Shown: piece by piece, positions 1 to 60,258 of the stretch | Numbering within the stretch: position 1 is the first letter of the stretch | Layout of the letters: each line of letters begins with the position of its first letter | Source: Desulfatitalea sp. BRH_c12 | Lineage (GTDB): Bacteria > Desulfobacterota > Desulfobacteria > Desulfobacterales > Desulfosarcinaceae | Direction of reading: 5' to 3' | Length of the DNA: 60,258 nucleotides | Assembly: GCA_000961655.1 (NCBI GenBank) | Contig: LADR01000043.1 | Span: forward strand, 1-60,258 | Notes under the pieces: model-generated | Databases searched by the model: none | Seen by the model: the letters and a program-made list of their open reading frames with translations, nothing else | Told to the model about the DNA's origin: nothing | Program-made: the position numbers and the translations under genes

Positions 1-1356
1 GAATTTAGGCGGCGATCCGTTTTTCTTCAATACCATTGACAAACTTTACTCCTTTTATAATCTCTGCCAACCGCTCGGGATGATGCAAGCGTATCCATCT
101 TTTTTGTGCACATTTGCACAATTTAAAAGCCATTGTCATTACCGTGTTTGCAGAAAAGCAGCCTCTGACCTTGTTCGTCCGCAGGCGAACAGTGGCAAAA
201 GTTGATTCAATTGGGTTTGTTGTCCGGATATGCCGCCAATGTTCCGCCGGAAAATCAAAAAAGGTCAGCAAAGAGGAACGATCCTTTTCCAGACACTGAG
301 CGGCTTTCGGGTATTTTGCTTCATACGCATTAACAAAACCATTAAAGTGCCGTTCTGCCTCATTCTTGTTATCAGCCTGCCAAATCTGGTGCAGGTGGGC
401 CTTTGCCTTTGGTTGAAGGCTTTTCGGTAATTTGTTCAAGATATTAGCAGTCTTGTGAACCCAACATCTTTGACAGCGGGCATCCGGAAACACTTTATCC
501 ATGGCCTTCCAGAAGCCGAGGGCACCGTCGCCTATGGCAAGCTGCGGACCGCTGGTAACGCCCCTTGCTTTCAGGTCCAACAGCAGCTGGGACCAGGACA
601 GCTCGCTTTCACGAAATCCGCCTTCTATGGCAACCAGCTCTTTTTCGCCATCGACGGTTGCGCCCACAATCACCAGGAGGCAATGTTTATCGTCCATGCG
701 CACATTGCAGTAAACCCCATCGGCCCAAAAATAGACGTATCGTTTGCCTGATAGGCTACGCTTTTGCCATTGCTCATATTCCTGCTGCCAAACGGTCTTG
801 AGTCTGCCGATCGTTGGCGCGGACAATCCCGGTGCATCTTTGCCGACCAGTGCTGCCAAGGCATCACTAAAATCACCTGTGGAAACGCCCTTTAGATACA
901 GCCAGGGCAGCAACTGTTCCATGCTCCGGGTTTTACGCAGGTATGGCGGCAAGATGGCTGAACTAAAATGTATTCTCTTTGATGCGTTCTGATGTCGATC
1001 TCTTATACGCGGCGCTTTAACGGAAACTGGCCCAACGCCAGTTTGGATTTGACGTTCGGGTAAATACCCATTGCGAACGACCCTTTGAAGACCCATCTGA
1101 TCCCTCAGGTCCTTGTATTGATTGATATAAAGTTCTAATTCGATTTCCAGGGCCTGGGATATCAAGCTTCTGGCTCCTTGGCGCAATATCTCAGAAATAG
1201 GGTCGTCAACAAAGGTGTCTGGTTTTTTGATCGCGATTACGTTATCTTTGCTCATGGTGTGTGTATCCTTTCCATTTCGGTGGGCCGGTTAATTGCCTCG
1301 GAAACAATCAGCCGGTGGATACACCACCTATTTTCCTAAACACAACTTTCGATCAT
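1..1356 (-). mobile_element. IS256-family element, copy 1 (cut at window start)
   Basis: An insertion sequence carrying one mutator-type transposase. Its upstream end is shared with the copy at 10459-11825: both run through CCTAAACACAACTTTCGATC before diverging near 1356-1360. The opposite end, seen intact in copies 2 and 3, reads GGTCAAT followed by GTTGTGT, which is an imperfect inverted match to this end. The window starts about 20 bases inside the element, so the outer terminus and any target duplication are missing. The element has cut into a GGDEF gene (remnant at 1359-1500). Confidence 0.85.
5..1255 (-). CDS. IS256-family (mutator-type) transposase, full length
   Basis: A DDE transposase of 416 residues, the usual length for the family, that catalyses cut/copy-out transposition of its own IS. 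The expected landmarks are visible: a first Asp in WADGVYCNVR near residue 180, a second in IGDGALGFWKA near residue 245, and the catalytic Glu in NPIESTFATVR near residue 350. The start MSKDNVIAIKK is shared by copy 2. No internal stop or frameshift is seen, so this is the only one of the three copies that looks fully intact. It is about 98% identical at DNA level to the end-of-window copy and clearly more distant from copy 2. Confidence 0.93.
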   Translation of the reverse strand: MSKDNVIAIKKPDTFVDDPISEILRQGARSLISQALEIELELYINQYKDLRDQMGLQRVVRNGYLPERQIQTGVGPVSVKAPRIRDRHQNASKRIHFSSAILPPYLRKTRSMEQLLPWLYLKGVSTGDFSDALAALVGKDAPGLSAPTIGRLKTVWQQEYEQWQKRSLSGKRYVYFWADGVYCNVRMDDKHCLLVIVGATVDGEKELVAIEGGFRESELSWSQLLLDLKARGVTSGPQLAIGDGALGFWKAMDKVFPDARCQRCWVHKTANILNKLPKSLQPKAKAHLHQIWQADNKNEAERHFNGFVNAYEAKYPKAAQCLEKDRSSLLTFFDFPAEHWRHIRTTNPIESTFATVRLRTNKVRGCFSANTVMTMAFKLCKCAQKRWIRLHHPERLAEIIKGVKFVNGIEEKRIAA

Positions 1357-1358
1357 AT

Positions 1359-1500
1359 CTCAAAAGAAAAGCGCAAGCGGGTACCCTTGCCGGCGGGCCT
1401 TTTCGATTTCCACCTCCAAGCTTTCGATGAACGCTTTACGGTTGAGCAAGCCCGTCAGCGCATCGTGATTGGCCATGTAAAGGAGTTTCTGATCTCGCCG
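1359..1500 (-). pseudogene. GGDEF diguanylate cyclase fragment, cut by IS256
   Basis: The minus strand reads DQKLLYMANHDALTGLLNR, then KAFIESLEVEIEKARRQGYP and LALFF, the classic beginning of a GGDEF domain (cyclic di-GMP synthesis). The reading frame stops exactly at the IS256 end, before the GG(D/E)EF signature, so catalytic function is lost. The upstream part of the gene is also missing; the sequence changes abruptly near 1503 to an HDOD gene on the opposite strand, indicating a second rearrangement. Only the domain identity is claimed. Confidence 0.75.
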
Positions 1501-1502
1501 AT

Positions 1503-2231
1503 GTGGTGAGCAGGAGCGCAAGCCTGTCTCTTCTGTTGCTTAAGTTGGTCAACTCTTCCTATTACGGGTTTGCCTCGCACATCGATACCATCTCACGCGC
1601 CGTTACCATGATCGGCATCAAGGAGGTCAGCGATCTGGTCATGGGCATCGAGATCATGCATTTTTTCGATAAGATCCCCGGGGACCTTATCGATGTCAAC
1701 ACCTTCAGAAGACACAGCCTGGCATGCGGCCTGTTGTCCAGAATTCTGGCGGCCCATAAGGGGCTGCAACATACGGAGCGACTTTTTTTATCAGGGCTGC
1801 TGCACGACGTCGGCCGCCTGGTCTGGTACCGGTATTTCGCGGAACAGGCCAAAATGGTGTTGTACATGGCCCAAAAAACCGGTCTCGCGCTCTACGAGGT
1901 AGAAAAAGAGTGCCTCGGGATAAGCCATGAAGAGATAGCCGGATACCTTTTTAGAAAATGGCACCTGCCCTTTGGTCTTGAAAACAATATCGTCTATCAC
2001 CATGACCCTATCAGCGCCCCCAACCCGGTCGAGGCGGGAATTGTTCACATGGCGGACATTGCGGTGAACGCTTTGGGTCTGGGCCATAGCGGAGAACACA
2101 TTATTCCGCATTTTGATTCAAAGGCGTGGGATCTGACTGCGATTGCGCCAGGCACCCTGTTTACTGCCATACTGCAAACCAATGAACAATTGGACGCCAT
2201 GGAGGCTCTGTTGGCCGAGGAGTGGCATTGA
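1503..2231 (+). pseudogene. HDOD-domain signalling protein, N-terminally truncated
   Basis: The product matches the HDOD family, HD-related regulatory domains without a known enzymatic activity that often pair with kinases or cyclic-di-GMP proteins. The visible sequence enters the domain at LLLLKLVNSSYYGF, continues through AVTMIGIKEVSDLVMG and includes LFLSGLLHDVGRLVWY near residue 100. Family members normally carry some 30-50 more residues ahead of the LVNS motif, so the front is lost at the junction with the GGDEF fragment; the GTG at 1503 is just the first in-frame start. Its stop overlaps the ATG of the kinase gene that follows (TGATG at 2229-2233), showing an original two-gene operon. 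Confidence 0.7.
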
Positions 2232-3560
2232 TGCAACCGCTTGCGCAAGGCAATCATGATTCCCGGCTGCGGGCAGCGGAAGAAAAATACCGCGCTGTTT
2301 TGAGAGTTTTGGAACAGGTGCTGTCGTTGGGCGATTTTCAGAAGCAGGTCGATACGACCGTCGACCCCTTGCACTTTATCCATTTAACAGGGCGTACGGC
2401 TCGAAGAAATCATACAACCTGAGTTGAAGGCCATCTACACGGTAGACCAAGTCACCTCCGATATCAGCACCGCCTGGTTTGCGCCGGTAGAATCGCAAAA
2501 GGAAATTGAGACCCAGGTAGAGTCCTTGATTCAGGGAGGCTACATTGCTTGGGCCTTGCGCGAGCGGCGCGAGATTCTGGTCTATTCCGTTGACCGGCGC
2601 TACCGTGTACTGCTGCACGCCATCGCTACGTATTCGCGCATCCGCGGCATTTTCATAGGATTTTTTCCAGCCGAAAAAGACAAATTGTCTGACGGATCGC
2701 TGCAAGCGCTCTCGCTGTTGCTGCGCAATGCCGCAAATGCCATGGAAAGCTTGGAATACATCGCGATGTTTCAACATCAGAATACGGAATTACAAACAAA
2801 GGTGGACGAGAAGGTAGGGGAGTTGCGGCGGCGCGACCAGCAGTTGTTAAACGCTCAAAAAATGGATGCGATCGCAACCTTGGCGGGCGGGGTGGCCCAC
2901 CAGTACAACAACGCGCTTTCCATATTGATGGGCAACATCGAGTTGATCAAACTCGGCGTTGTGGGCGGCAAAGAACCTGGAAAATACATAGAGCGCATCG
3001 AAGGGGTTGCCTATAGAATGCGGGAACTGACCGCCAAGTTGCTTGCATACGCGCATGGCGGCAAATATCTGCCCCAAAAAATTGCCATAGAAGCGCTTCT
3101 TGGGCGCGTTTTAGATGACGTAAAAAAAAACCTGAATGGCCGCATTGAGATAGTGGTAACGTTACCTGTTGATAACTGTTCTGTGCGCGTGGATGTGATA
3201 CAGATGCAGATGGCCTTATCGGCAATTGTGACCAACGCCACCGAAGCACTCCCGTCTGGAGGGCATATCCACATCCATGGAGAGATAGTGCCGAGTCAGC
3301 AATTACCGCAAGATACCAAGCTCGAGGTAGCGCCCGGCGAGTATATCGTTTTACAAATTTCCGACAACGGCCAGGGTATGGATGAACGCGCCCTGCAGCA
3401 CATATTCGAACCATTTTTCACAACGAAGTTCGAGGGGCGTGGACTGAGCATGGCAGCAGCCTATGGCATTGTAAAAAACCACAGCGGGGCAATATGCGTT
3501 GAGTCCAAGGTGGGCCGTGGCACCACCGTGCAGGTGTTTCTGCCCTCGGCAAACACATAA
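2231..3560 (+). pseudogene. Histidine kinase (NtrB-like), frameshifted near codon 50
   Basis: The gene begins at ATG 2231 (MQPLAQGNHDSRLRAAEEKY), translationally coupled to the HDOD gene. Around 2375-2390 the frame is lost; the sequence resumes in another frame at GVRLEEIIQPELKAIYTV and remains open to 3560. The C-terminal part is a complete kinase core: dimerisation helix with GGVAHQYNN (H-box, near position 2895), N-box SAIVTNATEALPSGG, G1 box DNGQGMDE and F-box FEPFFTTKFEGRG. The H-box has HQ where most NtrB-like kinases have HD/HE. A restart at an internal codon could still give a truncated kinase. No adjacent response regulator is seen. Confidence 0.72.
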
Positions 3561-3612
3561 ATCGGGCGGTTAGTAATGATCCTTGCCCTCAGCCCAGCCG
3601 CCAGAAGAGCGA

Positions 3613-4146
3613 TTACCCCTTCTTTCCGCGTCGCTTAAAGATCATCACCGGTGCCGCGTTTCGCTCCCTTTTTTGCCCTTTGATGATCCGGTCTTGCATT
3701 TCAATTGTGCGGGTATGCTTGCTGATGTTTGCCTGTGCTTCAGCAAGTTTTTGTTTTGTCTCAGCCAATTGTGTCTCTAATTCTTTTATGCGATGCTCCA
3801 ACGTTTTGCCGCGACGGGATTCCCCGTCTTCTTTCAGCGGAATAATTTTTCTGGCACATCCGTCTGGGTGAAACTCTGGCGTTTTCAAAGAGGAATGAAG
3901 GGGTATGGACTGAGTTGCCTTAGCGATATGGTTCTTTTTAAACGAGTAAACCACAGGCCTTGAATTGATAAGCTTGCGAGCCTGTCCTTTTTTAGTCAGG
4001 GTCACCATCGCATTGCGAGCATACTGTATCTCGTTGTCCTCGATCCATCTAAGGGCGGACATCAGCTCACTTACAGTAAACCCGGTCTTTGTCTTTTCTA
4101 TGTTATTCCCTGCTTCGATGAGTTGGGATATTTTTGTCTTTGCCAT
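3613..4146 (-). CDS. Hypothetical basic coiled-coil protein (177 aa)
   Basis: I do not recognise this family. It has a strong ribosome site (AGGAGG, 6 bases before the ATG), so translation is credible. Residues about 1-70 look like a small helical/winged-helix module (FTVSELMSALRWIEDNEIQY ... VTLTKKGQARKLI) and the region around residues 115-150 is a heptad-rich coiled coil (LEHRIKELETQLAETKQKLA). The C-terminus is strongly basic (KRRGKKG). This layout, winged helix plus coiled coil plus basic tail, suggests a nucleic-acid-binding dimer, but that is inference. It lies alone between two decayed kinase regions. Confidence 0.55.
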   Translation of the reverse strand: MAKTKISQLIEAGNNIEKTKTGFTVSELMSALRWIEDNEIQYARNAMVTLTKKGQARKLINSRPVVYSFKKNHIAKATQSIPLHSSLKTPEFHPDGCARKIIPLKEDGESRRGKTLEHRIKELETQLAETKQKLAEAQANISKHTRTIEMQDRIIKGQKRERNAAPVMIFKRRGKKG

Positions 4147-4619
4147 AGATCCTCCTACCTTGAGCTTTAGAGTAGCAATGTCTAACCCACCACAGTCGCT
4201 AACTACTACTCTTTTTTGGTTTGCGGTACAAGGCTCTTTTTGCGGGAACTGCTGTTGCTTGTAGTCATCTGCCGAATGCCCTAAGATTGCATGGGGCTTC
4301 TCGGTTTGCTGGGCGATGGACGAATATGTTTTTGATGTAAAAACATAATTATTTAATTAAATAAGCCAGACTATAGGCAATCTCCCATCTGATCCAGATT
4401 GCCGAATAGGCGCATTGCTCAAATTTTCCATAGATTGGCTTTTCGGTATGTAAGCTCAAGATACTGATCGGGTTCACGTCGTGGGCATAACTTGGATCGA
4501 TATATGGCGCAGCATCTGACGGAGGCCGCATCCGCTCCATGATTACCACCCCTTCAATGCCCCACCAATAAGTAAGCGAAGAATAAAAAAACGGTGCTGA
4601 ATGCTCTTTGATGAATTCC
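4147..4619. other. Intergenic stretch without recognised gene
   Basis: Roughly 470 bases between the coiled-coil gene and the kinase remnant. Short open frames on the minus strand (such as 4349-4549) have no ribosome site and no recognisable similarity. I see no terminator or repeat. Confidence 0.4.
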
Positions 4620-5034
4620 TGTCCCGGTCCCTTTGTATTGGCTCGCCCGGCAGGTGCACCGAACAGTTTGGGTTACAAGTCGGGTTGGAAGCAAATGAAG
4701 AAGGCCAGTGGGGGACCAGGCTCTGAAGATGTTTTGTTCCGTGCCCGTGCAGGAGTTCTTATTCAACATCGTAAAGCACGCTGGTGTAAAAAGTGCACGT
4801 GTTGTCCTCTCGGACTACGAAAAAAGGTTAGTACTCAACTGTAAGTGATCAGGGTAGGGGGTTTGATCCCGAAATTCTGGATTTAACCCAAAAAAGCTCT
4901 GTCTCGGCCTTCTGAGCCTGCGAGAGCGTGCCCATTATACTGGTGGAAATCTGGTGATCAATAATATCCCGGGGAAAGGCTCTCGCTTCACTCTTGCGGT
5001 TCCCCTCAACTTTTCCAAATTTCGTCCGGCTCAA
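4620..5034 (+). pseudogene. Histidine kinase C-terminal remnant (HATPase)
   Basis: Pieces in shifting frames reproduce the end of the intact kinase at 5861-8704. VQEFLFNIVKHAGVKSARVV near 4752 parallels VQELLLNVVKHAGVKSAQIA there, and LLSLRERAHYTGGNLVINN near 4905 parallels LLSLRERASYIGGHLFIES. The remnant ends VPLNFSKFRPAQ with a stop at 5032-5034. At least two frame changes separate the pieces, so it cannot make a working ATPase domain. It is followed by a decayed response regulator, giving the same gene order as the better-preserved pair downstream: a duplicated two-component module. Confidence 0.75.
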
Positions 5035-5097
5035 TAGGCCTTGGCGGAAGGGCCGATATTGACAAAAAACTCGCGGGTTCCGTCTTTAAGGAGGGAA

Positions 5098-5445
5098 GCG
5101 TTTGCTGTTTGCCGACGACCATGAGGTCATGCGCAAAGGCCTTATCAGTTTGGTGGCCGGTCAGCCCGATATTCAGGTGGCCGGGTGAAGCGGCAAACGG
5201 GCGGGAAGCCCTCGAGCTTGCCCGGCAGCTCCGCCCGGATGTGGGTCGTGATGGATATTTCCATGCCGGAGATGGACGGTAATCGAGGCCACCCGTCGGA
5301 TAGGCTGAGTTACCCAATGTTCGGATAATGCGTCGTCGATGCACCACGATGAACAGCTTACTTTGATGATGCGTCATGCTGGCGCGGATGCTTTTCTGAA
5401 CAAAACTGCACCTTCGGCGAAACTGCTGAGGGTAATCTACGGTAT
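5098..5445 (+). pseudogene. Response-regulator receiver domain, decayed (copy A)
   Basis: The plus strand reads LLFADDHEVMRKGLISLVAG then QPDIQVAG, the start of a NarL/FixJ-type receiver domain with the DD acidic pair. After a frame change comes a piece resembling ALELARQLRPDV, MDISMPEMDG (phosphoacceptor Asp region), and later MRHAGADAFLNKTAPSAKLL (the conserved Lys region). At least three lesions interrupt it and no DNA-binding domain follows. It was presumably the partner of the kinase remnant just upstream. Confidence 0.7.
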
Positions 5446-5860
5446 TACTAACTCGACGGGCGCTTAAAAAGATTCCACTCTGGAATCGGAATAAGGTTTT
5501 CCGTATCCAGCCAATCGATCACCAGAGGGTGCGTTTACCCCCACAGGCAAGACCGAATCGGACGCAAGCGGACCATCTATGCCAATCTTTATGTTCGATT
5601 AGCGACCTGTTTGGATATATTGTATTATTCATCATCCTTGAATGATTGTTTTTTGGTCCGATTTTATGTAGCTAATTAGACCAAAACTTCTTCATGCCCA
5701 GATATTCTGGAGGATAAATTATGCTTGAAATTTTATCCAATGAATCCAACAAACTAAAAGGCTGCTTGCTACGCGAAGAATCGCGCGAAACGTCAGCGAT
5801 ATGTAATTGATAGCGATAGAAATGTGACCGGCAAACTGTAAAATAAAGCGAACCATTCCA
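5446..5860. other. Gap with no recognised gene
   Basis: About 415 bases between the decayed regulator and the multi-PAS kinase. It is more AT-rich than its neighbours from 5610 on and probably holds the promoter of the kinase gene, but no clear -35/-10 pair or repeat could be fixed by eye. Confidence 0.35.
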
Positions 5861-8704
5861 ATGTGCTCCAAAATTCAACTCAGTGAGATTTTTCAGTCGC
5901 TGCGCAAAAGGGCCAAGCAGATTGTGCAAGAACAGAGGTCCGCGGCACGCCCAATGGGCGATATGGATCTGAAACGCTTGGCCGACAAGGTTGAAGTTCA
6001 AAGTGCCGAACTGGAATTGCTAAAAAAAAGGCTACGCCGCAGGACCCAGGAACTTGAGCAATCGCGCAATGATTGTGCGGACCTGTTTCAATCCGCGCCG
6101 GTGGCCTTTGTTATTGTCAATTCAGGAGGTATTATCGAGCAGGTCAACACGGCGGCCGCAAAGATGCTGGCCGGCTCGGATGGTCTCCTGGTGGGCCAAC
6201 GCTTCGATAACTATGTTCATCCAGATGATAAGCCTGCTTATTTCGCCTATACCCAAGAGCTGGCTTTGCATTCAGTGGCCACCCCTTGTGAATTGCGGCT
6301 CGTCGGCACCCGGGAAGGGTGCGTTCACGTAACGTTGGCTGCCGCTGCCAATAAACCCGATCATGCCGGCAGCTGCCTTCAATGGCGTCTATCCTTAGTG
6401 GATATCACCGAGCGAAAGCATGCCAAGCAAGCCCTGCAGGACAGTCAGCAGCGTTACCGCCTCGCCGCCACGGCGGGCAGGATCGGCGCCTATTCACGTC
6501 ACCTGCAATCTGGTATTGATTACTGGTCGCCGGAGTTTCTGGATATTTATGGATACGGCCCGGATCAAACACTACCCCTGAGTGACGGAATTCCAGCAGC
6601 AGTCCACCCTGATGACCGCCGGCGGGTTCTTGCCGAGGCTCTTGCCCGCATTGATCGCAAAACCGCGCCTGAATACAGCAGTGAGCATCGGATCATTTTG
6701 CCCAGTGGTGACGTCCGCTGGGTGATGATCCGCGGGCGCTTAGAATTCGACCTTCAGGGTCGACCCTTGCGGTCGCATGGGATTGCCATGGATATTACCG
6801 AGCACAAGCAGGCGGATGAAGAGCTGCTGAAAAGCCGTTTGCGATTGGAAGCGGCGCTGCAGATCGCCCGGCTGGGCATCTGGGAATACAACCCGGATAC
6901 ATCCGTTACAATGCTCGATGATCGCTGCTGCGCGATATTCGGTCTCGAAAAGCGTGCAATGACGAATAAAGAAGTGTTCGATAGGATACATCCTGAGGAC
7001 CGCACCCGCGTTGAAGGCGAAGTACTTGCAGCGCTAACCTGTGAAGATAGTGGCGGGTATGATACCGAATATCGTATCATTGTGCCAGACGGAACGCATC
7101 GGTGGGTTGCCGTATGCGGAAACGGCATATGGTCAGGTGAAGGCATCGGCAGAAAGGTCGTCCAGTTTATAGGAACCGCAAAGGATATCACCGAATACAA
7201 ACTGGCCGAGGAGAACTTACAAGCAAGCACTTCACGGCTTATCGAAGCCCAAAGGATCGCGAAAGTAGGAGACTGGGAGTGGGATCCAGATAAAGGTACT
7301 ATCTTCTGGTCAAAAGCGGTGTACGATATTTTCGGAAGGAACCCTGCACTTGCGCCTCCAACTCACCAGGAACACCCACGATATTACAAAACAGATAGTT
7401 GGGCGCGTCTGGAAAGGGCCCTGAAAGCAGCGTTGGAATCTGGCAAATGCTATGAACTCGAACTGGAGCATATTCGCGAGAATGATACTTGCGGCTGGCA
7501 TATAGCCAAGGGGGAAGTTCTGCGGGATAATGCCGGGCGCATAACAAAATTGCGGGGCACAGCACAGGATATTTCCGAGCGCAAAAACATGGAGGAGACT
7601 CTGCTCCGGCGTGAAAGGCAATTTCGGGCTCTCGTTGCAGCCAGTTCGGAAAGTTTGTATCGTATGAGCCCGGATTGGAGCGAGATGCGCCAGCTTCAGG
7701 GCCAGGGGTTTCTTGCCGATACTCAAACGTCAGACCCCAATTGGATGCAAAAATACATCCATCCGGATGATCAGCCGCAAGTGACAGCCGTTATCAGTGC
7801 GGCAATTCAGGCACAGAGCACTTTCAACTTCGAACATCGGGTCCGCCGGGCTGACGGCAGTTTGGGGTGGACGCATTCGCGTGCGGTTCCGTTGCTAGAT
7901 GAAAATGGCGAATTGGTTGAATGGTTTGGCGCTGCCAGCGACATTACTGAACGTAAAAAAGCCGAGGAATCCTTGCGACATCTAAACGAAACGCTTGAGC
8001 AGCAGGTGGCTGATCGTACCCAGCTGGCCGAATCGCGCGCCCGGCAACTCCAGTCTTTGGCAGTAGAGCTGATCGAAGCTGAGGAGCGGGAACGCAAGCG
8101 GATTGCCGAGTTACTGCATGAGGACCTGCAGCAGATTCTGGCCAGCGCCCGTCTGCAGTTGCAAGCGGCCGGCGCAAACGCGCCTCCCGCATCTATGCTG
8201 GAAAGTGTAGAACGGTTGCTCGCGGCCTCTATTGAAAAGTCGCGCAGCCTGTCACACGAGCTAAGTCCTGCGATCCTGAATCACTCCGACCTGATTACCG
8301 CCCTGCGATCGTTGCCATTGCGGATGGCCGAACAGTTCGGATTGTTCGTCAAGCTGAAAACCAGCGGCCGACAGCCATCTGTAGACACGCCCATAAAGAT
8401 ATTTGTTTTCCGGGCCGTGCAGGAGCTTTTGCTCAACGTCGTTAAACATGCCGGCGTGAAAAGCGCCCAAATCGCGTTTTCTGCTACCGAAAAAGACATT
8501 GCTGTCACTGTCAGCGACGATGGCCAGGGGTTTGCCCCCACCATTCTCGATACCGCTGTCGTAAAAAGCGGCCTTGGTCTGTTGAGTTTGCGCGAACGGG
8601 CCAGCTATATAGGGGGCCATCTGTTCATTGAAAGCGCACCAGGGCAAGGCAGCCGCATCACGCTGATGATCCCGCTCGCACTTGCGAGCGTCGAAGGGCC
8701 TTAA
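5861..8704 (+). CDS. Multi-PAS sensor histidine kinase (HisKA_3/NarX-type)
   Basis: A 947-residue sensor kinase without obvious membrane segments, so probably cytoplasmic. After an N-terminal coiled coil it holds about five PAS repeats (roughly residues 66-185, 195-318, 325-450, 455-580 and 585-710), each closing with a D-I-(T/S)-E-(R/H/Y)-K linker such as VDITERKHA. A second coiled coil leads to the dimerisation helix RIAELLHEDLQQILA with the phosphoacceptor His near residue 752, typical of the HisKA_3 (NarX/UhpB) class, and an HATPase domain with SDDGQGFAP and GLGLLSLRERA. The natural partner would be a NarL-type regulator; the one directly downstream is decayed. The start is uncertain: no good ribosome site precedes ATG 5861, and Met32 is an alternative. 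Confidence 0.88.
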   Translation: MCSKIQLSEIFQSLRKRAKQIVQEQRSAARPMGDMDLKRLADKVEVQSAELELLKKRLRRRTQELEQSRNDCADLFQSAPVAFVIVNSGGIIEQVNTAAAKMLAGSDGLLVGQRFDNYVHPDDKPAYFAYTQELALHSVATPCELRLVGTREGCVHVTLAAAANKPDHAGSCLQWRLSLVDITERKHAKQALQDSQQRYRLAATAGRIGAYSRHLQSGIDYWSPEFLDIYGYGPDQTLPLSDGIPAAVHPDDRRRVLAEALARIDRKTAPEYSSEHRIILPSGDVRWVMIRGRLEFDLQGRPLRSHGIAMDITEHKQADEELLKSRLRLEAALQIARLGIWEYNPDTSVTMLDDRCCAIFGLEKRAMTNKEVFDRIHPEDRTRVEGEVLAALTCEDSGGYDTEYRIIVPDGTHRWVAVCGNGIWSGEGIGRKVVQFIGTAKDITEYKLAEENLQASTSRLIEAQRIAKVGDWEWDPDKGTIFWSKAVYDIFGRNPALAPPTHQEHPRYYKTDSWARLERALKAALESGKCYELELEHIRENDTCGWHIAKGEVLRDNAGRITKLRGTAQDISERKNMEETLLRRERQFRALVAASSESLYRMSPDWSEMRQLQGQGFLADTQTSDPNWMQKYIHPDDQPQVTAVISAAIQAQSTFNFEHRVRRADGSLGWTHSRAVPLLDENGELVEWFGAASDITERKKAEESLRHLNETLEQQVADRTQLAESRARQLQSLAVELIEAEERERKRIAELLHEDLQQILASARLQLQAAGANAPPASMLESVERLLAASIEKSRSLSHELSPAILNHSDLITALRSLPLRMAEQFGLFVKLKTSGRQPSVDTPIKIFVFRAVQELLLNVVKHAGVKSAQIAFSATEKDIAVTVSDDGQGFAPTILDTAVVKSGLGLLSLRERASYIGGHLFIESAPGQGSRITLMIPLALASVEGP

Positions 8705-8756
8705 ACCCCGATTGGCAAACACCCGCCCAGCATTGCGTCGGCTGTCCCGCACGCCG

Positions 8757-9125
8757 GAGAAATACGGGTGCTGATTGTAGATGGTCACAAAACAATGAGC
8801 CAGGGCCTCGTAAAATTGATGTCGAGGAGCCCGGGTATTAGGGTCGTGGGGCAAGCGAACAGTATTCGGGAGGCTATGACGTTAGTATCTCACTACAAGC
8901 CGGATTTATTAACATAGATGTATCCAGGTCAGATATGTACGGGATCGCACCCGCCTCCTCAAGGCCGAACTGCCGGATGCGCGGGTAATCGGTCTTTCAA
9001 TGTTCGAGGACGAAAAGCTTGCCCGCGCGATGCGCGAGGCCGGGGGCAGAAGGCCTCGTCAACAAAACGGCTTCCTCGGACTCACTGTTTAAGGCGATCT
9101 ACAGATCTGACCGCTACGATTAGTA
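8757..9125 (+). pseudogene. Response-regulator receiver domain, decayed (copy B)
   Basis: Immediately after the kinase the sequence reads EIRVLIVDGHKTMSQGLVKL and MSRSPGIRVVGQAN, a NarL-type receiver start in which the usual DD pair is D-G. A stop (TAG at the LLT-stop point near 8915) and frame changes follow; later pieces read ARVIGLSMFEDEKLARAMRE and LVNKTASSDSLFKAIYR. No helix-turn-helix output domain remains. The intact kinase upstream has therefore lost its cognate regulator in this window. Confidence 0.72.
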
Positions 9126-9242
9126 AACCAAAACGAGCATGATCTACATTTTTAGGGCCTTATACTAAAATCATCTGCCGATTCGATCCCTGGTCAACTT
9201 CCTTATTAAAAAAGGGCCATAGCCGGTGAATTTGAGGTAAAC

Positions 9243-9440
9243 ATGGCGAAAAACTTATTAAGAAAGACACGCGAAGCCTTATTACTGAGCAAATCAGAGC
9301 TGGCACGGGAGGCGGATGTCTCTCCGATCACGATTGCAAGGATAGAGCAGGGCATGCCATGCCGAATGGCCACAAAGCGAAAGATACTACTTGCTTTGGG
9401 CTATAGTTTGACGGACGCAGAAAAAATTTTCGGACAATGA
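9243..9440 (+). CDS. Small XRE-type helix-turn-helix protein (65 aa)
   Basis: A one-domain DNA-binding protein. Residues about 7-60 form a complete HTH_3/XRE fold: KTREALLLSKSELAREADVS, the recognition helix PITIARIEQG, and the closing helix KRKILLALGYSLTDAEKIF. A GAGGT ribosome site lies 5-6 bases before the ATG. It stands alone, with no toxin or phage gene next to it, so its target is unknown; orphan antitoxin or remnant regulator are both possible. Confidence 0.8.
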   Translation: MAKNLLRKTREALLLSKSELAREADVSPITIARIEQGMPCRMATKRKILLALGYSLTDAEKIFGQ

Positions 9441-9782
9441 TCCAACTATTCTTTGATTGATGAGGTGGCATAAGTTCTCCTCTTGATTAAAAGAGGATTT
9501 CGAGAGATAGCTTCAGGAATATGATTCATCGGGCGCAAAAAACCGATGTCCAGATAATCTTGTGTTAGCTGAGTTAATACTTGAGTATTCTTAAAATGCT
9601 TATTGGGGGGGTAAAAAACCAATGTCCAAAATGCACCGGAACATGTCGTAATATTTCACTCGCAATCTGGCAAGACTTGTCTTCCCGATATTTGATTTTG
9701 AGGATACATTAAGGCAGGTGTTGGAGAGTTCGATGGTAATGACATTGCTACCGAGTTATTAACATAATAAGGAGAATATTTT
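9441..9782. other. Intergenic, no gene recognised
   Basis: About 340 bases with stop codons in all frames. It precedes the MaoC-like gene and should include its promoter; the AAGGAG ribosome site of that gene is at about 9770-9775. Confidence 0.35.
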
Positions 9783-10202
9783 ATGAGGGCTTACCCCAGA
9801 GAACGCTTCTCGTCCGAAGTTGCGCTCTCCCCAGCGATGGTGGTAGAGTTCGCGAATGCTGCCGGTGATAAAAATCCAATCCACCACGACCCAGAGTTTG
9901 CTGCGACCACTCGCTTTGGGAGGCCGACAGCCAGCGGCCCTCACACTACAGCGTTATTACTTGCACTGACTGCCTCTCATTTTTCGAAGAAGGGGGCAAT
10001 GTTAGGCCTTGAGTTCTGGGTTCGATTTCGTCGGCCAATTTTCGCTGACGAAAAGATTCATCTTGAATGGATGGTAATAAAAGTAACCCCAAACGAGAAG
10101 CTGAAAGGCGAAATCGTCGAGCTACGCGGCCGAATCAAGGGCGAAGACGGCAAAACCTCTCTCGGTGCGAAAGGCCGAGTCCTAGTTACTGATAGGCTAT
10201 AA
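9783..10202 (+). CDS. MaoC-like hot-dog-fold (R)-specific hydratase
   Basis: A 139-residue single hot-dog domain of the MaoC/(R)-enoyl-CoA hydratase family. The signature hydratase loop is visible: FANAAGDKNPIHHDPEFAAT with the catalytic Asp and His (GDxNPIHxD) near residues 28-34, followed by RFGRPTASGPHTTALLL. Family members hydrate enoyl-CoA thioesters in fatty-acid or PHA metabolism. A good AAGGAG ribosome site precedes the start. There is no neighbouring acyl-CoA operon except a decayed acyl-CoA ligase tail at 17.6 kb, so the substrate cannot be inferred. Length and motif suggest an intact gene. Confidence 0.82.
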   Translation: MRAYPRERFSSEVALSPAMVVEFANAAGDKNPIHHDPEFAATTRFGRPTASGPHTTALLLALTASHFSKKGAMLGLEFWVRFRRPIFADEKIHLEWMVIKVTPNEKLKGEIVELRGRIKGEDGKTSLGAKGRVLVTDRL

Positions 10203-10458
10203 AGAACTCCGTGCTCAACTTCGCGCCGAACAAGTCCTCAAGGTCTGGCGTGCTTTGCAGGAGAGTCCGTGGTTGCTCATAAGTCGCTGTCGCGTGCCGC
10301 ACAGTTCAGTCGGCGACTACGTGCGCTTGTTAACGGCCCAAAGAACTATAGCATCGTCTTAGCCATCTGAATATTAAGAACTTCCGGGCTTACCTCATAA
10401 CGATAACCGACAAATCGACAGTTTTTCGAAATTGGTGTTAAAACCTAAAGCGCGAGCT

Positions 10459-11825
10459 ATGGTCAATTGTTGTGTATGAAGAATTTAGGCGGCGATCCGG
10501 TTTTCTTCAATACCATTGACAAACTTTACTCCTTTTATAACCTCAGCCAAGCGCTCAGGTCGATGCAGCCGAATCCATCTTTTCTGAGCGCATTCGCATA
10601 ATTTGAAAGCCATTGTTAAGACGGTATTCGCAGAAAAGCAGCCTCTTACTTTGTTTGTCCGGAGCCGAACCGTTGCAAATGTTGATTCAATAGGGTTGGT
10701 GGTCCTGATGTGCCGCCAATGCTCAGCGGGAAAATCATAAAAAATCAACAAAGAGCTATGGTCTTTTTGCAGACATTGAGCAGCTTTCGGATATTTTGCT
10801 TCATATGCGTTCACAAAGCTCTTAAAATACCGTTCTGCTTCTTCCCGATTTTCGGCCTGCCAAATCTGATGCAAGTGGGATTTCGCTTTCGACTGAAGGC
10901 TCTTTGGGAGATTGTTCAATACATTGGCGGTCTTATGAACCCAGCATCGTTGGCATTTGGACATCGGAAATACCTTGCCAATTGCTTTCCAGAAGCCCAG
11001 TGCGCCGTCCCCGACCGCAAGCCGCGGACCATTGGCAAGGCCCCTGGATTTCAGGTCTATAAGAAGCTGCGACCATGACAGCTCGCTTTCGCGAAAACCA
11101 CCCTCTATAGCTACCAGCTCTTTTTCGCCTTCGACGGTGGCTCCTACGATCACCAGAAGGCATTGTTTATCATCCATGCGAACGTTGCAGTAAACTCCAT
11201 CGACCCAGAAATAGACATGCCGTTTGCCTGACAGATCGCGCCTTTGCCATTGCTCATATTCATGTTGCCATACGGTTTTGAGTCTACTGATCGTTGCTGC
11301 AGACAAACCCGGTGCTTCTTGGCCAACCAAGGCGGATAAGGCATCGCCAAAATCGCCGGTGGAAACGCCCTTCAGGGGAAGCAACTGTTCCATGCTCCGA
11401 GTTTTACGCAAATACGGAGGCAATATGGCAGAACAAAAATGCACCCTTTTCGATGCCTTCTGGTGACGATCCCTTATTCTTGGTGCGCTTGCCGGTATTG
11501 GGCCAATGCCGGTCTGAATCTGGCGTTCAGGCAGATAGCCATTGCGGACAACCCTTTGATGCCCCTGTTGATCCCTTAGTTCTTTGTATTGATTAAGAAA
11601 TGTTTCTATTTCGGTCTCCAGTGCCTGGGCTAACAAGTTCCTGGCTCCTTGGCGTAAGATCTGAGAAATAGGGTCGTCAACAAAGGTGTCTGGTTTTTTG
11701 ATTTCGATTACGTTATCTTTGCTCATGGTGCGTGTATCCTTTCCATTTCGGTGGCCGGTAGACTGTCGGGAAACAATCAACCGGAGGATACACCACCTAT
11801 TTTCCTAAACACAACTTTCGATCAT
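10459..11825 (-). mobile_element. IS256-family element, copy 2 (complete)
   Basis: Complete element with both ends inside the window. The left end reads ATGGTCAATTGTTGTGT; the right end, read inwards on the other strand, reads ATGATCGAAAGTTGTGT, an imperfect inverted repeat of about 17 bases. Those boundaries were set by where copies 1, 2 and 3 stop matching. I could not find a convincing 8-9 base target duplication, consistent with an old insertion or later rearrangement. Confidence 0.8.
10485..11726 (-). CDS. IS256-family transposase, 3-residue deletion
   Basis: Paralogue of the transposase at 5-1255, starting at the equivalent MSKDNVIEIKK (an in-frame upstream ATG at 11780 would add 18 unrelated residues and lies in the IS end). 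The DDE motifs WVDGVYCNVR, VGDGALGFWKA and NPIESTFATVR are all present. Relative to copy 1 it lacks three residues (WLY) in the stretch MEQLLPWLYLKGVSTGDF, an in-frame 9-base loss in a conserved helix, so activity is uncertain. Sequence divergence from copy 1 is spread along the gene, so these are different isoforms, not recent duplicates. Confidence 0.88.
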   Translation of the reverse strand: MSKDNVIEIKKPDTFVDDPISQILRQGARNLLAQALETEIETFLNQYKELRDQQGHQRVVRNGYLPERQIQTGIGPIPASAPRIRDRHQKASKRVHFCSAILPPYLRKTRSMEQLLPLKGVSTGDFGDALSALVGQEAPGLSAATISRLKTVWQHEYEQWQRRDLSGKRHVYFWVDGVYCNVRMDDKQCLLVIVGATVEGEKELVAIEGGFRESELSWSQLLIDLKSRGLANGPRLAVGDGALGFWKAIGKVFPMSKCQRCWVHKTANVLNNLPKSLQSKAKSHLHQIWQAENREEAERYFKSFVNAYEAKYPKAAQCLQKDHSSLLIFYDFPAEHWRHIRTTNPIESTFATVRLRTNKVRGCFSANTVLTMAFKLCECAQKRWIRLHRPERLAEVIKGVKFVNGIEENRIAA

Positions 11826-12087
11826 ATCTCCGCTAAAGCGCTCTCTGCGGCAGATCTTTTTTGTTCTCAAGCCCCCGTGGAAGTTTCTGCTTATATTAAC
11901 GGACATCGCTGGCGATCTCCTTAATCACACCGAAAAGCCTCAGAGTCCTACTGTCGAGGATTTGTGCGACGGATATCAACAAACTCCCAAAAATGAGGGG
12001 CTACATCACATTGAGCATTTATTTGTGGCCCTGCTCACAATATTGATTAAGCTTTTGAACCGAACAGAGCCACTGTGATAAAGGATC
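11826..12087. other. Intergenic between IS256 copy 2 and HU gene
   Basis: About 260 bases. No open frame with a ribosome site and no repeat was recognised. Confidence 0.35.
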
Positions 12088-12369
12088 TTAACTGTTTATC
12101 CGAGCCCTCAGTTTTCCTGACCCTTTGAAGGTCACCACTTTTCTTGCATCCAGCATGAGTGTTTCGCCAGTTGCTGGATTCCGGCCTTTCCGTTGCGCTT
12201 TATTATGGACAGAGAATTTGCCAAAACCGGAAACGAGGATATCGTCGCCTGATGCCAGAGTGGATTTCATAATTTCTATTAGCACTTCAAGGATTTCAAT
12301 AGCTTGTGCCTTTGTATAACCGTTCTGATCCGTGAGGGATTTTATAATCTCGGCTTTAGTCAGTGACAT
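12088..12369 (-). CDS. HU/IHF-family DNA-bending protein (paralogue 1)
   Basis: A 93-residue member of the bacterial histone-like family, closest in look to IHF alpha. It has the N-terminal helices (TKAEIIKSLTDQNGYTKAQA), the GFGKF turn, and the DNA-arm signature GRNPATGETLML followed by the C-terminal KVVTFKGSGKLR. The start at 12369 is chosen because GGAG lies about 7 bases upstream and the family begins there; the longer open frame adds 12 unconserved residues. About 88% identical to the protein at 58167-58448. It could serve plasmid replication or transposition as an accessory bender. Confidence 0.93.
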   Translation of the reverse strand: MSLTKAEIIKSLTDQNGYTKAQAIEILEVLIEIMKSTLASGDDILVSGFGKFSVHNKAQRKGRNPATGETLMLDARKVVTFKGSGKLRARINS

Positions 12370-12474
12370 ATCCACTCCATAGTTGAAATTCAATTTTGCA
12401 TTCATTGCCAGTCGAAAATTTATATGTCAAGAATTCAGTGTGTTGATAGCCATTGATTTTATGAACTGGTAGTC

Positions 12475-12960
12475 AGAGGACTACCAAAAAGGAAAAGCGG
12501 ACATTGTGGAAGTGCGCCCTGCTTCGAGATGAGGACCATGCTGTGGGCCAGTATCGTGCCAGCAGCCTGATGAAAAAGGCTGGCATTGCAGTCAAGCAAC
12601 GCAAACGGTTACCGATTTGCAGCAAAATGCATTGGAAGAAAGCCCGGCTGCAAAAAAATTTATACCGATAGTGCATCAGGGGTAAAGCCGAACGCCCGAC
12701 GCTCAATGAAGACCGGGGATTTATCCGCAAAGGAGATCGCCTGGTTGTGTGGCGGCTGATTCGGAGAGCGATTCCTTGGTTGAGGGGTCGAGGAAAACCG
12801 AAAGATCGGCTTCATTAATCTCCAGGAGGGGATCAACACTACAACCTTTTACGGGCGTTTGGTTTGGGCTCTCTCCGAATTTGAGCGTAACCTAATCAGG
12901 GAAAGGACATGAGCCGGGCTTGCCATTGGAAGGGATAGGGGCAGGATGAGTGGGTTTTTT
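12475..12960 (+). pseudogene. Chimeric remnant: IS3-type OrfB piece joined to serine resolvase
   Basis: The first part (QYRASSLMKKAGIAVKQRKR) resembles the helix-turn-helix region of IS3-family OrfB; it runs directly into serine resolvase/invertase sequence (alkGC region, ASGVKAERPTLNE, FIRKGDRLVVWRL, SLSEFERDLIRER-like end). Multiple frameshifts and stops break it. The catalytic N-terminal Ser region is absent. The same chimera with the same junction occurs at 58800-59310, so the fusion predates the duplication of this block. Confidence 0.7.
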
Positions 12961-13009
12961 GTTGAAAGCAGCTTTTTACCAATGGTAGGAAATGGAACCG
13001 GAGATGTGA

Positions 13010-14600
13010 ATGGCAAAGATGAAAAAGAACAATGACAAGGATGAGCCTTTAGAGAAGCAATTGTAGAAAGCGGCCGACAAGCTACGCAAAAATATCGATG
13101 CGGCCGAATACAAACACATCGTGTGGGGATTGATCTTTCTACGATATATTTCGGATGCCTTTGTTGTATCAGAAATTGAAGAGCGGCGAGGGGGAATATG
13201 TCGGGGCTGATCCGGAGGATAAGGACGAGTACAAGGCGGAGAATATCTTTTTCGTGCCCGAGGTCGCCCGTTGGTCGTTTTTGCAATCCAGGGCCAAGTT
13301 GCCGGATATCGGCAAGAAGGTGGACGAGGCCATGGATGCCATTGAAAAGGACAACCCGTCGCTCAAGGATGTGCTGCCCAAGGTGTTTGCCCGGGGCAAT
13401 CTGGACCCCACCAACACTTGGGTGGGTTGATCGACCTGGTGGGCAACATCGCCCTGGGAGAGGCCAAGGACCGCAGCGCCGATATGTTGGGCCACGTGTT
13501 TGAATATTTTTTGGGGGAGTTTGCCCTGGCCGAGGGCAAAAAGGGGGGACAGTTCTATACGCCGAGCAGCGTGGTGGAACTGCTGGTGGAGATGCTGGAG
13601 CCTTACAAGGACCGGGTGCTTGAGCCTTGCTGCGGTTCGGACGGCATGTTTGTGCAGCCGGAAAAGTTTGTGGCTGGCCACCAGGGCAAGGTGAACGACA
13701 TCTCCATTTACGGCCAGGAGAGCTACCACACCACCTGGCGCTTGTGCCCGCATGAACCTGGCCATCCGGGGCATCGACAGCTCCCAGGTCAAGTGGAACA
13801 ACGAGGGTTCCTTTTTAAACGACAGCCACAAGGATCTGAAGGCCCAATTATGTGATCGCAATCCGCCCTATAACGACATCGATTGGAGCGGGGACCAACT
13901 CAAAACAGACGGACGCTGGAAACACGGCACGCCGCCCGCCGGCAGCGCCAACTACGCCTGGATTCAACACTTCCTCTACCACCTGAGCCCCAGCGGTCAG
14001 GCCGGCTTTGTGCTGGCCAAGGGATCGCTCACCTCAAAATCCTCGGGCGAAGGTGATATCCGCAAATCCCTGATCGAAGCCCGCCTGGTAGACTGCATTG
14101 TCAATCTGCCGGCAAAACTCTTTTTGAACACCCAGATTCCCGCCTGTCTCTGGTGAGACGCAACAAGGCCAATGGCAAGTTCCGCAACCGGATCGATGAA
14201 ATTCTTTTCATCGACGCACGCAACATGGGCCACCTGATCAATAGAAGGACCAAGGAGTTTTCCGACGAGGACATCGCCGCCATTGCCGGCACCTATCACA
14301 ACTGGCGCGCAACCCGGACGGTGACTATGAGGATGCCAAAGGGTTTTGCAACTCCGCGTCCATCGGGCGGGTGCGCGAATTGGACTATGTGCTCACGCCG
14401 GGGCGCTATGTGGGCTTGGCCGATGAAGAGGATGATTTCGATATTAAGAAGCGGTTCGCCCAATTGAAAGCGGAGTTTGAGGCGCAGTTAAATGAGGAGG
14501 TACGATTGAACCATGGTAATTTTGGAGAATTTGGGGAAGGTGAAGATCGATGGCTAAAATCGAGGTCCAGGGTAAAGAAATTACCGTCATTTAAACAGAT
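13010..14600 (+). pseudogene. hsdM: Type I restriction-modification methylase HsdM, multiply broken
   Basis: The frames add up to an HsdM N6-adenine methyltransferase: start MAKMKKNNDKDEPLEKQL, TAG at 13064 where family members usually have Trp, then [20 protein letters not shown], a frame change near 13155 ([20 protein letters not shown]), another near 13425 ([20 protein letters not shown]), SAM-binding motif I as [10 protein letters not shown] near 13625, a frame change near 13745, catalytic motif IV as NPPYND near 13863, and further breaks near 14156 and 14310. At least five lesions mean no active enzyme. No hsdS or hsdR is present. Confidence 0.88.
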
Positions 14601-14958
14601 CAACAGGATTACATCTCCTTGACCGATATGGTTCGAAACATTGAAAATGGGCCTGCCTTTGATTGAAAAATGGCTGCGGAACAAGAACACCATCGAATTT
14701 CTCGGCATCTGGGAGGAGATCTACAACCCGGATTTTATTTCCCCCAAACTCGAGGGAATTAGAAATCAGGCTGGATTAAACCGGTTCGTATTTTCGGTCA
14801 AACAGTGGGTCGCCAATATCAAATAAAAAGGAATTATCCCCAAGGGCGGCCGCTATGGCGGCACCTATGCCCACAAGGATATTGCCTTTGAGTTTGCCGC
14901 ATGGATTTCATCCCAATTCAAGCTTTATCTCATTAAGGAGTTTCAGCGCCTTAATAAT
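14550..14958 (+). pseudogene. KilA-N domain protein remnant
   Basis: Reads MAKIEVQGKEITVI, then a stop, then QDYISLTDMVRNIENGPA, a frame change, and IEKWLRNKNTIEFLGIWEEI, FSVKQWV, a stop, then GGRYGGTYAHKDIAFEFAAW and ISSQFKLYLIKEFQRL. This is the KilA-N DNA-binding domain architecture seen in proteins often found inside type I R-M loci. Two in-frame stops and one frame change, plus loss of the C-terminus at about 14958, make it a pseudogene. It is continuous with the hsdM decay zone. Confidence 0.78.
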
Positions 14959-14980
14959 TGGGCAGATCAAGTTTTATGTA

Positions 14981-15009
14981 TTGCTTACGGCCGATTAGCG
15001 GGATAACAT
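14981..15009 (+). promoter_or_regulatory. Possible promoter of the peptide/radical SAM cassette
   Basis: TTGCTT at 14981-14986 and TAACAT at 15004-15009 are separated by 17 bases and sit about 60 bases upstream of the peptide start. The -10 is only a moderate match, and another pair (TTGATG with TAATAA, further right) is possible. It lies just past the KilA-N remnant. Confidence 0.3.
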
Positions 15010-15070
15010 TATGCAATGTTGATGCTATTTTATAGCAAAAGTAATAATAACATGAAAGGAGGTGAAAAAA

Positions 15071-15187
15071 ATGAGTTACCAAAAACCTGTAATCTTGGCA
15101 CAAGGTACTGCACAAATGGCAGAATGTAGACCGAATAGTAAACCGAGTGGGAGACCTTGTAAACCACCGGGGCCAAGCGGCCGCTAA
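15071..15187 (+). CDS. Candidate RiPP precursor peptide (38 aa)
   Basis: A very short gene with an ideal ribosome site, AAAGGAGGTG at 15055-15064, six bases before the ATG. It encodes 38 residues: a leader-like MSYQKPVILAQGTAQMAE and a core-like C19-R-P-N-S-K-P-S-G-R-P-C30-K-P-P-G-P-S-G-R38. The core has two Cys ten residues apart (positions 19 and 30), many Pro, and basic residues throughout, with no acidic residue after E18. KP-x-I/V-L near the N-terminus is a common leader pattern for peptides handled by PqqD-type recognition domains. It is followed by a terminator-like hairpin and then the maturase. The link to the maturase is by position; precursor identity and modification are inference. 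Confidence 0.75.
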   Translation: MSYQKPVILAQGTAQMAECRPNSKPSGRPCKPPGPSGR

Positions 15188-15204
15188 GTGGACAATTTTA
15201 TCAA

Positions 15205-15245
15205 GGGCGACCATGCTGTACAAATAGCATCGTCGCCCAATTTTT
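15205..15245 (+). terminator. Intrinsic terminator/attenuator between peptide and maturase
   Basis: GGGCGAC (15205-15211) pairs with GTCGCCC (15232-15238), then after one mismatch ATGCT (15213-15217) pairs with AGCAT (15226-15230) around an 8-base loop, followed by AATTTTT. The stem is 12 pairs with a U tract, 17 bases after the peptide stop and 16 before the maturase start. Partial read-through would give many peptide copies per enzyme, the arrangement known for many RiPP clusters. Confidence 0.82.
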
Positions 15246-15260
15246 GCGGAGAATATCGCG

Positions 15261-16745
15261 ATGTATTTTAAGCAAAAATCAAGTATTATATTCAGAAATT
15301 ATGAGTCTTTTGGTTATATAACGGACAATCGAAATTTCGGGTATAAAAAAGCGGATAATAACGGAAATGACATTGGAGATAAAATTGTATCACAAAGCGG
15401 GGCAGTATTTTTGTCGGTTTTAGGTACAGAACCTCAAACGCTTGATGAAATCGCAAAACAAATAAATATGCATTTTACAAACGCAGACGTTGAAACAATA
15501 AAGAACGATGCTAGAGAATTTTATAGCATACTTGAGCAGGATGGATTTATTGTATCTGGGGAAACTTTACAGGAATGCGATGAAAAAGACTCGAGATTTT
15601 CGTATAGGAATTTGAAACCAAAAAACGAAATAAATACTTGTTATTATAATGCTAAAAGTCCTGAAAAGACCACACAGGAATTTTTAGATGAATACTTTCA
15701 AGACGAACCTCAGCTAACAAATTTACACATAGAAATTACAAGCAAGTGCAACGAAAGATGCGTGCATTGTTATATCCCACATGAAAACAAAGTAAACCAT
15801 ATCAAAACTGATTTATTTTACAGTATTTTAGAGCAATGTAAAGAAATGAAGGTATTGCATTTGACGCTAACGGGTGGCGAACCGATGTTGCACAAAAACT
15901 TCGTTGATTTTCTAAAAAAATGCAAAGATTATAACTTGTCTGTAAATGTTCTCAGTAATTTAACTTTACTAACCGGTGAAATTATTGAAGAAATGAAAGC
16001 AAATCGTCTTTTAGGTGTTCAAGTATCATTATACTCAATGGATTCCAAAATTCATGACACAATAACCCAAACAAAAGGAAGTTTTGAAAAAACTAAAAAT
16101 GCAATTTTGAAACTGAAAGAAAATGATGTGCCTCTGCAAATTAGCTGCCCAATAATCAAGCCAAATAAAAACTGCTATAAAGATGTTTTGAAATGGGCGA
16201 AAATACATAATTTCCATATTGGATGTGATTATATCATAATAGGAAGATGTGACTATACAACACAAAATCTGAGAAGTCGTCTATCAATTAATGATATCAA
16301 GGAAGTGATTAACGAAAAAATTGTTGATGAACCAAGATTTTTAGAATTGATGGAAAAGGAATCTGAGAAGAAAAAGAATATTACACCAGATGATATTGTT
16401 TGTAGCGTTTGTCATTCATCCATTTGTATAGCAGACAATGGAAATGTATATCCATGTGCTGGTTGGCAGGGTTATGTTGTTGGTAATGTAAACGAAACAT
16501 CCCTCAAAACCATTTGGGATAATTCAAAAAATGTACAATATTTGAGAGGATTGCGCAAACGAGATTTCCCAAAATGTATTGAATGTTTTGAAAAAGATTA
16601 TTGTACTATGTGTATGGTTAGAAATGCAAACGAACACCCTTTAGGAAATCCATTAGAAGTTAATGAATTTTTTTGTAATATAGCAAAATTATATAAAGAA
16701 ATGATACTTAATAGAAACAAAACTATAATTTTTCAGGGCAATTGA
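15261..16745 (+). CDS. Radical SAM/SPASM peptide maturase with PqqD-like domain
   Basis: A 494-residue radical SAM enzyme. Residues about 45-100 (SQSGAVFLSVLGTEPQTLDE ... FYSILEQDGFIV) look like a PqqD/RRE peptide-recognition domain. The [4Fe-4S] SAM-binding motif CNERCVHC (CX3CX2C) is near residue 168, followed by LTGGEPMLHKNF. The C-terminal SPASM region has paired Cys sets: CSVCHSSICIADNGNVYPCAGW and CIECFEKDYCTMC, with a late Cys in EFFCNIAKLY, for auxiliary clusters. Such enzymes install thioether, C-C or epimer changes on ribosomal peptides. GCGGAG lies about 9 bases before the ATG. The gene is far more AT-rich than its neighbours, a sign of recent transfer. No protease or exporter gene follows. 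Confidence 0.92.
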   Translation: MYFKQKSSIIFRNYESFGYITDNRNFGYKKADNNGNDIGDKIVSQSGAVFLSVLGTEPQTLDEIAKQINMHFTNADVETIKNDAREFYSILEQDGFIVSGETLQECDEKDSRFSYRNLKPKNEINTCYYNAKSPEKTTQEFLDEYFQDEPQLTNLHIEITSKCNERCVHCYIPHENKVNHIKTDLFYSILEQCKEMKVLHLTLTGGEPMLHKNFVDFLKKCKDYNLSVNVLSNLTLLTGEIIEEMKANRLLGVQVSLYSMDSKIHDTITQTKGSFEKTKNAILKLKENDVPLQISCPIIKPNKNCYKDVLKWAKIHNFHIGCDYIIIGRCDYTTQNLRSRLSINDIKEVINEKIVDEPRFLELMEKESEKKKNITPDDIVCSVCHSSICIADNGNVYPCAGWQGYVVGNVNETSLKTIWDNSKNVQYLRGLRKRDFPKCIECFEKDYCTMCMVRNANEHPLGNPLEVNEFFCNIAKLYKEMILNRNKTIIFQGN

Positions 16746-17083
16746 TAGAGCATTTTTAAATGTTCGGGCAAATTCCCGATAAATTGAACCTGTAAACGAG
16801 CTGAGATCATCTGTGTCATGATGCGGGTTGAGCACACAAAGGTTGGCCTATGGTAAGGGAGAGCCTTGCTTAAAACTGATGGTCAGGTGATCGCACGATT
16901 TTAAGACCATGCCATGTAGAGGCCATAAAGTTGACATAATATCATGCTCAAAATCTTCATAATGTTTTAATTATACAGTCATTTATGAAAGTTTACATAA
17001 GATTCCTTATCAGACGTTGTAGCTTGAAGTCCGACAAGGCCTTTTTGCACCTGGCCGTGCTCACGAAATCTTAATCACGCCCA
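16746..17083. other. Intergenic after maturase
   Basis: About 340 bases. A small hairpin (TCGGG/CCCGA, 16764-16779) lies just after the maturase stop but has no good U tract. Otherwise nothing recognised. Confidence 0.35.
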
Positions 17084-17428
17084 TTAAGCCTTTGCAGTCT
17101 CGACCGCGCCTGAGCTCGAATTTTGCACGATCTTGGCCTTGTCAATACCTTTGCCAGCCTGTTGCTGCGGGTTTTCGGTCACGTTCAATTTGTCTCTGAG
17201 TTTCCCAGACCATTTGAATGCTACGACTTTGCGAGAGGAAATCTCCAAATCCGATCCGGTTGCCGGATTATGGCCGCGGCGCTTAACCTTGCTTTTTACA
17301 CAGAATTTGCCAAGACCGCTCACCAGCACATCATCGCCGGCCTCTAAGGTCCGCTTGATGATTTCGATGAGGCCTTCGACGGCCATTGTGCTTTTCTTTA
17401 ATCCGAATCCGCTCTGTTCGGCTACCAT
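17084..17428 (-). pseudogene. HU/IHF-family protein with missing start and C-terminal tail
   Basis: The frame encodes an HU/IHF fold (EGLIEIIKRTLEAGDDVLVS, GLGKFCVKSKVKRRGHNPAT) followed by a 30-residue low-complexity tail. The first Met (17428) falls inside helix 1. The frame continues upstream through coding-looking residues (SQTPAEAQIIE) to a TAA near 17540, but no ATG, GTG or TTG lies in that stretch, so the native start has been lost or is unusual. Gln/Ser-rich tail residues are not typical of HU. It is divergent from the two 93-residue HU paralogues in the window. A truncated but expressed protein is possible. Confidence 0.65.
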
Positions 17429-17592
17429 TTCAATGATTTGCGCTTCGGCCGGAGTCTGTGAAAGGTAACGTTTCGACTCCTCAATGGCCCCAGGGGTATC
17501 TGGGGCGCCCGGCTTCTTGTGGCCGGCTAAGCGATCTTCGGGTTAAGAGCCGCCAAGCGGTCCAGAGCGGCAATCCAAAGATGGCGAATTAA

Positions 17593-17731
17593 TTATGAAA
17601 TAAGGACATCTTTCCCTTCCCAATATTTTTTCCGCAAATCTTTTTTCAGCATTTTGCCAATCGGATTTCGGGGAATGGCTTCGGCAAAATCAACTGATTT
17701 TGGCACCTTGAATCCGGCCAGGCGCTGCTCC
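17593..17731 (-). pseudogene. Acyl-CoA ligase C-terminal fragment
   Basis: The minus strand reads [40 protein letters not shown] and ends DVLIS. This is the A10 region of AMP-dependent acyl-CoA synthetases, with the catalytic Lys in PIGKMLKK. Nothing else of the 500-residue enzyme remains; the upstream side turns directly into AT-rich non-coding DNA. A chromosomal gene tail captured by rearrangement. Confidence 0.8.
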
Positions 17732-17872
17732 TATAATAGGTTGATATTATATCGTTTAATTATCACAGCAGCAGTAAATTAGCAAGAAGTATTTCATAAT
17801 TTATTGTATCATTTCAAATAGTTGAATTTGACGACTTTTTACGAGGCCATCTTATTTGACCACATCAGTATT

Positions 17873-18346
17873 CTACTGAATTCTTTTCTTTAATCGTGGA
17901 TCAATATAAAGGCTTTGCGCTTTTCCTGTTTTTAGATCAGCAAAATCGGGGTGTAAAGGATTCAAAATGAAATTTTTATCCTGTGGCACTATTGATGATG
18001 GCACCTGCAATACCATGCTTTGTTTTTCATCTATCCAAATCCTTCCCATTTTTTGGGTTTGATCTGCGACTGGTAGGATTGACCAGTGGGTTGGCAGCGT
18101 TTCTTCTGGCCAAGCGATTACTTGGCTTTCTTCGAACGAGACAGGGATAGCTACGAAATTTTGGATATCTGCATCTTCATCCAGGTGCACGATCAGTTCC
18201 AGGATTGATAGGGACAGACTTTCGGCGGCATATACGGCGGAATATCCTGGTGGGTTCCAACGGCCACCGAACAATTTGGCGCCCTCGCCTGAAAAAGCGG
18301 TCGCCGCAAATCGTTTTTCAACGATGCGCCAGGCAGTGATTGTCAT
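17873..18346 (-). CDS. RES-domain toxin of a RES-Xre toxin-antitoxin pair
   Basis: A 157-residue RES protein. RES toxins act on NAD+ in the cytoplasm and stop growth. The family signature is visible: Arg in WRIVEKRF near residue 6, GGRWNPPGYSAVYAAES around residues 27-43, Glu/Ser in LSLSILELIVHL, and a late LNPLHPDFADL segment. Its ATG overlaps the stop of the upstream antitoxin by four bases (18343-18346), the usual coupling. It is intact and of normal length. On this plasmid the pair would act in maintenance; that role is inferred. Confidence 0.92.
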   Translation of the reverse strand: MTITAWRIVEKRFAATAFSGEGAKLFGGRWNPPGYSAVYAAESLSLSILELIVHLDEDADIQNFVAIPVSFEESQVIAWPEETLPTHWSILPVADQTQKMGRIWIDEKQSMVLQVPSSIVPQDKNFILNPLHPDFADLKTGKAQSLYIDPRLKKRIQ

Positions 18347-18747
18347 CCGGGGAAAACCCCATGCATAATGCGTCCCAAAAGAGTGATCACTTCCTGGGCG
18401 CCAAGATGAGTATCAGAATATTCAAGAGGTATTTTACCGCCCAGACCACGGGCAGGTTTTTTCAGCCACCTTTCAGCTTTTTGGGGATTACCAAATACAT
18501 CAACGGCCATATCGTAGACTTGTGCGACCTGGACGATGCGCTCAGATTCATCTGTTGCAAGCCTGCCTGTTATACGGCGCCGATCCAAAGTGCGCCTTGA
18601 AATCTGAACGATTTTTGATAGTGCATTATCAGAAACATTCAATTTACTTCGCAGCTGGTCAAATTTATCGGCGGGCAATCCTTGCTTAAGCTGGGAAATC
18701 AGCTGGTCGGTCGTAGTGGTCTTAAGGTTAAGCGATTGAATTTGCAT
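18343..18747 (-). CDS. Xre/MbcA/ParS-type antitoxin
   Basis: A 134-residue partner of the RES toxin. It has the helix-turn-helix KLNVSDNALSKIVQISRRTL in the middle and the C-terminal toxin-binding domain (DVFGNPQKAERWLKKPARGL, YSDTHLGAQEVITLLGRIMHG) typical of the DUF2384 family. The start at 18747 is chosen for its GGGGGT ribosome site and because the longer frame (to 18954) runs through the promoter and operator. The complex would repress the promoter immediately upstream. Confidence 0.9.
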   Translation of the reverse strand: MQIQSLNLKTTTTDQLISQLKQGLPADKFDQLRSKLNVSDNALSKIVQISRRTLDRRRITGRLATDESERIVQVAQVYDMAVDVFGNPQKAERWLKKPARGLGGKIPLEYSDTHLGAQEVITLLGRIMHGVFPG

Positions 18748-18763
18748 GATTACCCCCTTTATC

Positions 18764-18807
18764 TTGGCATTTGCCAATAATATATATGGCGTTTGCCAAT
18801 TTGTAAA
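18764..18807 (-). promoter_or_regulatory. Promoter and twin operators of the RES-Xre operon
   Basis: On the minus strand TTTACA (18802-18807) and TATATT (18779-18784) are separated by exactly 17 bases. Two related palindromes overlap it: TTGGCATTTGCCAA at 18764-18777, between -10 and the start codon, and TGGCGTTTGCCA at 18787-18798, in the spacer. Two matching inverted repeats on a toxin-antitoxin promoter indicate autoregulation by the antitoxin or complex. Confidence 0.7.
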
Positions 18808-19018
18808 GGGGAACGTACTGGAACTTGCACCTCCGCTCAGAAAATTCTTGGTGCCTCCTGGTCTTTTTGCCTGCAGATTTGCTTTTGTAGGCGGCGGCGT
18901 CTGTTTTAAAAGGGTGCACCGCGGGGCCTCGTGCTGGTTAGCCTTAGGGCGCATCCATTGTTGGCTATAGTTGACAACCGAAACTTAAGAAGCGGAGGGG
19001 GTTCAGGAAGAGTGCCGC

Positions 19019-20512
19019 TTATTTCGTCATTTCTTTTGACATAGAGAATCCTTTGCTTTTATCTGCGTCCTGGATTCTGAACCGCTGGACATCGACCGTT
19101 ATTGTTTTGGGTTCATAGCCTTCTTTTACCACTATGTCTCTTGCCCGCTGGGCAAGGTACGCCTCATGGCCCTTGCCGGAAGGGATGTTTTCCACAACTA
19201 CGGTTTTGAGTTTAGTTTTTTTTTCTTTGTCGAAGATATCAACCGTGTACCCGCTGGAACCGACGAATGCCTTGGCTTTTTTTAATGTTTCCATAAGGTA
19301 CTGTTCAGTGCGTTTTTCGCCTTTATGGTTTTGCCAATCAGTTCGTTCCGAGCGAACCCGCCCCTGGATGGTTGCATCATCCACGCCCCGTTTTAACAAA
19401 GCCATCATATAGGCGATATCTTGTTCCGATTCCCGGATCTTTCCACTGCTATCCACCCCTTTGAAATAGCTGTCCCGCGTGGGCAAGTCACCCCGATTGA
19501 GGATTTCCCCTAGCGGTGTATACACCGCCGTGTGTTTTTGCTCTTCCTTGCGGAGTTCTATAACCGGGACATTGGCCCTGCCCTGCCAGTCGACCCATTC
19601 CAGTTTGGCGAGCGGGTATCCTTGCCCGGTCCTATGCTTTTCCTTTCGGTTTCTAAAACCGGGAGCGCGTCCCCACCGGTGCAAGGGGGATGCGCCCGGG
19701 TCGGAGCGCATGTGTTTGAGCCAATGTTTTTTTTCATCAAGGGAAAGGGGCCGATCGCTTTTGACCCATACTTGGTAATTGTCCGGGCTGCTTTCGACCA
19801 CCAGGCGGCCGGGTTTCCAATGGCCATCGCTGTTTTTATGGCACCTGGAAAGCCCTTCCTTGTTTACATCGTCGTGCATCATGAAATAGGGTTCGTTTTC
19901 AAATTTGGGGCGGATGAATATGTGATGGCCCTTGGCGTTCATTGCCTTTAGATATCCAATGGCGTGGTCTTTTGCCTCCACAGCCCACACCTTGCCCTCT
20001 ACCTTTTGGGTGGCTTCTTTATAGACGCCCAGTTCGTATTGGCCATAATACTTGGCCAATTTATCCAGTACCACACTCATCCCTTTAAAACGGGCCGGAT
20101 CCTTCTCGTAGGTTCTGCCGTCACAATGAATGATTTTGCTTTGGTCGGATATTTTCGCCCATTTATTGGTTTCGCGCTCCGTCGCGATTTCCTGATAATA
20201 GCGCACCCACACATGATAGTTGCCCGCGTCATCCTCGATGACCAGGCGGCCGGGTTTCCATCGCCCTTCTATCCGGTGTTGCTCCAGATCCTTTTCAGGG
20301 AGATTTTCGTAGAGAGCATAAGAAGCGCGCGCCTCCTGCGCCACCCCGACATAGATTTGATCACTGGCGTTTAAGCACAAGCACGTGGATGTCATTTCGT
20401 CGGGATAGACGGTCGCAATCTCTCCGGTGTCTGATATAAGGCCATATCTTTCCCAGCCGCAAAAATAAGCGTCGAAACGTTTGCCAAATTTCTCCGCGGG
20501 ATTTTTGACCAT
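19019..20512 (-). CDS. RepB-type plasmid primase-like protein with duplicated domain
   Basis: A 497-residue soluble protein, last in the transfer operon. Residues about 215-330 resemble the RepB/MobA-type primase domain: HIFIRPKFE, GRLVVESSPDNYQVWVK, HMRSDPGASPLHRWGRAPGF and RNRKEKHRTG, where such proteins place their acidic catalytic and basic residues. A shorter related unit lies at residues about 80-120 (EGRWKPGRLVIEDDAGNYHV WVRYYQEI), suggesting internal duplication. Residues 345-497 are unrecognised. It would prime the complementary strand of transferred DNA. It starts 12 bases after the coupling-protein stop. Identification rests on motif pattern only. Confidence 0.65.
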   Translation of the reverse strand: MVKNPAEKFGKRFDAYFCGWERYGLISDTGEIATVYPDEMTSTCLCLNASDQIYVGVAQEARASYALYENLPEKDLEQHRIEGRWKPGRLVIEDDAGNYHVWVRYYQEIATERETNKWAKISDQSKIIHCDGRTYEKDPARFKGMSVVLDKLAKYYGQYELGVYKEATQKVEGKVWAVEAKDHAIGYLKAMNAKGHHIFIRPKFENEPYFMMHDDVNKEGLSRCHKNSDGHWKPGRLVVESSPDNYQVWVKSDRPLSLDEKKHWLKHMRSDPGASPLHRWGRAPGFRNRKEKHRTGQGYPLAKLEWVDWQGRANVPVIELRKEEQKHTAVYTPLGEILNRGDLPTRDSYFKGVDSSGKIRESEQDIAYMMALLKRGVDDATIQGRVRSERTDWQNHKGEKRTEQYLMETLKKAKAFVGSSGYTVDIFDKEKKTKLKTVVVENIPSGKGHEAYLAQRARDIVVKEGYEPKTITVDVQRFRIQDADKSKGFSMSKEMTK

Positions 20513-20523
20513 GACCGCCCTCT

Positions 20524-22212
20524 CTATTCTTCAGAATCGCTGAATTGAATTTCTAACTGATCCACACTTTCCCTGAGCCTTTGTTGCTGGGCGACAATAT
20601 TGGCGAGCACCAGGTCATTACGGAGCTCAAAGGGGCTGTGGATCGGTCTGGGCTTATCGTAGGCCCAGCGTGAAATCACGAAGTGATAATCGCGGAACTT
20701 CACAATGCCTGTCAGATCCGGAAGATTGGCAATGTCCGAGGGCAAGAAGAGCAACTCCTTTTTCTTTTGGTTGCGCAGGGTCGTGCCGTCTTTGTAATCA
20801 CTTGGTCCCATGCTCTGTGACCTTTCGATCTCGAAATATTCGGTTTCGCCGATGTTGTATTTGGCTTCCCGTTCCGCCGTTTCGCCGGAAAGGGCGAAGG
20901 TGATCCGGTTGCCCGGAGCGTTGTCGAGGGTTTTGAGCAGCTGCCGGCCATAGGTTTTTTCCATCTGACCATCATCCTGAATGCCGATAAAGGCCGAAAC
21001 CCCTTTGGAACGGCCTTTGGTCAACATTTTCACGATCGAGCTCATGCGCTGCAGGGATCCGAATTCATCCAGGAGCAGGTAGATTCTACGGTTCAGGTTG
21101 TCGGCCATGGAAAGCAGTTTGCGGCCGACCAGGTCAATGAACAGGGACAAGATGGGTCGCAAGGTCTCTTCCACATCCTCATAATTGGTGATGTAGATCA
21201 TCCCAGAGCCGTTGCTCAGCCAATGGGTGATTGCAAAATCGCCATGGGTATTTGCCATGTACTCAAAACATCGGGTGTATTGCATCATGACCGCCAGGAC
21301 GCTTTCGGCTTGGCGCGAGTTTTCGACATTCTGGGTGATATAGCGATAGCCTGCTTCACCGCCCTTTGTTTTTGCAAGGCGCTCGGACAACTCCTTGGCC
21401 TCGGCGGTGAGCATCTGCCAAAGGTGCAGGTTGCTGCGCATATCGTTCTGATACAGGTAATGCAGACAGCCGGCATAGACGCCACGGGCAGCATCATTCC
21501 AGAACGGATCGTTTGCAGAAATCGATGGCGGGACCAGGCTGGCGGCCTGGGCATCCACGTCCATATAGGTTGTCAGCTCATTGAAAACGTTCCACCCCAA
21601 AGAGCGGCGGTCCAGGGGATTGAAGATCAGGTCTTTTTGCGGATCGTAAAATTCGGTCAGATACTCCCCTTTATGGTCGTAAATGATGCCCTGGCCGCCA
21701 TTTTTCCTGATGGCTTTAACAATCTGGCGAAAGCACTGGGATTTGCCGGTGCCGGGTTTTCCGATGATCATGGTGGCCCGGTTTTCGAGGTCCACCGGCA
21801 TTTCGATCTGGCCGAACGGGATGGCGGTGGCCTGTTTTCGCTTTTTGATCTGTTTTTTCAGTTCCTCGGGGGTTATCAACCGCGCGCCGCGGATATGGCG
21901 TTTGCTGGATTGCTGCCTTGCCCGCTTTCGGAAGCCGATCAATGCGATGGGATAAAGGATGGCGGCGCCGATGAACAGTTTGAAATATGGCCTTTTGTTG
22001 CCATACTGAAGAAGATAGCGAATATTATTGGCTGTGACCGCAAGCCCGTTGTCTTTGGCGACTTTGCAGGTGAAGAGCGTCGCCAATAGAATAAAAAACA
22101 GCAAAATGACGACCGTGATGCGCAAATGCATCTTAAATTGCATGCGCAGCGCATTGGTCCAGGTTTCGTGCCCTTCATAGCCGCTATACTGTTCTTGATA
22201 GGCATCTTGCAT
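20524..22212 (-). CDS. virD4: Type IV coupling protein (VirD4/TraG-like ATPase)
   Basis: A 562-residue inner-membrane ATPase that links the relaxosome to the secretion channel. Two hydrophobic segments occur before residue 95 (VVILLFFILLATLF and LFIGAAILYPIALIGF). Walker A is IGKPGTGKSQ near residues 145-154 and Walker B is IYLLLDEFGSLQRM near 373-386; RSKGVSAFIGIQDDGQMEKT follows, as in the VirD4/TraD family. The C-terminus is acidic. Its ATG abuts the stop of the TraT-like gene. Length is intermediate between VirD4 (about 655) and shorter plasmid forms. Confidence 0.93.
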   Translation of the reverse strand: MQDAYQEQYSGYEGHETWTNALRMQFKMHLRITVVILLFFILLATLFTCKVAKDNGLAVTANNIRYLLQYGNKRPYFKLFIGAAILYPIALIGFRKRARQQSSKRHIRGARLITPEELKKQIKKRKQATAIPFGQIEMPVDLENRATMIIGKPGTGKSQCFRQIVKAIRKNGGQGIIYDHKGEYLTEFYDPQKDLIFNPLDRRSLGWNVFNELTTYMDVDAQAASLVPPSISANDPFWNDAARGVYAGCLHYLYQNDMRSNLHLWQMLTAEAKELSERLAKTKGGEAGYRYITQNVENSRQAESVLAVMMQYTRCFEYMANTHGDFAITHWLSNGSGMIYITNYEDVEETLRPILSLFIDLVGRKLLSMADNLNRRIYLLLDEFGSLQRMSSIVKMLTKGRSKGVSAFIGIQDDGQMEKTYGRQLLKTLDNAPGNRITFALSGETAEREAKYNIGETEYFEIERSQSMGPSDYKDGTTLRNQKKKELLFLPSDIANLPDLTGIVKFRDYHFVISRWAYDKPRPIHSPFELRNDLVLANIVAQQQRLRESVDQLEIQFSDSEE

Positions 22213-22827
22213 TCAGAACATTTCCAGAACAGCGTCGATCAGGTGATCCCGAATCGCCGGCATGACCTCTTCGGCGGAGCGCCGTGAGCTTTGAACGCCC
22301 GAAATGATCCGGGTCTTGTTTTTCTGGCGGACAATGCCTGTTTTGGTTTTTTGGGTGCTCTCGATATTCAGATCTACAACAAGCGCGTAACTGCGTGCGC
22401 GGACCTTATCAACCAGAAAACTCACGCTGCTGGCGATTAGATCCCGCTTTTTTTCTCTTAAGGCCAATCGGCTGCCGTATCCGCTATTGTAGGCTTTTAG
22501 CAAATACTCGGGTTCCGCCTCACCGACGTAGATGACGGCGCCCAAAAGCGTGTAATCAGCTTGGTCTGGATCAGCCAGGATTTGATAGCCTTTTTCCGCA
22601 AGTCCCCGTTCAATCTGCTCGGCCAGATCAATCTGACGATTCACGGTTGCATACGAAATGTCGACCAGGACCTTGTCGTGTCCCTTCGCTGGCGGGGGAA
22701 GGATTACGTTACTGCTGGATTTGGTCACCACTTCAATAGCTGGAGACGCGGTGCTCTGGTCTGTATCAGAGGCGAATGCAAACGTTGAAACCCAGAGGAT
22801 CCATGCGATAAGAATCAATCTGATCAT
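22213..22827 (-). CDS. traT: TraT-like surface exclusion protein without lipobox
   Basis: A 204-residue exported protein resembling TraT, the outer-membrane lipoprotein that blocks redundant mating and complement attack. The resemblance is in VLVDISYATVNRQIDLAEQI ... GYQILADPDQADYTLLGAVI (TraT has the same strand-helix-strand order and spacing) and in the C-terminal YALVVDLNIES ... KTRIISGVQSS. The N-terminus has a signal peptide (LILIAWILWVSTFAFAS), but there is no Cys at the cleavage region, so it may be periplasmic or otherwise anchored. It sits between trbL and the coupling protein and overlaps trbL by four bases. Confidence 0.68.
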   Translation of the reverse strand: MIRLILIAWILWVSTFAFASDTDQSTASPAIEVVTKSSSNVILPPPAKGHDKVLVDISYATVNRQIDLAEQIERGLAEKGYQILADPDQADYTLLGAVIYVGEAEPEYLLKAYNSGYGSRLALREKKRDLIASSVSFLVDKVRARSYALVVDLNIESTQKTKTGIVRQKNKTRIISGVQSSRRSAEEVMPAIRDHLIDAVLEMF

Positions 22828-23768
22828 ATTCCTCCTCGAACGATTCTTGCCAGGCTGTAGGCGGCCGAGCTTACCGATGATCCGAACCCTGTCGCTCCGG
22901 ATGAGACTGCGGCCGCGAAACGGCCGGTGGATATCAAAGCCAGGATACCGACAATCAAAAAACCGACCAGCCCTATGATGTCAGCCAGGCCATTAAAGTC
23001 CCATTGTACATTGTAGCTGGTGTTGATCGCATATCCGGGGATGCCAAAAAGTGATTTGATTGCCAGAACGGTCAGCAACAGATTGATCCGCGCGATCACC
23101 GCATATACCAAAAACCCCGTGAACAAGCGCATCCAGCCGTCAAACAGAAAACTGGTGCGCTTGAGCATCAAAAATGGAATGAAGAAAAACCCTATTATCT
23201 TGGAAAGCGCGAATCCCCATAGTGCCCACACATGAATAATGAACCCGAGAATTGAAAAAAGGGAAACGATCGCAAACACCACGTTGGCGGCTAAAAAGGT
23301 CCAGAATGCGGACCACCATGAAACGTCGTTGTGCTCGATGCCGTCCATCACATCATTGATAAAAGCCGGAAGCAAAAACGGATCGGAGTTGCCGATGGCG
23401 GCCTGCTGAATGCCACCGGCAATCCCTTCCGACATATCCCAGCCAAGACTCGTCAGGTAATCATAATTGTCGAGCAACAGGCGGGTAACAGCGACCATCA
23501 GAAGGGTGTGAATCAGGTCGAATTGACTCAGATCGCTCAGGATGTATTTGCCGCCGGCGATGACGATCAAGCAAATGGCGAATGTGGTCCATGTAATTTC
23601 GACAAGGTTTCGAAGATCTCCATCTGCCAAGATATTGTTGAGCAGGACGCTAGTGTTGTTCATGAAGGTGTTGAAGCGGCCCATGGATTCGCCAAAGGTC
23701 GGCGGCGAGTCGGCCAGGACGACGGCAGGTATCGCCAACAAGATGAGCGATAGGATGATTTTTTTCAT
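22824..23768 (-). CDS. trbL: TrbL/VirB6 inner-membrane channel protein
   Basis: A 314-residue polytopic membrane protein with a signal-like start (MKKIILSLILLAIPAVVLAD) and about six membrane segments, including WTTFAICLIVIAGGKYIL, FLAANVVFAIVSLFSILGFI and LVGFLIVGILALISTGRFAA. The central WALWGFALSKIIGFFFIPFL, close to the conserved Trp region of VirB6/TrbL, and its place after trbJ and trbM fit the inner-membrane pore subunit. The C-terminal Gly/Ser-rich stretch (SSGATGFGSSVSSAAYSLAR) is typical of TrbL. Confidence 0.88.
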   Translation of the reverse strand: MKKIILSLILLAIPAVVLADSPPTFGESMGRFNTFMNNTSVLLNNILADGDLRNLVEITWTTFAICLIVIAGGKYILSDLSQFDLIHTLLMVAVTRLLLDNYDYLTSLGWDMSEGIAGGIQQAAIGNSDPFLLPAFINDVMDGIEHNDVSWWSAFWTFLAANVVFAIVSLFSILGFIIHVWALWGFALSKIIGFFFIPFLMLKRTSFLFDGWMRLFTGFLVYAVIARINLLLTVLAIKSLFGIPGYAINTSYNVQWDFNGLADIIGLVGFLIVGILALISTGRFAAAVSSGATGFGSSVSSAAYSLARIVRGGI

Positions 23769-23779
23769 TCAAGCCTCTG

Positions 23780-24256
23780 CTAATCATCCAGGTTGAACCA
23801 ATACCTGGTTCCGTTAATATCCATGTAGTAAGGGTCTTTTCGTGCAACAAGGGGCTGGTCGTCGTATATCGGCACCGAGATACCATCCCAACCATAATCG
23901 TAACGGATCACTTTTGAACAAACATTCCCGCCCGAAAAATCGTATTCGGAACTGTATGTTGTGCGAAGGCGATACTCCTTTCCATAGCTTTCTTCGCAGG
24001 ATTGGAATTCTTCAACCCCATATTGCGCCTGGGCCTCGTTGCATTTTGGCCAGGGTTTGTGTCTTCTGATACAACGCTGAAGCACATTCATTGGCTCATG
24101 GCACTCCTGGAACTGGCGGGAACCGCCTGGATTGGACAGGCAAAGTACAATCTTGCAACCCATTTCGCTGGCATGGGCAGCTGTGAAAGGTTGACCGGAA
24201 ATGATCAATGCCGCAAGTACGGCTACCAACAACAAAAATCTACGGATATTTACCAT
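23780..24256 (-). CDS. trbM: TrbM-like periplasmic transfer protein
   Basis: A 158-residue exported protein. After a signal peptide (LLLVAVLAALIISGQPFTAA) comes a Cys-rich TrbM-like start, MGCKIVLCLSNPGGSRQFQE, matching the family's C-(K/E)-x-(I/V)-LCLS pattern, with further Cys residues suggesting disulfides in the periplasm. TrbM is required for transfer in some P-type systems, but its mechanism is not settled. A GGGGAGGGG ribosome site precedes the ATG. Identity beyond the N-terminal motif is less certain. Confidence 0.65.
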   Translation of the reverse strand: MVNIRRFLLLVAVLAALIISGQPFTAAHASEMGCKIVLCLSNPGGSRQFQECHEPMNVLQRCIRRHKPWPKCNEAQAQYGVEEFQSCEESYGKEYRLRTTYSSEYDFSGGNVCSKVIRYDYGWDGISVPIYDDQPLVARKDPYYMDINGTRYWFNLDD

Positions 24257-24267
24257 TGTCCCCTCCC

Positions 24268-24759
24268 CTACTCGCTTTGGTTTGCCTGATTACGATGTCT
24301 TTTTAGCTGTCTTGCAGTTTCATCCGTTCTTGCTTTTTGCATCTGTGCAAGACGGGATTCGATCCAAAATTCTTCATTTCTAAAATCCTCCTTTAACACC
24401 TCCCCCGGCAAAATTTCTCCAACATCTAAAGCTGATAATCTCCTCGCCGATCTTCCTTTTATTCTTAACTCTTTAAGTTTTTCTTTAAGTATTTCAGGTG
24501 TTAACATCCCATATGATAATTCGCAATATTGGTCGGTCCCTCGAATTTTTCCTTCCATTTCATATTTTTTTCTCAAATCATCACCACACGTGAGCCTCTT
24601 CATGGGATTTTTTTCTCTTTTCATGCATTCTTGGGTGACAGACTTAATTTTCTCATCAATCTGCTTTTCCCCTGGATCTATAAATGGTTTTTCCGTTGCG
24701 ATTGCCCAACTACAAAGCAATAAATAAGCAACAATCGAAATTGGTAAGATTCTGTTCAT
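24268..24759 (-). CDS. Hypothetical exported protein of the transfer operon (163 aa)
   Basis: Not recognised. A signal peptide (ISIVAYLLLCSWAIA) is followed by a charged, mostly helical protein with three Cys (positions about 45, 58 and 79), a feature shared with TrbM next door. It starts directly after the trbJ stop (24760) and ends 12 bases before trbM, so it is translated as part of the operon. A periplasmic accessory or entry-exclusion role is possible but has no direct support. Confidence 0.6.
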   Translation of the reverse strand: MNRILPISIVAYLLLCSWAIATEKPFIDPGEKQIDEKIKSVTQECMKREKNPMKRLTCGDDLRKKYEMEGKIRGTDQYCELSYGMLTPEILKEKLKELRIKGRSARRLSALDVGEILPGEVLKEDFRNEEFWIESRLAQMQKARTDETARQLKRHRNQANQSE

Positions 24760-25608
24760 CTAAAAGTACCCCCACCTATCGCGACCTAAAAGTTTATTAG
24801 GCTGGCGATCGCGAAGACGCTGCAACTCAGCGTCTCGATATTTGGCCGATTGAGCCGCTCTCTCGGCTCTCTCATTATCCATATTCAATAAAACTTGATT
24901 CTGTGTCTGGATCAGTGCCTCCATCTGATTCATAATGGTTAGGTCCTGAGCGGCTATGTGCTGCATCGTTGCCAAATCAGACTCATCTCCTAAATTACTC
25001 AATGCTTCGGCGTGTTTTGGTAGTACCTGTTCGATCCTTTCTTTACTTTTCCTTGCGTTATCCGAAGTCATCCTCAGTCTATCCTTCATAAGTTCATAAG
25101 CCTCGTAATCCTCACGGATCTTGCGCGCATAATCTTCCGACCACACCCCCAATGCCCGGGCATCCGCTTCCACTTCGGATGGTTGCCGGGGCACGTGCCC
25201 GTATTGACTCAGCATCGCATCAAGGTCTTCTTCGTAGGTGGTGCTTTCGGGATCCATTGTGTTGACCGCATATGACCTTTTGGCCCTTCCGTGGTACTGC
25301 TCTATGACGGCCATCAATCGCTGCCAGTCACCGGCATCGATGATGCGTCGGAGCCCTCGAAGTTGATTCAGATAGCTTTGGTATTCTCGCAAAACCTGTT
25401 GGTAATCGCGGATCATCTGTCTGTGCTGGTTTGTTTGGGTGGTTGTCTGATTGATCATCTCCTGATAACCTTGGAGTTGGGTCATATACTGCAAAAGCTG
25501 CTGTGTCAGATTCGCAACGTCGATAGTGGGAATGCCGCCCCCAATGGCCGGGCCGGCAAAGCCGCACACACCAGCTGACAGAAGTAGCGCCAACCAAAAT
25601 TTCTTCAT
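24760..25608 (-). CDS. trbJ: TrbJ/VirB5-like minor pilus protein
   Basis: A 282-residue exported protein with signal peptide (ALLLSAGVCGFAGPAIGG). The mature start GIPTIDVANLTQQLLQYMTQ and the following long helical region with Gln-rich heptads (INQTTTQTNQHRQMIRDYQQ) are the TrbJ hallmark. TrbJ/VirB5 proteins sit at the pilus tip and help contact recipients. GGAGG precedes the ATG. It follows trbE, as in RP4. No lesions seen. Confidence 0.9.
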   Translation of the reverse strand: MKKFWLALLLSAGVCGFAGPAIGGGIPTIDVANLTQQLLQYMTQLQGYQEMINQTTTQTNQHRQMIRDYQQVLREYQSYLNQLRGLRRIIDAGDWQRLMAVIEQYHGRAKRSYAVNTMDPESTTYEEDLDAMLSQYGHVPRQPSEVEADARALGVWSEDYARKIREDYEAYELMKDRLRMTSDNARKSKERIEQVLPKHAEALSNLGDESDLATMQHIAAQDLTIMNQMEALIQTQNQVLLNMDNERAERAAQSAKYRDAELQRLRDRQPNKLLGRDRWGYF

Positions 25609-25624
25609 GCATCCTCCTTCCTTT

Positions 25625-28144
25625 TTATGATTTAATTAGATCAAGCGCCTCAATGGTTTTGAGAACGCCCTCTTCGATGCCGTGTTCATCGATGAGTCGA
25701 TCACGCAAAACGGCTTCGTCGGGCTTGGACGTGCTGATGACGTATTGCTCGGGTTCGACGTCCACTATGATGGTTTTAGAAACCCCGATCTCGCGTTGGA
25801 TGATGTAAGCCTCTTTCTTGGGCCGCAGCCTGCGGATGGCTTCTATTTCTCCGTCAGTGAGGTTGAAGGTCTCCCTGTACAAGGCGGCGTCGGCGGTTGG
25901 ATCGGCCATGAAAAACAGTGTCGATGCCGCTGAGCGCAGGGCCGTCCAATCCTCGATCCGGCGGAACTCATTGGGATCCTGACTCCAAAGCCCGACTCCA
26001 GCCTTCCATTTGCCCCAGGTTCTGACCGAGCGAATGATGTACTCGCGCATATAGCGGATGCCCAAAAGGGCGTGTGCTTCATCGATATCCAGATATTTGG
26101 GCTGATTGCGGTGCGCCGGATCCTCGAACATGCGCGTGACCCGATAGGTGATTTCGCTCATGGCCAATGGCAGGCGGGTCGGATCGTCCTTGACCCCGGC
26201 CAGGTTAAAGGCCACCACGGCCTTGTCCAAAGAGCCGATGGCGTCCTGTTCCTGGTCGAATAGGCTTGCGAACATACCTTTTCCATACCAACGATTCAGT
26301 TTTTGCTGCAGTTCCTGGGGACAGTGATTGACCATGGTCGCAAATCTGCGCAGGCTGCAGGGCAATTTGAGGGTTGCTATGATGGCTTGATCCAGGTGCT
26401 GTTGCTCGTGGGGTGCCAGGGTGCGCAGGATTTCGTTTTCGTTGCTCTTGAGCATTTCGATGACCAATTGCTTTTGGTGCATGATGAAACGATCATCGTC
26501 CGGCCCTTCGGCAATGGCAAAGTTATTAAACCCAAGATTGCCCTGCCCTATTCTGAAAATAGCCCCATCCTGCCTGAAGAAGCGGGCCAGCGTTTCGGAA
26601 CCCGGATCGATGTCGATGGCCCGGTAAAAGCCGCCGTATTTCGCAAAATGGCTTGCGATCGTGTTTTTGGTGAAGGATTTGCCGGTCCGGATGGGACCGA
26701 CGCAGATGACCACCGCCTTGCCGCCCACAAAGGGCGAGTAGTAAAACAAGGTGCCATCGGGGCACTGAAAGATATATTGCGCCTCTTCGTTGGCCAGATC
26801 TTCGATGGCGATCTGGCCTTCTGTCGACCGGTAGATCAGCGAGGCGGCACCAAATTGGGTGCAGTTCAGCGTCATGTTGCGCATAGAGAATTGCCGGCCG
26901 GCCGGCATGAAGGCCCGGTAGGCATCAGACAAGTTGACGCTTTCGGATACAATGCTCAAGCCGGCCTGCAGCATGCTTTTGCGCAGGTTTCTGGCGGTTT
27001 CGTTGATCTCATCGGGACGCCGGCCGAAAACCAAGGCGGCCGCCTGGGCATGACCCCATTTTTCATTTAGCCCCTCGGCCTTTTCGATCTCGATCATCTT
27101 CTCTTTGATGTCGGGTTTGAGATTGCTGTAGCGATCACCATTATTGGCCTGTTCCTGGTTGCCAAACATAGAAAAAACCTCCGCCAGGCTCATGTTCTTG
27201 CGCTGTAGTTCTCTTTTTTTCTCTCCAAACATCAGGGCCTGGCGAATTTTCGACATGGGTGTAAAGCGGGTCATGAGAATGTAGTTGCCCCGCTGCCGCG
27301 TAGTGCTTTGGGCATTGGCGGACCACAGCGCCGGGGCGATGTCCCCTTCGCCATAACGGGTCACGGAAAGGATGCGGGCATAGCTATTTTCAAGGTTCTG
27401 TAATTTTAGATAATCCTGGTTAGCGATGTACACCGGATAGCGATCCCCTTCGGCTAAAAGCAGGTCCCATTGCTCGGCGGGCACCGCTTCGGCAGCGCTG
27501 TCATAGAGCAGGTTTGGATCCATGTTGGCCAAAAAGCGGCAGAAGGCCCACAATTCGTTTTGAGGCAAGATCCTGGCCCCGAACAAAGTGTCGTAGCGGG
27601 CCTGGGTCTCGAACAGCACCTCGCGCAACTGGCGCTGCTGACGCTCAAGATCCTGGGCGTAGGCGATAACGGCATTGCCGGCGTTGAGATACTTGCCCAA
27701 GATCAGGCGGCTTTGCTTGTTTTTGCCGGCGATCAGAAGGTGCTTGCACAGGGTCAAAAGCCCCAGTTTGGTAAGATTTTCGTCGGGCTCGACCTCATAG
27801 CAATGGATAATTTTAGCACCGGTCAAGCGCTTGTCGTTCAAATAGCGCTGTCTGTTTTGTGATAGAAAGTGACTTACGGGATTGGCGCGTTGCTTGAGCC
27901 GGATTTGCGCCCCTTCGAAATGCAAGTAGTACTGGGTGATGCTGCCGACCGCCTCGGGCAGGTTCATGCAGATGGATCGATTGATCAGCGACAACCCGAT
28001 AAAATCTTCTCGCGTCAAACCATCGGGATCACGGCCGTCGATCTCGATTGCTCCCAGGAGCGTACCTTTTTTGGTCAGGCAAAAATCACCTGCTACGGCA
28101 AATTCCTGAAACAGTTCTGTGATTGGACCGTTTTTAGGTGCCAT
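25625..28144 (-). CDS. trbE: TrbE/VirB4 secretion ATPase
   Basis: The largest operon gene, 839 residues, the normal TrbE length. VirB4/TrbE ATPases power pilus assembly and substrate transfer at the inner membrane. Walker A is GPIRTGKSFTKNTI near residue 485 and Walker B is YLDIDEAHALLGIRYMREYI near residue 685; GKWKAGVGLWSQDPNEFRRI follows as the conserved motif D region. The N-terminal CagE/TrbE domain includes MTRFTPMSKIRQALMFGEKK. The gene starts six bases after trbC stops. Confidence 0.96.
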   Translation of the reverse strand: MAPKNGPITELFQEFAVAGDFCLTKKGTLLGAIEIDGRDPDGLTREDFIGLSLINRSICMNLPEAVGSITQYYLHFEGAQIRLKQRANPVSHFLSQNRQRYLNDKRLTGAKIIHCYEVEPDENLTKLGLLTLCKHLLIAGKNKQSRLILGKYLNAGNAVIAYAQDLERQQRQLREVLFETQARYDTLFGARILPQNELWAFCRFLANMDPNLLYDSAAEAVPAEQWDLLLAEGDRYPVYIANQDYLKLQNLENSYARILSVTRYGEGDIAPALWSANAQSTTRQRGNYILMTRFTPMSKIRQALMFGEKKRELQRKNMSLAEVFSMFGNQEQANNGDRYSNLKPDIKEKMIEIEKAEGLNEKWGHAQAAALVFGRRPDEINETARNLRKSMLQAGLSIVSESVNLSDAYRAFMPAGRQFSMRNMTLNCTQFGAASLIYRSTEGQIAIEDLANEEAQYIFQCPDGTLFYYSPFVGGKAVVICVGPIRTGKSFTKNTIASHFAKYGGFYRAIDIDPGSETLARFFRQDGAIFRIGQGNLGFNNFAIAEGPDDDRFIMHQKQLVIEMLKSNENEILRTLAPHEQQHLDQAIIATLKLPCSLRRFATMVNHCPQELQQKLNRWYGKGMFASLFDQEQDAIGSLDKAVVAFNLAGVKDDPTRLPLAMSEITYRVTRMFEDPAHRNQPKYLDIDEAHALLGIRYMREYIIRSVRTWGKWKAGVGLWSQDPNEFRRIEDWTALRSAASTLFFMADPTADAALYRETFNLTDGEIEAIRRLRPKKEAYIIQREIGVSKTIIVDVEPEQYVISTSKPDEAVLRDRLIDEHGIEEGVLKTIEALDLIKS

Positions 28145-28149
28145 GATTA

Positions 28150-28470
28150 TTAGGCCCGCATGTAGTTAACGATCAATCCGATGTCAAAGAGGAAGAAGCC
28201 GACGGCGATGGCCTTCATTGCTTTGCCCAGGTGACGGTTGTCTGGGGCGAAGATCCAAAGGCAGCCAGCGATTATCACGCCGCCGATGACCACGGCGATG
28301 GCAATCGGTCCATCCATCAGGTCCACGATGTCCTGCATGAACCCGACGAGACGGGTAAAAATGCTGGCGTTGGTGCTGCCGGCGCTTTCAATGTTGTAGC
28401 CCGCAAAAAGCGGAGCAGCGCACAAAAGGTTAATGGCCAGGGCTTTTGAAGCGCTTTTGATGTGGTTCAT
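28150..28470 (-). CDS. trbC: TrbC/VirB2 major pilin
   Basis: A 106-residue prepilin. A signal segment (KALAINLLCAAPLFAGYN) precedes the mature region, which has two hydrophobic helices: DGPIAIAVVIGGVIIAGCLW and KAIAVGFFLFDIGLIVNYM. The start at 28470 is fixed by a perfect AGGAGG six bases upstream; the longer frame overlaps trbD. TrbC pilins are processed and may be cyclised in P-type systems; whether that applies here is unknown. Confidence 0.9.
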   Translation of the reverse strand: MNHIKSASKALAINLLCAAPLFAGYNIESAGSTNASIFTRLVGFMQDIVDLMDGPIAIAVVIGGVIIAGCLWIFAPDNRHLGKAMKAIAVGFFLFDIGLIVNYMRA

Positions 28471-28784
28471 TCTTCCTCCTTTTCGATGATGATAAGTTCG
28501 CGCGGTGCGGCGCAGCCGGCGCACCAGCGGTTGTGCCGCCGCTTGATAGCCTGAACCCATACTTTCAGGGCAAAGGGGTCGTGGCGGTGGATCCGGTAGG
28601 CCGGAACTCCAAAGAACAATAAAAAAATGACGATCATCAGCGGCGAGCGAATGGTGGCGCCGATTGCCACTGAGCCACCTGCGATCGCATACACCACGTC
28701 GGACGGAATGCCGAAGTATTCACTTTTGGCCGAAAACGCCTTTACCTGCTTAAACGCTTGGTGTTGGTCCTGATCGATTTCCAT
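28467..28784 (-). CDS. trbD: TrbD/VirB3 inner-membrane protein
   Basis: A 105-residue protein with two close hydrophobic segments (DVVYAIAGGSVAIGATIRSP and LMIVIFLLFFGVPAYRIHRH), the VirB3/TrbD form, then a DPFALKVWVQAI stretch conserved in the family. It lies between trbB and trbC and overlaps trbC by four bases. A C-terminal Cys pair (RWCAGCAAP) is not usual for VirB3. Confidence 0.85.
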   Translation of the reverse strand: MEIDQDQHQAFKQVKAFSAKSEYFGIPSDVVYAIAGGSVAIGATIRSPLMIVIFLLFFGVPAYRIHRHDPFALKVWVQAIKRRHNRWCAGCAAPRELIIIEKEEE

Positions 28785-29846
28785 TTAGTTGGGTATCTCC
28801 AATCCGTATTTTTCCAACCGGTTGTACAGGCTGGAGGCGATCGGCTCGCGGATGTGCCGGGCCTGGCTGTATGACCAGCGCCAGAGATGAACGCTGCGAC
28901 CGTCTTGAATTTCAGTGAGCAATACAATCCGACGGCCATGATTGGGGGTTTTTTCGGCGTGCACCAATAGATTCAGGTTGGTCCGGACCTGGGCCTTGAC
29001 GACGTCGAACGGCAAACCGCCCTGCCCTGCCACCAAGGTTTGAATCCTGGTCAGGGCGTCTTCCGGGCCGTTGGCGTGGATGGTGGAACAGGCGGTATGA
29101 CCGGTATTGATGGCGTGTAAAAAGGCGGTGGCCGCTTTGGCGTCGCGGATTTCGCCGACAATGATCCGCGTCGGGTTAAGGCGCAAGGTGGTTTTGATCA
29201 AGAAAGAGAGATCCACCTCCTGGCCGTCCTCCCTTTTGCGCCGGGTGGGCGCTTCCAAGGAAATATGGTTGTCACTGCTGATGCGAAGTTCGCGTGTGTC
29301 TTCCACGGTCAAAACACGGTCCGCGGAGGGTATGGCCTGTGACAGCGCATTCAAGAGCGTGGTTTTCCCGGACCCGGTGCCACCGCTGACCAGGATATTG
29401 GCCCGGCAAATCACGGCCATCTTGAGATAATCGAGCATTTCAGGGGTTAAGGATCCAAAGGTGATCAGCTTTTCGGCCGTGATCTGCTGTTGGGGAAAAA
29501 CACGAAAGGAAATGCTGCTGCCATGCGTCGATACGGGGTATAATACCCCGCATACGCGGGTGCCGTCGTGCAAGCGGGCATCCAGAATCGGATGGCTGTT
29601 CTTGTCCACGGCCTGGCCGAGCGCATTGGCGATCTGGTGGATCAGTAAAGACACTTGGTCTTCGTCGGCAAACGCCAAGCCCGCCATGATCTTTGTTTGG
29701 CCGTTTTGTTCGACGAAGATCCGGTCAAAGCGGTTGATTTCTATTTCGGTCACACCGGGTAGATCGAAAAGATGGCGGACGGGCGTCAGGTAATGTTCCA
29801 CCAGATCCCAGCTGCCGCCAACGGCTTTGCCTACTTTGTTGGCCAT
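28785..29846 (-). CDS. trbB: TrbB/VirB11 traffic ATPase
   Basis: A 353-residue hexameric ATPase of the VirB11/GspE class, working at the cytoplasmic face. Walker A is SGGTGSGKTTLLNALSQAIP near residues 153-172; the Asp box (VLTVEDTRELRI), Walker B (NPTRIIVGEIRDAKAATAFL) and His box (INTGHTACSTIHANGPEDAL) are all visible and in order. Normal length, no lesions. It follows the lipoprotein gene with a short gap and abuts trbD. Confidence 0.96.
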   Translation of the reverse strand: MANKVGKAVGGSWDLVEHYLTPVRHLFDLPGVTEIEINRFDRIFVEQNGQTKIMAGLAFADEDQVSLLIHQIANALGQAVDKNSHPILDARLHDGTRVCGVLYPVSTHGSSISFRVFPQQQITAEKLITFGSLTPEMLDYLKMAVICRANILVSGGTGSGKTTLLNALSQAIPSADRVLTVEDTRELRISSDNHISLEAPTRRKREDGQEVDLSFLIKTTLRLNPTRIIVGEIRDAKAATAFLHAINTGHTACSTIHANGPEDALTRIQTLVAGQGGLPFDVVKAQVRTNLNLLVHAEKTPNHGRRIVLLTEIQDGRSVHLWRWSYSQARHIREPIASSLYNRLEKYGLEIPN

Positions 29847-29905
29847 CGTGTCTCCTTACATTCAAGTTGCCGCAAAATGCGAGGATCAGAGCGATTTTGA
29901 GCGGC

Positions 29906-30526
29906 TTATACGCCACCCGGATTGGCACGCGCAGCAACGCGCCGGAAAATTTCAGGATTGCTATCATCGCGGATCTCTTTTTGTTTGGCGAAGATAATGG
30001 GAAATTGGTCTTGCCCGGCGGGCACGACATAAAGCTGAACACCTCGACTGGGTGCGAAATTGATCGTCTGAGAGCCCCAAAAGGCCAGGGTGTGCACATT
30101 GGCAAATCCCTTGGCCTGGAGGTGGTGGCCGATTGTTTCGGCCCGCCTTGAGGCCAACGCCTGCGTTCCGACCGCGCTTTGGCCGTGCGAGTGTCCCACC
30201 ACCAGTATCCGGGCATCGGACGGCGTTGCCGCCATAAAGAGAAGAAGCGCTTGCCGGTCGAATTGGGCAACCGAATCATTGCCAAATTCTATGCAACGGA
30301 CGGATTGGGCCGATTGCGGCCCGCTATCGATGAACGGCGCATCCTGAATATTTTGGGTTTGGGAAAGATCCTCCGCAGGGCGCTTCGGTACCGGATAAAA
30401 CATTGCTTTGGGCTTGGTCAGATCCCGGTAGACGATGCGCCCGTCCGTTTTCGGGATCGTTGCGGTTTGCACTGCCGCGCATCCGAAAACGGCGAGGGCC
30501 GCAAGACCAATGAGGGTGTGCTTCAC
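29906..30526 (-). CDS. OmpA-domain lipoprotein in the transfer operon
   Basis: A 206-residue predicted outer-membrane lipoprotein. GTG at 30526 is chosen as start: AAAGGAG lies 6 bases upstream, and the product then begins VKHTLIGLAALAVFGCAAV with a proper lipobox (VFGC). The C-terminal part has an OmpA-like peptidoglycan-binding pattern, RILVVGHSHGQSAVGTQALA and SRRAETIGHHLQAKG, ending GVQLYVV. Its start overlaps the preceding gene's stop. It may supply the VirB7-like lipoprotein and cell-wall anchoring otherwise missing from this operon; that is inference. Confidence 0.75.
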   Translation of the reverse strand: MKHTLIGLAALAVFGCAAVQTATIPKTDGRIVYRDLTKPKAMFYPVPKRPAEDLSQTQNIQDAPFIDSGPQSAQSVRCIEFGNDSVAQFDRQALLLFMAATPSDARILVVGHSHGQSAVGTQALASRRAETIGHHLQAKGFANVHTLAFWGSQTINFAPSRGVQLYVVPAGQDQFPIIFAKQKEIRDDSNPEIFRRVAARANPGGV

Positions 30527-30888
30527 TTTGACTCTCCTTTCTCGAAAGAGAACAGTTTGTGTTCCCGATCGATAATCAGGACGCAACCGGGCCTTAAAAG
30601 TTCCAATATTGCTTCGTCAACCGGCTTGACCTTGCCGGACGCAAACAACGGCGTTATCGGTTCAGCGGCAATAGCCGCACTTTCGGCGGGCGCCGGGTCC
30701 GAGGTCGTCAACCGATAGCCCGCGGCATTGGCAAAGTATTGCGCAGCCTCTCCGATGCTTTGGATGTCCTGAGGAAGAACCGTGCGGATCTGGATACGCA
30801 GAAGATCTAACGCGCTTGCCTTGCCTGGAAAGCCGGCCTGCCCTATTGCAAGGGCAAACAGGAGAGCCGGCAGCATGATTTTAGCCAT
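30523..30888 (-). CDS. PilL/TcpQ-like periplasmic domain protein
   Basis: A 121-residue exported protein. After a signal peptide (IMLPALLFALAIGQAGFPGK) comes a compact domain resembling the N-terminal domain of conjugative PilL proteins: LPQDIQSIGEAAQYFANAAG YRL, then PITPLFASGKVKPVDEAILE LLRPGCVLIIDREHKLFSF. In ICEs such domains belong to a secretin-linked outer-membrane component. The ATG at 30888 overlaps the upstream stop by one base; the longer frame is the shadow of the upstream gene. It ends inside the GTG of the lipoprotein gene. Confidence 0.62.
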   Translation of the reverse strand: MAKIMLPALLFALAIGQAGFPGKASALDLLRIQIRTVLPQDIQSIGEAAQYFANAAGYRLTTSDPAPAESAAIAAEPITPLFASGKVKPVDEAILELLRPGCVLIIDREHKLFSFEKGESK

Positions 30889-31400
30889 TACTTTGCTCCC
30901 ATCAAAATTGAGATTTGCTGCAAACCTAAAAGACAGACAAGCATGCCATAGGCCGTCGCGAATGGCACCCGGCGCCGCTTTTTTTGGTAAGCCGTTTTGC
31001 TCACGTAGATTGGCCATAGGGCCACGGCCGAAGCCAAGGCAATCGCCCCTGTCGTGCGTGCGATTTGCTCGGCCTGGCCGCTCAGGTTTAGAGCGAAGGC
31101 CCAGGCCAGTAGATGACCTTGCATGATCGCCCCGATAGTGAACCGTTGCCCCGGGGTCAGCTGGAAGAGTTCTTCCTGAAACGGCCGGGCTGCAATGAAC
31201 ATGGATAACAGGGCAAAAAGCGTCGTGATTGCGGCTCCTCGTTCCAAAATCAGGCTTCCCACCGTGGCGGGCACTGCGCCGGTGATGGTGCGCAGCGCGA
31301 TTTTCCAATGGCTGGCCAAGGGCAACCTATCGATCCGGCCAATCAGGCTATCAAAAGGCTTTATAGAGTTTTCCACCCAATGACTCCCAGGGGTAAGCAT
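30888..31400 (-). CDS. Hypothetical membrane protein of the transfer operon (170 aa)
   Basis: Not recognised. Three to four hydrophobic segments are visible, including TITGAVPATVGSLILERGAA ITTLFALLSMF, GAIALASAVALWPIYVS and ATAYGMLVCLLGLQQISILM, with positive charges between them (KTAYQKKRRR). The first ATG lies 50 bases inside trbI; no better start exists after the trbI stop, so either the overlap is real or translation begins at a rare codon. It is tightly coupled to the PilL-like gene. Confidence 0.6.
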   Translation of the reverse strand: MLTPGSHWVENSIKPFDSLIGRIDRLPLASHWKIALRTITGAVPATVGSLILERGAAITTLFALLSMFIAARPFQEELFQLTPGQRFTIGAIMQGHLLAWAFALNLSGQAEQIARTTGAIALASAVALWPIYVSKTAYQKKRRRVPFATAYGMLVCLLGLQQISILMGAK

Positions 31401-32670
31401 AGATGTCGTCCTCTAAAAAAATGTTCAGGGGGGTTCCGATGTTCAGTGTGATCGTGGGTACCAGGTTCAGATATTTGGCCGCCAGGGGCGCGAACTGCTC
31501 CCGCAACGATTGGCTCAGGTTGCCCTCAAAGCTTTTTTCCTGATCGGTACCACTGCCCTCGTAGGAGGTGGAACTGGAGAGCAGGGCGTACGCGGCCACG
31601 CCTAAAAATTGGGCCATAAAGTGGTAATTGACCTCATCCTTGATGGCGGGCACGCCCTCCTGGTCCAAGGCCGCCACCCTGCGTTCCAGGCTGATGCGTT
31701 TGCCGTCGGGAAGCACGAACCAGCGCACGGTCAACCCCATGCGGGCCTGGATGGGTTCATTGACGTTTGATATGCGCAACGACCGGCCGGTCACCCGGCA
31801 GCCTTTGGGAATCATGATGTAGGTACCGGTCACATCATAGACATCTCTGGACACCAAGCCCCGAAAGGGCCCCGTGTAGTCGCTCATCAGCTTTTGATCG
31901 AGCACGGCGCTGATCACCGTGCCGGTCGGGATCAATTTTTGGCCCGACATGGGCTCGCCTTGGCTGACCGGCCGGCCCACGGTGACCTGGTTGCGAGGAT
32001 CTTCTTGTGGAGGTTCCGCCTGATCGGGTTCATTCAAGGCAACCGGGGTGTAAGCCGCCCTGCCCTGCCCTTTTTGCAAGTCACCGAGGCGCCGTAACTC
32101 CTTTTGAACACGGAGTTGCTCTTCCGAAAGACCTTTATCCTGAGTGAAGACTACCGGCTGCACTGGCATTGTTTCGGCGCCTTCGCCACTTTGCTTCATA
32201 GAGTTCATGCGTCTTAAGCCGAACCTGCCTTTTCTGGCTATCAAGGCCCGTCGTTTTTCCTGATTCGCGAACTCTTCTTCAAGGCTCAGGCCCCCGCCTC
32301 TCATTGGTTCAGAATTGCGGCCTTGCTGACTGTCGGCCCGATCGGCCAGGATATCGCTCATACGCTGGTCGGGGCTCTGGTGGTTGGAATGATCTTTTTC
32401 GTTTTTGTGTTTCAGACGGAGTCGTTCCTGTTCGATCTTTTCTTGGAGAAACTGTTGACTGTCTTGCGTTCTGAGCGGCTCTTGCTCGTCGACGGGTAAT
32501 GTTTGGGGGCCATCGCCAAGCTTGCGCTTGCCGGTGCCTGCAAACACGCTGATGATCAGTGTCAGGCAAAGCAGTCCAATAGCGGCCAAACCGAACCATT
32601 GCGCCTTTTTCTTGTAGTTTGGATCGCGCTCGCGTTCGCTGCGTTCTTCGCGTTTTTCGGGTTCGGCCAT
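31351..32670 (-). CDS. trbI: TrbI/VirB10 channel scaffold
   Basis: A 439-residue VirB10-family protein spanning inner and outer membranes. A short charged cytoplasmic tail leads to one membrane helix (WFGLAAIGLLCLTLIISVFA), a long Gln/Glu/Arg-rich linker, and the conserved C-terminal barrel: GTVISAVLDQKLMSDYTGPF, RGLVSRDVYDVTGTYIMIPK GCRVTG, and the antenna region AQFLGVAAYALLSSSTSYEG. It follows trbG with two bases between, as in the canonical order F-G-I. Confidence 0.95.
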   Translation of the reverse strand: MAEPEKREERSERERDPNYKKKAQWFGLAAIGLLCLTLIISVFAGTGKRKLGDGPQTLPVDEQEPLRTQDSQQFLQEKIEQERLRLKHKNEKDHSNHQSPDQRMSDILADRADSQQGRNSEPMRGGGLSLEEEFANQEKRRALIARKGRFGLRRMNSMKQSGEGAETMPVQPVVFTQDKGLSEEQLRVQKELRRLGDLQKGQGRAAYTPVALNEPDQAEPPQEDPRNQVTVGRPVSQGEPMSGQKLIPTGTVISAVLDQKLMSDYTGPFRGLVSRDVYDVTGTYIMIPKGCRVTGRSLRISNVNEPIQARMGLTVRWFVLPDGKRISLERRVAALDQEGVPAIKDEVNYHFMAQFLGVAAYALLSSSTSYEGSGTDQEKSFEGNLSQSLREQFAPLAAKYLNLVPTITLNIGTPLNIFLEDDIYAYPWESLGGKLYKAF

Positions 32671-32672
32671 GG

Positions 32673-33500
32673 CTAATACACTCCATTGCTGCCGTTATCC
32701 CTGCGGCTGATGGTCACCTCATTTTTGTCCCCGTAAATCAAAATGAATTTAGGATAAATGCCCGAAATTTTATAGACATAATCGGAATCAGTCTTGTATT
32801 CGAGGATTTCTTCCTTATCATCAATTTCGGCCTTGGCAGCCAGCATGCCGCGATGATCGGCCTTTACCCGCACAAAAGTAAAACGACCATCGTCCCACAC
32901 GTCTGTGACCAGATCCGAACCTTTAAAGCCCATTCCGTTCGACCATTTGTAGCCGGTGTAAATCATGGAACGGTATTTAGAGATGACGCTTTCAATGCGC
33001 TCGGTAGAAAGAGCCCGCTCATCTTGAATTGCCTTTTGCAACTCCCCTATTCTCTGCTGAAGCGCTATATTTTCTGCCTCCTCGGGCGTTTGATAGGTTG
33101 CGCCGGCGACGCCATCGGCCACATGGAAATACTTGCCAGCCGATTTAATCACCACACAGGTGTCGGCCGCTGCGAAATCCACGCGCCGAATTTCGAAATG
33201 CAGCGCCTGATTGGATTGTGTTACCAATGTCAAACTGGTTCTCTCTCCCTGGGATTCGCTGCTGTTTGGCTGCACCATGACGTGATGGCCCTCTCCTTCT
33301 ATCGTCCACAAATCACTCCCGCCTTGCGGCGGGAACATCAGCCGTTCGGGCAGTTGGATGTGGGTTCCCTTGTAGAGGGCCGCTTTGATCTTGTAGACAA
33401 GGCCTTCTTTCACGGTAATGGTATTGCATCGGCCGTCCTCGGCCATGGCGGGAATGCCATGAAAAAAGATCAGAATTGATATCAGGAACGCTTTTCTCAT
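32673..33500 (-). CDS. trbG: TrbG/VirB9 outer-membrane complex protein
   Basis: A 275-residue exported protein with signal peptide (ISILIFFHGIPAMAEDG). The N-terminal beta domain shows ITVKEGLVYKIKAALYKGTH IQLPERLMF and GEGHHVMVQPNSSE, and the C-terminal part has GFKGSDLVTDVWDDGRFTFV and GIYPKFILIYGDKNEVTISR RDN, both typical of VirB9/TrbG. It forms the core complex with TrbI and a lipoprotein. Intact. Confidence 0.93.
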   Translation of the reverse strand: MRKAFLISILIFFHGIPAMAEDGRCNTITVKEGLVYKIKAALYKGTHIQLPERLMFPPQGGSDLWTIEGEGHHVMVQPNSSESQGERTSLTLVTQSNQALHFEIRRVDFAAADTCVVIKSAGKYFHVADGVAGATYQTPEEAENIALQQRIGELQKAIQDERALSTERIESVISKYRSMIYTGYKWSNGMGFKGSDLVTDVWDDGRFTFVRVKADHRGMLAAKAEIDDKEEILEYKTDSDYVYKISGIYPKFILIYGDKNEVTISRRDNGSNGVY

Positions 33501-33509
33501 CCATCCTCC

Positions 33510-34283
33510 TTAAGATACATCTGTAAGTAAATCGTAAGAAAGAATTTCAAGGCCTATCGGATTTTGCTTCAATATTTCCTTGTCGGCCTGGATTTCATCT
33601 TTCGCCTTTATTCGCCACTGAACAGGAACGATCATTTTTTCCGCTTCATCCAGGGGGCTGCCATCGGCATTCAGGGTAGTTTTCAGAACAAAAATGTTCG
33701 AGCGGTAAAGCGTACCCTCGTGCTGGCCAAAACGCGTTTTGTCCGAATCATAATGGTCCAGGTTTCTGACTTTGACCCGCACTTCCCTGCAAGCATTGCA
33801 TTCTGCGATTTGGGCCGCCTTGGCTGCCGCGTGATACCCGTTTGGGCTCGTGAAATCATTGCGTAATTTTGAATTCATAAAGATATAGGCATAGCCGTAA
33901 TCGGCTTTGATGGTATGGCCATTTTCAGAAAAGCGACGCTCGACCCATTGGGTCAAAATGTAATCGATGGTGGCCGGGAAAAATTCGGGCTGCCGGTTTT
34001 CGTCATGGAATTCCATGTCCCAAGTACCATTGGGATGCATTTTAACCCAAGCCACCTTGATATTGGTGTCCGCCCGAGTGCTCTCTTTCCATGCGAAAAG
34101 GATGGCCACCAGACACAGCAAACCCAGCATGAGGATGATATAGAAGCTGCGCACCAACTCGGAGGTAATCTTCGCCATGAGGTCGAGGCGCTGCGGCTTT
34201 GCTACGAAAATGGATTGCTTCTTTTGATAGTCCGAATCTGACACGATCGCCGAACTGCCTGTAAAACAACTTTTTTTGTGCAT
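33510..34283 (-). CDS. trbF: TrbF/VirB8-like assembly protein
   Basis: A 257-residue protein with an N-terminal cytoplasmic segment, one membrane helix (SFYIILMLGLLCLVAILFAW) and a periplasmic NTF2-like domain (DYILTQWVERRFSEN ... YGYAYIFMNSKL ... VPVQWRIKAKDEIQA), the VirB8/TrbF plan. ATG 34283 is preferred because a further upstream ATG adds 20 unconserved residues; the ribosome site is weak in either case. It is the first gene of the transfer operon, so the operon promoter should lie in 34290-34750. Confidence 0.82.
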   Translation of the reverse strand: MHKKSCFTGSSAIVSDSDYQKKQSIFVAKPQRLDLMAKITSELVRSFYIILMLGLLCLVAILFAWKESTRADTNIKVAWVKMHPNGTWDMEFHDENRQPEFFPATIDYILTQWVERRFSENGHTIKADYGYAYIFMNSKLRNDFTSPNGYHAAAKAAQIAECNACREVRVKVRNLDHYDSDKTRFGQHEGTLYRSNIFVLKTTLNADGSPLDEAEKMIVPVQWRIKAKDEIQADKEILKQNPIGLEILSYDLLTDVS

Positions 34284-34343
34284 AAAACTGCCCTGTTTGG
34301 GTTGATTGCGATTGCCGTCCGAAGACAACGAACAAAGAACCAC

Positions 34344-34752
34344 AACCAGTCCTGACCTGTGTTTACTCTTTTTTAAGTGAGCCGACGGTAGTAAATCATC
34401 GGGACCGCCGGAAGTGGGGAATCACATTTTGATGGGTTTTTGGAGCAAGGGCTTATCGTACTGCGAAGGCTGAAACATTTAACCCGATCATGTTTTTAAA
34501 TACCGCCATGATAATAATGTGTCAAGAACATTTTATCATTATTTGTTAATGATTATGGACTATTATAATGAATTCTTCCTATAAAGGAGTGCGCCGTGCA
34601 TCTTGTGATAAAAAGTTCAAAAACAGTCTGCACGTCAGAAAATAGGAATCCGCGCCGATGCCTGGCAGGTGATTTGAGAAAAATTTAGTACTTTTTTATG
34701 TTGAAGAGCCCACTTGTGGGTTTCATTCAATAGATTGTTGATGGGCTGTCAA
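34344..34752. other. Operon leader region of the transfer genes
   Basis: About 410 bases between trbF and rep, AT-rich from 34480 to 34590 with partly symmetrical ATGATAATAATG and CATTATTTGTTAATGATTAT motifs that could be regulator sites. A plus-strand mini-frame with a ribosome site (GTG at 34595, 30 codons) is present, but nothing else supports it. A small hairpin (CCCAC/GTGGG near 34710) may end rep transcription, though its U tract is poor. Confidence 0.4.
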
Positions 34753-36081
34753 CTACTCGATTTCCAGGATTTCTTCAGGATATTCGAGAATGGTATATTT
34801 TCGTGATTTGATGCCTTCAATAAGCTCTTTTTCTGAAAGATACAGACCATCTTCCTTGACGACCGGTTCGCCTAAAGCATTTTTAATTGTACGCACCTGA
34901 CCGTCAATAATGAGTTTGATGCCTGGAAAGAGCAACAGTTCAAGTACGCGGATTACGCCGGCTTTGATCTTCTCTATAATAGCACCGGTCGGCAGCGTCC
35001 CACTTTCGAGACGAATGGAAAGGGAAGAGTCGAGTATGTATTCTTTACCCTGGTATAACAGGCGCATACCCTCATAGATAGGGATTGCCTTTGCGACCGG
35101 CTTGCGGTCCTTGCGAAAATCGTTTTTGATGGCTGTCATCGCATAACCGGCAAGGTTTCCCTTGACTTTGTTTTCCTTTACGTCCTGGTCCACAATGGCT
35201 AAATTTTCCGCGATATGAACCGCATCATATTTTTCAATGAGTTGCTGCGCCTGCTTTGCAGATATCCCATAGTTTTTGATCAACTGCTGGCTGAGCGTAT
35301 TCGCATCGGCCAAGATAGGCGGCGCGGTCTCTTCCGTCTGACTGAGTTTAACACAAAACTTGACCGCACCTACCTTGCGGCCGTTGCGTTTGTATTCCAC
35401 ATCGACTTGTAAGTCTGTTTTGTTGTTAATTTCGGCGATCGCGTTCTTGATAACTATGTTGTTGAGGGACTTAAACTGTTTGTATTCACTTTCTTTTATA
35501 CTAAGTAATTTACGCAGGACTTCAATTTCGATCCACGGTGTTTCGCCGAATCCATCGTCTTTGCGATAATAAAAGTAAATATTTTCATATAATGTTAAAG
35601 CATGCTTGCTGCTGAATTTATTTTGCAGGGACAGGTTGATACGCAAATAGACCGTGGGACTGTAGAGCATTCTGCGCATCGTGGAGGTATATTCCCAATA
35701 ACAGAAACCGTTTTTGATTTGCACTTCCGACAAAAGGGCGGCAACACCCCACTGCTGTTTTCGGTCAGCACCCAGGATATTCCATTCCACATTTGCTTTA
35801 ACCAACCCTCTGAGGGCGTCTTTGAGATGTTTGGTGTTGTTACTATCAAAATTCAAGTAGCGACATAGATCGCCCAGTGGAATTTTGTGAGTTGTTTTAT
35901 TCAGAAGATCATCGTACGCATGGGCCAGCAAAACGTTGAAGCACTTGCGCTGAACCAATGTAATATCACCATCGCTGGTCCCGATCTGAATAGCGGAACT
36001 GTGTTTGATTACTTGTCGTTTCATGCCGCGAAATGCCGTTGGGGCTTGGGCTTCCAGTGTCACAACATTCCTCTTTGGCAA
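34753..36081 (-). CDS. Replication initiator, Rep_3 (RepB/RepE) family
   Basis: A 442-residue plasmid initiator. Its first 250 residues follow the two winged-helix plan of Rep_3 proteins: VIKHSSAIQIGTSDGDITLV QRKCFNVLLAHAYD, LGDLCRYLNFDSNNTKHLKD ALRGLVKANVEWN, then SPTVYLRINLSLQNKFSSKH ALTLYENIYFYY and PWIEIEVLRKLLSIKESEY. Residues 270-442 are extra; LSQQLIKNYGISAKQAQQLI EKY and RKDRKPVAKAI recall C-terminal helicase-contact extensions, but their role is unclear. Iterons lie immediately upstream. The initiator binds them to open the origin. Confidence 0.93.
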   Translation of the reverse strand: MPKRNVVTLEAQAPTAFRGMKRQVIKHSSAIQIGTSDGDITLVQRKCFNVLLAHAYDDLLNKTTHKIPLGDLCRYLNFDSNNTKHLKDALRGLVKANVEWNILGADRKQQWGVAALLSEVQIKNGFCYWEYTSTMRRMLYSPTVYLRINLSLQNKFSSKHALTLYENIYFYYRKDDGFGETPWIEIEVLRKLLSIKESEYKQFKSLNNIVIKNAIAEINNKTDLQVDVEYKRNGRKVGAVKFCVKLSQTEETAPPILADANTLSQQLIKNYGISAKQAQQLIEKYDAVHIAENLAIVDQDVKENKVKGNLAGYAMTAIKNDFRKDRKPVAKAIPIYEGMRLLYQGKEYILDSSLSIRLESGTLPTGAIIEKIKAGVIRVLELLLFPGIKLIIDGQVRTIKNALGEPVVKEDGLYLSEKELIEGIKSRKYTILEYPEEILEIE

Positions 36082-36166
36082 AAGGTAAGAGCAAGTGGAG
36101 ATATACTGCTGAAATAATGAGGCGGACCGATTGTGTCAAACAATTTTATGCAATTGGCTGATTTCT

Positions 36167-37160
36167 ATCCCAAATCCCTTTACCTTTTCAGATTCATCAT
36201 CTTTTTGTAAATTCTGGAATTTCAGCACTTTGACCACCGAAAAGGCTTCGTTTTCATTAAGGTCATCATCATCCCATAAATGTTTACCTTTTTACGCGGC
36301 GATCGTGACCTGCAGAGTTTAGGTACCTTCCAAAGTACAAGATTTGGGTGCCACTGACTAAATAATACTATATATTGTATTTGCATGGCTTGTCTATATA
36401 AGTTCCTGGTGATGCCTCCTGCTCCCATAAACGATGACCATACAATTTTCTTCCATGACTGCGGGAATATCCCAATTTCCTTAACTTTAAAGGATATCCA
36501 TCGATAAATGGCTAATTTTAGCAGGCTATATATTGCTGAATTAATAGGTATTTTTTGGTTAAAAATTACAGATAGGTGAAATTCAGGGTCCCAATAAAAA
36601 TAATGACCTTTGATCCCAAATCTCTTTACCTTTTCGACTCCGGCTACTACATATTGACACGGGGCGAACTGGAAGTGGAATATATTGCGCAACAGCTGGT
36701 CGCTCACACCTCCCTGCCCTGCTCCCAAATCCTTTAACCTTTAATCGGTTTATTTATAAACTCAGCACCTTTCGAACACACTGTGTTTTCTCGCTAAGGA
36801 TAATGACCCACCTAAAGGTTATTGGAATTGGGACCTATTCGTTCCCGAGCCCTATGTGGAATAGATCGGATTTCTCTGCGAGGTTGTACATTCATCCCAT
36901 AAACATAGACCATCGAAGGGGGGCCAAGGGGGTTGAATGGTCTAGGCCGATCTGTTGAGTAAAGGACAGGGTTGTTCAAACGAATGTGTTTCCGACTGAG
37001 GGGGTGCCACTATCACGCAAGGACATTTGATATCCCAAAAACGTTAACCTCACGCTCCCATAATCCATTACCTTTATCAATGATGCTGACCTTTTATCAC
37101 AAATCATTTATCCCTGATTCCCACAAACGTTAACCGCCAATCCCAAATATAATGACCTAA
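36167..37160 (+). repeat. Origin region with about 14 degenerate iterons (candidate oriV)
   Basis: A repeated 20-24 base unit with approximate consensus (A/G)(C/T)TCCCA-AAAnnnTTAACCTTT begins at 36167, 36271, 36421, 36469, 36588, 36613, 36721, 36894, 37032, 37054, 37095 (poor), 37117 and 37140, plus one copy in the opposite orientation at 36814-36834. Closest pairs are spaced 22-25 bases, about two helical turns. No convincing gene lies in 36082-37249. Position directly upstream of a Rep_3 initiator gene is the standard place for iterons, so this is the likely vegetative origin. Consensus was built by eye. Confidence 0.8.
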
Positions 37161-37249
37161 CATCCCTTATCTATCTGATTTAAATGCAATTATGGCTCAC
37201 ATAAACTATACAAATAATATAAAAGATTGCAAACAGGCATGCCTGCTTT

Positions 37250-37732
37250 CTAATTTTTCAAAATCATTTTTGCAAAACGACTGTCTAACCCATTCTCCCT
37301 TAACTCTGTAGCCACAACACCGATAGCGGCCTCTACGATAGAGGATTTGGAAATTTTATTGAAATCGCGTCGAGGCGCCATACGACGCATTGCCGTCTTT
37401 AGATCTTCCAACTGGTAATTTATCTCCATGGAAAGATAAAAAGTAACTCTTACCTTTTCATCTTCCGTAATATTGGCGTCGGCAGATAAATACGTGTTAT
37501 CTTCCGGCAAGGAATTTTGCGTTTCTTTTTCAGTTACTTGCTGTTCCTGGGATTCAATTCCGAGTGGCTTGCTGGCATCAATTTTAAGCGTTTCAGGTTC
37601 TTTTTGAACGGTATCGTGATTTTCGGCTGCTGCGGTGTCCTTATCCTTCTCAGGCTCCAAAAAATCCGCGATGGATTTAACATTGCCACCCAATATAGAG
37701 CGCGTCATTCCTTTGAAATCTTTTTTGCTCAT
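37250..37732 (-). CDS. ParA partner: ribbon-helix-helix partition protein
   Basis: A 160-residue protein coupled to parA by a four-base overlap. Residues 1-90 are polar and disordered (repeated Glu, Asp, Gln, Lys). Residues about 93-150 look like a ribbon-helix-helix DNA-binding fold: KVRVTFYLSMEINYQLEDLK (strand plus helix) and FNKISKSSIVEAAIGVVATE L. This tail-plus-RHH plan is that of ParG-like centromere-binding proteins of type Ib systems, in which the flexible tail stimulates ParA. An ordinary HTH ParB is absent. The AT-rich repeats upstream of parA would be the binding target. Confidence 0.75.
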   Translation of the reverse strand: MSKKDFKGMTRSILGGNVKSIADFLEPEKDKDTAAAENHDTVQKEPETLKIDASKPLGIESQEQQVTEKETQNSLPEDNTYLSADANITEDEKVRVTFYLSMEINYQLEDLKTAMRRMAPRRDFNKISKSSIVEAAIGVVATELRENGLDSRFAKMILKN

Positions 37733-38490
37733 TTGGATTCCTCCATTTTCCGGATAAACTCCTCGGCCAACGCGGTAAAAAAATCCGCGGCAATTCCGCC
37801 CGGTTCGTACTCGAAAACATTCTGTCTAAGCCCAGGAGCTTCGGAAATACTAACGCGGTTATAAATTTTGGTTTCCCAAATCATTCCATTCAAATCATTT
37901 TTCAGTTCATCCATGATGGTGTTCTGCATCTTACGTTTATGGCTTTCCACCATCGAAAAAATGATGCCGGCGATCTGAATATTTTCATTGATTTTACGCG
38001 CTTTGGCTTTTTCAACGGTATCGAAAAAATCTTTTAGGCCGTTGAGTACTTGAAATTCAGGCACAACGGGAATGATGACGCGATCGCATGCTTTCAAAAC
38101 CGCCAAAAACAGCGATCCCATGGAAGGCAGACTATCGATGAGGATGTAATCGTAATTTGCTGACATGGATGACAAGCCTTCTTGCAATCCCCAGATGGCC
38201 TCAATGCCGCGATCCGCAACTCCGGCTAGCATTCCATCGCATCCGATGAAATCAAGATTGGGGTAAACGTTTATGGGGCTTACCTCCTTGTCGTTATAAA
38301 AGTTGCGGACGTACCCATCCGTTTCTGAAATTTGAAAATCACGCCCCAAAATAGATTTGGTTAAACTCGCCTGGGGATCAAAATCCACGAGAAGGGTTTT
38401 TTTGTTCTTGCGCGATAGCGCCGCAGACAGGTTTTGTGCTATCGCCGTTTTTCCTACCCCACCCTTTTGGTTGGTTATGCCAATATTCAC
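37729..38490 (-). CDS. parA: ParA partition ATPase
   Basis: A 253-residue deviant-Walker ATPase for plasmid segregation. MNIGITNQKGGVGKTAIAQN holds the signature Lys (KGGVGKT); Walker A' LVDFDPQASLTKSIL and the DSLPS motif (YILIDSLPSMGSL) follow. There is no N-terminal HTH, so it is the short type Ib/Soj-like form. It overlaps the RHH partner. A long non-coding region precedes it, suitable for promoter and centromere. Confidence 0.95.
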   Translation of the reverse strand: MNIGITNQKGGVGKTAIAQNLSAALSRKNKKTLLVDFDPQASLTKSILGRDFQISETDGYVRNFYNDKEVSPINVYPNLDFIGCDGMLAGVADRGIEAIWGLQEGLSSMSANYDYILIDSLPSMGSLFLAVLKACDRVIIPVVPEFQVLNGLKDFFDTVEKAKARKINENIQIAGIIFSMVESHKRKMQNTIMDELKNDLNGMIWETKIYNRVSISEAPGLRQNVFEYEPGGIAADFFTALAEEFIRKMEESK

Positions 38491-39204
38491 GTTTGGGCCT
38501 CCGCATGCGTTGAGATTAAGATAAATTGTTTTTTATTTAAGGATGTCTTTATTGAAAGGCATAATGAGGCTATGCGGTAATTATTTTTTAACCATAGATG
38601 AAACAATATGTCATTGTCAATAATATATAAAAACAGAAAGGCATCAAGGAGGTAAAACATTAAGGGTATTTTGATGCAAAAGCACAAAGAGGTCTATATG
38701 TTATATTGTTATTTAAACCATACGGCAATGCCACAATAACATAAAACCATAAAATGTTAGTGGTAAAAAAGTGGGGCGTAATAAGATTCGTTTCCGGCCC
38801 AAAGTTTGCGCAACATTTACATCTGCAGTCCCGCCCCCCAGCTAAAACATTCATGCACTTTAGAATCTCCCCATGGGAACCGGTCCAGATCTACAGATAA
38901 AGAACTTCCCCACCTAAAACATAAAAGCATAAGGAAGTTTTTGTTTAAATATATATAGATGTAATATGCCATTTTATGGCTTTATTTAATTATCTAAAAA
39001 CACAATATCCTATAAAAATAATTATTGTAATAAAGTAAAGCTGCTTGATTTAAATGCGGTGTGTATGGGAAAAAATAAAGGCATAAATATGCTGTTGTGT
39101 AATGTTAAGCACATGTTGAGGGGCGATTTCGAGTCCGCAACCTTCTTTTGCATAATTATGAAAAGGCTTAAAACAATATAAGCCCCCCAGGCAATCAAAC
39201 AATA

Positions 39205-39395
39205 CAATGTAAATTACGGTAATGAAATAATAACATCTTTATTGGTTTATGTAAAAAATTAAATTATTGCATAAATCGAGGAGCGACAGCCCGGGGGGAT
39301 TGTCCCCCAAGCTCGTTCATTAATTTTGGGGATCCTCCCCATTATGGCATATTATTGTATTAAAGCAAGCAATAAAAATAGAAAAATGTTTTATC
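39205..39395 (+). repeat. Direct repeat A with structured GC core
   Basis: About 190 bases matching 39428-39612: an AT-rich flank (GTAATGAAATAATAACAT, TTTATTGGTTTATGTAA), a core ATAAATCGAGGAGCGACAGCC with hairpin GGGGG...CCCCC, AGCTCGTTCATT, AATTTTGGGG, and a closing TATTATTGTATTAAA. GAGC before and GCTC after the hairpin can pair. Identity is patchy, highest at the core borders. Confidence 0.65.
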
Positions 39396-39427
39396 TTATT
39401 TGCATAAAACATTACTTAAACACTGAT

Positions 39428-39612
39428 AATTTTTACAGCAATGAAGTAATAACATTTTTATTGGATTATGTAATCAATCATTGAGGGGGCATAAATCGGA
39501 GAACGACAGCCCCCCTGAAATTTGCCCCAAGGTTCGTTCATTTAATTTTGGGGTCCCTCAATGGGCAGATTATTGTATCAAAACAATCAATAAAAATTAT
39601 TTTACCATATTT
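39428..39612 (+). repeat. Direct repeat B with structured GC core
   Basis: Second copy: GCAATGAAGTAATAACAT, TTTATTGGATTATGTAA, core ATAAATCGGAGAACGACAGCC with CCCCC...GGGGC-type pairing changed, AGGTTCGTTCATT, AATTTTGGGG and TATTATTGTATCAAA. Here GAAC pairs with GTTC where copy A has GAGC/GCTC, a compensatory change. Confidence 0.65.
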
Positions 39613-39833
39613 AAATAAAAACATAATTGAACACTGACATAAAGTAAATGGCTCATCAATTATGTCATACTCATATACGCAGAAGATGACCCATTCGGGA
39701 GGGGGGGTAAGGTGGCCCGGTTGGCGGCAAGAATAAACTGTGGAGGAAACTTATTTGGGGGTTTTGATGCTTTTATTTAATTATGCAATAATGTTTTTGC
39801 GACAGGCGAGCGCTGATAGATTTTTAGTCATGA

Positions 39834-40097
39834 TCACTTGTATAATTTTTCCTTTTCCTTCTCGATTTGCACGAGTATGGCTTTTATGAAAAAATCTTGC
39901 AGACTTGAATATTCGGATCGCAGCGAATTTGCGACGATTTTCTCGGCTTGCAGTTTTATTGGGAGTGGCAATCTGAGTTGGAACTGTTTGATTATATCTG
40001 GATTGGCTTCTTCCCAAGGTAATTTTGCGGATTTTGGCATCGTTTTCGGGCCCTTTCGATTAATACCAAGTGTATCGACCATATCATTTGATTTCAT
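39834..40097 (-). CDS. Small ribbon-helix-helix-like protein (up to 87 aa)
   Basis: The C-terminal half reads IKQFQLRLPLPIKLQAEKIV then SEYSSLQDFFIKAILVQIEK EKEKL, a strand followed by two helices, the pattern of CopG/Arc-type RHH proteins. Start is uncertain: ATG 40097 lacks a ribosome site; Met20 (40040) has AAAGGG nearby. It sits beside the repeated region and may regulate it or copy number. No lesions seen. Confidence 0.55.
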   Translation of the reverse strand: MKSNDMVDTLGINRKGPKTMPKSAKLPWEEANPDIIKQFQLRLPLPIKLQAEKIVANSLRSEYSSLQDFFIKAILVQIEKEKEKLYK

Positions 40098-40296
40098 GCG
40101 GACTCATAGCAATGATTTCGATCTTCAGCAAAGACAAATTGTTCGGAATCTGATCGGGTAATCTTCGAGCCGGAACCGAGCCCGGCCCATAAAGTTCATG
40201 GTCCCGACTCGGATCTTATCAGCCCCGCCAGACATCCCCAGGCATTATGGGTGCGGCTTGTTTAACCGCAAGAGGATAAGGGTGTGTTAATTGCCA

Positions 40297-40410
40297 CTGA
40301 TATAGAGCCATTTCATGTTCACCGAAATAGAGCCACTTGATGTTCACCGAAATGAGGCCACCTGAAAGTCACCGAAATAGAGCCATCCTATTTTCGGCGA
40401 AATAGAGCCG
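40297..40410 (+). repeat. IS21 left-end transposase-binding repeats
   Basis: Five tandem units with an exact 25-base period: GAGCCA-type cores at 40305, 40330, 40355 (GGCCA variant), 40380 and 40405, each in a context like CACCGAAATAGAGCCAC. Two more lie at the right end in inverse orientation (42972 and 42996). Multiple end repeats are the known binding sites of IstA-like transposases. Confidence 0.85.
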
Positions 40411-40503
40411 CCCGGTGAGTCTATCGGGCCAAAGGTATCTCGGACCAAACTTGATAATCGTGTAAACTCCCAAGAAAAACTCAAACCCTTGGGAGGATCA
40501 GTG

Positions 40504-42045
40504 ATGGCCAACAGGAGGTTCGAGATGTACCAGTACCGACAGATCATTCATTGCATGCGCATGGGACAAAGCGATCGCACGATTGCTCAAAGCCGCCTGG
40601 TGGGGCGAATCAAATGCGCCCAGGTCCGGGCAGTGGCTCTTGAGAAGGGCTGGCTCGGCGAGGGCCCGCTTCCCGATGACACTGAATTGGCACAGGCGTT
40701 TAAAGGCAATCGCAGCGCCAATAGCACCCGAAAGTCTTTATGCGAGCGCTATCAGGATCAAATCAAACAGTGGCTTTCGCAGGGCATTCAGGCAACCACC
40801 ATCTTTCAGGCGCTGGTGGACCGGTTTGGCTTTACCGGCAGCTACTCTTCTTTATGCCGCCTGGTGCGAAGGCTGCGGGATGCAAATCCCGATGTGACCT
40901 GCATTTTGGAGTTTGCCCCGGGCGAAGCCGCGCAGGTCGACTTTGGCAAAGGGCCGGACATCATCGATGCTTTTTCGGGAAAGCTCATCAAGACCTGGAT
41001 TTTTGTAATGACGTTATGCTTTTCTCGCCACATGTATGCTGAAATCGTCGTCGATCAGAAAATCGCCACCTGGCTTGGCTGCCATCGACGGGCCTTTGAG
41101 TTTTTCACCGGCGTGCCGGCCAAGACCATTATCGACAACGCCAAGTGCGCCATCGTCAGAGCCTGCTACAGAGACCCGCAAGTGCAGCGATCCTATGCCG
41201 AGCTTGCGCAAGGGTATGGTTTTATGATTTCTCCTTGCCCGCCCAGAGATCCGAAGAAAAAAGGTCGGGTCGAGTCGGGAGTAAAGTATGTCAAGAAACG
41301 GTTCGTGCCGCTGCGCAGCTTCCGTTCGTTGGAAGATGCCAATGCGCAGCTGATGCAATGGGTAATGCAGACCGCCGGCAACCGCACCCATGGCACCACG
41401 CGCGAAAAACCCCTGACACTATTTGCCCAGATCGAAAAGTCCGTGATGAGAAAGCTTCCCGATGTGCCTGTGCAGGTTGCCGTCTGGGCGCAGGCCAAAC
41501 TGCATCCCGATTGCCATGTGCGATTTGAAAACTGCCTCTACTCGGCCCCTTATCGGCTCGTTAATCACCCACTTTGGCTCAAGGTGGTCGACAACAACGT
41601 TAAAATCTACCACGACCTTCAGTTGCTGGCCGTTCATCCCAGACTCCAAAAGCCCGGTCAGCGCTCAACCGTGGACGATCACCTGCCACCGGAAGCCATT
41701 GCCTACAAGACCCAAGACCCGCCGTGGTGTCTAAACCAGGCCGAAGCAATCGGTGCCAACTGCCGTCAACTGATCGAACTGCTGTTCAGCGACCGTGTGT
41801 TGGACAATTTGCGCGCTGCCCAGGGGGTGGTAGGCCTTGGTAAAAAGTATGGCTCCATGCGCCTTGAGCATGCCTGCAAAAGAGCACTTTTTTATGACAA
41901 TCCCAGATATGCCACCGTCAAAAGCATTTTGCAGCAAGGGCTGGATCAGGTGCCGCTGACCGAGATCAATTGGCCGGCATTGTCTGCAACCTACACGGGT
42001 GCAGCCAGGTTCATACGGCCTGCGGCCGAACTGCAGTTGCAGTGA
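40504..42045 (+). CDS. istA: IS21-family transposase IstA
   Basis: A 513-residue DDE transposase. An N-terminal helix-turn-helix (RQIIHCMRMGQSDRTIAQSR) is followed by the rve core with Asp in AQVDFGKGPDIIDAF near residue 145, Asp in TIIDNAKCAIVRA near 212 and Glu in GRVESGVKYVKKRF near 256. ATG 40504 is chosen because GGGAGGA lies six bases upstream; the in-frame TTG at 40489 overlaps that site. Works with IstB. No lesion seen. Confidence 0.95.
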   Translation: MANRRFEMYQYRQIIHCMRMGQSDRTIAQSRLVGRIKCAQVRAVALEKGWLGEGPLPDDTELAQAFKGNRSANSTRKSLCERYQDQIKQWLSQGIQATTIFQALVDRFGFTGSYSSLCRLVRRLRDANPDVTCILEFAPGEAAQVDFGKGPDIIDAFSGKLIKTWIFVMTLCFSRHMYAEIVVDQKIATWLGCHRRAFEFFTGVPAKTIIDNAKCAIVRACYRDPQVQRSYAELAQGYGFMISPCPPRDPKKKGRVESGVKYVKKRFVPLRSFRSLEDANAQLMQWVMQTAGNRTHGTTREKPLTLFAQIEKSVMRKLPDVPVQVAVWAQAKLHPDCHVRFENCLYSAPYRLVNHPLWLKVVDNNVKIYHDLQLLAVHPRLQKPGQRSTVDDHLPPEAIAYKTQDPPWCLNQAEAIGANCRQLIELLFSDRVLDNLRAAQGVVGLGKKYGSMRLEHACKRALFYDNPRYATVKSILQQGLDQVPLTEINWPALSATYTGAARFIRPAAELQLQ

Positions 42046-42060
42046 TGAAAGGAGGCCACA

Positions 42061-42762
42061 ATGAACCCAATGCCCGAATTGATCCCGATGCTCAAGCAAC
42101 TGCGGCTGTCCGGCATTCTTGACTCCATCGAGTCGCGCAACCGGCAGGCAATCGAAAAAAAACTATCCTACATGGATTTTTTGGCCACCATCGTCACCGA
42201 TGAGACCGAGCGGCGCAATCAAAAGAAGCTGGCGGCTGCACTTCGCCGGGCCAACTTCCGCAACCAGAAAACCCTGGAGGAATTTGACTTCACATTTAAC
42301 CCCAATATCAACCGTCCTCTAATCAGCGAACTTGCTGCCTGCCGGTATATGGAAGAGAAGGTCTGCGTTTTGATCGTCGGCCCCTGCGGCACCGGCAAAA
42401 GCCATATCGCCCAGGCCCTGGGCCACTGCGCCATCCGCTGCGGTTATGACGTGCTTTTTGTCAGTGCCTCCAAAATGCTCTCCCAGCTTAACGCCGCGCG
42501 CGCCGCCAACGGCTTCGACCGGCAGTTCGCCAAACTGACATCGGTAGATTTGTTGATCATTGATGACTTTGGACTCAAGCCCTTGAAGGGCATCCAGGAC
42601 GAAGACTTTCATGACGTTATTGCCGAGCGCTACGAGCGCAAGAGCACCATTGTGACTTCGAACCTGGACATACCGGAGTGGCCCGAAGCCTTCGCCAATC
42701 GCATTCTCAGCGCGGCAACCATCGATCGACTGCGCCACGGCGCCTACAAAGTAGTTGCTTGA
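42061..42762 (+). CDS. istB: IS21-family helper ATPase IstB
   Basis: A 233-residue DnaC-like AAA+ ATPase that directs IstA to target DNA. Walker A is LIVGPCGTGKSHIAQALG near residues 103-120, Walker B is LLIIDDFGLKPLKG near 163-176, and the C-terminal STIVTSNLDIPEWPEAFANR segment is typical. AAAGGAGG precedes the ATG, 15 bases after istA. Intact, so the element may be active. Confidence 0.95.
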   Translation: MNPMPELIPMLKQLRLSGILDSIESRNRQAIEKKLSYMDFLATIVTDETERRNQKKLAAALRRANFRNQKTLEEFDFTFNPNINRPLISELAACRYMEEKVCVLIVGPCGTGKSHIAQALGHCAIRCGYDVLFVSASKMLSQLNAARAANGFDRQFAKLTSVDLLIIDDFGLKPLKGIQDEDFHDVIAERYERKSTIVTSNLDIPEWPEAFANRILSAATIDRLRHGAYKVVA

Positions 42763-43021
42763 AGGGAAAAGCTATCGATCGCCACGTCTAGTAACCAAAC
42801 AAAAACCGGAGCCTTCGAAAAAATGATCAGCCCGACTCAATCTCAATCTTAGCGCGACCGGTTCGGGGGGATTTTATGGTCCCCCCGAACCTGGTTCAGC
42901 GCACCGCAGAAAGGGGGGTGATAAACTCGTTTTGAAAAGGCCGTCCGAGATGATTTTTGGACCATTTTTAGTGGCTTCATTACGGCGAAAACGGGTGGCT
43001 CGATTAGAGTGATTATTGACA

Positions 43022-43061
43022 GGGTGTGGATAGACGGCAGAAACGCCGACAATCCACACCC
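43022..43061 (+). repeat. Perfect hairpin at IS21 right junction
   Basis: GGGTGTGGAT (43022-43031) pairs with ATCCACACCC (43052-43061), and inside it CGGC (43035-43038) pairs with GCCG (43045-43048). In the pre-insertion sequence the stem was two pairs longer (AAGGG...CCCTT). It could be a terminator or a plasmid structural site; the T run after it is short. Confidence 0.75.
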
Positions 43062-43378
43062 TTTATAGTGCGGTTATATGGGCCGCTCCAGGGTGATGCC
43101 TGGGGTTGACTGCCGGGGCTCGTAGCCACCACAATCCCCGACCGCCACCCCCCTATTAGAATAATTTAGTGGGGCCAAAGGATAGTCCCACCCATGGAAA
43201 CACACAGGGCCTCCGTCGCTGCTGAACCATGGAACAAGCATAAAAATATCAAATGATATCATACGAAATAAAATCAAATAAAATGGTAGTTGACTTGCGC
43301 GATTATCCGCTATATTGGAATAATTATTGACCGATAGGATTCAGGAAACCAGAAACGGAAAGGGGAGGAAGGGCGGAT
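43062..43378. other. Intergenic before ssb remnant
   Basis: About 315 bases. TTGACT near 43290 and TATATT near 43311 could be a promoter, but the spacer is only 15. No gene recognised. Confidence 0.35.
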
Positions 43379-43700
43379 ATGATCAACAAGGTTTTTTAAA
43401 TCGGAAACGTTGGAGAGACTCCGAAATGGCGGGGAGGGTGTGCATATTTTCAATGGCTACCCAGATTAGATGGCTCAACGGCGAAGGCAAGCACCAATCT
43501 GAAAAAGAGTGGCACCCGTTGGTGGTGAAAGGGAAAAAGCTGAAAACTGCGTGAAGTCGATTAAAAAAGGGATGTTGATCTACGTCGAAGGGCACAAACA
43601 AACATCAAGCTATGTGGCAGGCGTGACGGTTGAAGAGAAAGAGATCAAGAGCTACCGAAGCAAGATTGTAGTGGATGAATTTCGTCGATTGCACGGTTGA
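43379..43700 (+). pseudogene. ssb: Single-stranded DNA-binding protein, broken
   Basis: Starting at ATG 43379 (after GGAGG) the pieces read MINKVF, stop, IGNVGETP, a frame change, LATQIRWLNGEGKHQ-like, KEWHPLVV, another frame change, and AENCVKSIKKGMLIYVEGHK QTSSY ... YRSKIVVDEFRRLHG. That is the OB-fold order of SSB (W-x-V, AE--KGxxxYVEG, R-T). One stop and at least two frame changes disable it. Conjugative plasmids often carry ssb in the leading region, so its loss is notable. Confidence 0.78.
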
Positions 43701-43907
43701 ATTAGACACCCCCTACATTACGGTCAAAAGAGCAGGCTTTTGGAACCAGTCGGAAAACGCAATTGCGTGAGGATTGCCCAAAGTTAGGCATCTCGCTGAT
43801 TATGTCTTACCCGATACTGTTATAGAAATGACTATGTCTCGCTTCCGTGGACAGCAGGGCAGGGGGGTCTATGACAATCTGCTAAATGCGCAAGGAGATA
43901 GGACTTT

Positions 43908-44414
43908 ATGATGATTGCGACATTTTACAAATCAGGATATCAGCTTTTTAAAACCAAAAAAGCATCGTACCTGCCCTGTCTGTGCTGCGTGTCCGAATTA
44001 CAGAAGCTGCCTTCTTTGTTCTCCGATGCGGGGACTTGTTATGTCTTCAACGCTTATTTTTCCAACGAATTTGATATTGAATTTATTTTCGACGATGAAA
44101 ATGACGCGATAGTCGCAAGGGGTGACTTGATTTTCCAAATGATCGACTACTGGGGACCGCACCAGGTAATTTTTTCGAATGGCTTCGATTATGATGTGAC
44201 GGTTGTCGCCGCCATTCAAGAGGTGACCGATGTTTTCGAAAAGGATCAGCGTGCCGGCTTTGCCATCCTCGTATCGGATTTACCTTATCCATTACATCTG
44301 GTTTTTCGGAACTTTGCAGCAGCGCAATTGTTTCATCAGATCGTAATTGGCAGGTTGGAGCGGTACAGGCAGGAAAATGCAATGCACAAGGGCAGGGCGG
44401 TCATGAATGAATAA
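43908..44414 (+). CDS. Hypothetical protein upstream of AcrVA2 homologue (168 aa)
   Basis: Not recognised. AAGGAGA lies nine bases before ATGATG, so translation is likely. Residues 20-40 have a short Cys cluster (LPCLCCVSELQKLPSLFSDA); the centre is acidic (NEFDIEFIFDDENDAIVARG) and the remainder looks alpha/beta with no HTH. It ends 74 bases before the AcrVA2-like gene in the same direction and could be cotranscribed. No membrane segment. Confidence 0.6.
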   Translation: MMIATFYKSGYQLFKTKKASYLPCLCCVSELQKLPSLFSDAGTCYVFNAYFSNEFDIEFIFDDENDAIVARGDLIFQMIDYWGPHQVIFSNGFDYDVTVVAAIQEVTDVFEKDQRAGFAILVSDLPYPLHLVFRNFAAAQLFHQIVIGRLERYRQENAMHKGRAVMNE

Positions 44415-44487
44415 CCCCAGATTCCCCGAGGCTTTGGAATGGACCAGTTTCGGGGATCGCTTTAGCAAGTTCTAAGGCACATCAACG

Positions 44488-45477
44488 ATGGCAAACCTCA
44501 CCAAAAAACCGGCCCCGATTATCCGACCATCGCACTACCTGAAAAAGGCCGGTCAGCTATATCCCAATGCTTGGAAGCTGGCGGAAATGATGCGCCGGGA
44601 CCGTGGCCAGTCGGCTCCGGGTTGGCCTGATTGGTGTTTTCTGCCATTGGGCGGATGGTATGCGATCGTCGCTGCCGAGCTAAAATGCGAAATACTCGAG
44701 GCGCCGGTAATTCCAGACGTCTCCACCCTGGGTGCCCTCGGCGCCTGGCGCATCACCCAGGGCGTTTATACTTTTCATCCGGAAACGTTCGCGGAGTTGT
44801 CCAAAACCACCATTGGTGGCGAGCTTCCATCCGACATATTGAAGCGCATGCCCGAGTGGTGTTTTTACATTAGCACTCCGGAATATCGTTTATCAGGTGC
44901 TCCGATCCATGGATTTTTCGTCCACCTCGAGTATGATCCAAACAGCGGCGGGACAGAGTTGCGTTTCCTGCTCGACACCGAAAAAGGATTGCGGCCTTTT
45001 GTTCTGCCCATTGGTCAATGGCCATTGGCAGAAAGCTTGAAGCGCGTGGAGCAGGAAAGCAGAACATGGATGAACCCTTTGCAGACGGCCCTATACGAGT
45101 CGGTCTATGATCCCAAAGCCGCCATCGCAGCCGCCCAGCCACTATTGGCTCTGGTGCTGTATATCTGCAGCAAAGATCCGGAATACAAAGGATCACTGCG
45201 GCCGGCCAAACCGGCACTGACGCGTACCAAAAAGGGGTGGCGTCTTTTCCCGGCCGACAAACCGCGTTTCTGGTCACTCGGATTCAGCACCGGCGAGGCC
45301 ATCAGAAGGGGAAAAGAAGGAAGCACGGATCCATCCCGCCCCAAGCCGCACATCCGGCGAGCCCATTGGCATGGGTATTGGCTTGGCCCACGAGCCAATC
45401 CTCAAAAGTTCATTTTTCACTGGCTGCCACCGACACCGGTGAATGTCGATCTGTTGAAAGATAGCGAGTCCGAATGA
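44488..45477 (+). CDS. AcrVA2-family protein (anti-Cas12a inhibitor homologue)
   Basis: A 329-residue protein that matches, from memory, the AcrVA2 family first described in Moraxella bovoculi, whose member blocks production of Cas12a by triggering loss of its mRNA. Shared stretches include LGAWRITQGVYTF, LKRMPEWCFYISTPEY, PLLALVLYICSKDPEYKG, and the strongly conserved C-terminal RPKPHIRRAHWHGYWLG followed by KFIFHWLPPTPVN. Length is close to the 322-residue founder. Homologues are common on plasmids, so a cellular role other than Cas12a inhibition is possible. Its location, between the ssb remnant and oriT, suits early expression after entry. Confidence 0.82.
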   Translation: MANLTKKPAPIIRPSHYLKKAGQLYPNAWKLAEMMRRDRGQSAPGWPDWCFLPLGGWYAIVAAELKCEILEAPVIPDVSTLGALGAWRITQGVYTFHPETFAELSKTTIGGELPSDILKRMPEWCFYISTPEYRLSGAPIHGFFVHLEYDPNSGGTELRFLLDTEKGLRPFVLPIGQWPLAESLKRVEQESRTWMNPLQTALYESVYDPKAAIAAAQPLLALVLYICSKDPEYKGSLRPAKPALTRTKKGWRLFPADKPRFWSLGFSTGEAIRRGKEGSTDPSRPKPHIRRAHWHGYWLGPRANPQKFIFHWLPPTPVNVDLLKDSESE

Positions 45478-46110
45478 ATGGACGACCCCCCAACTCAAGC
45501 ATTTTCTTTGGACCCAATCGACCACATAGACGATTGATGAACGAAAAGAGTGCCGGGGTAGCCGGAACCTCATACTGATAATGGATGGCGATAATCAGAA
45601 TCGATCGCCGTAAAGAAGGCCGGTGCACTTTCAATTCTCCAACATTTTCCCTTCCGGCGGGCCCGCCGCCAGCTTGTGTGTTGCCAAACTTTTTAAAACG
45701 AGCCTGAATAAATCGAACGAAAGAATTTTCAAAATGGGCCACCGAGAACAACAATTCCTATGGCCCGCTAAAGGTTATCAGCGAATATTCTGGCACAGCA
45801 TCGGCGATTGGAATGGCCAAATTGATCTTGTTGTTATGGAACGATGATGCTGCCTGTAGCGTCAGAGAAGGCCTGCGTTCATTTTGCGGAAGTCTCGACC
45901 TGTGTCCGCTGAAAATCCTGGCGCTACTTCATTGAGCATGGCGAAGATCAAGCGCTTGTCGCGGCCCGGCGAAACAGTGTATCGGCTATATATATCCCGA
46001 TCTATGGGAAAAAGGCTATGCCGGCTGCGAGGCCAAAAGGCAGTGGGAAAAGGATCAAGAGCACAAACGCGAAAATTCGCCTTAGTTCAAGTGGTGGGGG
46101 TAAGCTTTGA
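45478..46110. other. Stretch without recognised gene
   Basis: About 630 bases. Short plus-strand frames exist (45623-45847; pieces around 45930-46080 reading IEHGEDQALVAARRNSV and AGCEAKRQWEKDQEHKR in changing frames) that look like a decayed gene, but no family could be named. No clear promoter or repeat. Confidence 0.4.
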
Positions 46111-46506
46111 TCAAAACGGGAGCTTTTCAGGCAAGAACGTCTGATAGCCGTTTGCCCTTTCGAATAATTTCACATCCGATGAACGCTTTAAAATCGGCCT
46201 GATCTTTTCTAAAAGTTCCCTGTCGTTGTCTTTGTAAAGTTCAAGATAAAGGGCGCCAATCAAAATGACGCCCTTCAGTGAAAGGCCGTCCAGATTTTCG
46301 GAACGCACGGCCGCATCCAAACCAAAAATATTCCGGTCGGCCGGTCGCGTAAGGAAGGGGTCCAACAAGCGCAACAGTTCCGATAGCGTGCCATCGAAGA
46401 GATGTTTTCTGAGAAAAAAGCGTCCAAGTAGGATCTTGCGGCGTGTGTCCTTGCTGGACGCTCTACGCGCGGACCGGTTCCGAGCGGCCAGTATGCGAGC
46501 GTGCAC
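46111..46506 (-). CDS. MobC/TraD-like relaxosome accessory protein 2
   Basis: Second of two tandem related genes next to oriT. The shared core is RRKILLGRFFLRKHLFDGTL SELLRLLDPFLTRPADRNIF GL, parallel to the upstream protein. GTG 46506 is the preferred start (AGGGA five bases upstream); the first ATG (46698) would overlap the neighbour by 160 bases. The N-terminus is strongly basic (ARNRSARRASSKDTRRK), fit for DNA contact. A C-terminal extension of about 65 residues is not shared. It would aid the relaxase at oriT; role inferred from place and form. Confidence 0.6.
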   Translation of the reverse strand: MHARILAARNRSARRASSKDTRRKILLGRFFLRKHLFDGTLSELLRLLDPFLTRPADRNIFGLDAAVRSENLDGLSLKGVILIGALYLELYKDNDRELLEKIRPILKRSSDVKLFERANGYQTFLPEKLPF

Positions 46507-46537
46507 TTGATCCCTGCGCCGTTGCAGTTGGTCTAAT

Positions 46538-46870
46538 TTAGGCGATTGCAGCTGTTTCAGTGGATTGATTTTCCTGGTTGTTCTCGTTGATCTTTGTGGG
46601 TTCCGCCTGAGAATGCCCGTGACCGTTTTCCGATAATCCGAAAAGCTTGCGATCGACAGCTTTCTTGAGATGATCCGCCTGGTCCATTTCCCTGACAAGA
46701 TCGTCTAATGTGCCATCCTTGACGGCACGGTCAAAGACAAATCTACCGATGATTCTGATTTTTTGCTTCAACTCCCTGGCATCTGCTTCCTTGAGCCGGC
46801 GTTTCTCTGCTTCGATTTCAGAATTGATTTTAGCCAACTGCTCCTGAAGCTTGTTAAGCTTGTTTCCCAA
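46538..46870 (-). CDS. MobC/TraD-like relaxosome accessory protein 1
   Basis: A 110-residue protein with a coiled-coil start (LNKLQEQLAKINSEIEAEKR RLKEADARE) and the core KIRIIGRFVFDRAVKDGTLD DLVREMDQADHLKKAVDRKL FGL. The same core recurs in the next gene, so this is a tandem paralogue pair. The start codon is TTG (46870) with a perfect AGGAGG nine bases upstream. It is divergent from the relaxase gene across oriT, the usual place for mobC/traD-type genes of MOBQ plasmids. Confidence 0.68.
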   Translation of the reverse strand: MGNKLNKLQEQLAKINSEIEAEKRRLKEADARELKQKIRIIGRFVFDRAVKDGTLDDLVREMDQADHLKKAVDRKLFGLSENGHGHSQAEPTKINENNQENQSTETAAIA

Positions 46871-46949
46871 TGATCTTCACCTCCTTTCTAAAATCGCCAT
46901 AATACAAATTGACTTTTCACGCAATATAAATAAAATGAAGCATACCATA

Positions 46950-47012
46950 GGCCGCGAAGCGGCCCCAACCCTTGGCAGAACCAAGGGCGCACTTATACGT
47001 CGCAAGCGACGC
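46950..47012. other. Origin of transfer (oriT) with RSF1010/Ti-type nic site
   Basis: The minus strand reads ACGTATAAGTGCGCCCTTGG (46981-47000); TAAGTGCGCCCT is the nic core of RSF1010/Ti-type (MOBQ) origins, cut after TAAGTGCG. Three inverted repeats surround it: GGCCGC/GCGGCC (46950-46964), CCCTTGG/CCAAGGG (46969-46987) and CGTCGC/GCGACG (46998-47011). It lies in the 193-base gap between the accessory genes and the MOBQ relaxase. The precise nick position is by analogy. Confidence 0.9.
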
Positions 47013-47063
47013 GTGCTAAAAAAGACTCCCCTCTCACCCGGAAAAAAGTATTAGAAGAAGAAA

Positions 47064-49763
47064 ATGGCGAGCTATCATCTCAGCGTCAAAATTCTATCCC
47101 GATCTTCTGGACGCAGCGGCGTTGCCGCAGCCGCCTACCGCGCCCGTGCGCGCATCAAAGACGAACGCCAAGGCCTGACATTTGACTACAGCAGTAAAAA
47201 AGACTTAGGTGCGTGCAGCATCATCGCCCCACAAAATAGCCCCGCCTGGGTTTACGACCGGACCGAATTGTGGAACCGCGTAGAGGTTTTCGAAAACCGC
47301 AAAGACGCCCAGATCATGCGCGAAGTGGAAGTGGCCCTGCCCAACGAACTGAACCCCTCCGAGCAAATGGCGTTGTTGCGGGAATTTTGCGAAGAGAGCT
47401 TTGTCGCCCACGGCATGATCGCCGACGTCTGCGTTCATCAAAATCCGAAAAACCCCCATGCCCACATCATGCTGACCATGCGCATGATCGGGGCCAAAGG
47501 TTTCGGTAAAAAAGTCAGGGAGTGGAACCGCAAGGAGCTGGTTTTCAGCTGGCGGGAACGTTGGGCGGACCTGCAAAATTTTCATTTGACCAAAGCGGGC
47601 CACGATATTCGCGTCGACCACCGCAGCCACGCGCAACGCGGCATTGCTCTGGTTCCGCAAACCAAGATCGGTGCCGCCGGCCACGTCGATGACCAAATAG
47701 TCCAGGAACGCATCGAGGCCCACCGGCGGATCACCCGCGAAAACGGCCAGCGCATCATTCGGCAACCGGAAATCGCCCTGGCCGCGCTCAGCTATCATCA
47801 TGCCGTTTTCAGCGAGATTGATATCCAAAAATTCGTGCTCTCCCATAGTTGCGGTCCGGAACAGTTCGACAAGGCGTGCAAGGCAATTTTTGCCTCCAGG
47901 GAACTGGTCGGAATCGGCGCAGACGAAAAGGGCAGGGCGCTTTACACCACTCAAACGATGCTGCAGGCCGAACGCACGATGCTCCGCAACGCCGAAAAAC
48001 TATCGGGCGCTTTCGGCCATCGCGTGCGCAAAGGGTATATCAACCAATCCATCGCCAACCGTTCCATGTCCGATGATCAACGGGCCGTCTTCGCCTACAT
48101 TTTAGGCAGCGGCCAGATCACCGCAGTGGTGGGCTATGCCGGAACGGGCAAAAGCTACACTCTGGGAGCGATCCGCGAAGCCTACGAAGCGCAAGGCTAT
48201 AAATTGCAAGGCATGGCGCTGAGTGGCATCGCCGCCGAAGGGTTGCAGCTTGAGAGCGGCATTGGTTCAAAGACCATCCACAGAACCTTGCTGGACTGGG
48301 ACAATGGGCGCGCGCTGCCTGACGCCAAAAGCGTCATCGTCGTGGATGAAGCCGGCATGGTCGGCACCCGGCAGATGCATCGAATCATCGAGATGGCCCA
48401 AAGCCGAGGATCCAAAATCATTCTGGTCGGCGACCATGACCAGTTGCAGCCCATCGAGGCCGGCGGATCATTCCGCGGGATTTGCGAGCGCGTCGGTTAT
48501 TGCGCTATGACAGATATTCGCCGGCAATCCGTTCAATGGCAAAAAGAGGCCACCCAACTCCTGTCGGGCCGTCCCGAGCAGGTGGCCCTTGCCTTGGACC
48601 GCTATGACGCCAACGGCCATTTAAAAGCGCAAGATACGCTGGCCGATGCCAAGGCGCAGCTTTTGCGTGACTGGCGAAACGATATCGGGCACCAAGGCTC
48701 CCGTCTCATTATCGCCTACCGCAATAAAGACGTGCTCAGCCTGAACATGGGCGCCCGGCACCTCTTGAAAGAACACGGCGGTCTGCGCGGTTCCGAAGAA
48801 AGATACGATACCGTCAAGGGCAAGGTGGTCCTGAGCGCCGGTGACCGCATCATTTTCTTGAAAAATGAAAATTCGATGAAGGTCAAAAACGGCAGTCTGG
48901 GGACCGTTGAACGCGTGGCGCCCGATGCGCTTTGCGTTCGCCTTGATTCCGGGCGAACCGTGGTTTTCGATACCGGCCGCTACAATCATTTTCATTATGG
49001 CTATGCGGCAACCATTCACAAAACACAAGGCGTCACGGTCGATCGGACCTATCTTCTGGCGACCAAGCACATGGATAAACATAGCACCTATGTTGCGCTT
49101 TCGCGGCATCGCGATAACGTCACCTTGTATTGGAGCAAGGACGCGGACGGGTTTAAAGATTACGGCCATTTAAAGTATCTTCTCAGCCGGCAGCGGCCCA
49201 AAACTTTGATCAAAGACTATGCCCAGCCGAGAGGCCTGAGGGTCGATCTGGATAAAATTTACACTCGCAAGTATTTCAAAATCACCGTGAGTCACGACAG
49301 TGTTGGACAGGCCTTCATGCAGCAGATCTCAGCGGATGCGCGGCTCGATCATCATCAATCCTGGCAGCGGGTTGAACGGGCTGCAAGGACCATAGCGCAA
49401 TCTTATATGGAGCGCCATCGAATCACTGACATGGGCAACGTGGTTGTCAAAGTCGAAAAAATCGATCCGGACCGTGTTCGTATTGAGCGCTCCGAAAAGC
49501 CTTTCGATACACGCCATGTTTATAGAATCTCAATGGCCGTGCCGGGGCGGAACACACCGTATGAAAAACAGATCGTACTTACGGGAAAGAATGAAAAAGA
49601 AGCGCTCGATAAAGTGGCCAAGGCGTTTGTTTACGATACTTCCCTTAAGCTGAAATTGAGTCCTTCCGACCTGAAGGCAGTCAAAGTCAGCGTGCAGGAA
49701 GTAACCTTTAAAAATGATCACCCGCACCAGGTGGGTTTGGTCAAGGACCGGGGTCTGGCGTAA
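47064..49763 (+). CDS. traA: MOBQ relaxase with RecD-like helicase domain (TraA-like)
   Basis: An 899-residue bifunctional transfer initiator. The relaxase domain starts at once (MASYHLSVKILSRSSGRSGV AAAAYRARARI) with catalytic Tyr near residue 25 and the metal-binding His motif HQNPKNPHAHIMLTMR near residues 125-140. From about residue 330 it is a superfamily 1 helicase: Walker A VGYAGTGKSYTLGAI near 355, Walker B VIVVDEAGMVGTRQM, VGDHDQLQPIEAGG and the late HYGYAATIHKTQGVTVDR plus STYVALSRHRDNVTL. It nicks oriT just upstream, stays bound to the 5' end and can unwind DNA. The ribosome site is weak. Somewhat shorter than Ti-plasmid TraA. Confidence 0.96.
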   Translation: MASYHLSVKILSRSSGRSGVAAAAYRARARIKDERQGLTFDYSSKKDLGACSIIAPQNSPAWVYDRTELWNRVEVFENRKDAQIMREVEVALPNELNPSEQMALLREFCEESFVAHGMIADVCVHQNPKNPHAHIMLTMRMIGAKGFGKKVREWNRKELVFSWRERWADLQNFHLTKAGHDIRVDHRSHAQRGIALVPQTKIGAAGHVDDQIVQERIEAHRRITRENGQRIIRQPEIALAALSYHHAVFSEIDIQKFVLSHSCGPEQFDKACKAIFASRELVGIGADEKGRALYTTQTMLQAERTMLRNAEKLSGAFGHRVRKGYINQSIANRSMSDDQRAVFAYILGSGQITAVVGYAGTGKSYTLGAIREAYEAQGYKLQGMALSGIAAEGLQLESGIGSKTIHRTLLDWDNGRALPDAKSVIVVDEAGMVGTRQMHRIIEMAQSRGSKIILVGDHDQLQPIEAGGSFRGICERVGYCAMTDIRRQSVQWQKEATQLLSGRPEQVALALDRYDANGHLKAQDTLADAKAQLLRDWRNDIGHQGSRLIIAYRNKDVLSLNMGARHLLKEHGGLRGSEERYDTVKGKVVLSAGDRIIFLKNENSMKVKNGSLGTVERVAPDALCVRLDSGRTVVFDTGRYNHFHYGYAATIHKTQGVTVDRTYLLATKHMDKHSTYVALSRHRDNVTLYWSKDADGFKDYGHLKYLLSRQRPKTLIKDYAQPRGLRVDLDKIYTRKYFKITVSHDSVGQAFMQQISADARLDHHQSWQRVERAARTIAQSYMERHRITDMGNVVVKVEKIDPDRVRIERSEKPFDTRHVYRISMAVPGRNTPYEKQIVLTGKNEKEALDKVAKAFVYDTSLKLKLSPSDLKAVKVSVQEVTFKNDHPHQVGLVKDRGLA

Positions 49764-49799
49764 TTGCCGCCAGAAAACGGGTAAGAAAGGAGAGGGGAG

Positions 49800-50132
49800 A
49801 TGGTCCAATTCAATGAGGAAAAGGTCAAAAAACGTCTTCACGACCTTGGGTATTCGCCCATGCTCATCGATATGGAGCTGGGCGGTGTAGAAAACATTCA
49901 TGAGGCGCTGCAACAAGCGTTCGATGCATGGCTCGAAGGGGTGGAGAGCGATTTCACATTCAACACCCTTTCGATGACCACCATCATGGAAAAACGCCGT
50001 TGCGACTATTTTAACGCTCTTTCCCTGATGAGTCTGTTTATCAAAAAACCCGAAATGATCGCGCCATTTTTGTCCATACCGCCTGAAATAGCGGGCCTGC
50101 ATTGCGGCGGATGTTCCGGTGGAGAGGGCTGA
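49800..50132 (+). CDS. Hypothetical small protein downstream of relaxase (110 aa)
   Basis: Not recognised. It has a strong ribosome site (AAAGGAGAGGGGAG) and is coupled to the next gene by a TGATG overlap. Predicted helical, with a closing Cys-rich tail (GLHCGGCSGGEG) that might bind metal. Probably cotranscribed with the relaxase. Confidence 0.6.
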   Translation: MVQFNEEKVKKRLHDLGYSPMLIDMELGGVENIHEALQQAFDAWLEGVESDFTFNTLSMTTIMEKRRCDYFNALSLMSLFIKKPEMIAPFLSIPPEIAGLHCGGCSGGEG

Positions 50133-51019
50133 TGCACGAGAACGACTATCAGAATATTTTTATGCCCGAACTTTGGCAGCACCTGACCTTCGATCAGAGG
50201 GTGGCTGCCCTGCAAGTTCTTGAAAACGATCACGCCTCGCAATCGGGCCGGGAACCTTATCAGATAAAACCGATGGAGATGCCGGATATTTCGCATGGCG
50301 GCCAAATGGTGGCGGCAGAAAAACTCATCGTGATCAACGCCGCTCACATTCAAAACCCCACTTACGAATATGTCGCTCTGTATACCGTGTTACACGAGGG
50401 CAGGCATGCCTATCAAAGAGCTGCCATCGAAAAAGAGGGCTTTCACCCGGACCATGAGCAAGTGCGCTCCTGGAAAGAAAACGCGGTCTTTTATATTCCC
50501 AGTTCCGAGCAGATGTATATTCCCTATCGAATTCAGCCACTGGAACGCGATGCGAATGCCTATGCCAAAGTGGAAGTGGATAAAATTGTTTCACGCCTCG
50601 AGCAGGCCTATGGAAAAAACGATATTTTTCAACAATACGCGTCGCACATGGAAAGCGAAACGCGCATGGTGGATATCGCTGCCAGAGAAAAGTTTGGAGA
50701 CGATTACATCGCTTTTATGGATCATACCATTCATAAAGGGTACCAGGTAACCCGAGGTATTGATGAAAAAAAGAGCTACAAAATCTCAGTCCGTTTCGAA
50801 GAAACGGAATGGTCATCCAAATGCGTTGAAGTCGCCGCGTCCGGAAAGCATCAACTGCGTGAAAGCTTAACGCGGGAGGCGAGGGGCTTTGTATTCAGCG
50901 AGGCTACCCGCCTGGGCATTGCACCCGCTGGCATTCAACAAGCTCAGAGCAGGGTTGAGCCGATTCCAATCGCGCAGGATCTGGAGCGAGGTAAGGCATT
51001 TGAGAAGGGAAGGGAGTGA
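50132..51019 (+). CDS. HExxH metallopeptidase-like protein next to relaxase
   Basis: A 295-residue protein. VALYTVLHEGRHAYQRA holds a zinc-peptidase HExxH motif (HEGRH near residues 87-91) and QPLERDANAYAKVEVDKI about 50 residues later supplies a Glu/Asp-rich helix that could give the third ligand. The N-terminal AAEKLIVINAAHIQNPTYEY leads into the motif as in plasmid and phage HExxH proteins. Residues 205-295 are a separate beta-rich region. ATG 50132 is chosen for the overlap with the previous stop and for GGAGAGG upstream. No signal peptide, so it would act in the cytoplasm. Substrate unknown. Confidence 0.7.
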   Translation: MHENDYQNIFMPELWQHLTFDQRVAALQVLENDHASQSGREPYQIKPMEMPDISHGGQMVAAEKLIVINAAHIQNPTYEYVALYTVLHEGRHAYQRAAIEKEGFHPDHEQVRSWKENAVFYIPSSEQMYIPYRIQPLERDANAYAKVEVDKIVSRLEQAYGKNDIFQQYASHMESETRMVDIAAREKFGDDYIAFMDHTIHKGYQVTRGIDEKKSYKISVRFEETEWSSKCVEVAASGKHQLRESLTREARGFVFSEATRLGIAPAGIQQAQSRVEPIPIAQDLERGKAFEKGRE

Positions 51020-51415
51020 GTCTAAAGGGGACGAGCGAAATGCCCCGCTCAAAGGATTCAGGATGTGCACCTTCAGTCACGCAATTGGCGACACTCTTCA
51101 GCATTAAGGCTGATGTCGTTTTCGCTGCGGTCATGGGACTCCTGTGTGTTGCAATTATCTTAACCCATACTGAAAACATGGTGGATGTATCCAGAATGGG
51201 CCAAATAATCGTCCTTCTAAGCGGACCTGAGCTATATAAGTCTTTCACAATAAAATATTTAAGCGGGGCAGGGTGCACAGGCTCCCGAGGCTTAGTGTGT
51301 GACAACGTCACAAATGCAAAGAAATCACGACAGGCAGCCTGCACCAGGCTAACATCGAGCAAGGAGCTCAATCGCTCGGCTACAACTGGCGCACAATCCC
51401 CTTCCTACCAGGTAA
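51020..51415. other. Gap with no convincing gene
   Basis: About 395 bases. One long plus-strand frame covers it but has no ribosome site, poor codon pattern and no similarity. The palindrome GTGAC-AAC-GTCAC lies at 51299-51311. Confidence 0.4.
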
Positions 51416-51949
51416 TTACATGTCCAGGGTGTATTCCCGATAACCATGCTTGCCCTGATACATAAGGCAGCCATGCACTTCGGGAGTCACCCGAAACCCT
51501 ATGCCCAATGCCTTGAGCCAGGCTTCCACCCGGTAAAAGATGCCGCAATCATAATCGTCCAGCGCCCCGATTCGCTTAACGCCCTTGTATGCGAAACACT
51601 GTCCTTCGGGTGCGTCACAGCGCACCACATTGTTGCCGGGATATTGGCGGCGAAACTGCATAAAATCCGCTCCAATCAATTCAAATGCCCCCTTCGATGA
51701 AGTCTTCAACTGCTCGTAGGTCGTGACTTCATCTACACCCATAACCTTTTTTAAGCGTGGAACTTCGAACGTGCTCATGGACTGTATGGCCGCCCGATTC
51801 AGGGTGCTGGCTGTTTTCGCGCCACATTCCTGAAACAAATTGTAAAACCACATACCGTCATGAGTCATCAATCCCATGCACAGCAATTCCCGCAAATCCC
51901 TTTTATCGATGCTTTCCAAAATAACCGAGCACCAAAAAACATTCCCCAC
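51416..51949 (-). CDS. DUF6125 family protein (177 aa)
   Basis: Matches the DUF6125 family known from Desulfobacterota and clostridia; function unknown. Landmarks are MGLMTHDGMWFYNLFQECG, LNRAAIQSMSTFEVPRLKKV, GAFELIGADFMQF and the C-terminal CFAYKGVKRIGALDDYDCGI FYRVEAWLKALGI with GCLMYQGKHGYREY. Several conserved Cys residues suggest a metal site. The start lies almost on the junction with a Tn3 remnant, so the first 8-10 residues (MGNVFWCSVI) may be foreign. Confidence 0.75.
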   Translation of the reverse strand: MGNVFWCSVILESIDKRDLRELLCMGLMTHDGMWFYNLFQECGAKTASTLNRAAIQSMSTFEVPRLKKVMGVDEVTTYEQLKTSSKGAFELIGADFMQFRRQYPGNNVVRCDAPEGQCFAYKGVKRIGALDDYDCGIFYRVEAWLKALGIGFRVTPEVHGCLMYQGKHGYREYTLDM

Positions 51950-52093
51950 GGTTTACCTCGGCAGGCGCTACGCGAAACGAGAGGGGACACCTATGAAAAG
52001 CTGCTGCCGCACCTGTCAACGCTGGGCTGGGGACGCATTCCCACCCCAACCGGCGACTACATCTGGAGGCAGCACAACCTGGTTCACCCGTAG
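51945..52093 (+). pseudogene. tnpA: Tn3-family transposase TnpA, extreme C-terminus
   Basis: The frame ends with ALRETRGDTYEKLLPHLSTLGWG and TGDYIWRQHNLVHP, matching the Tn3 TnpA ending (LSPLGWEHI-LTGDYxWR). TVYLGRR in a neighbouring frame parallels TVYLERA. Only the last ~45 residues survive. The transposon's terminal repeat follows. Confidence 0.75.
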
Positions 52094-52124
52094 CGGCCAA
52101 AACTTGCCCTGTTCGAATCATCAA

Positions 52125-52162
52125 GGCTTAACGTACGATTTCCCGTTTCGTGAGTAGACCCC
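52125..52162 (+). repeat. Tn3-family 38-bp terminal inverted repeat
   Basis: Read on the minus strand it begins GGGGTCTACTCACGAAACGG and ends with CGTTAAGCC, the classic GGGGTC...TAAG form and 38-base length. It lies 32 bases after the tnpA stop, as in intact Tn3-family elements. I did not find its partner end. Confidence 0.78.
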
Positions 52163-52244
52163 AATGAGAATTGCAGGCTGGAAAGAAGGTGCTTCCGGAA
52201 ACAACAACGAAAACCAAAGATGTATTGGGGTAGCGGGGACGGAG

Positions 52245-52375
52245 TAGACCGTGACCATGTCACAAAACCTGGACGCACCTTCTATCTGGTAAGCGTGACA
52301 AGGTAACGATGTCTGAATTTCTTGAAACTATGTTAAGAGATGAGTTACACAATAATGAAAATGATCCATGCGTTT
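52245..52375 (+). pseudogene. C-terminal fragment related to the gene at 54019
   Basis: RDKVTMSEFLETMLRDELHN NEND here parallels RDKVTISDFLESRLRDEYHT ENGE there, and VTMSQ parallels VTLSH, with a frameshift between. Both GTGAC-N3-GT(C/A)AC palindromes of the gene are kept. A partial duplicate. Confidence 0.65.
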
Positions 52376-52433
52376 GACGCATAGGTGCCTCACGGTTCTT
52401 CCGGAATCTATTTGGTGGGATATTGAGAGTGCG

Positions 52434-53591
52434 ATGAAAAACAAAATAGACGTGAAAAAACCCTTAAATTTTGAGAATCTGGTCGGCGCCATCCACGTGG
52501 TTCATGATGAGCTTGCCGCGCAGGCTAACCGTGCCATTAATATCAGCCTTACTTTGCGGAACTGGCTTATTGGATGCTATATCGCCGAATACGAGCAAAG
52601 CGGCGCTGACCGGGCCGAATATGGCGGCCGGCTGCTCGAGCGTCTTTCCGAAAGATTGCAAGCAAAGGGTGTTGGCAGGGTAGAAGAGCGCGAACTTAGG
52701 CGCTATCGTCAGTTTTATCAAACCTATCCTCAGATTCGGGAGTCGGTGACTTCCGAATTGAGCCAACGTCTTTTAGGTCCTCTGGGGCTTTTCACGGATA
52801 AAAAACGGGAGTCGGTGACTCCCGGATTGTTTATCTCCGGAAAGGAAGTGATAAGCAGATTGTCATTCACGCACATTGTTGAGCTTTTAAAATTCGAAGA
52901 TGCTACCAAGCGCGTTTTTTACGAAATCGAATGCATGAGAGGAAATTGGTCGGTGCGTGAATTGAAACGGCAGATCGGCAGTCTTTATTATGAACGGTCA
53001 GGACTGTCCAAAGATAAAAAGAAACTGGCCGAATTGGCACGGCAAAGCGTCCAGACTGCCGAGCCCACTATGGCTATCCGGGACCCTTACGTCTTTGAGT
53101 TTCTTGGCCTAAAATCAAAAGAAGTGATGAGCGAATCGCATCTGGAAGATCAACTGTTGGATAAGTTGCAGGATTTTCTCCTGGAACTTGGGAATGGTTT
53201 TTGCTTCGAGGCACGTCAAAAACGGATATTGATAGGGGATGAATATTTTTTTGTCGATCTTGTCTTCTATCATCGGATCCTGAAATGCCATGTCCTGGTT
53301 GAATTAAAGCTGGAAACCTTCAGCCAACAAAATATCGGTCAACTCAACACCTATGTGAGCTGGTATCGCAAAAACATGATGGCCAATGGTGATAATCCAC
53401 CAGTTGGCATTTTGCTGTGCACGGGGAAAAATCATGCCCTCGTCGAATATGCTTTAGCCGGCATGGATAATCAACTGTTTGTATCCAAATACCTTCTAGA
53501 GCTGCCCCAAAAAGAGGAAATGCAAAAATTCATCGAACAACAGCTCAAAGAATCAGAAGTTTCCATACGCAGGCCGGATCCACCCAAATAA
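52434..53591 (+). CDS. DUF1016 (YhcG-like) PD-(D/E)xK nuclease-domain protein
   Basis: A 385-residue protein of the YhcG/DUF1016 family. The N-terminal DUF1016_N part has INISLTLRNWLIGCYIAEYE QSG and YGGRLLERLSERLQ; the C-terminal nuclease fold shows SHLEDQLLDKLQDFLLELG, Asp in FFVDLVFYHRILKCHVLVEL K with the ELK strand, and IGQLNTYVSWYRKN. ATG 52434 (MKNKIDVKK) fits the family start; the upstream frame is unrelated. Two copies of a 17-base palindrome lie inside the coding region between the two halves, encoding RESVT twice. Members are linked to genome defence or mobile-element control; the exact target is unknown. Confidence 0.88.
   Translation: MKNKIDVKKPLNFENLVGAIHVVHDELAAQANRAINISLTLRNWLIGCYIAEYEQSGADRAEYGGRLLERLSERLQAKGVGRVEERELRRYRQFYQTYPQIRESVTSELSQRLLGPLGLFTDKKRESVTPGLFISGKEVISRLSFTHIVELLKFEDATKRVFYEIECMRGNWSVRELKRQIGSLYYERSGLSKDKKKLAELARQSVQTAEPTMAIRDPYVFEFLGLKSKEVMSESHLEDQLLDKLQDFLLELGNGFCFEARQKRILIGDEYFFVDLVFYHRILKCHVLVELKLETFSQQNIGQLNTYVSWYRKNMMANGDNPPVGILLCTGKNHALVEYALAGMDNQLFVSKYLLELPQKEEMQKFIEQQLKESEVSIRRPDPPK
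52738..52823 (+). repeat. Two palindromes inside the DUF1016 gene
   Basis: GGGAGTC-GGT-GACTTCC (52738-52754, one mismatch) and GGGAGTC-GGT-GACTCCC (52807-52823, perfect) are 69 bases apart and both in frame as R-E-S-V-T. REP-like palindromes inside a gene. Confidence 0.75.
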
Positions 53592-54018
53592 ATAAGGTCT
53601 CACAATTTTTTATGCGGTGCGATCCGTCCCTTTGGGTTTTTACCGGAAAATGGCGTGACAAGGTAACGTTTTTATTTTTCGGAATGAATTCGAGAACTCC
53701 TGAAATAATGATACGCAAAAATCGGATAAAAAAGTTTTAAATCGTTGGCGACCAATTTTTTGTAAGGAGGAACAAGGTGGGTGCAATACATGTCGGGATC
53801 ATTTGACACCCACCTAAACGTTCCCTGTAACAACGCTGCACCTGCGCGGCCCCTCAACGCTCCAGAGCTTCTTAGTTTCCCCCCATTACATTGAAGTAAG
53901 ATCATACTTTGGCATACCGAGTCGACTAATGAATGAATCTCTTGTTGCGTGACATGGTCACGTCCGCTATAGAATAAAGTTGTGTGGCAAGCAAAACTGC
54001 AACCAAGAGAGCATTTAA
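53592..54018. other. Intergenic with two GTGAC palindromes
   Basis: About 425 bases. GTGAC-AAG-GTAAC at 53655-53667 and GTGAC-ATG-GTCAC at 53949-53961. No gene recognised; the promoter of the next gene should be near its right end. Confidence 0.45.
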
Positions 54019-54426
54019 ATGCCTGTAAGGGGAAAAATCAGACCAGAGGAAGCGTTGAATGTGCAAATTTATTGCCGGCGCAAACTGATGTTGGATGCTT
54101 ATTGGCCGTCTGGTGACACAAACCGGCGACTTGAAGCCGAAAAAGAGTTTTTTTCGCTAAACTTCTCTGGACAAAAGGGTATTGAGAAATTGCATGCCTG
54201 GTGTGAAAAATGGCTTTCCCAGGAACAACGGCGACAACTCAATGCTGCGATACGGGCCAAAAGAAAGAGAAATTTAGATAAAAGCCGGGAAGGGACCAAG
54301 TCCGTGACCCTGTCACATAAAGCTTGGTTGTATCTGTCCACACTGGCGAAACGTGACAAGGTCACGATTTCTGATTTTCTTGAAAGCAGGCTACGAGATG
54401 AGTACCACACAGAAAATGGAGAATAA
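54019..54426 (+). CDS. Hypothetical DNA-binding-like protein (135 aa)
   Basis: Not recognised by family. The C-terminal SVTLSHKAWLYLSTLAKRDK VTISDFLESRLRDEY has a strand-helix-helix pattern like ribbon-helix-helix proteins. The middle is helical and basic (RRQLNAAIRAKRKRNLDKSR). Its coding sequence contains two perfect GTGAC-N3-GTCAC palindromes (54304, 54353), and related palindromes are scattered over the previous 3 kb, together with a duplicated C-terminal fragment at 52.3 kb. It could be a regulator that binds these palindromes; that is speculation. Confidence 0.55.
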   Translation: MPVRGKIRPEEALNVQIYCRRKLMLDAYWPSGDTNRRLEAEKEFFSLNFSGQKGIEKLHAWCEKWLSQEQRRQLNAAIRAKRKRNLDKSREGTKSVTLSHKAWLYLSTLAKRDKVTISDFLESRLRDEYHTENGE

Positions 54427-54510
54427 CTCTTGAATAGGGATTGAACCGCAAGGTGCAATAGTCCAACCAGGTCCACCCTGCCTGGCAAAGTTGGGTGTTG
54501 GACATTCTTC

Positions 54511-55947
54511 ATGAGAAAAGAAAATCGAGTGCCCATGTGGCTTACCTGGGCCCAGTTCCGATTTTCGGTGATCGGCGAGCTGCTATCATGTCCACCTGAA
54601 AAAGGCCGATTGCAAAAGGCCCTGGTGGAGCTTTCGCGAAAAAGCTATCGACACCCCATTGATCCCAACCAGCGGATCTGCTTTGGGACCTCGACCATCG
54701 AGCGTTGGTATTACAAAGCCATATCGGCGGCGGACCCCATCGCAGCACTTGGCCGGAAAATACGCTGTGACGCCGGTGTTCGCTGGTCCATGTCCGAACC
54801 GCTATTGGCGGTACTAAAGACCCAGTATCATGCCCATCGCCGGTGGAATGGCCAGTTGCACTATGACAACCTTGCGGCCGCGGTGCAGGAAAACCACCAA
54901 CTCGGTCCTATGCCCAGCTACAAGACGCTATTGCGTTGCATGCGCGACAACGGCTGGCTTAAACGCCATGAGCCGGCGCAACCAACTGCCGGGCAGCAGC
55001 GTGCCGCCCAGAGATTGCAAGCTCGCGAGGTGCGAAGCTTTCAAGTCGATCATGTCCACGGCCTGTGGCATCTGGATTTTCACCAGGCGAAAATCAGTAT
55101 TGTCGATGCATCGGGAAGATGGCAACGGCCGATGGCGTTGGCCATCATGGATGATTGCTCCAGGCTATGTTGCCATTTACAGTTTTATCTTACCGAAACC
55201 GCCGAGTGCCTAGCTCATGGATTGAGCCAGGCCTTTTTGAAACGCGGGTTGCCACGGGCGCTGATGACCGACAACGGCGCGGCCATGGTGGCGGAAGAAA
55301 CGCGCAATGGCTTGCAAAGATTGGCCATCGAGCACAAGACAACGCTGCCGTATTCGCCATATCAAAATGGCAAGCAGGAAGTCTTCTGAGGGCAGCTGGA
55401 AGGCCGCTTGTTGGAGCTATTGCGTGGGGTAGAAAATTTAAAGCTGGCCTTCGTCAATCAAGCGGCCCAGGCCTGGGCCGAACAAGACTATCATCGCAGG
55501 CATCATCGGGAAATAAATAGTACGCCACTGCAGCGCATGCTCGATGGCACCGATGTTGCCCGTCCTGTCCCTGACAGCGATTTTTTGCAAATGTGCTTTA
55601 CCCGCCGCATTACAAGAACACCAAGGCGCAGTGATGCTACCGTTGTGGTTGACGGTATCCGCTACGAACTGCCCGCGCGATTTGGACACCTGTCTTCGGT
55701 GATGCTGCGTGCGCCCAGTTGGGATAAAAGCCGCATGGTCCTGGTTGACCCCCGCACGGATGCGCCCCTTGCCAGGCTGCTGCCACTGGATAAATCCAAG
55801 AATGCTTGTGCCATGCGCAGGACCATTGCCGTTGACAACCAGGTTGAGGCGCCGGCCGACCCCATGCCGGCACTACTGCGCAAATGGCTCGCCGATTATG
55901 CCGCAACAGGGCTGCCGCCGGCCTATCTGCCCAAGGAGGAAATATGA
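54511..55947 (+). pseudogene. DDE transposase (rve, Tn/ExeA-paired type) with in-frame TGA
   Basis: One continuous frame of 479 codons broken only by TGA at 55387-55389. The integrase core is seen: Asp in LWHLDFHQAKISIVDASGRW near residue 188, Asp in ALMTDNGAAMVAE near 252 and Glu in NGKQEVF just before the stop. The stop replaces a residue that is usually Trp in such proteins (QEVFWGQLEGR), a TGG to TGA change. After it the frame continues normally (LLELLRGVENLKLAFVNQAA QAW ... LPPAYLPKEEI). The ATPase gene overlaps its end. Without read-through the protein is 292 residues and probably inactive. Confidence 0.82.
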
Positions 55948-56789
55948 ATAACACCCAGATCCGAAACCTTTACGGTCTTAAATACAATCCATTTTTACCC
56001 GATTTGCCGCCCGATGCGCTGTATACGGTCCCTGGAACCGAGCATTTTACCTTGCGCATTCAGACCATGGCCGCCCAGGGCGGCTTTGCTCTGATAACCG
56101 GGGAACCCGGGCTGGGAAAAAGCAAAACGCTGCAGCGCCTTGCCCACCGGCTCGAGCAAATCCCCGATCTGAGCGTGCGGGTGATGCAGCGGCCCCAAAG
56201 TTCGGTGGGCGATTTTTACCGCGAGATGGGCGAACTGTTCAACGTGGGCTTAACCCCCGCCAATCGCTATGGTGGCTTTAAGGCCCTAAGAGAGCGTTGG
56301 AAAGCGCACTGCCAGTCAACATTGCTGCGCCCGGTGCTGCTCATCGACGAGGCCCAGCAGGTCTCCGTCGATTGTCTGACCGAACTGCGACTTTTGCAAA
56401 GCCACCATTTTGACTCCCAGAACCTGCTGTTCACCATTTTATGCGGGGACAACCGGTTGCCCGAACGTTTTAGGACAGCCCAATTACTACCCCTGGGCAG
56501 CCGCATCGGCTTGCGGCTGGTGCTGGCCCCGCTATCTCCGGCACAGTTGCAAGATTATCTATCCTTTGCCCTTGAGCAGGCGGGCAATACCCAACTGATG
56601 AGCACCGAGCTGATGCATACCTTAACAGCACATGCAGCTGGTAACCTGCGCGCACTTAACCAAATGGCGGTGGAACTGCTCGCAGCAGCCGCCGAGCACA
56701 ACCTGCCGCGCATTGACGAATCTTTGTTCTTTGAGCTGTTTGCTCCAACCGGGACGAAAGCACGGCGTGTTCATGCGGTCAAGAAGTGA
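55944..56789 (+). CDS. ExeA/TniB-like AAA+ transposition ATPase
   Basis: A 281-residue AAA+ protein paired with the transposase. Walker A is ITGEPGLGKSKTLQRL at residues 51-66, Walker B is VLLIDEAQQVSVDCLTELRL near 131-150, and sensor 1 FTILCGDNRLPERF follows. ATG 55944 overlaps the transposase stop and has AAGGAGG upstream. ATPases of this kind choose targets for their transposase (compare TnsC, TniB, IstB). The start 60 bases further upstream is rejected since it overlaps without a ribosome site. Confidence 0.88.
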   Translation: MNNTQIRNLYGLKYNPFLPDLPPDALYTVPGTEHFTLRIQTMAAQGGFALITGEPGLGKSKTLQRLAHRLEQIPDLSVRVMQRPQSSVGDFYREMGELFNVGLTPANRYGGFKALRERWKAHCQSTLLRPVLLIDEAQQVSVDCLTELRLLQSHHFDSQNLLFTILCGDNRLPERFRTAQLLPLGSRIGLRLVLAPLSPAQLQDYLSFALEQAGNTQLMSTELMHTLTAHAAGNLRALNQMAVELLAAAAEHNLPRIDESLFFELFAPTGTKARRVHAVKK

Positions 56790-56898
56790 AACTTGTGAAA
56801 AAAACAGCTTCGATTTGCCCGGTGAAACGGAGATAGGACCTGCTGGGGAGCAACCTATTGAGGGATAGCCGGGTGCAGGAGGCATTGAATAATGCTCC

Positions 56899-56942
56899 GA
56901 GGGGAACAGTCGCTATGCTGGGGCTGTTCCCCTCTCATTTTT
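56899..56942 (+). terminator. Rho-independent terminator after the transposition ATPase
   Basis: GAGGGGAACAG (56899-56909) pairs with CTGTTCCCCTC (56924-56934), an 11-bp perfect stem with a 14-base loop, followed by TCATTTTT. A strong terminator about 110 bases after the ATPase stop. Confidence 0.88.
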
Positions 56943-57037
56943 GGCGTTCTGCTCCATTATTCAAGCCTTCCTGCCCATGCCTTAAAAACCCATAAAATCA
57001 GAAAGCGCGAAGCGCTACCAATAAAATTACCAAAGTT

Positions 57038-57079
57038 CCATCATTTACAGAGTCCGTAAAACCATCATTTATCGAGTCC
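57038..57079 (+). repeat. Short tandem repeats, probable transposon end sites
   Basis: CCATCATTTACAGAGTCC (57038-57055) and CCATCATTTATCGAGTCC (57062-57079), period 24. Such end repeats bind DDE transposases. No matching set was found on the left of the transposase gene. Confidence 0.55.
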
Positions 57080-57168
57080 ACTCTCAATAAACAGGTTTGT
57101 TGTGACCGTATCTGTCAAAGCTGAGTGATATGGTAAACTTAAGATAAGTTTACAGGAGGCCGATGCCC

Positions 57169-57492
57169 ATGACAGAATTTGTTGTTTTTCAAAGATTTTC
57201 AGCTCAGACAAGGTGTTTTCAGCTCAGCTTGTTCCCCGAACAATTGTGTTCGGCGTTCCTGGTGGCCACCAACAGCCCCAAGAAAGCCTTTTACAAAATA
57301 TGGATTGAAGCAAATGCCGGAATTTTCACAGTGCGAAAGGAAAGCGGTATCAAAAACAGGATTCTTGACCGCAGGAGTTGGCCGTTCGAAGATCTTGCTC
57401 GTGCGATTAAGCTGTATGAACGCCGAGTTGAACAAAAACTTGATCCGGAACGAAAATCCCCACGAAAATATCGGTTAGTCAGCAAGAGCTGA
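57169..57492 (+). CDS. Small protein with WGR-like C-terminus (107 aa)
   Basis: The C-terminal stretch AFYKIWIEANAGIFTVRKES GIKNRILDRRSW ... ERRVEQKLDPERKSPRKY RLV resembles WGR-type domains (strand-rich, nucleic-acid related), though the WGR triplet itself is changed. ATG 57169 has GGAGG nine bases upstream and is preferred over 57163. Lies just right of the transposon-end repeats. Function unknown. Confidence 0.5.
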   Translation: MTEFVVFQRFSAQTRCFQLSLFPEQLCSAFLVATNSPKKAFYKIWIEANAGIFTVRKESGIKNRILDRRSWPFEDLARAIKLYERRVEQKLDPERKSPRKYRLVSKS

Positions 57493-58166
57493 ATTAGGTC
57501 AAATACGATCCCAACTCTTTAAAAATGGCGTCCAATTTCAGAAGATGGGGGATGCTCCCTAAAGGAGTTGGTGGTCTCATGACATAAAGTTGTGGCAAAG
57601 AAGTGAGATGCTTACGGTGGACGAAAAGGACCCGTTTGCTTTACCATTTTCGACCTATCTCCAATACCTGTGTGACGTCTGGATCGGCTGGGGCGGTCCC
57701 TGAAGCACCTGATTGAAGTGGAGGGGATTACCACCACGACCGCCAGGCGGTCCCCTGGTGTTCCAGGCTTAAGTTCTATAAGAGGTTCAAGAATTTGCCT
57801 TTGAAAGGGAGAATGGAATGTAATATGGTGCATTCGTTTTATGTTGACGACTTATGAATCCGAATGTCCACGAAATAGTTGTTTGATAAATTTATGGTGA
57901 GACGAACCCGTAAGTGTAAATTTCTGAACTGGGCTACAAACCTATGCCAGTTTTCATCCTCAAGTATCTGAGTCCTGTATTCCGTTACATCTTTGAAATA
58001 TTGATTTCGAAACTTGGCGGGTTTCCAATCCGACTTGCCGGTATGGTCCGGCTGGTATCGTACGCCGGTCGATTTTGATCACCGCGATCTTGTCAGGAGC
58101 GTCGACCTTTTTAAGAGAAACTCCTACATGGCCTTGTTGCCCGCCAGCCTTTAGTGATAAAGTATT
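57493..58166. other. Decay region with serine resolvase scrap
   Basis: About 670 bases without a gene. Around 57675-57760 the plus strand reads RLDRLGRSLKHLIEV and then TTTTAR-like sequence, the helix E region of serine resolvases, in broken frames. It is a third resolvase remnant, separate from those at 12.5 and 58.8 kb. The rest is unrecognised. Confidence 0.55.
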
Positions 58167-58448
58167 TTAACTGTTTATCCGGGTCCTCAGTTTACCTGAC
58201 CCTTTAAAAGTCACCACTTTTCTTGCATCCAGCATGAGCGTTTCGCCAGTTGCTGGATTCCGGCCTTTCCGTTGCGCTTTATTATGGACACAGAACTTGC
58301 CAAAACCGGAAATGAGGATATCGTCGCCTGATGCCAAAGTGGATTTCATAATTTCTATTAGCATTTCCAAAACTTCAGTAGCTTGTACCCTTGTATAACC
58401 GTTCTGATCGGTAATCGATTTAATAATCTGGGCTTTGGTCAGGGTCAT
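58167..58448 (-). CDS. HU/IHF-family DNA-bending protein (paralogue 2)
   Basis: A 93-residue protein differing from paralogue 1 at about 11 positions (for example Ser to Cys in GKFCVHN). All HU/IHF landmarks are kept: GYTRVQATEVLEMLIEIMKS, ISGFGKF, GRNPATGETLMLDARKVVTF. Start MTLTKAQ at 58448 by comparison, with GGAG upstream. The upstream DNA is also similar to that of paralogue 1, so the whole block was duplicated. Confidence 0.93.
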   Translation of the reverse strand: MTLTKAQIIKSITDQNGYTRVQATEVLEMLIEIMKSTLASGDDILISGFGKFCVHNKAQRKGRNPATGETLMLDARKVVTFKGSGKLRTRINS

Positions 58449-58529
58449 ATCCACTCCATAGTAGAAATTTGAATTTGCAATCTATTGGCAGCGGAAAATC
58501 TATATGTCAAGAATTCAATGTGTTGATAG

Positions 58530-58799
58530 CCTGTTCAGCGTCGGCGCTAAAATGTCCTAAACCGCCAGATTAAAAATGTATCCATCTTGGAAGGTTTGGG
58601 GTGTTGCCGGGCTACTGTGGCAGAAACCATCGCTGATGAAAATGCCGGTAACTAAAAGGAAAATGATCCGAGTAAAACAAGAAGAAGATCGTTTTAAAAA
58701 TATTATGGGAAGAAAATGGAGTGGGATTGTAGCGGCATTTTTAAACCGCCAAGAAAAGAACAATATCAGATTGCCGCTGACAGATAGCCTTCGGTTTAA
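58530..58799. other. Insertion between HU gene and resolvase remnant
   Basis: About 270 bases present here but absent between the equivalent parts at 12.45 kb. A plus-strand frame (58576-58815) has no known similarity. Nothing else seen. Confidence 0.4.
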
Positions 58800-59310
58800 T
58801 GAACTGGAAGTCTGAGGACTGCAAAAGGGAAAAGCGGACACAGTGGAAGTGCGTCCTTCGAGATGAGGGCCATGCTGGGGGCCATTATCGTGCCCGCAGC
58901 CTGATGAAAAAGGGCTGGCGCATTGCCAGTCAAGCATCGCAAATGGTTTCCAATTTTCAGCATGATGCATTGAAGAAAGCCGGCTGCAAAACATTTACCG
59001 ATAACGCATCAGGGGTAAAAGCCGAACGCCCGACGCTCAATGAGATCTTTGAATTTATCCGCAAAGGAGATCGCATGGTTATGTGGCGGTTGGTTCGGAG
59101 AGCGATCCCTGAAATACCTGATCGAGGTTGGTCGAGGATCTGGAAATCCGAAAGATCGGCATCATGAATCTCCAGGAGGGGATCAACACTACAACCGCTG
59201 GCGGGCGCTTGGTTGAGGCTCTCTCAGAATTTGAGCGTGACCTTATCAGGGAAAGGACATGTGCCGGGCTTGCCATTACAAGGGATAGGGTAGGATGAGT
59301 GGGCGTAAGC
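58800..59310 (+). pseudogene. Chimeric IS3/serine resolvase remnant, second copy
   Basis: Better preserved than its twin at 12475-12960: GGHYRARSLMKKGWRIASQA, then FQHDALKKAGCKTFTDNASG VKAERPTLNEIFEFIRKGDR MVMWRL, a frame change, and LQEGINTTTAGGRLVEALSE FERDLIRERTCAGLAI. The catalytic Ser end is missing and frames change at least twice. Same chimeric junction as the twin. Confidence 0.72.
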
Positions 59311-59559
59311 ATAAGCTTAAACCGGTCCAAGGGGAAAAGGTTACGCAGTATGTATGACAGCAGGAAACATACGAGGAGATCTGTAAGGTTTATGGGGATA
59401 TTAAAGCCCAACGCTTTACAAGTATTTGAAGAAAAAGGGTAGGATCCACCTCCTCTGAAACTTTGCCTGCCTTTAATTAGATAGGGTAGGGGAGAAATCT
59501 GATTGAAGTAACCGATGACCCCGATACCGCAATTTTGACAGCTACAATATTCACTGATA

Positions 59560-60258
59560 TTGGTCAATAGTTGTGTATGAAGAATTTAGGCGGCGATCCG
59601 TTTTTCTTCAATACCATTGACAAACTTTTACTCCTTTTATAATCTCTGCCAACCGCTCGGGATGATGCAAGCGTATCTATCTTTTTTGTGCACATTTGCA
59701 CAATTTAAAAGCCATTGTCATTACCGTGTTTGCAGAAAAGCAGCCTCTGACCTTGTTCGTCCGCAGGCGAACAGTGGCAAAAGTTGATTCAATTGGGTTT
59801 GTTGTCCGGATATGCCGCCAATGTTCCGCCGGAAAATCAAAAAAGGTCAGCAAAGAGGAACGATCCTTTTCCAGACACTGAGCGGCTTTCGGGTATTTTG
59901 CTTCATACGCATTAACAAAACCATTAAAGTGCCGTTCTGCCTCATTCTTGTTATCAGCCTGCCAAATCTGGTGCAGGTGGGCCTTTGCCTTTGGTTGAAG
60001 GCTTTTCGGTAATTTGTTCAAGATATTAGCAGTCTTGTGAACCCAACATCTTTGACAGCGGGCATCCGGAAACACTTTATCCATGGCCTTCCAGAAGCCG
60101 AGGGCACCGTCGCCTATGGCAAGTTGCGGACCGTTGGTAACGCCCCTTGCTTTCATGTCCAACAGCAGTTGGGACCAAGATAGTTCGCTTTCACGAAAAC
60201 CGCCTTCTATGGCAACCAGCTCTTTTTCGCCATCGACGGTTGCGCCCACAATCACCAG
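59560..60258 (-). mobile_element. IS256-family element, copy 3 (cut at window end)
   Basis: Left end TGGTCAATAGTTGTGT matches that of copy 2. From 59581 to the window end it follows window positions 1-677 with about ten substitutions and one inserted T. The transposase-start end is beyond the window. Confidence 0.85.
59585..60258 (-). pseudogene. IS256 transposase, premature stop and frameshift, partial
   Basis: Corresponds to residues from about 205 on of copy 1. A TGG to TAG change (59677-59679) stops the protein after CAQKR, removing the last 25 or so residues, and one extra T near 59628 shifts the frame of the lost end. The second Asp (IGDGALGFWKA) and Glu (NPIESTFATVR) regions are kept. 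The N-terminal half is outside the window. Confidence 0.88.

Follow-up and report, generated by a model that had tools for sequence, protein, structure and literature searches.

A mobile peptide and probable radical SAM maturase gene pair with hints of a role in conflict between bacteria and phages

A 38-codon gene followed by a gene for a 494-residue radical SAM/SPASM enzyme raised the question of whether the two encode the precursor and the maturase of a ribosomally synthesized and post-translationally modified peptide (RiPP) and, if so, what the product might do. The pair lies in a stretch of 60,258 nucleotides from Desulfatitalea sp. BRH_c12, referred to here as the window. A first-pass annotation of the window had proposed both genes and a ribosome binding site for the smaller one, AAAGGAGG, and all three were confirmed (Table 1). 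The cassette was also AT-rich relative to its surroundings, as had been claimed, with a GC content of 0.33 for 14970-16758 compared with 0.51 and 0.50 in the 10-kb flanks and 49% in the whole window. The description of the neighboring DNA as decayed was partly borne out, since two N6_Mtase (HsdM-type) fragments, separate from each other, and a fragment weakly matching KilA-N lay upstream. A related locus, L014, aligned with the window by blastn at 87-88% identity over 14970-15594 and 15435-16755.

Table 1. Features of the cassette in window coordinates
Feature	Position	Strand	Basis or remark
Whole mobile unit	14970..16755	+	stretch aligning with L014, which takes in the upstream leader and ends shortly after the enzyme stop
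Ribosome binding site AAAGGAGG	15055..15062	+	read directly from the sequence
Precursor peptide gene, 38 aa	15071..15187	+	ORF MSYQKPVILAQGTAQMAECRPNSKPSGRPCKPPGPSGR; conserved in the 18-sequence alignment A2
Core CRPNSKPSGRPCKPPGPSGR	15125..15184	+	approximately residues 19-38; putative leader/core border
Conserved intercistronic stem-loop	15205..15238	+	putative attenuator or mRNA-protecting element
Radical SAM/SPASM peptide maturase, 494 aa	15261..16745	+	PF04055, PF13186; Foldseek SuiB and SkfB
PqqD-type (RRE) peptide-recognition domain, residues 45-97	15393..15551	+	PF05402
SPASM domain, residues 381-442	16401..16586	+	PF13186, E 5.6e-10

The two genes travel together. A conserved small peptide adjoined the close homologues of the enzyme, on the upstream side, in all 23 loci collected with the enzyme as query, three of which were near-copies, and this association is more than chance. 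When the search was begun instead from the peptide, in 393 Bacteroidales genomes, all six convincing matches, comprising two new loci together with L015, L016, L017 and L019, also carried the enzyme; a weak seventh match was dropped. The distant radical SAM matches L026-L028 and L030 and the plasmid matches H8 (L011) and H9 were left out of all counts. One enzyme gene, in L022, looks broken, since its frame was open only from 3165 (306 codons) despite a tblastn match that covered residues 1-493.

The leader of the precursor probably comprises about residues 1-18, with the core making up the remainder. In the alignments, the core was better conserved than either the leader or the enzyme. Outside the most divergent members, the core consensus, CRPNSKPSGRPC[NK]PPxPxGR, was nearly constant, whereas the enzymes ranged down to about 50% identity. 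Among 16 diverse sequences, C19, P25, G27, R28, P29 and C30 were invariant; these include the two cysteines reported in the first-pass annotation, 11 positions apart. Codon differences in the core, summed over the 210 pairs of 21 sequences, were 1644 synonymous and 722 replacing. The precursor did stand outside the named families, in that no NCBIfam or Pfam model matched it, nor did any PADLOC model, and six core strings sought in the text of 5.39 million papers were not found. The gene is easily overlooked by annotation; none of seven plasmid matches corresponded to a listed gene, in a gene table known to be incomplete.

The enzyme has a Radical_SAM domain at residues 157-312. The cysteines of its CX3CX2C motif (C163, C167 and C170) were invariant in 18 sequences, as were the auxiliary-cluster cysteines at 381, 384, 389, 399, 439, 442, 448, 451 and 472 (alignment A3, 18 sequences). 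The PqqD-like character of the N-terminal region was upheld by PF05402, which was found in all 18 family members scanned at E <= 0.1 (best E 3.5e-10). For the window enzyme, the PqqD score was 22.7 bits with the whole protein, against a cut-off of 23.4, and 24.9 bits with the N-terminal 150 residues alone. When the PDB was searched with a profile of the N-terminal region, no RRE was returned; the matches were Kirola (E 0.0004) and weaker, unrelated entries, none convincing. An AlphaFold model built from 16 sequences had a mean pLDDT of 64.6 with ten-residue means below 70 within residues 1-140, and was used for the core fold only, the N-terminal part being poor. In Foldseek, ranks 1-6 were SuiB and SkfB and rank 8 was the sactipeptide-type maturase entry 5why, presumably CteB, with moderate TM-scores of 0.4-0.5 by query length; anSME (sulfatase-maturing, from rank 7), viperin and MoaA were weaker matches. 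The nearest folds were therefore peptide maturases, not the non-RiPP SPASM proteins.

The pair resembles the sactipeptide and ranthipeptide systems (SkfB, AlbA, CteB, PapB) and the streptide system (SuiB), which likewise combine a radical SAM and SPASM enzyme bearing an N-terminal recognition domain with a short, cysteine-bearing precursor encoded upstream. It differs from them in several respects, 1) the enzyme approaches no equivalog cut-off, the best score being 102.8 bits against 500 among the best 25 of 64 NCBIfam maturase families, 2) the precursor fits no family of NCBIfam or Pfam, 3) the loci have no exporter, protease or immunity gene in common and 4) the pair is found on transposons, plasmids and phages, and phages also carry precursor genes without the enzyme. 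Membership of a named maturase family (SkfB, AlbA, StsB, PapB, PqqE, mycofactocin and others) was rejected, as every score among those best 25 was below its cut-off (SkfB, 61.4 against 300; PapB, 61.2 against 340), and the divergent members L048 and L055 also gave none over cut-off among the 25 families listed. The PADLOC models of prokaryotic viperins (pVip) matched residues 157-303 with an E value of 1.4e-18, but this is the common radical SAM core; the new enzyme also carries a SPASM and a PqqD domain and is paired with a peptide, and it scored 56.2 bits with the NCBIfam viperin model, whose cut-off is 180, so it is not a viperin. Taken from the sequences, the two genes very probably form a RiPP precursor and maturase pair, and a cysteine cross-link in the peptide is a reasonably probable outcome. 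The two invariant cysteines are compatible with thioethers of either the sactipeptide (C-alpha) or the ranthipeptide (C-beta/gamma) type.

The hairpin between the genes had been read as an intrinsic terminator. The hairpin itself stood, for in 17 aligned sequences the stem of 8 pairs was conserved and 4 of the pairs had changed on both sides at least once. The terminator reading needs revision; a run of at least five T close after the stem was counted by eye in only four of the 17, the window and L007-L009, and because of this an attenuator or a protector of the mRNA end would fit most relatives better.

A similar core was found in Bacteroidota, Gammaproteobacteria and two Bacillota MAGs, and the occurrence of the pair was very patchy. 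With the query genome included in each case, it was present in 1/395 genomes of the host's phylum, 2/395 of a sample of the phylum of L015 and 2/295 of the order of Pectobacterium. A query that included a resolvase part was matched over most of its length in none of 5426 E. coli genomes and the pair itself had no match there, while the resolvase part alone matched in 615; five E. coli plasmid records of PLSDB carry the pair, and the 5426-genome collection may omit records.

In two loci the pair was the passenger of a Tn3-type transposon. Inverted repeats of 49 nt (94%) in L008, and of 55 nt (89%) with TATAT on both sides in L007, delimit a segment that holds a Tn3-type transposase and a resolvase as well as the pair, and the pair is flanked by the resolvase gene on one side and a terminal inverted repeat on the other. 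The Tn3 domain was found in the L008 transposase; that of L007, in two frames, was assigned by its likeness to the L008 protein. Both loci thus have the terminal repeats, transposase and resolvase by which Tn3-family passengers are recognized, and the pair has the position of such a passenger, although the passenger here is a peptide and its maturase. A literature search gave no paper joining the Tn3 family, a passenger gene and radical SAM. Both transposons sit on conjugative plasmids. In the three enterobacterial records read, the pair was on conjugative plasmids of IncF type. Since the neighbors of the pair varied, an integron cassette was also considered and rejected; 61 attC-like sites were counted over 20 loci and 50 in a single shuffled control, with no consistent flanking, and integron integrases over cut-off occurred in two of 15 genomes, those of the window (contig C29) and of L024 (contig C5), never on the contigs of the pair.

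One phage contig, L029, which has a terminase gene, also carried the pair, and the phage contigs L051 and L052-L054 carried the peptide gene without the enzyme. These orphans represent two phages only, as L052-L054 were 99.4-100% identical over their shared DNA, and the records may be fragments. In a collection of 50,697 phage records there was no match to either the peptide or the enzyme.

Among the neighboring ORFs of at least 70 codons within 7 kb, an all-against-all comparison gave no third gene common to all loci. The first-pass annotation had pointed out the lack of a protease or exporter near the window cassette; within the same limits, no exporter, protease or immunity gene was common to the loci. 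A TPR protein lay 3' of the enzyme in three loci only (L017, L019 and L020), and in the divergent L048 alone the pair was followed by a UvrA-like gene and by another radical SAM gene; neither arrangement was retained as part of the system. By eye and by LpxK and MraW models, L019, L020 and L021 are situated among apparent housekeeping genes. Defense-like genes were located near the window pair and near L012, L013, L014, L015 and L016. PADLOC matched 278 families in 104 neighbor proteins and 110 in 93 proteins from control regions of the same genomes, these figures being counts of families and not of matching proteins. Of the 12 control regions, one (L039) shares its contig with L017, at a distance of about 7.5 kb. 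Ten picked neighbors were compared with PADLOC; four, one each from L012, L017, L024 and L025, had no match at 1e-8 and those of L018 and L021 matched weakly. Since the controls match PADLOC models too, enrichment in defense islands was rejected as proof and is a hint only.

Several explanations for the product were weighed. A secreted bacteriocin, cleaved and exported by the general machinery of the host to kill competitors, would suit a basic, proline-rich, cysteine-bearing core, and SkfB, the maturase of the sporulation killing factor, is among the nearest maturases by fold and sequence. Many bacteriocins reside on conjugative plasmids, as this pair does. However, the loci share no exporter, protease or immunity gene among ORFs of at least 70 codons, the enzyme-less genes on phages are left unexplained, and the likeness of the core across Bacteroidota, Gammaproteobacteria and two Bacillota MAGs would be unusual; bacteriocins diversify. 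A bacteriocin was accordingly judged unlikely.

An intracellular redox cofactor, metal-binding peptide or regulator comparable with PqqA/PqqE or mycofactocin is less probable still. It would account for the single maturase, the absent exporter and the nearly fixed core, and the maturases of PqqE and mycofactocin type are among the partial NCBIfam matches, none of which comes near its cut-off, but a housekeeping-like product is difficult to reconcile with so patchy an occurrence, and no cofactor-using partner enzyme is common to the loci. The lowest probability was given to a pair working for the element that carries it, be it transposon, plasmid or phage, either by addiction-like stabilization or against other elements. 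A partial resolvase copy aside, the pair is the sole passenger seen in the two transposons, the IncF-type plasmids are conjugative, and PemIK, RelE-type and RES-Xre pairs occur nearby; against this, no common second gene could be the antitoxin and the pair is also chromosomal, between the apparent housekeeping genes.

The explanation preferred, tentatively and at somewhat less than even confidence for the whole chain, is a two-gene minimal RiPP operon that moves between hosts and whose cross-linked, intracellular product takes part in conflict with phages or other elements. The PqqD-type domain would bind the leader at Y-x-[KR]-P-x-[IV]-L-A-[QK]-[SG]. The core would then be oxidized by the radical SAM/SPASM part, and thioethers from C19, C30 or both to nearby residues are the most likely result. 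The intergenic hairpin may keep the output of peptide above that of enzyme. The product most likely remains in the cell, because no protease, exporter or immunity gene is conserved. There it could serve mainly in conflicts that involve phages or other mobile elements, as intracellular anti-phage lanthipeptides do; such a role, taken by itself, is rather less likely than not. As a precedent, PMC12360287 describes Streptomyces lanthipeptides that are encoded in defense islands and act against phages within the producing cell, and PMC12926258 places them in class I. Those peptides are modified by lanthionine formation, whereas the present pair would employ radical SAM chemistry.

The orphan phage genes bear on this proposal. 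The L051 peptide gene differed from that of the bacterial locus L017 by 15 synonymous and 2 replacing codons, and the orphan genes are apparently under purifying selection. Their cores are altered at places that are otherwise nearly fixed, with V in place of R at the end in L051 and CITPS for CRPNS in L052. Phages may have adopted the precursor alone as a counter-weapon against an intracellular anti-phage pair, a decoy that keeps the leader but has an altered core and that would either occupy the host maturase or be converted by it into a product helpful to the phage, although this was thought improbable. What is new here is the occurrence of the pair in two plasmid-borne Tn3-type transposons, on a phage contig and near defense-like genes. 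These observations hint at an unnamed family of modified peptides in bacteria-phage conflict, and they add a radical SAM RiPP family, with a nearly fixed cysteine-, proline- and arginine-containing core, for which NCBIfam, Pfam and PADLOC have no model. Mobile carriage and the phage orphans allow direct tests of whether modified peptides other than lanthipeptides take part in bacterial immunity and, through the orphans, of whether phages respond with substrates that act as decoys. The cassette, at 1.8 kb and two genes, is small enough for immediate testing in laboratory strains.

The peptide gene was found 5' of the enzyme gene in all 23 loci compared: the window, plasmid loci L007-L010, genome loci L012-L025, the viral contigs L029 and L055, and L045 and the divergent L048, both added by whole-genome searches; the count includes the near-copies L008, L009 and L010, which were 97-99% identical there. 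The gap between the genes was 64-77 bases in 17 of the 18 loci measured and 266 in L029. A peptide and an enzyme with a recognition domain, accompanied by no further common gene, are very probably a RiPP pair reduced to its essentials.

Coordinates of the pair in the window
Feature	Position	Strand	Remark
Peptide ORF, 38 codons	15071-15187	+	read from sequence
Ribosome binding site AAAGGAGG	15055-15062	+	read from sequence
Enzyme ORF, 494 codons	15261-16745	+	73 bases after peptide ORF

The enzyme matched nine plasmid records by tblastn. Two distant matches were left out, while the remaining seven, all conjugative (five E. coli, one Salmonella, one Photobacterium damselae), aligned with 98% of the enzyme length, about 51% of residues being identical, and carried the same 38-residue peptide (7/7), at a place where no gene was listed. 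The genome scan gave 17 loci, 14 of which (L012-L025) were close homologues, eleven of them in Bacteroidota MAGs, two in Bacillota MAGs and one in Pectobacterium. A peptide-first search of 393 Bacteroidales genomes gave seven matches, six of them convincing (four were the already known L015, L016, L017 and L019), and the enzyme was present with all six. The pair was rare, occurring in 1 of 395 genomes in the host's phylum, 2 of 395 in a sample from the phylum of L015 and 2 of 295 in the order of Pectobacterium, the query genome being counted each time; among 40 host relatives it was present in one, the host itself.

The window enzyme had Radical_SAM and SPASM domains. Its match to the PqqD-type peptide-recognition domain was just under the cut-off for the whole protein and over it for the N-terminal piece alone; PqqD was matched by all 18 N-terminal parts searched, and across 18 enzyme sequences no change was seen in the cysteines of the radical SAM motif or in nine further cysteines of the C-terminal part. 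In Foldseek, the AlphaFold model, with a pLDDT of 64.6 on average and poor quality at the N-terminus, matched SuiB and SkfB at ranks 1-6, followed by anSME and 5why (CteB), and more weakly viperin, BlsE, PqqE and MoaA, with TM-scores of 0.4-0.5 by query length. SkfB was also the best PDB match by sequence search. Among the best 25 families per search, no cut-off of a named maturase was approached. In the enzyme tree, the window was sister to a Bacillota-binned contig (100/99), the next neighbours being a Parabacteroides MAG and a Clostridiales MAG (100/100), a grouping that speaks for lateral transfer; binning errors are possible for MAGs, but named strains are the source of the Pectobacterium, E. 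coli, Salmonella and Photobacterium records. In L022 (2603-4085), the enzyme gene looked broken, with an open frame only from 3165, and the peptide gene was intact.

Sixteen positions were invariant in 18 peptides (M1, Y3, P6, A10, A17, C19, P21, N22, S23, P25, G27, R28, P29, C30, P32 and P35), and Y3, P6, A17, C19, P25, G27, R28, P29 and C30 were still invariant when divergent members and phage orphans, peptide genes lacking the enzyme, were added (16 sequences). The stretch between the cysteines was shorter in L045 (CSPKPSGRPC), L048 had CGDGPSGRPC and no tail, and L055 had CRPNRRPCGRPC, so that the kernel is C...P[SC]GRPC. When 21 sequences of 38 codons, the orphans among them, were compared in all 210 pairs (not independent of each other), the summed synonymous differences outnumbered the replacing ones in the core (1644 versus 722), and the reverse held in the leader (837 versus 1306). 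In NCBIfam and Pfam, the window peptide had no match with an E of 1 or less, nor did it match any PADLOC defence model at 1e-5, and the peptides of L012, L051 and L052 matched no NCBIfam model at 1e-5. An intercistronic stem of eight pairs was kept in 17 sequences, with both sides changed at four pairs, and would fit a control of the peptide-to-enzyme ratio. By eye, the same stem was not seen 3' of the phage orphan peptides or in L029.

The stretch of the pair in the window had 33% GC versus 50% in the surroundings; cassette GC was 0.31-0.38 in eight loci measured, and that of the remainder of each locus 0.33 to 0.66. Two N-6 DNA methylase pieces, a weak KilA-N piece and, more distant, a Mutator-type transposase lay 5' of the window pair. 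On the 3' side lay an HU-like piece, a RepB-type primase and, at 17873-18954 close to decayed type I restriction genes, a RES toxin domain together with an Xre/MbcA/ParS antitoxin. The primase and an ORF resembling a conjugation coupling protein by eye (19019-21744) place the pair near plasmid- or ICE-like genes. The host genome contained dsrA, scoring well over the cut-off, and the host thus looks like a dissimilatory sulphite/sulphate-type organism. An integron integrase over the cut-off (407.6 bits) was located on another contig (G000:C29:39686-40618); the attC scan of 20 loci gave 61 sites versus 50 in the one shuffled set that served as control, and no consistent flanking of the unit was seen.

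On the plasmids, inverted repeats of 49 nt (94%) in L008 and 55 nt (89%) in L007 surrounded a Tn3-type transposase, a resolvase and the pair. Tn3 and resolvase domains were shown in L008, and the L007 transposase, in two frames, resembled that of L008. TATAT flanked the L007 element on both sides; no clear target duplication was seen at the L008 element. The likeness of L007 to L008 was confined to the passenger (11744-13430), so the unit seems to have been transferred between different Tn3 elements. A partial second resolvase copy, 79-83% like the one before the enzyme, lay 3' of the enzyme on enterobacterial plasmids (L009:4580-4889, L008:13609-13918). Tyrosine-recombinase-like genes were close to the pair in L016, L018, L022 and L055. 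The 5520 bp contig of L014 began and ended with the same 162 bases, and the enzyme was divided between the two ends; the contig may be a small circular molecule, or the repeat may come from the assembly.

The pair shared contig L029 with a phage terminase, and this contig also bore two type II hammerhead ribozymes (1-58 and 1018-1089; Rfam RF02276). A degenerate DNA pattern, blind to more divergent peptide forms, gave 21 stretches in the viral collection; 15 were out-of-frame chance matches and the six in frame were the six known contigs, two with the enzyme and four without. These four represent two phages, L052-L054 being 99.4-100% identical. L051, a 93.9 kb record, carried the peptide near DNA polymerase, DnaB-like helicase, Sak4 and primase genes, and L052-L054 carried it near terminase and HslV-type peptidase genes (shown on L054). 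The enzyme family had no match at E 0.01 on the whole records L051-L054, which may be fragments. Compared with its counterpart in bacterial L017, the L051 peptide had 15 synonymous codon differences and 2 replacing ones (dN 0.046, dS 1.2), which speaks for long retention, part of the time maybe beside an enzyme. Constraint was weaker on the L052 peptide, which differed from the nearest peptide, that of L018, in 12 codons synonymously and in 8 with replacement.

Defence-like neighbours were methylase pieces and RES-Xre in the window, type I methylase and specificity subunits in L012, an NsnA/PD-T4-2 type protein in L013, a DUF4917 protein (PADLOC PDC-S21) in L014, caspase-like, weak ThsB-type TIR and Ppl-like proteins in L015, and Ppl in L016. 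A closer scan of ten picked neighbours gave no match for four. The 104 neighbour proteins of 12 loci (excluding L014, L023, the window, and plasmid and viral loci) matched 278 PADLOC families versus 110 for 93 proteins of 12 control regions, an excess that is only a hint, since these totals count matched families and not matching proteins. In three Bacteroidota loci, a TPR protein lay directly 3' of the enzyme (L017:9583-11379, L019:9503-11020, L020:9502-11034); a Pfam scan of those in L017 and L019 showed a DUF2971 domain in both.

No exporter, protease or immunity gene was common to the loci, which points to a product acting inside the cell. Given the carriage by transposons, plasmids and a phage, the defence-type company in some loci and the phage-borne substrate alone, phage conflict is the most likely field of the pair, a tentative assignment that we hold at somewhat less than even confidence. 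For phage involvement, it draws on a single phage contig bearing the pair, on two phages that have only the peptide gene, and on neighbourhoods that are uneven. Passages of a review (PMC12360287) describe lanthipeptides that act against phage in the producing cell and are encoded in defence islands, a precedent for the idea, although their chemistry differs from that of a radical SAM pair. Viperins and lanthipeptides are mentioned in an excerpt of PMC12926258. No description of the present family was found in the accessible parts of a survey of Bacteroidales radical-SAM RiPP clusters (PMC10352776).

In L048, the most divergent member (genome G971, complement 3915-7323), two more genes followed the pair on the same strand, one for a UvrA-like ATPase of 785 aa and one for another radical SAM protein, of 356 aa. 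UvrA-like proteins can provide self-protection against DNA-acting products, and the UvrA-like gene would hint at a DNA target of the product.
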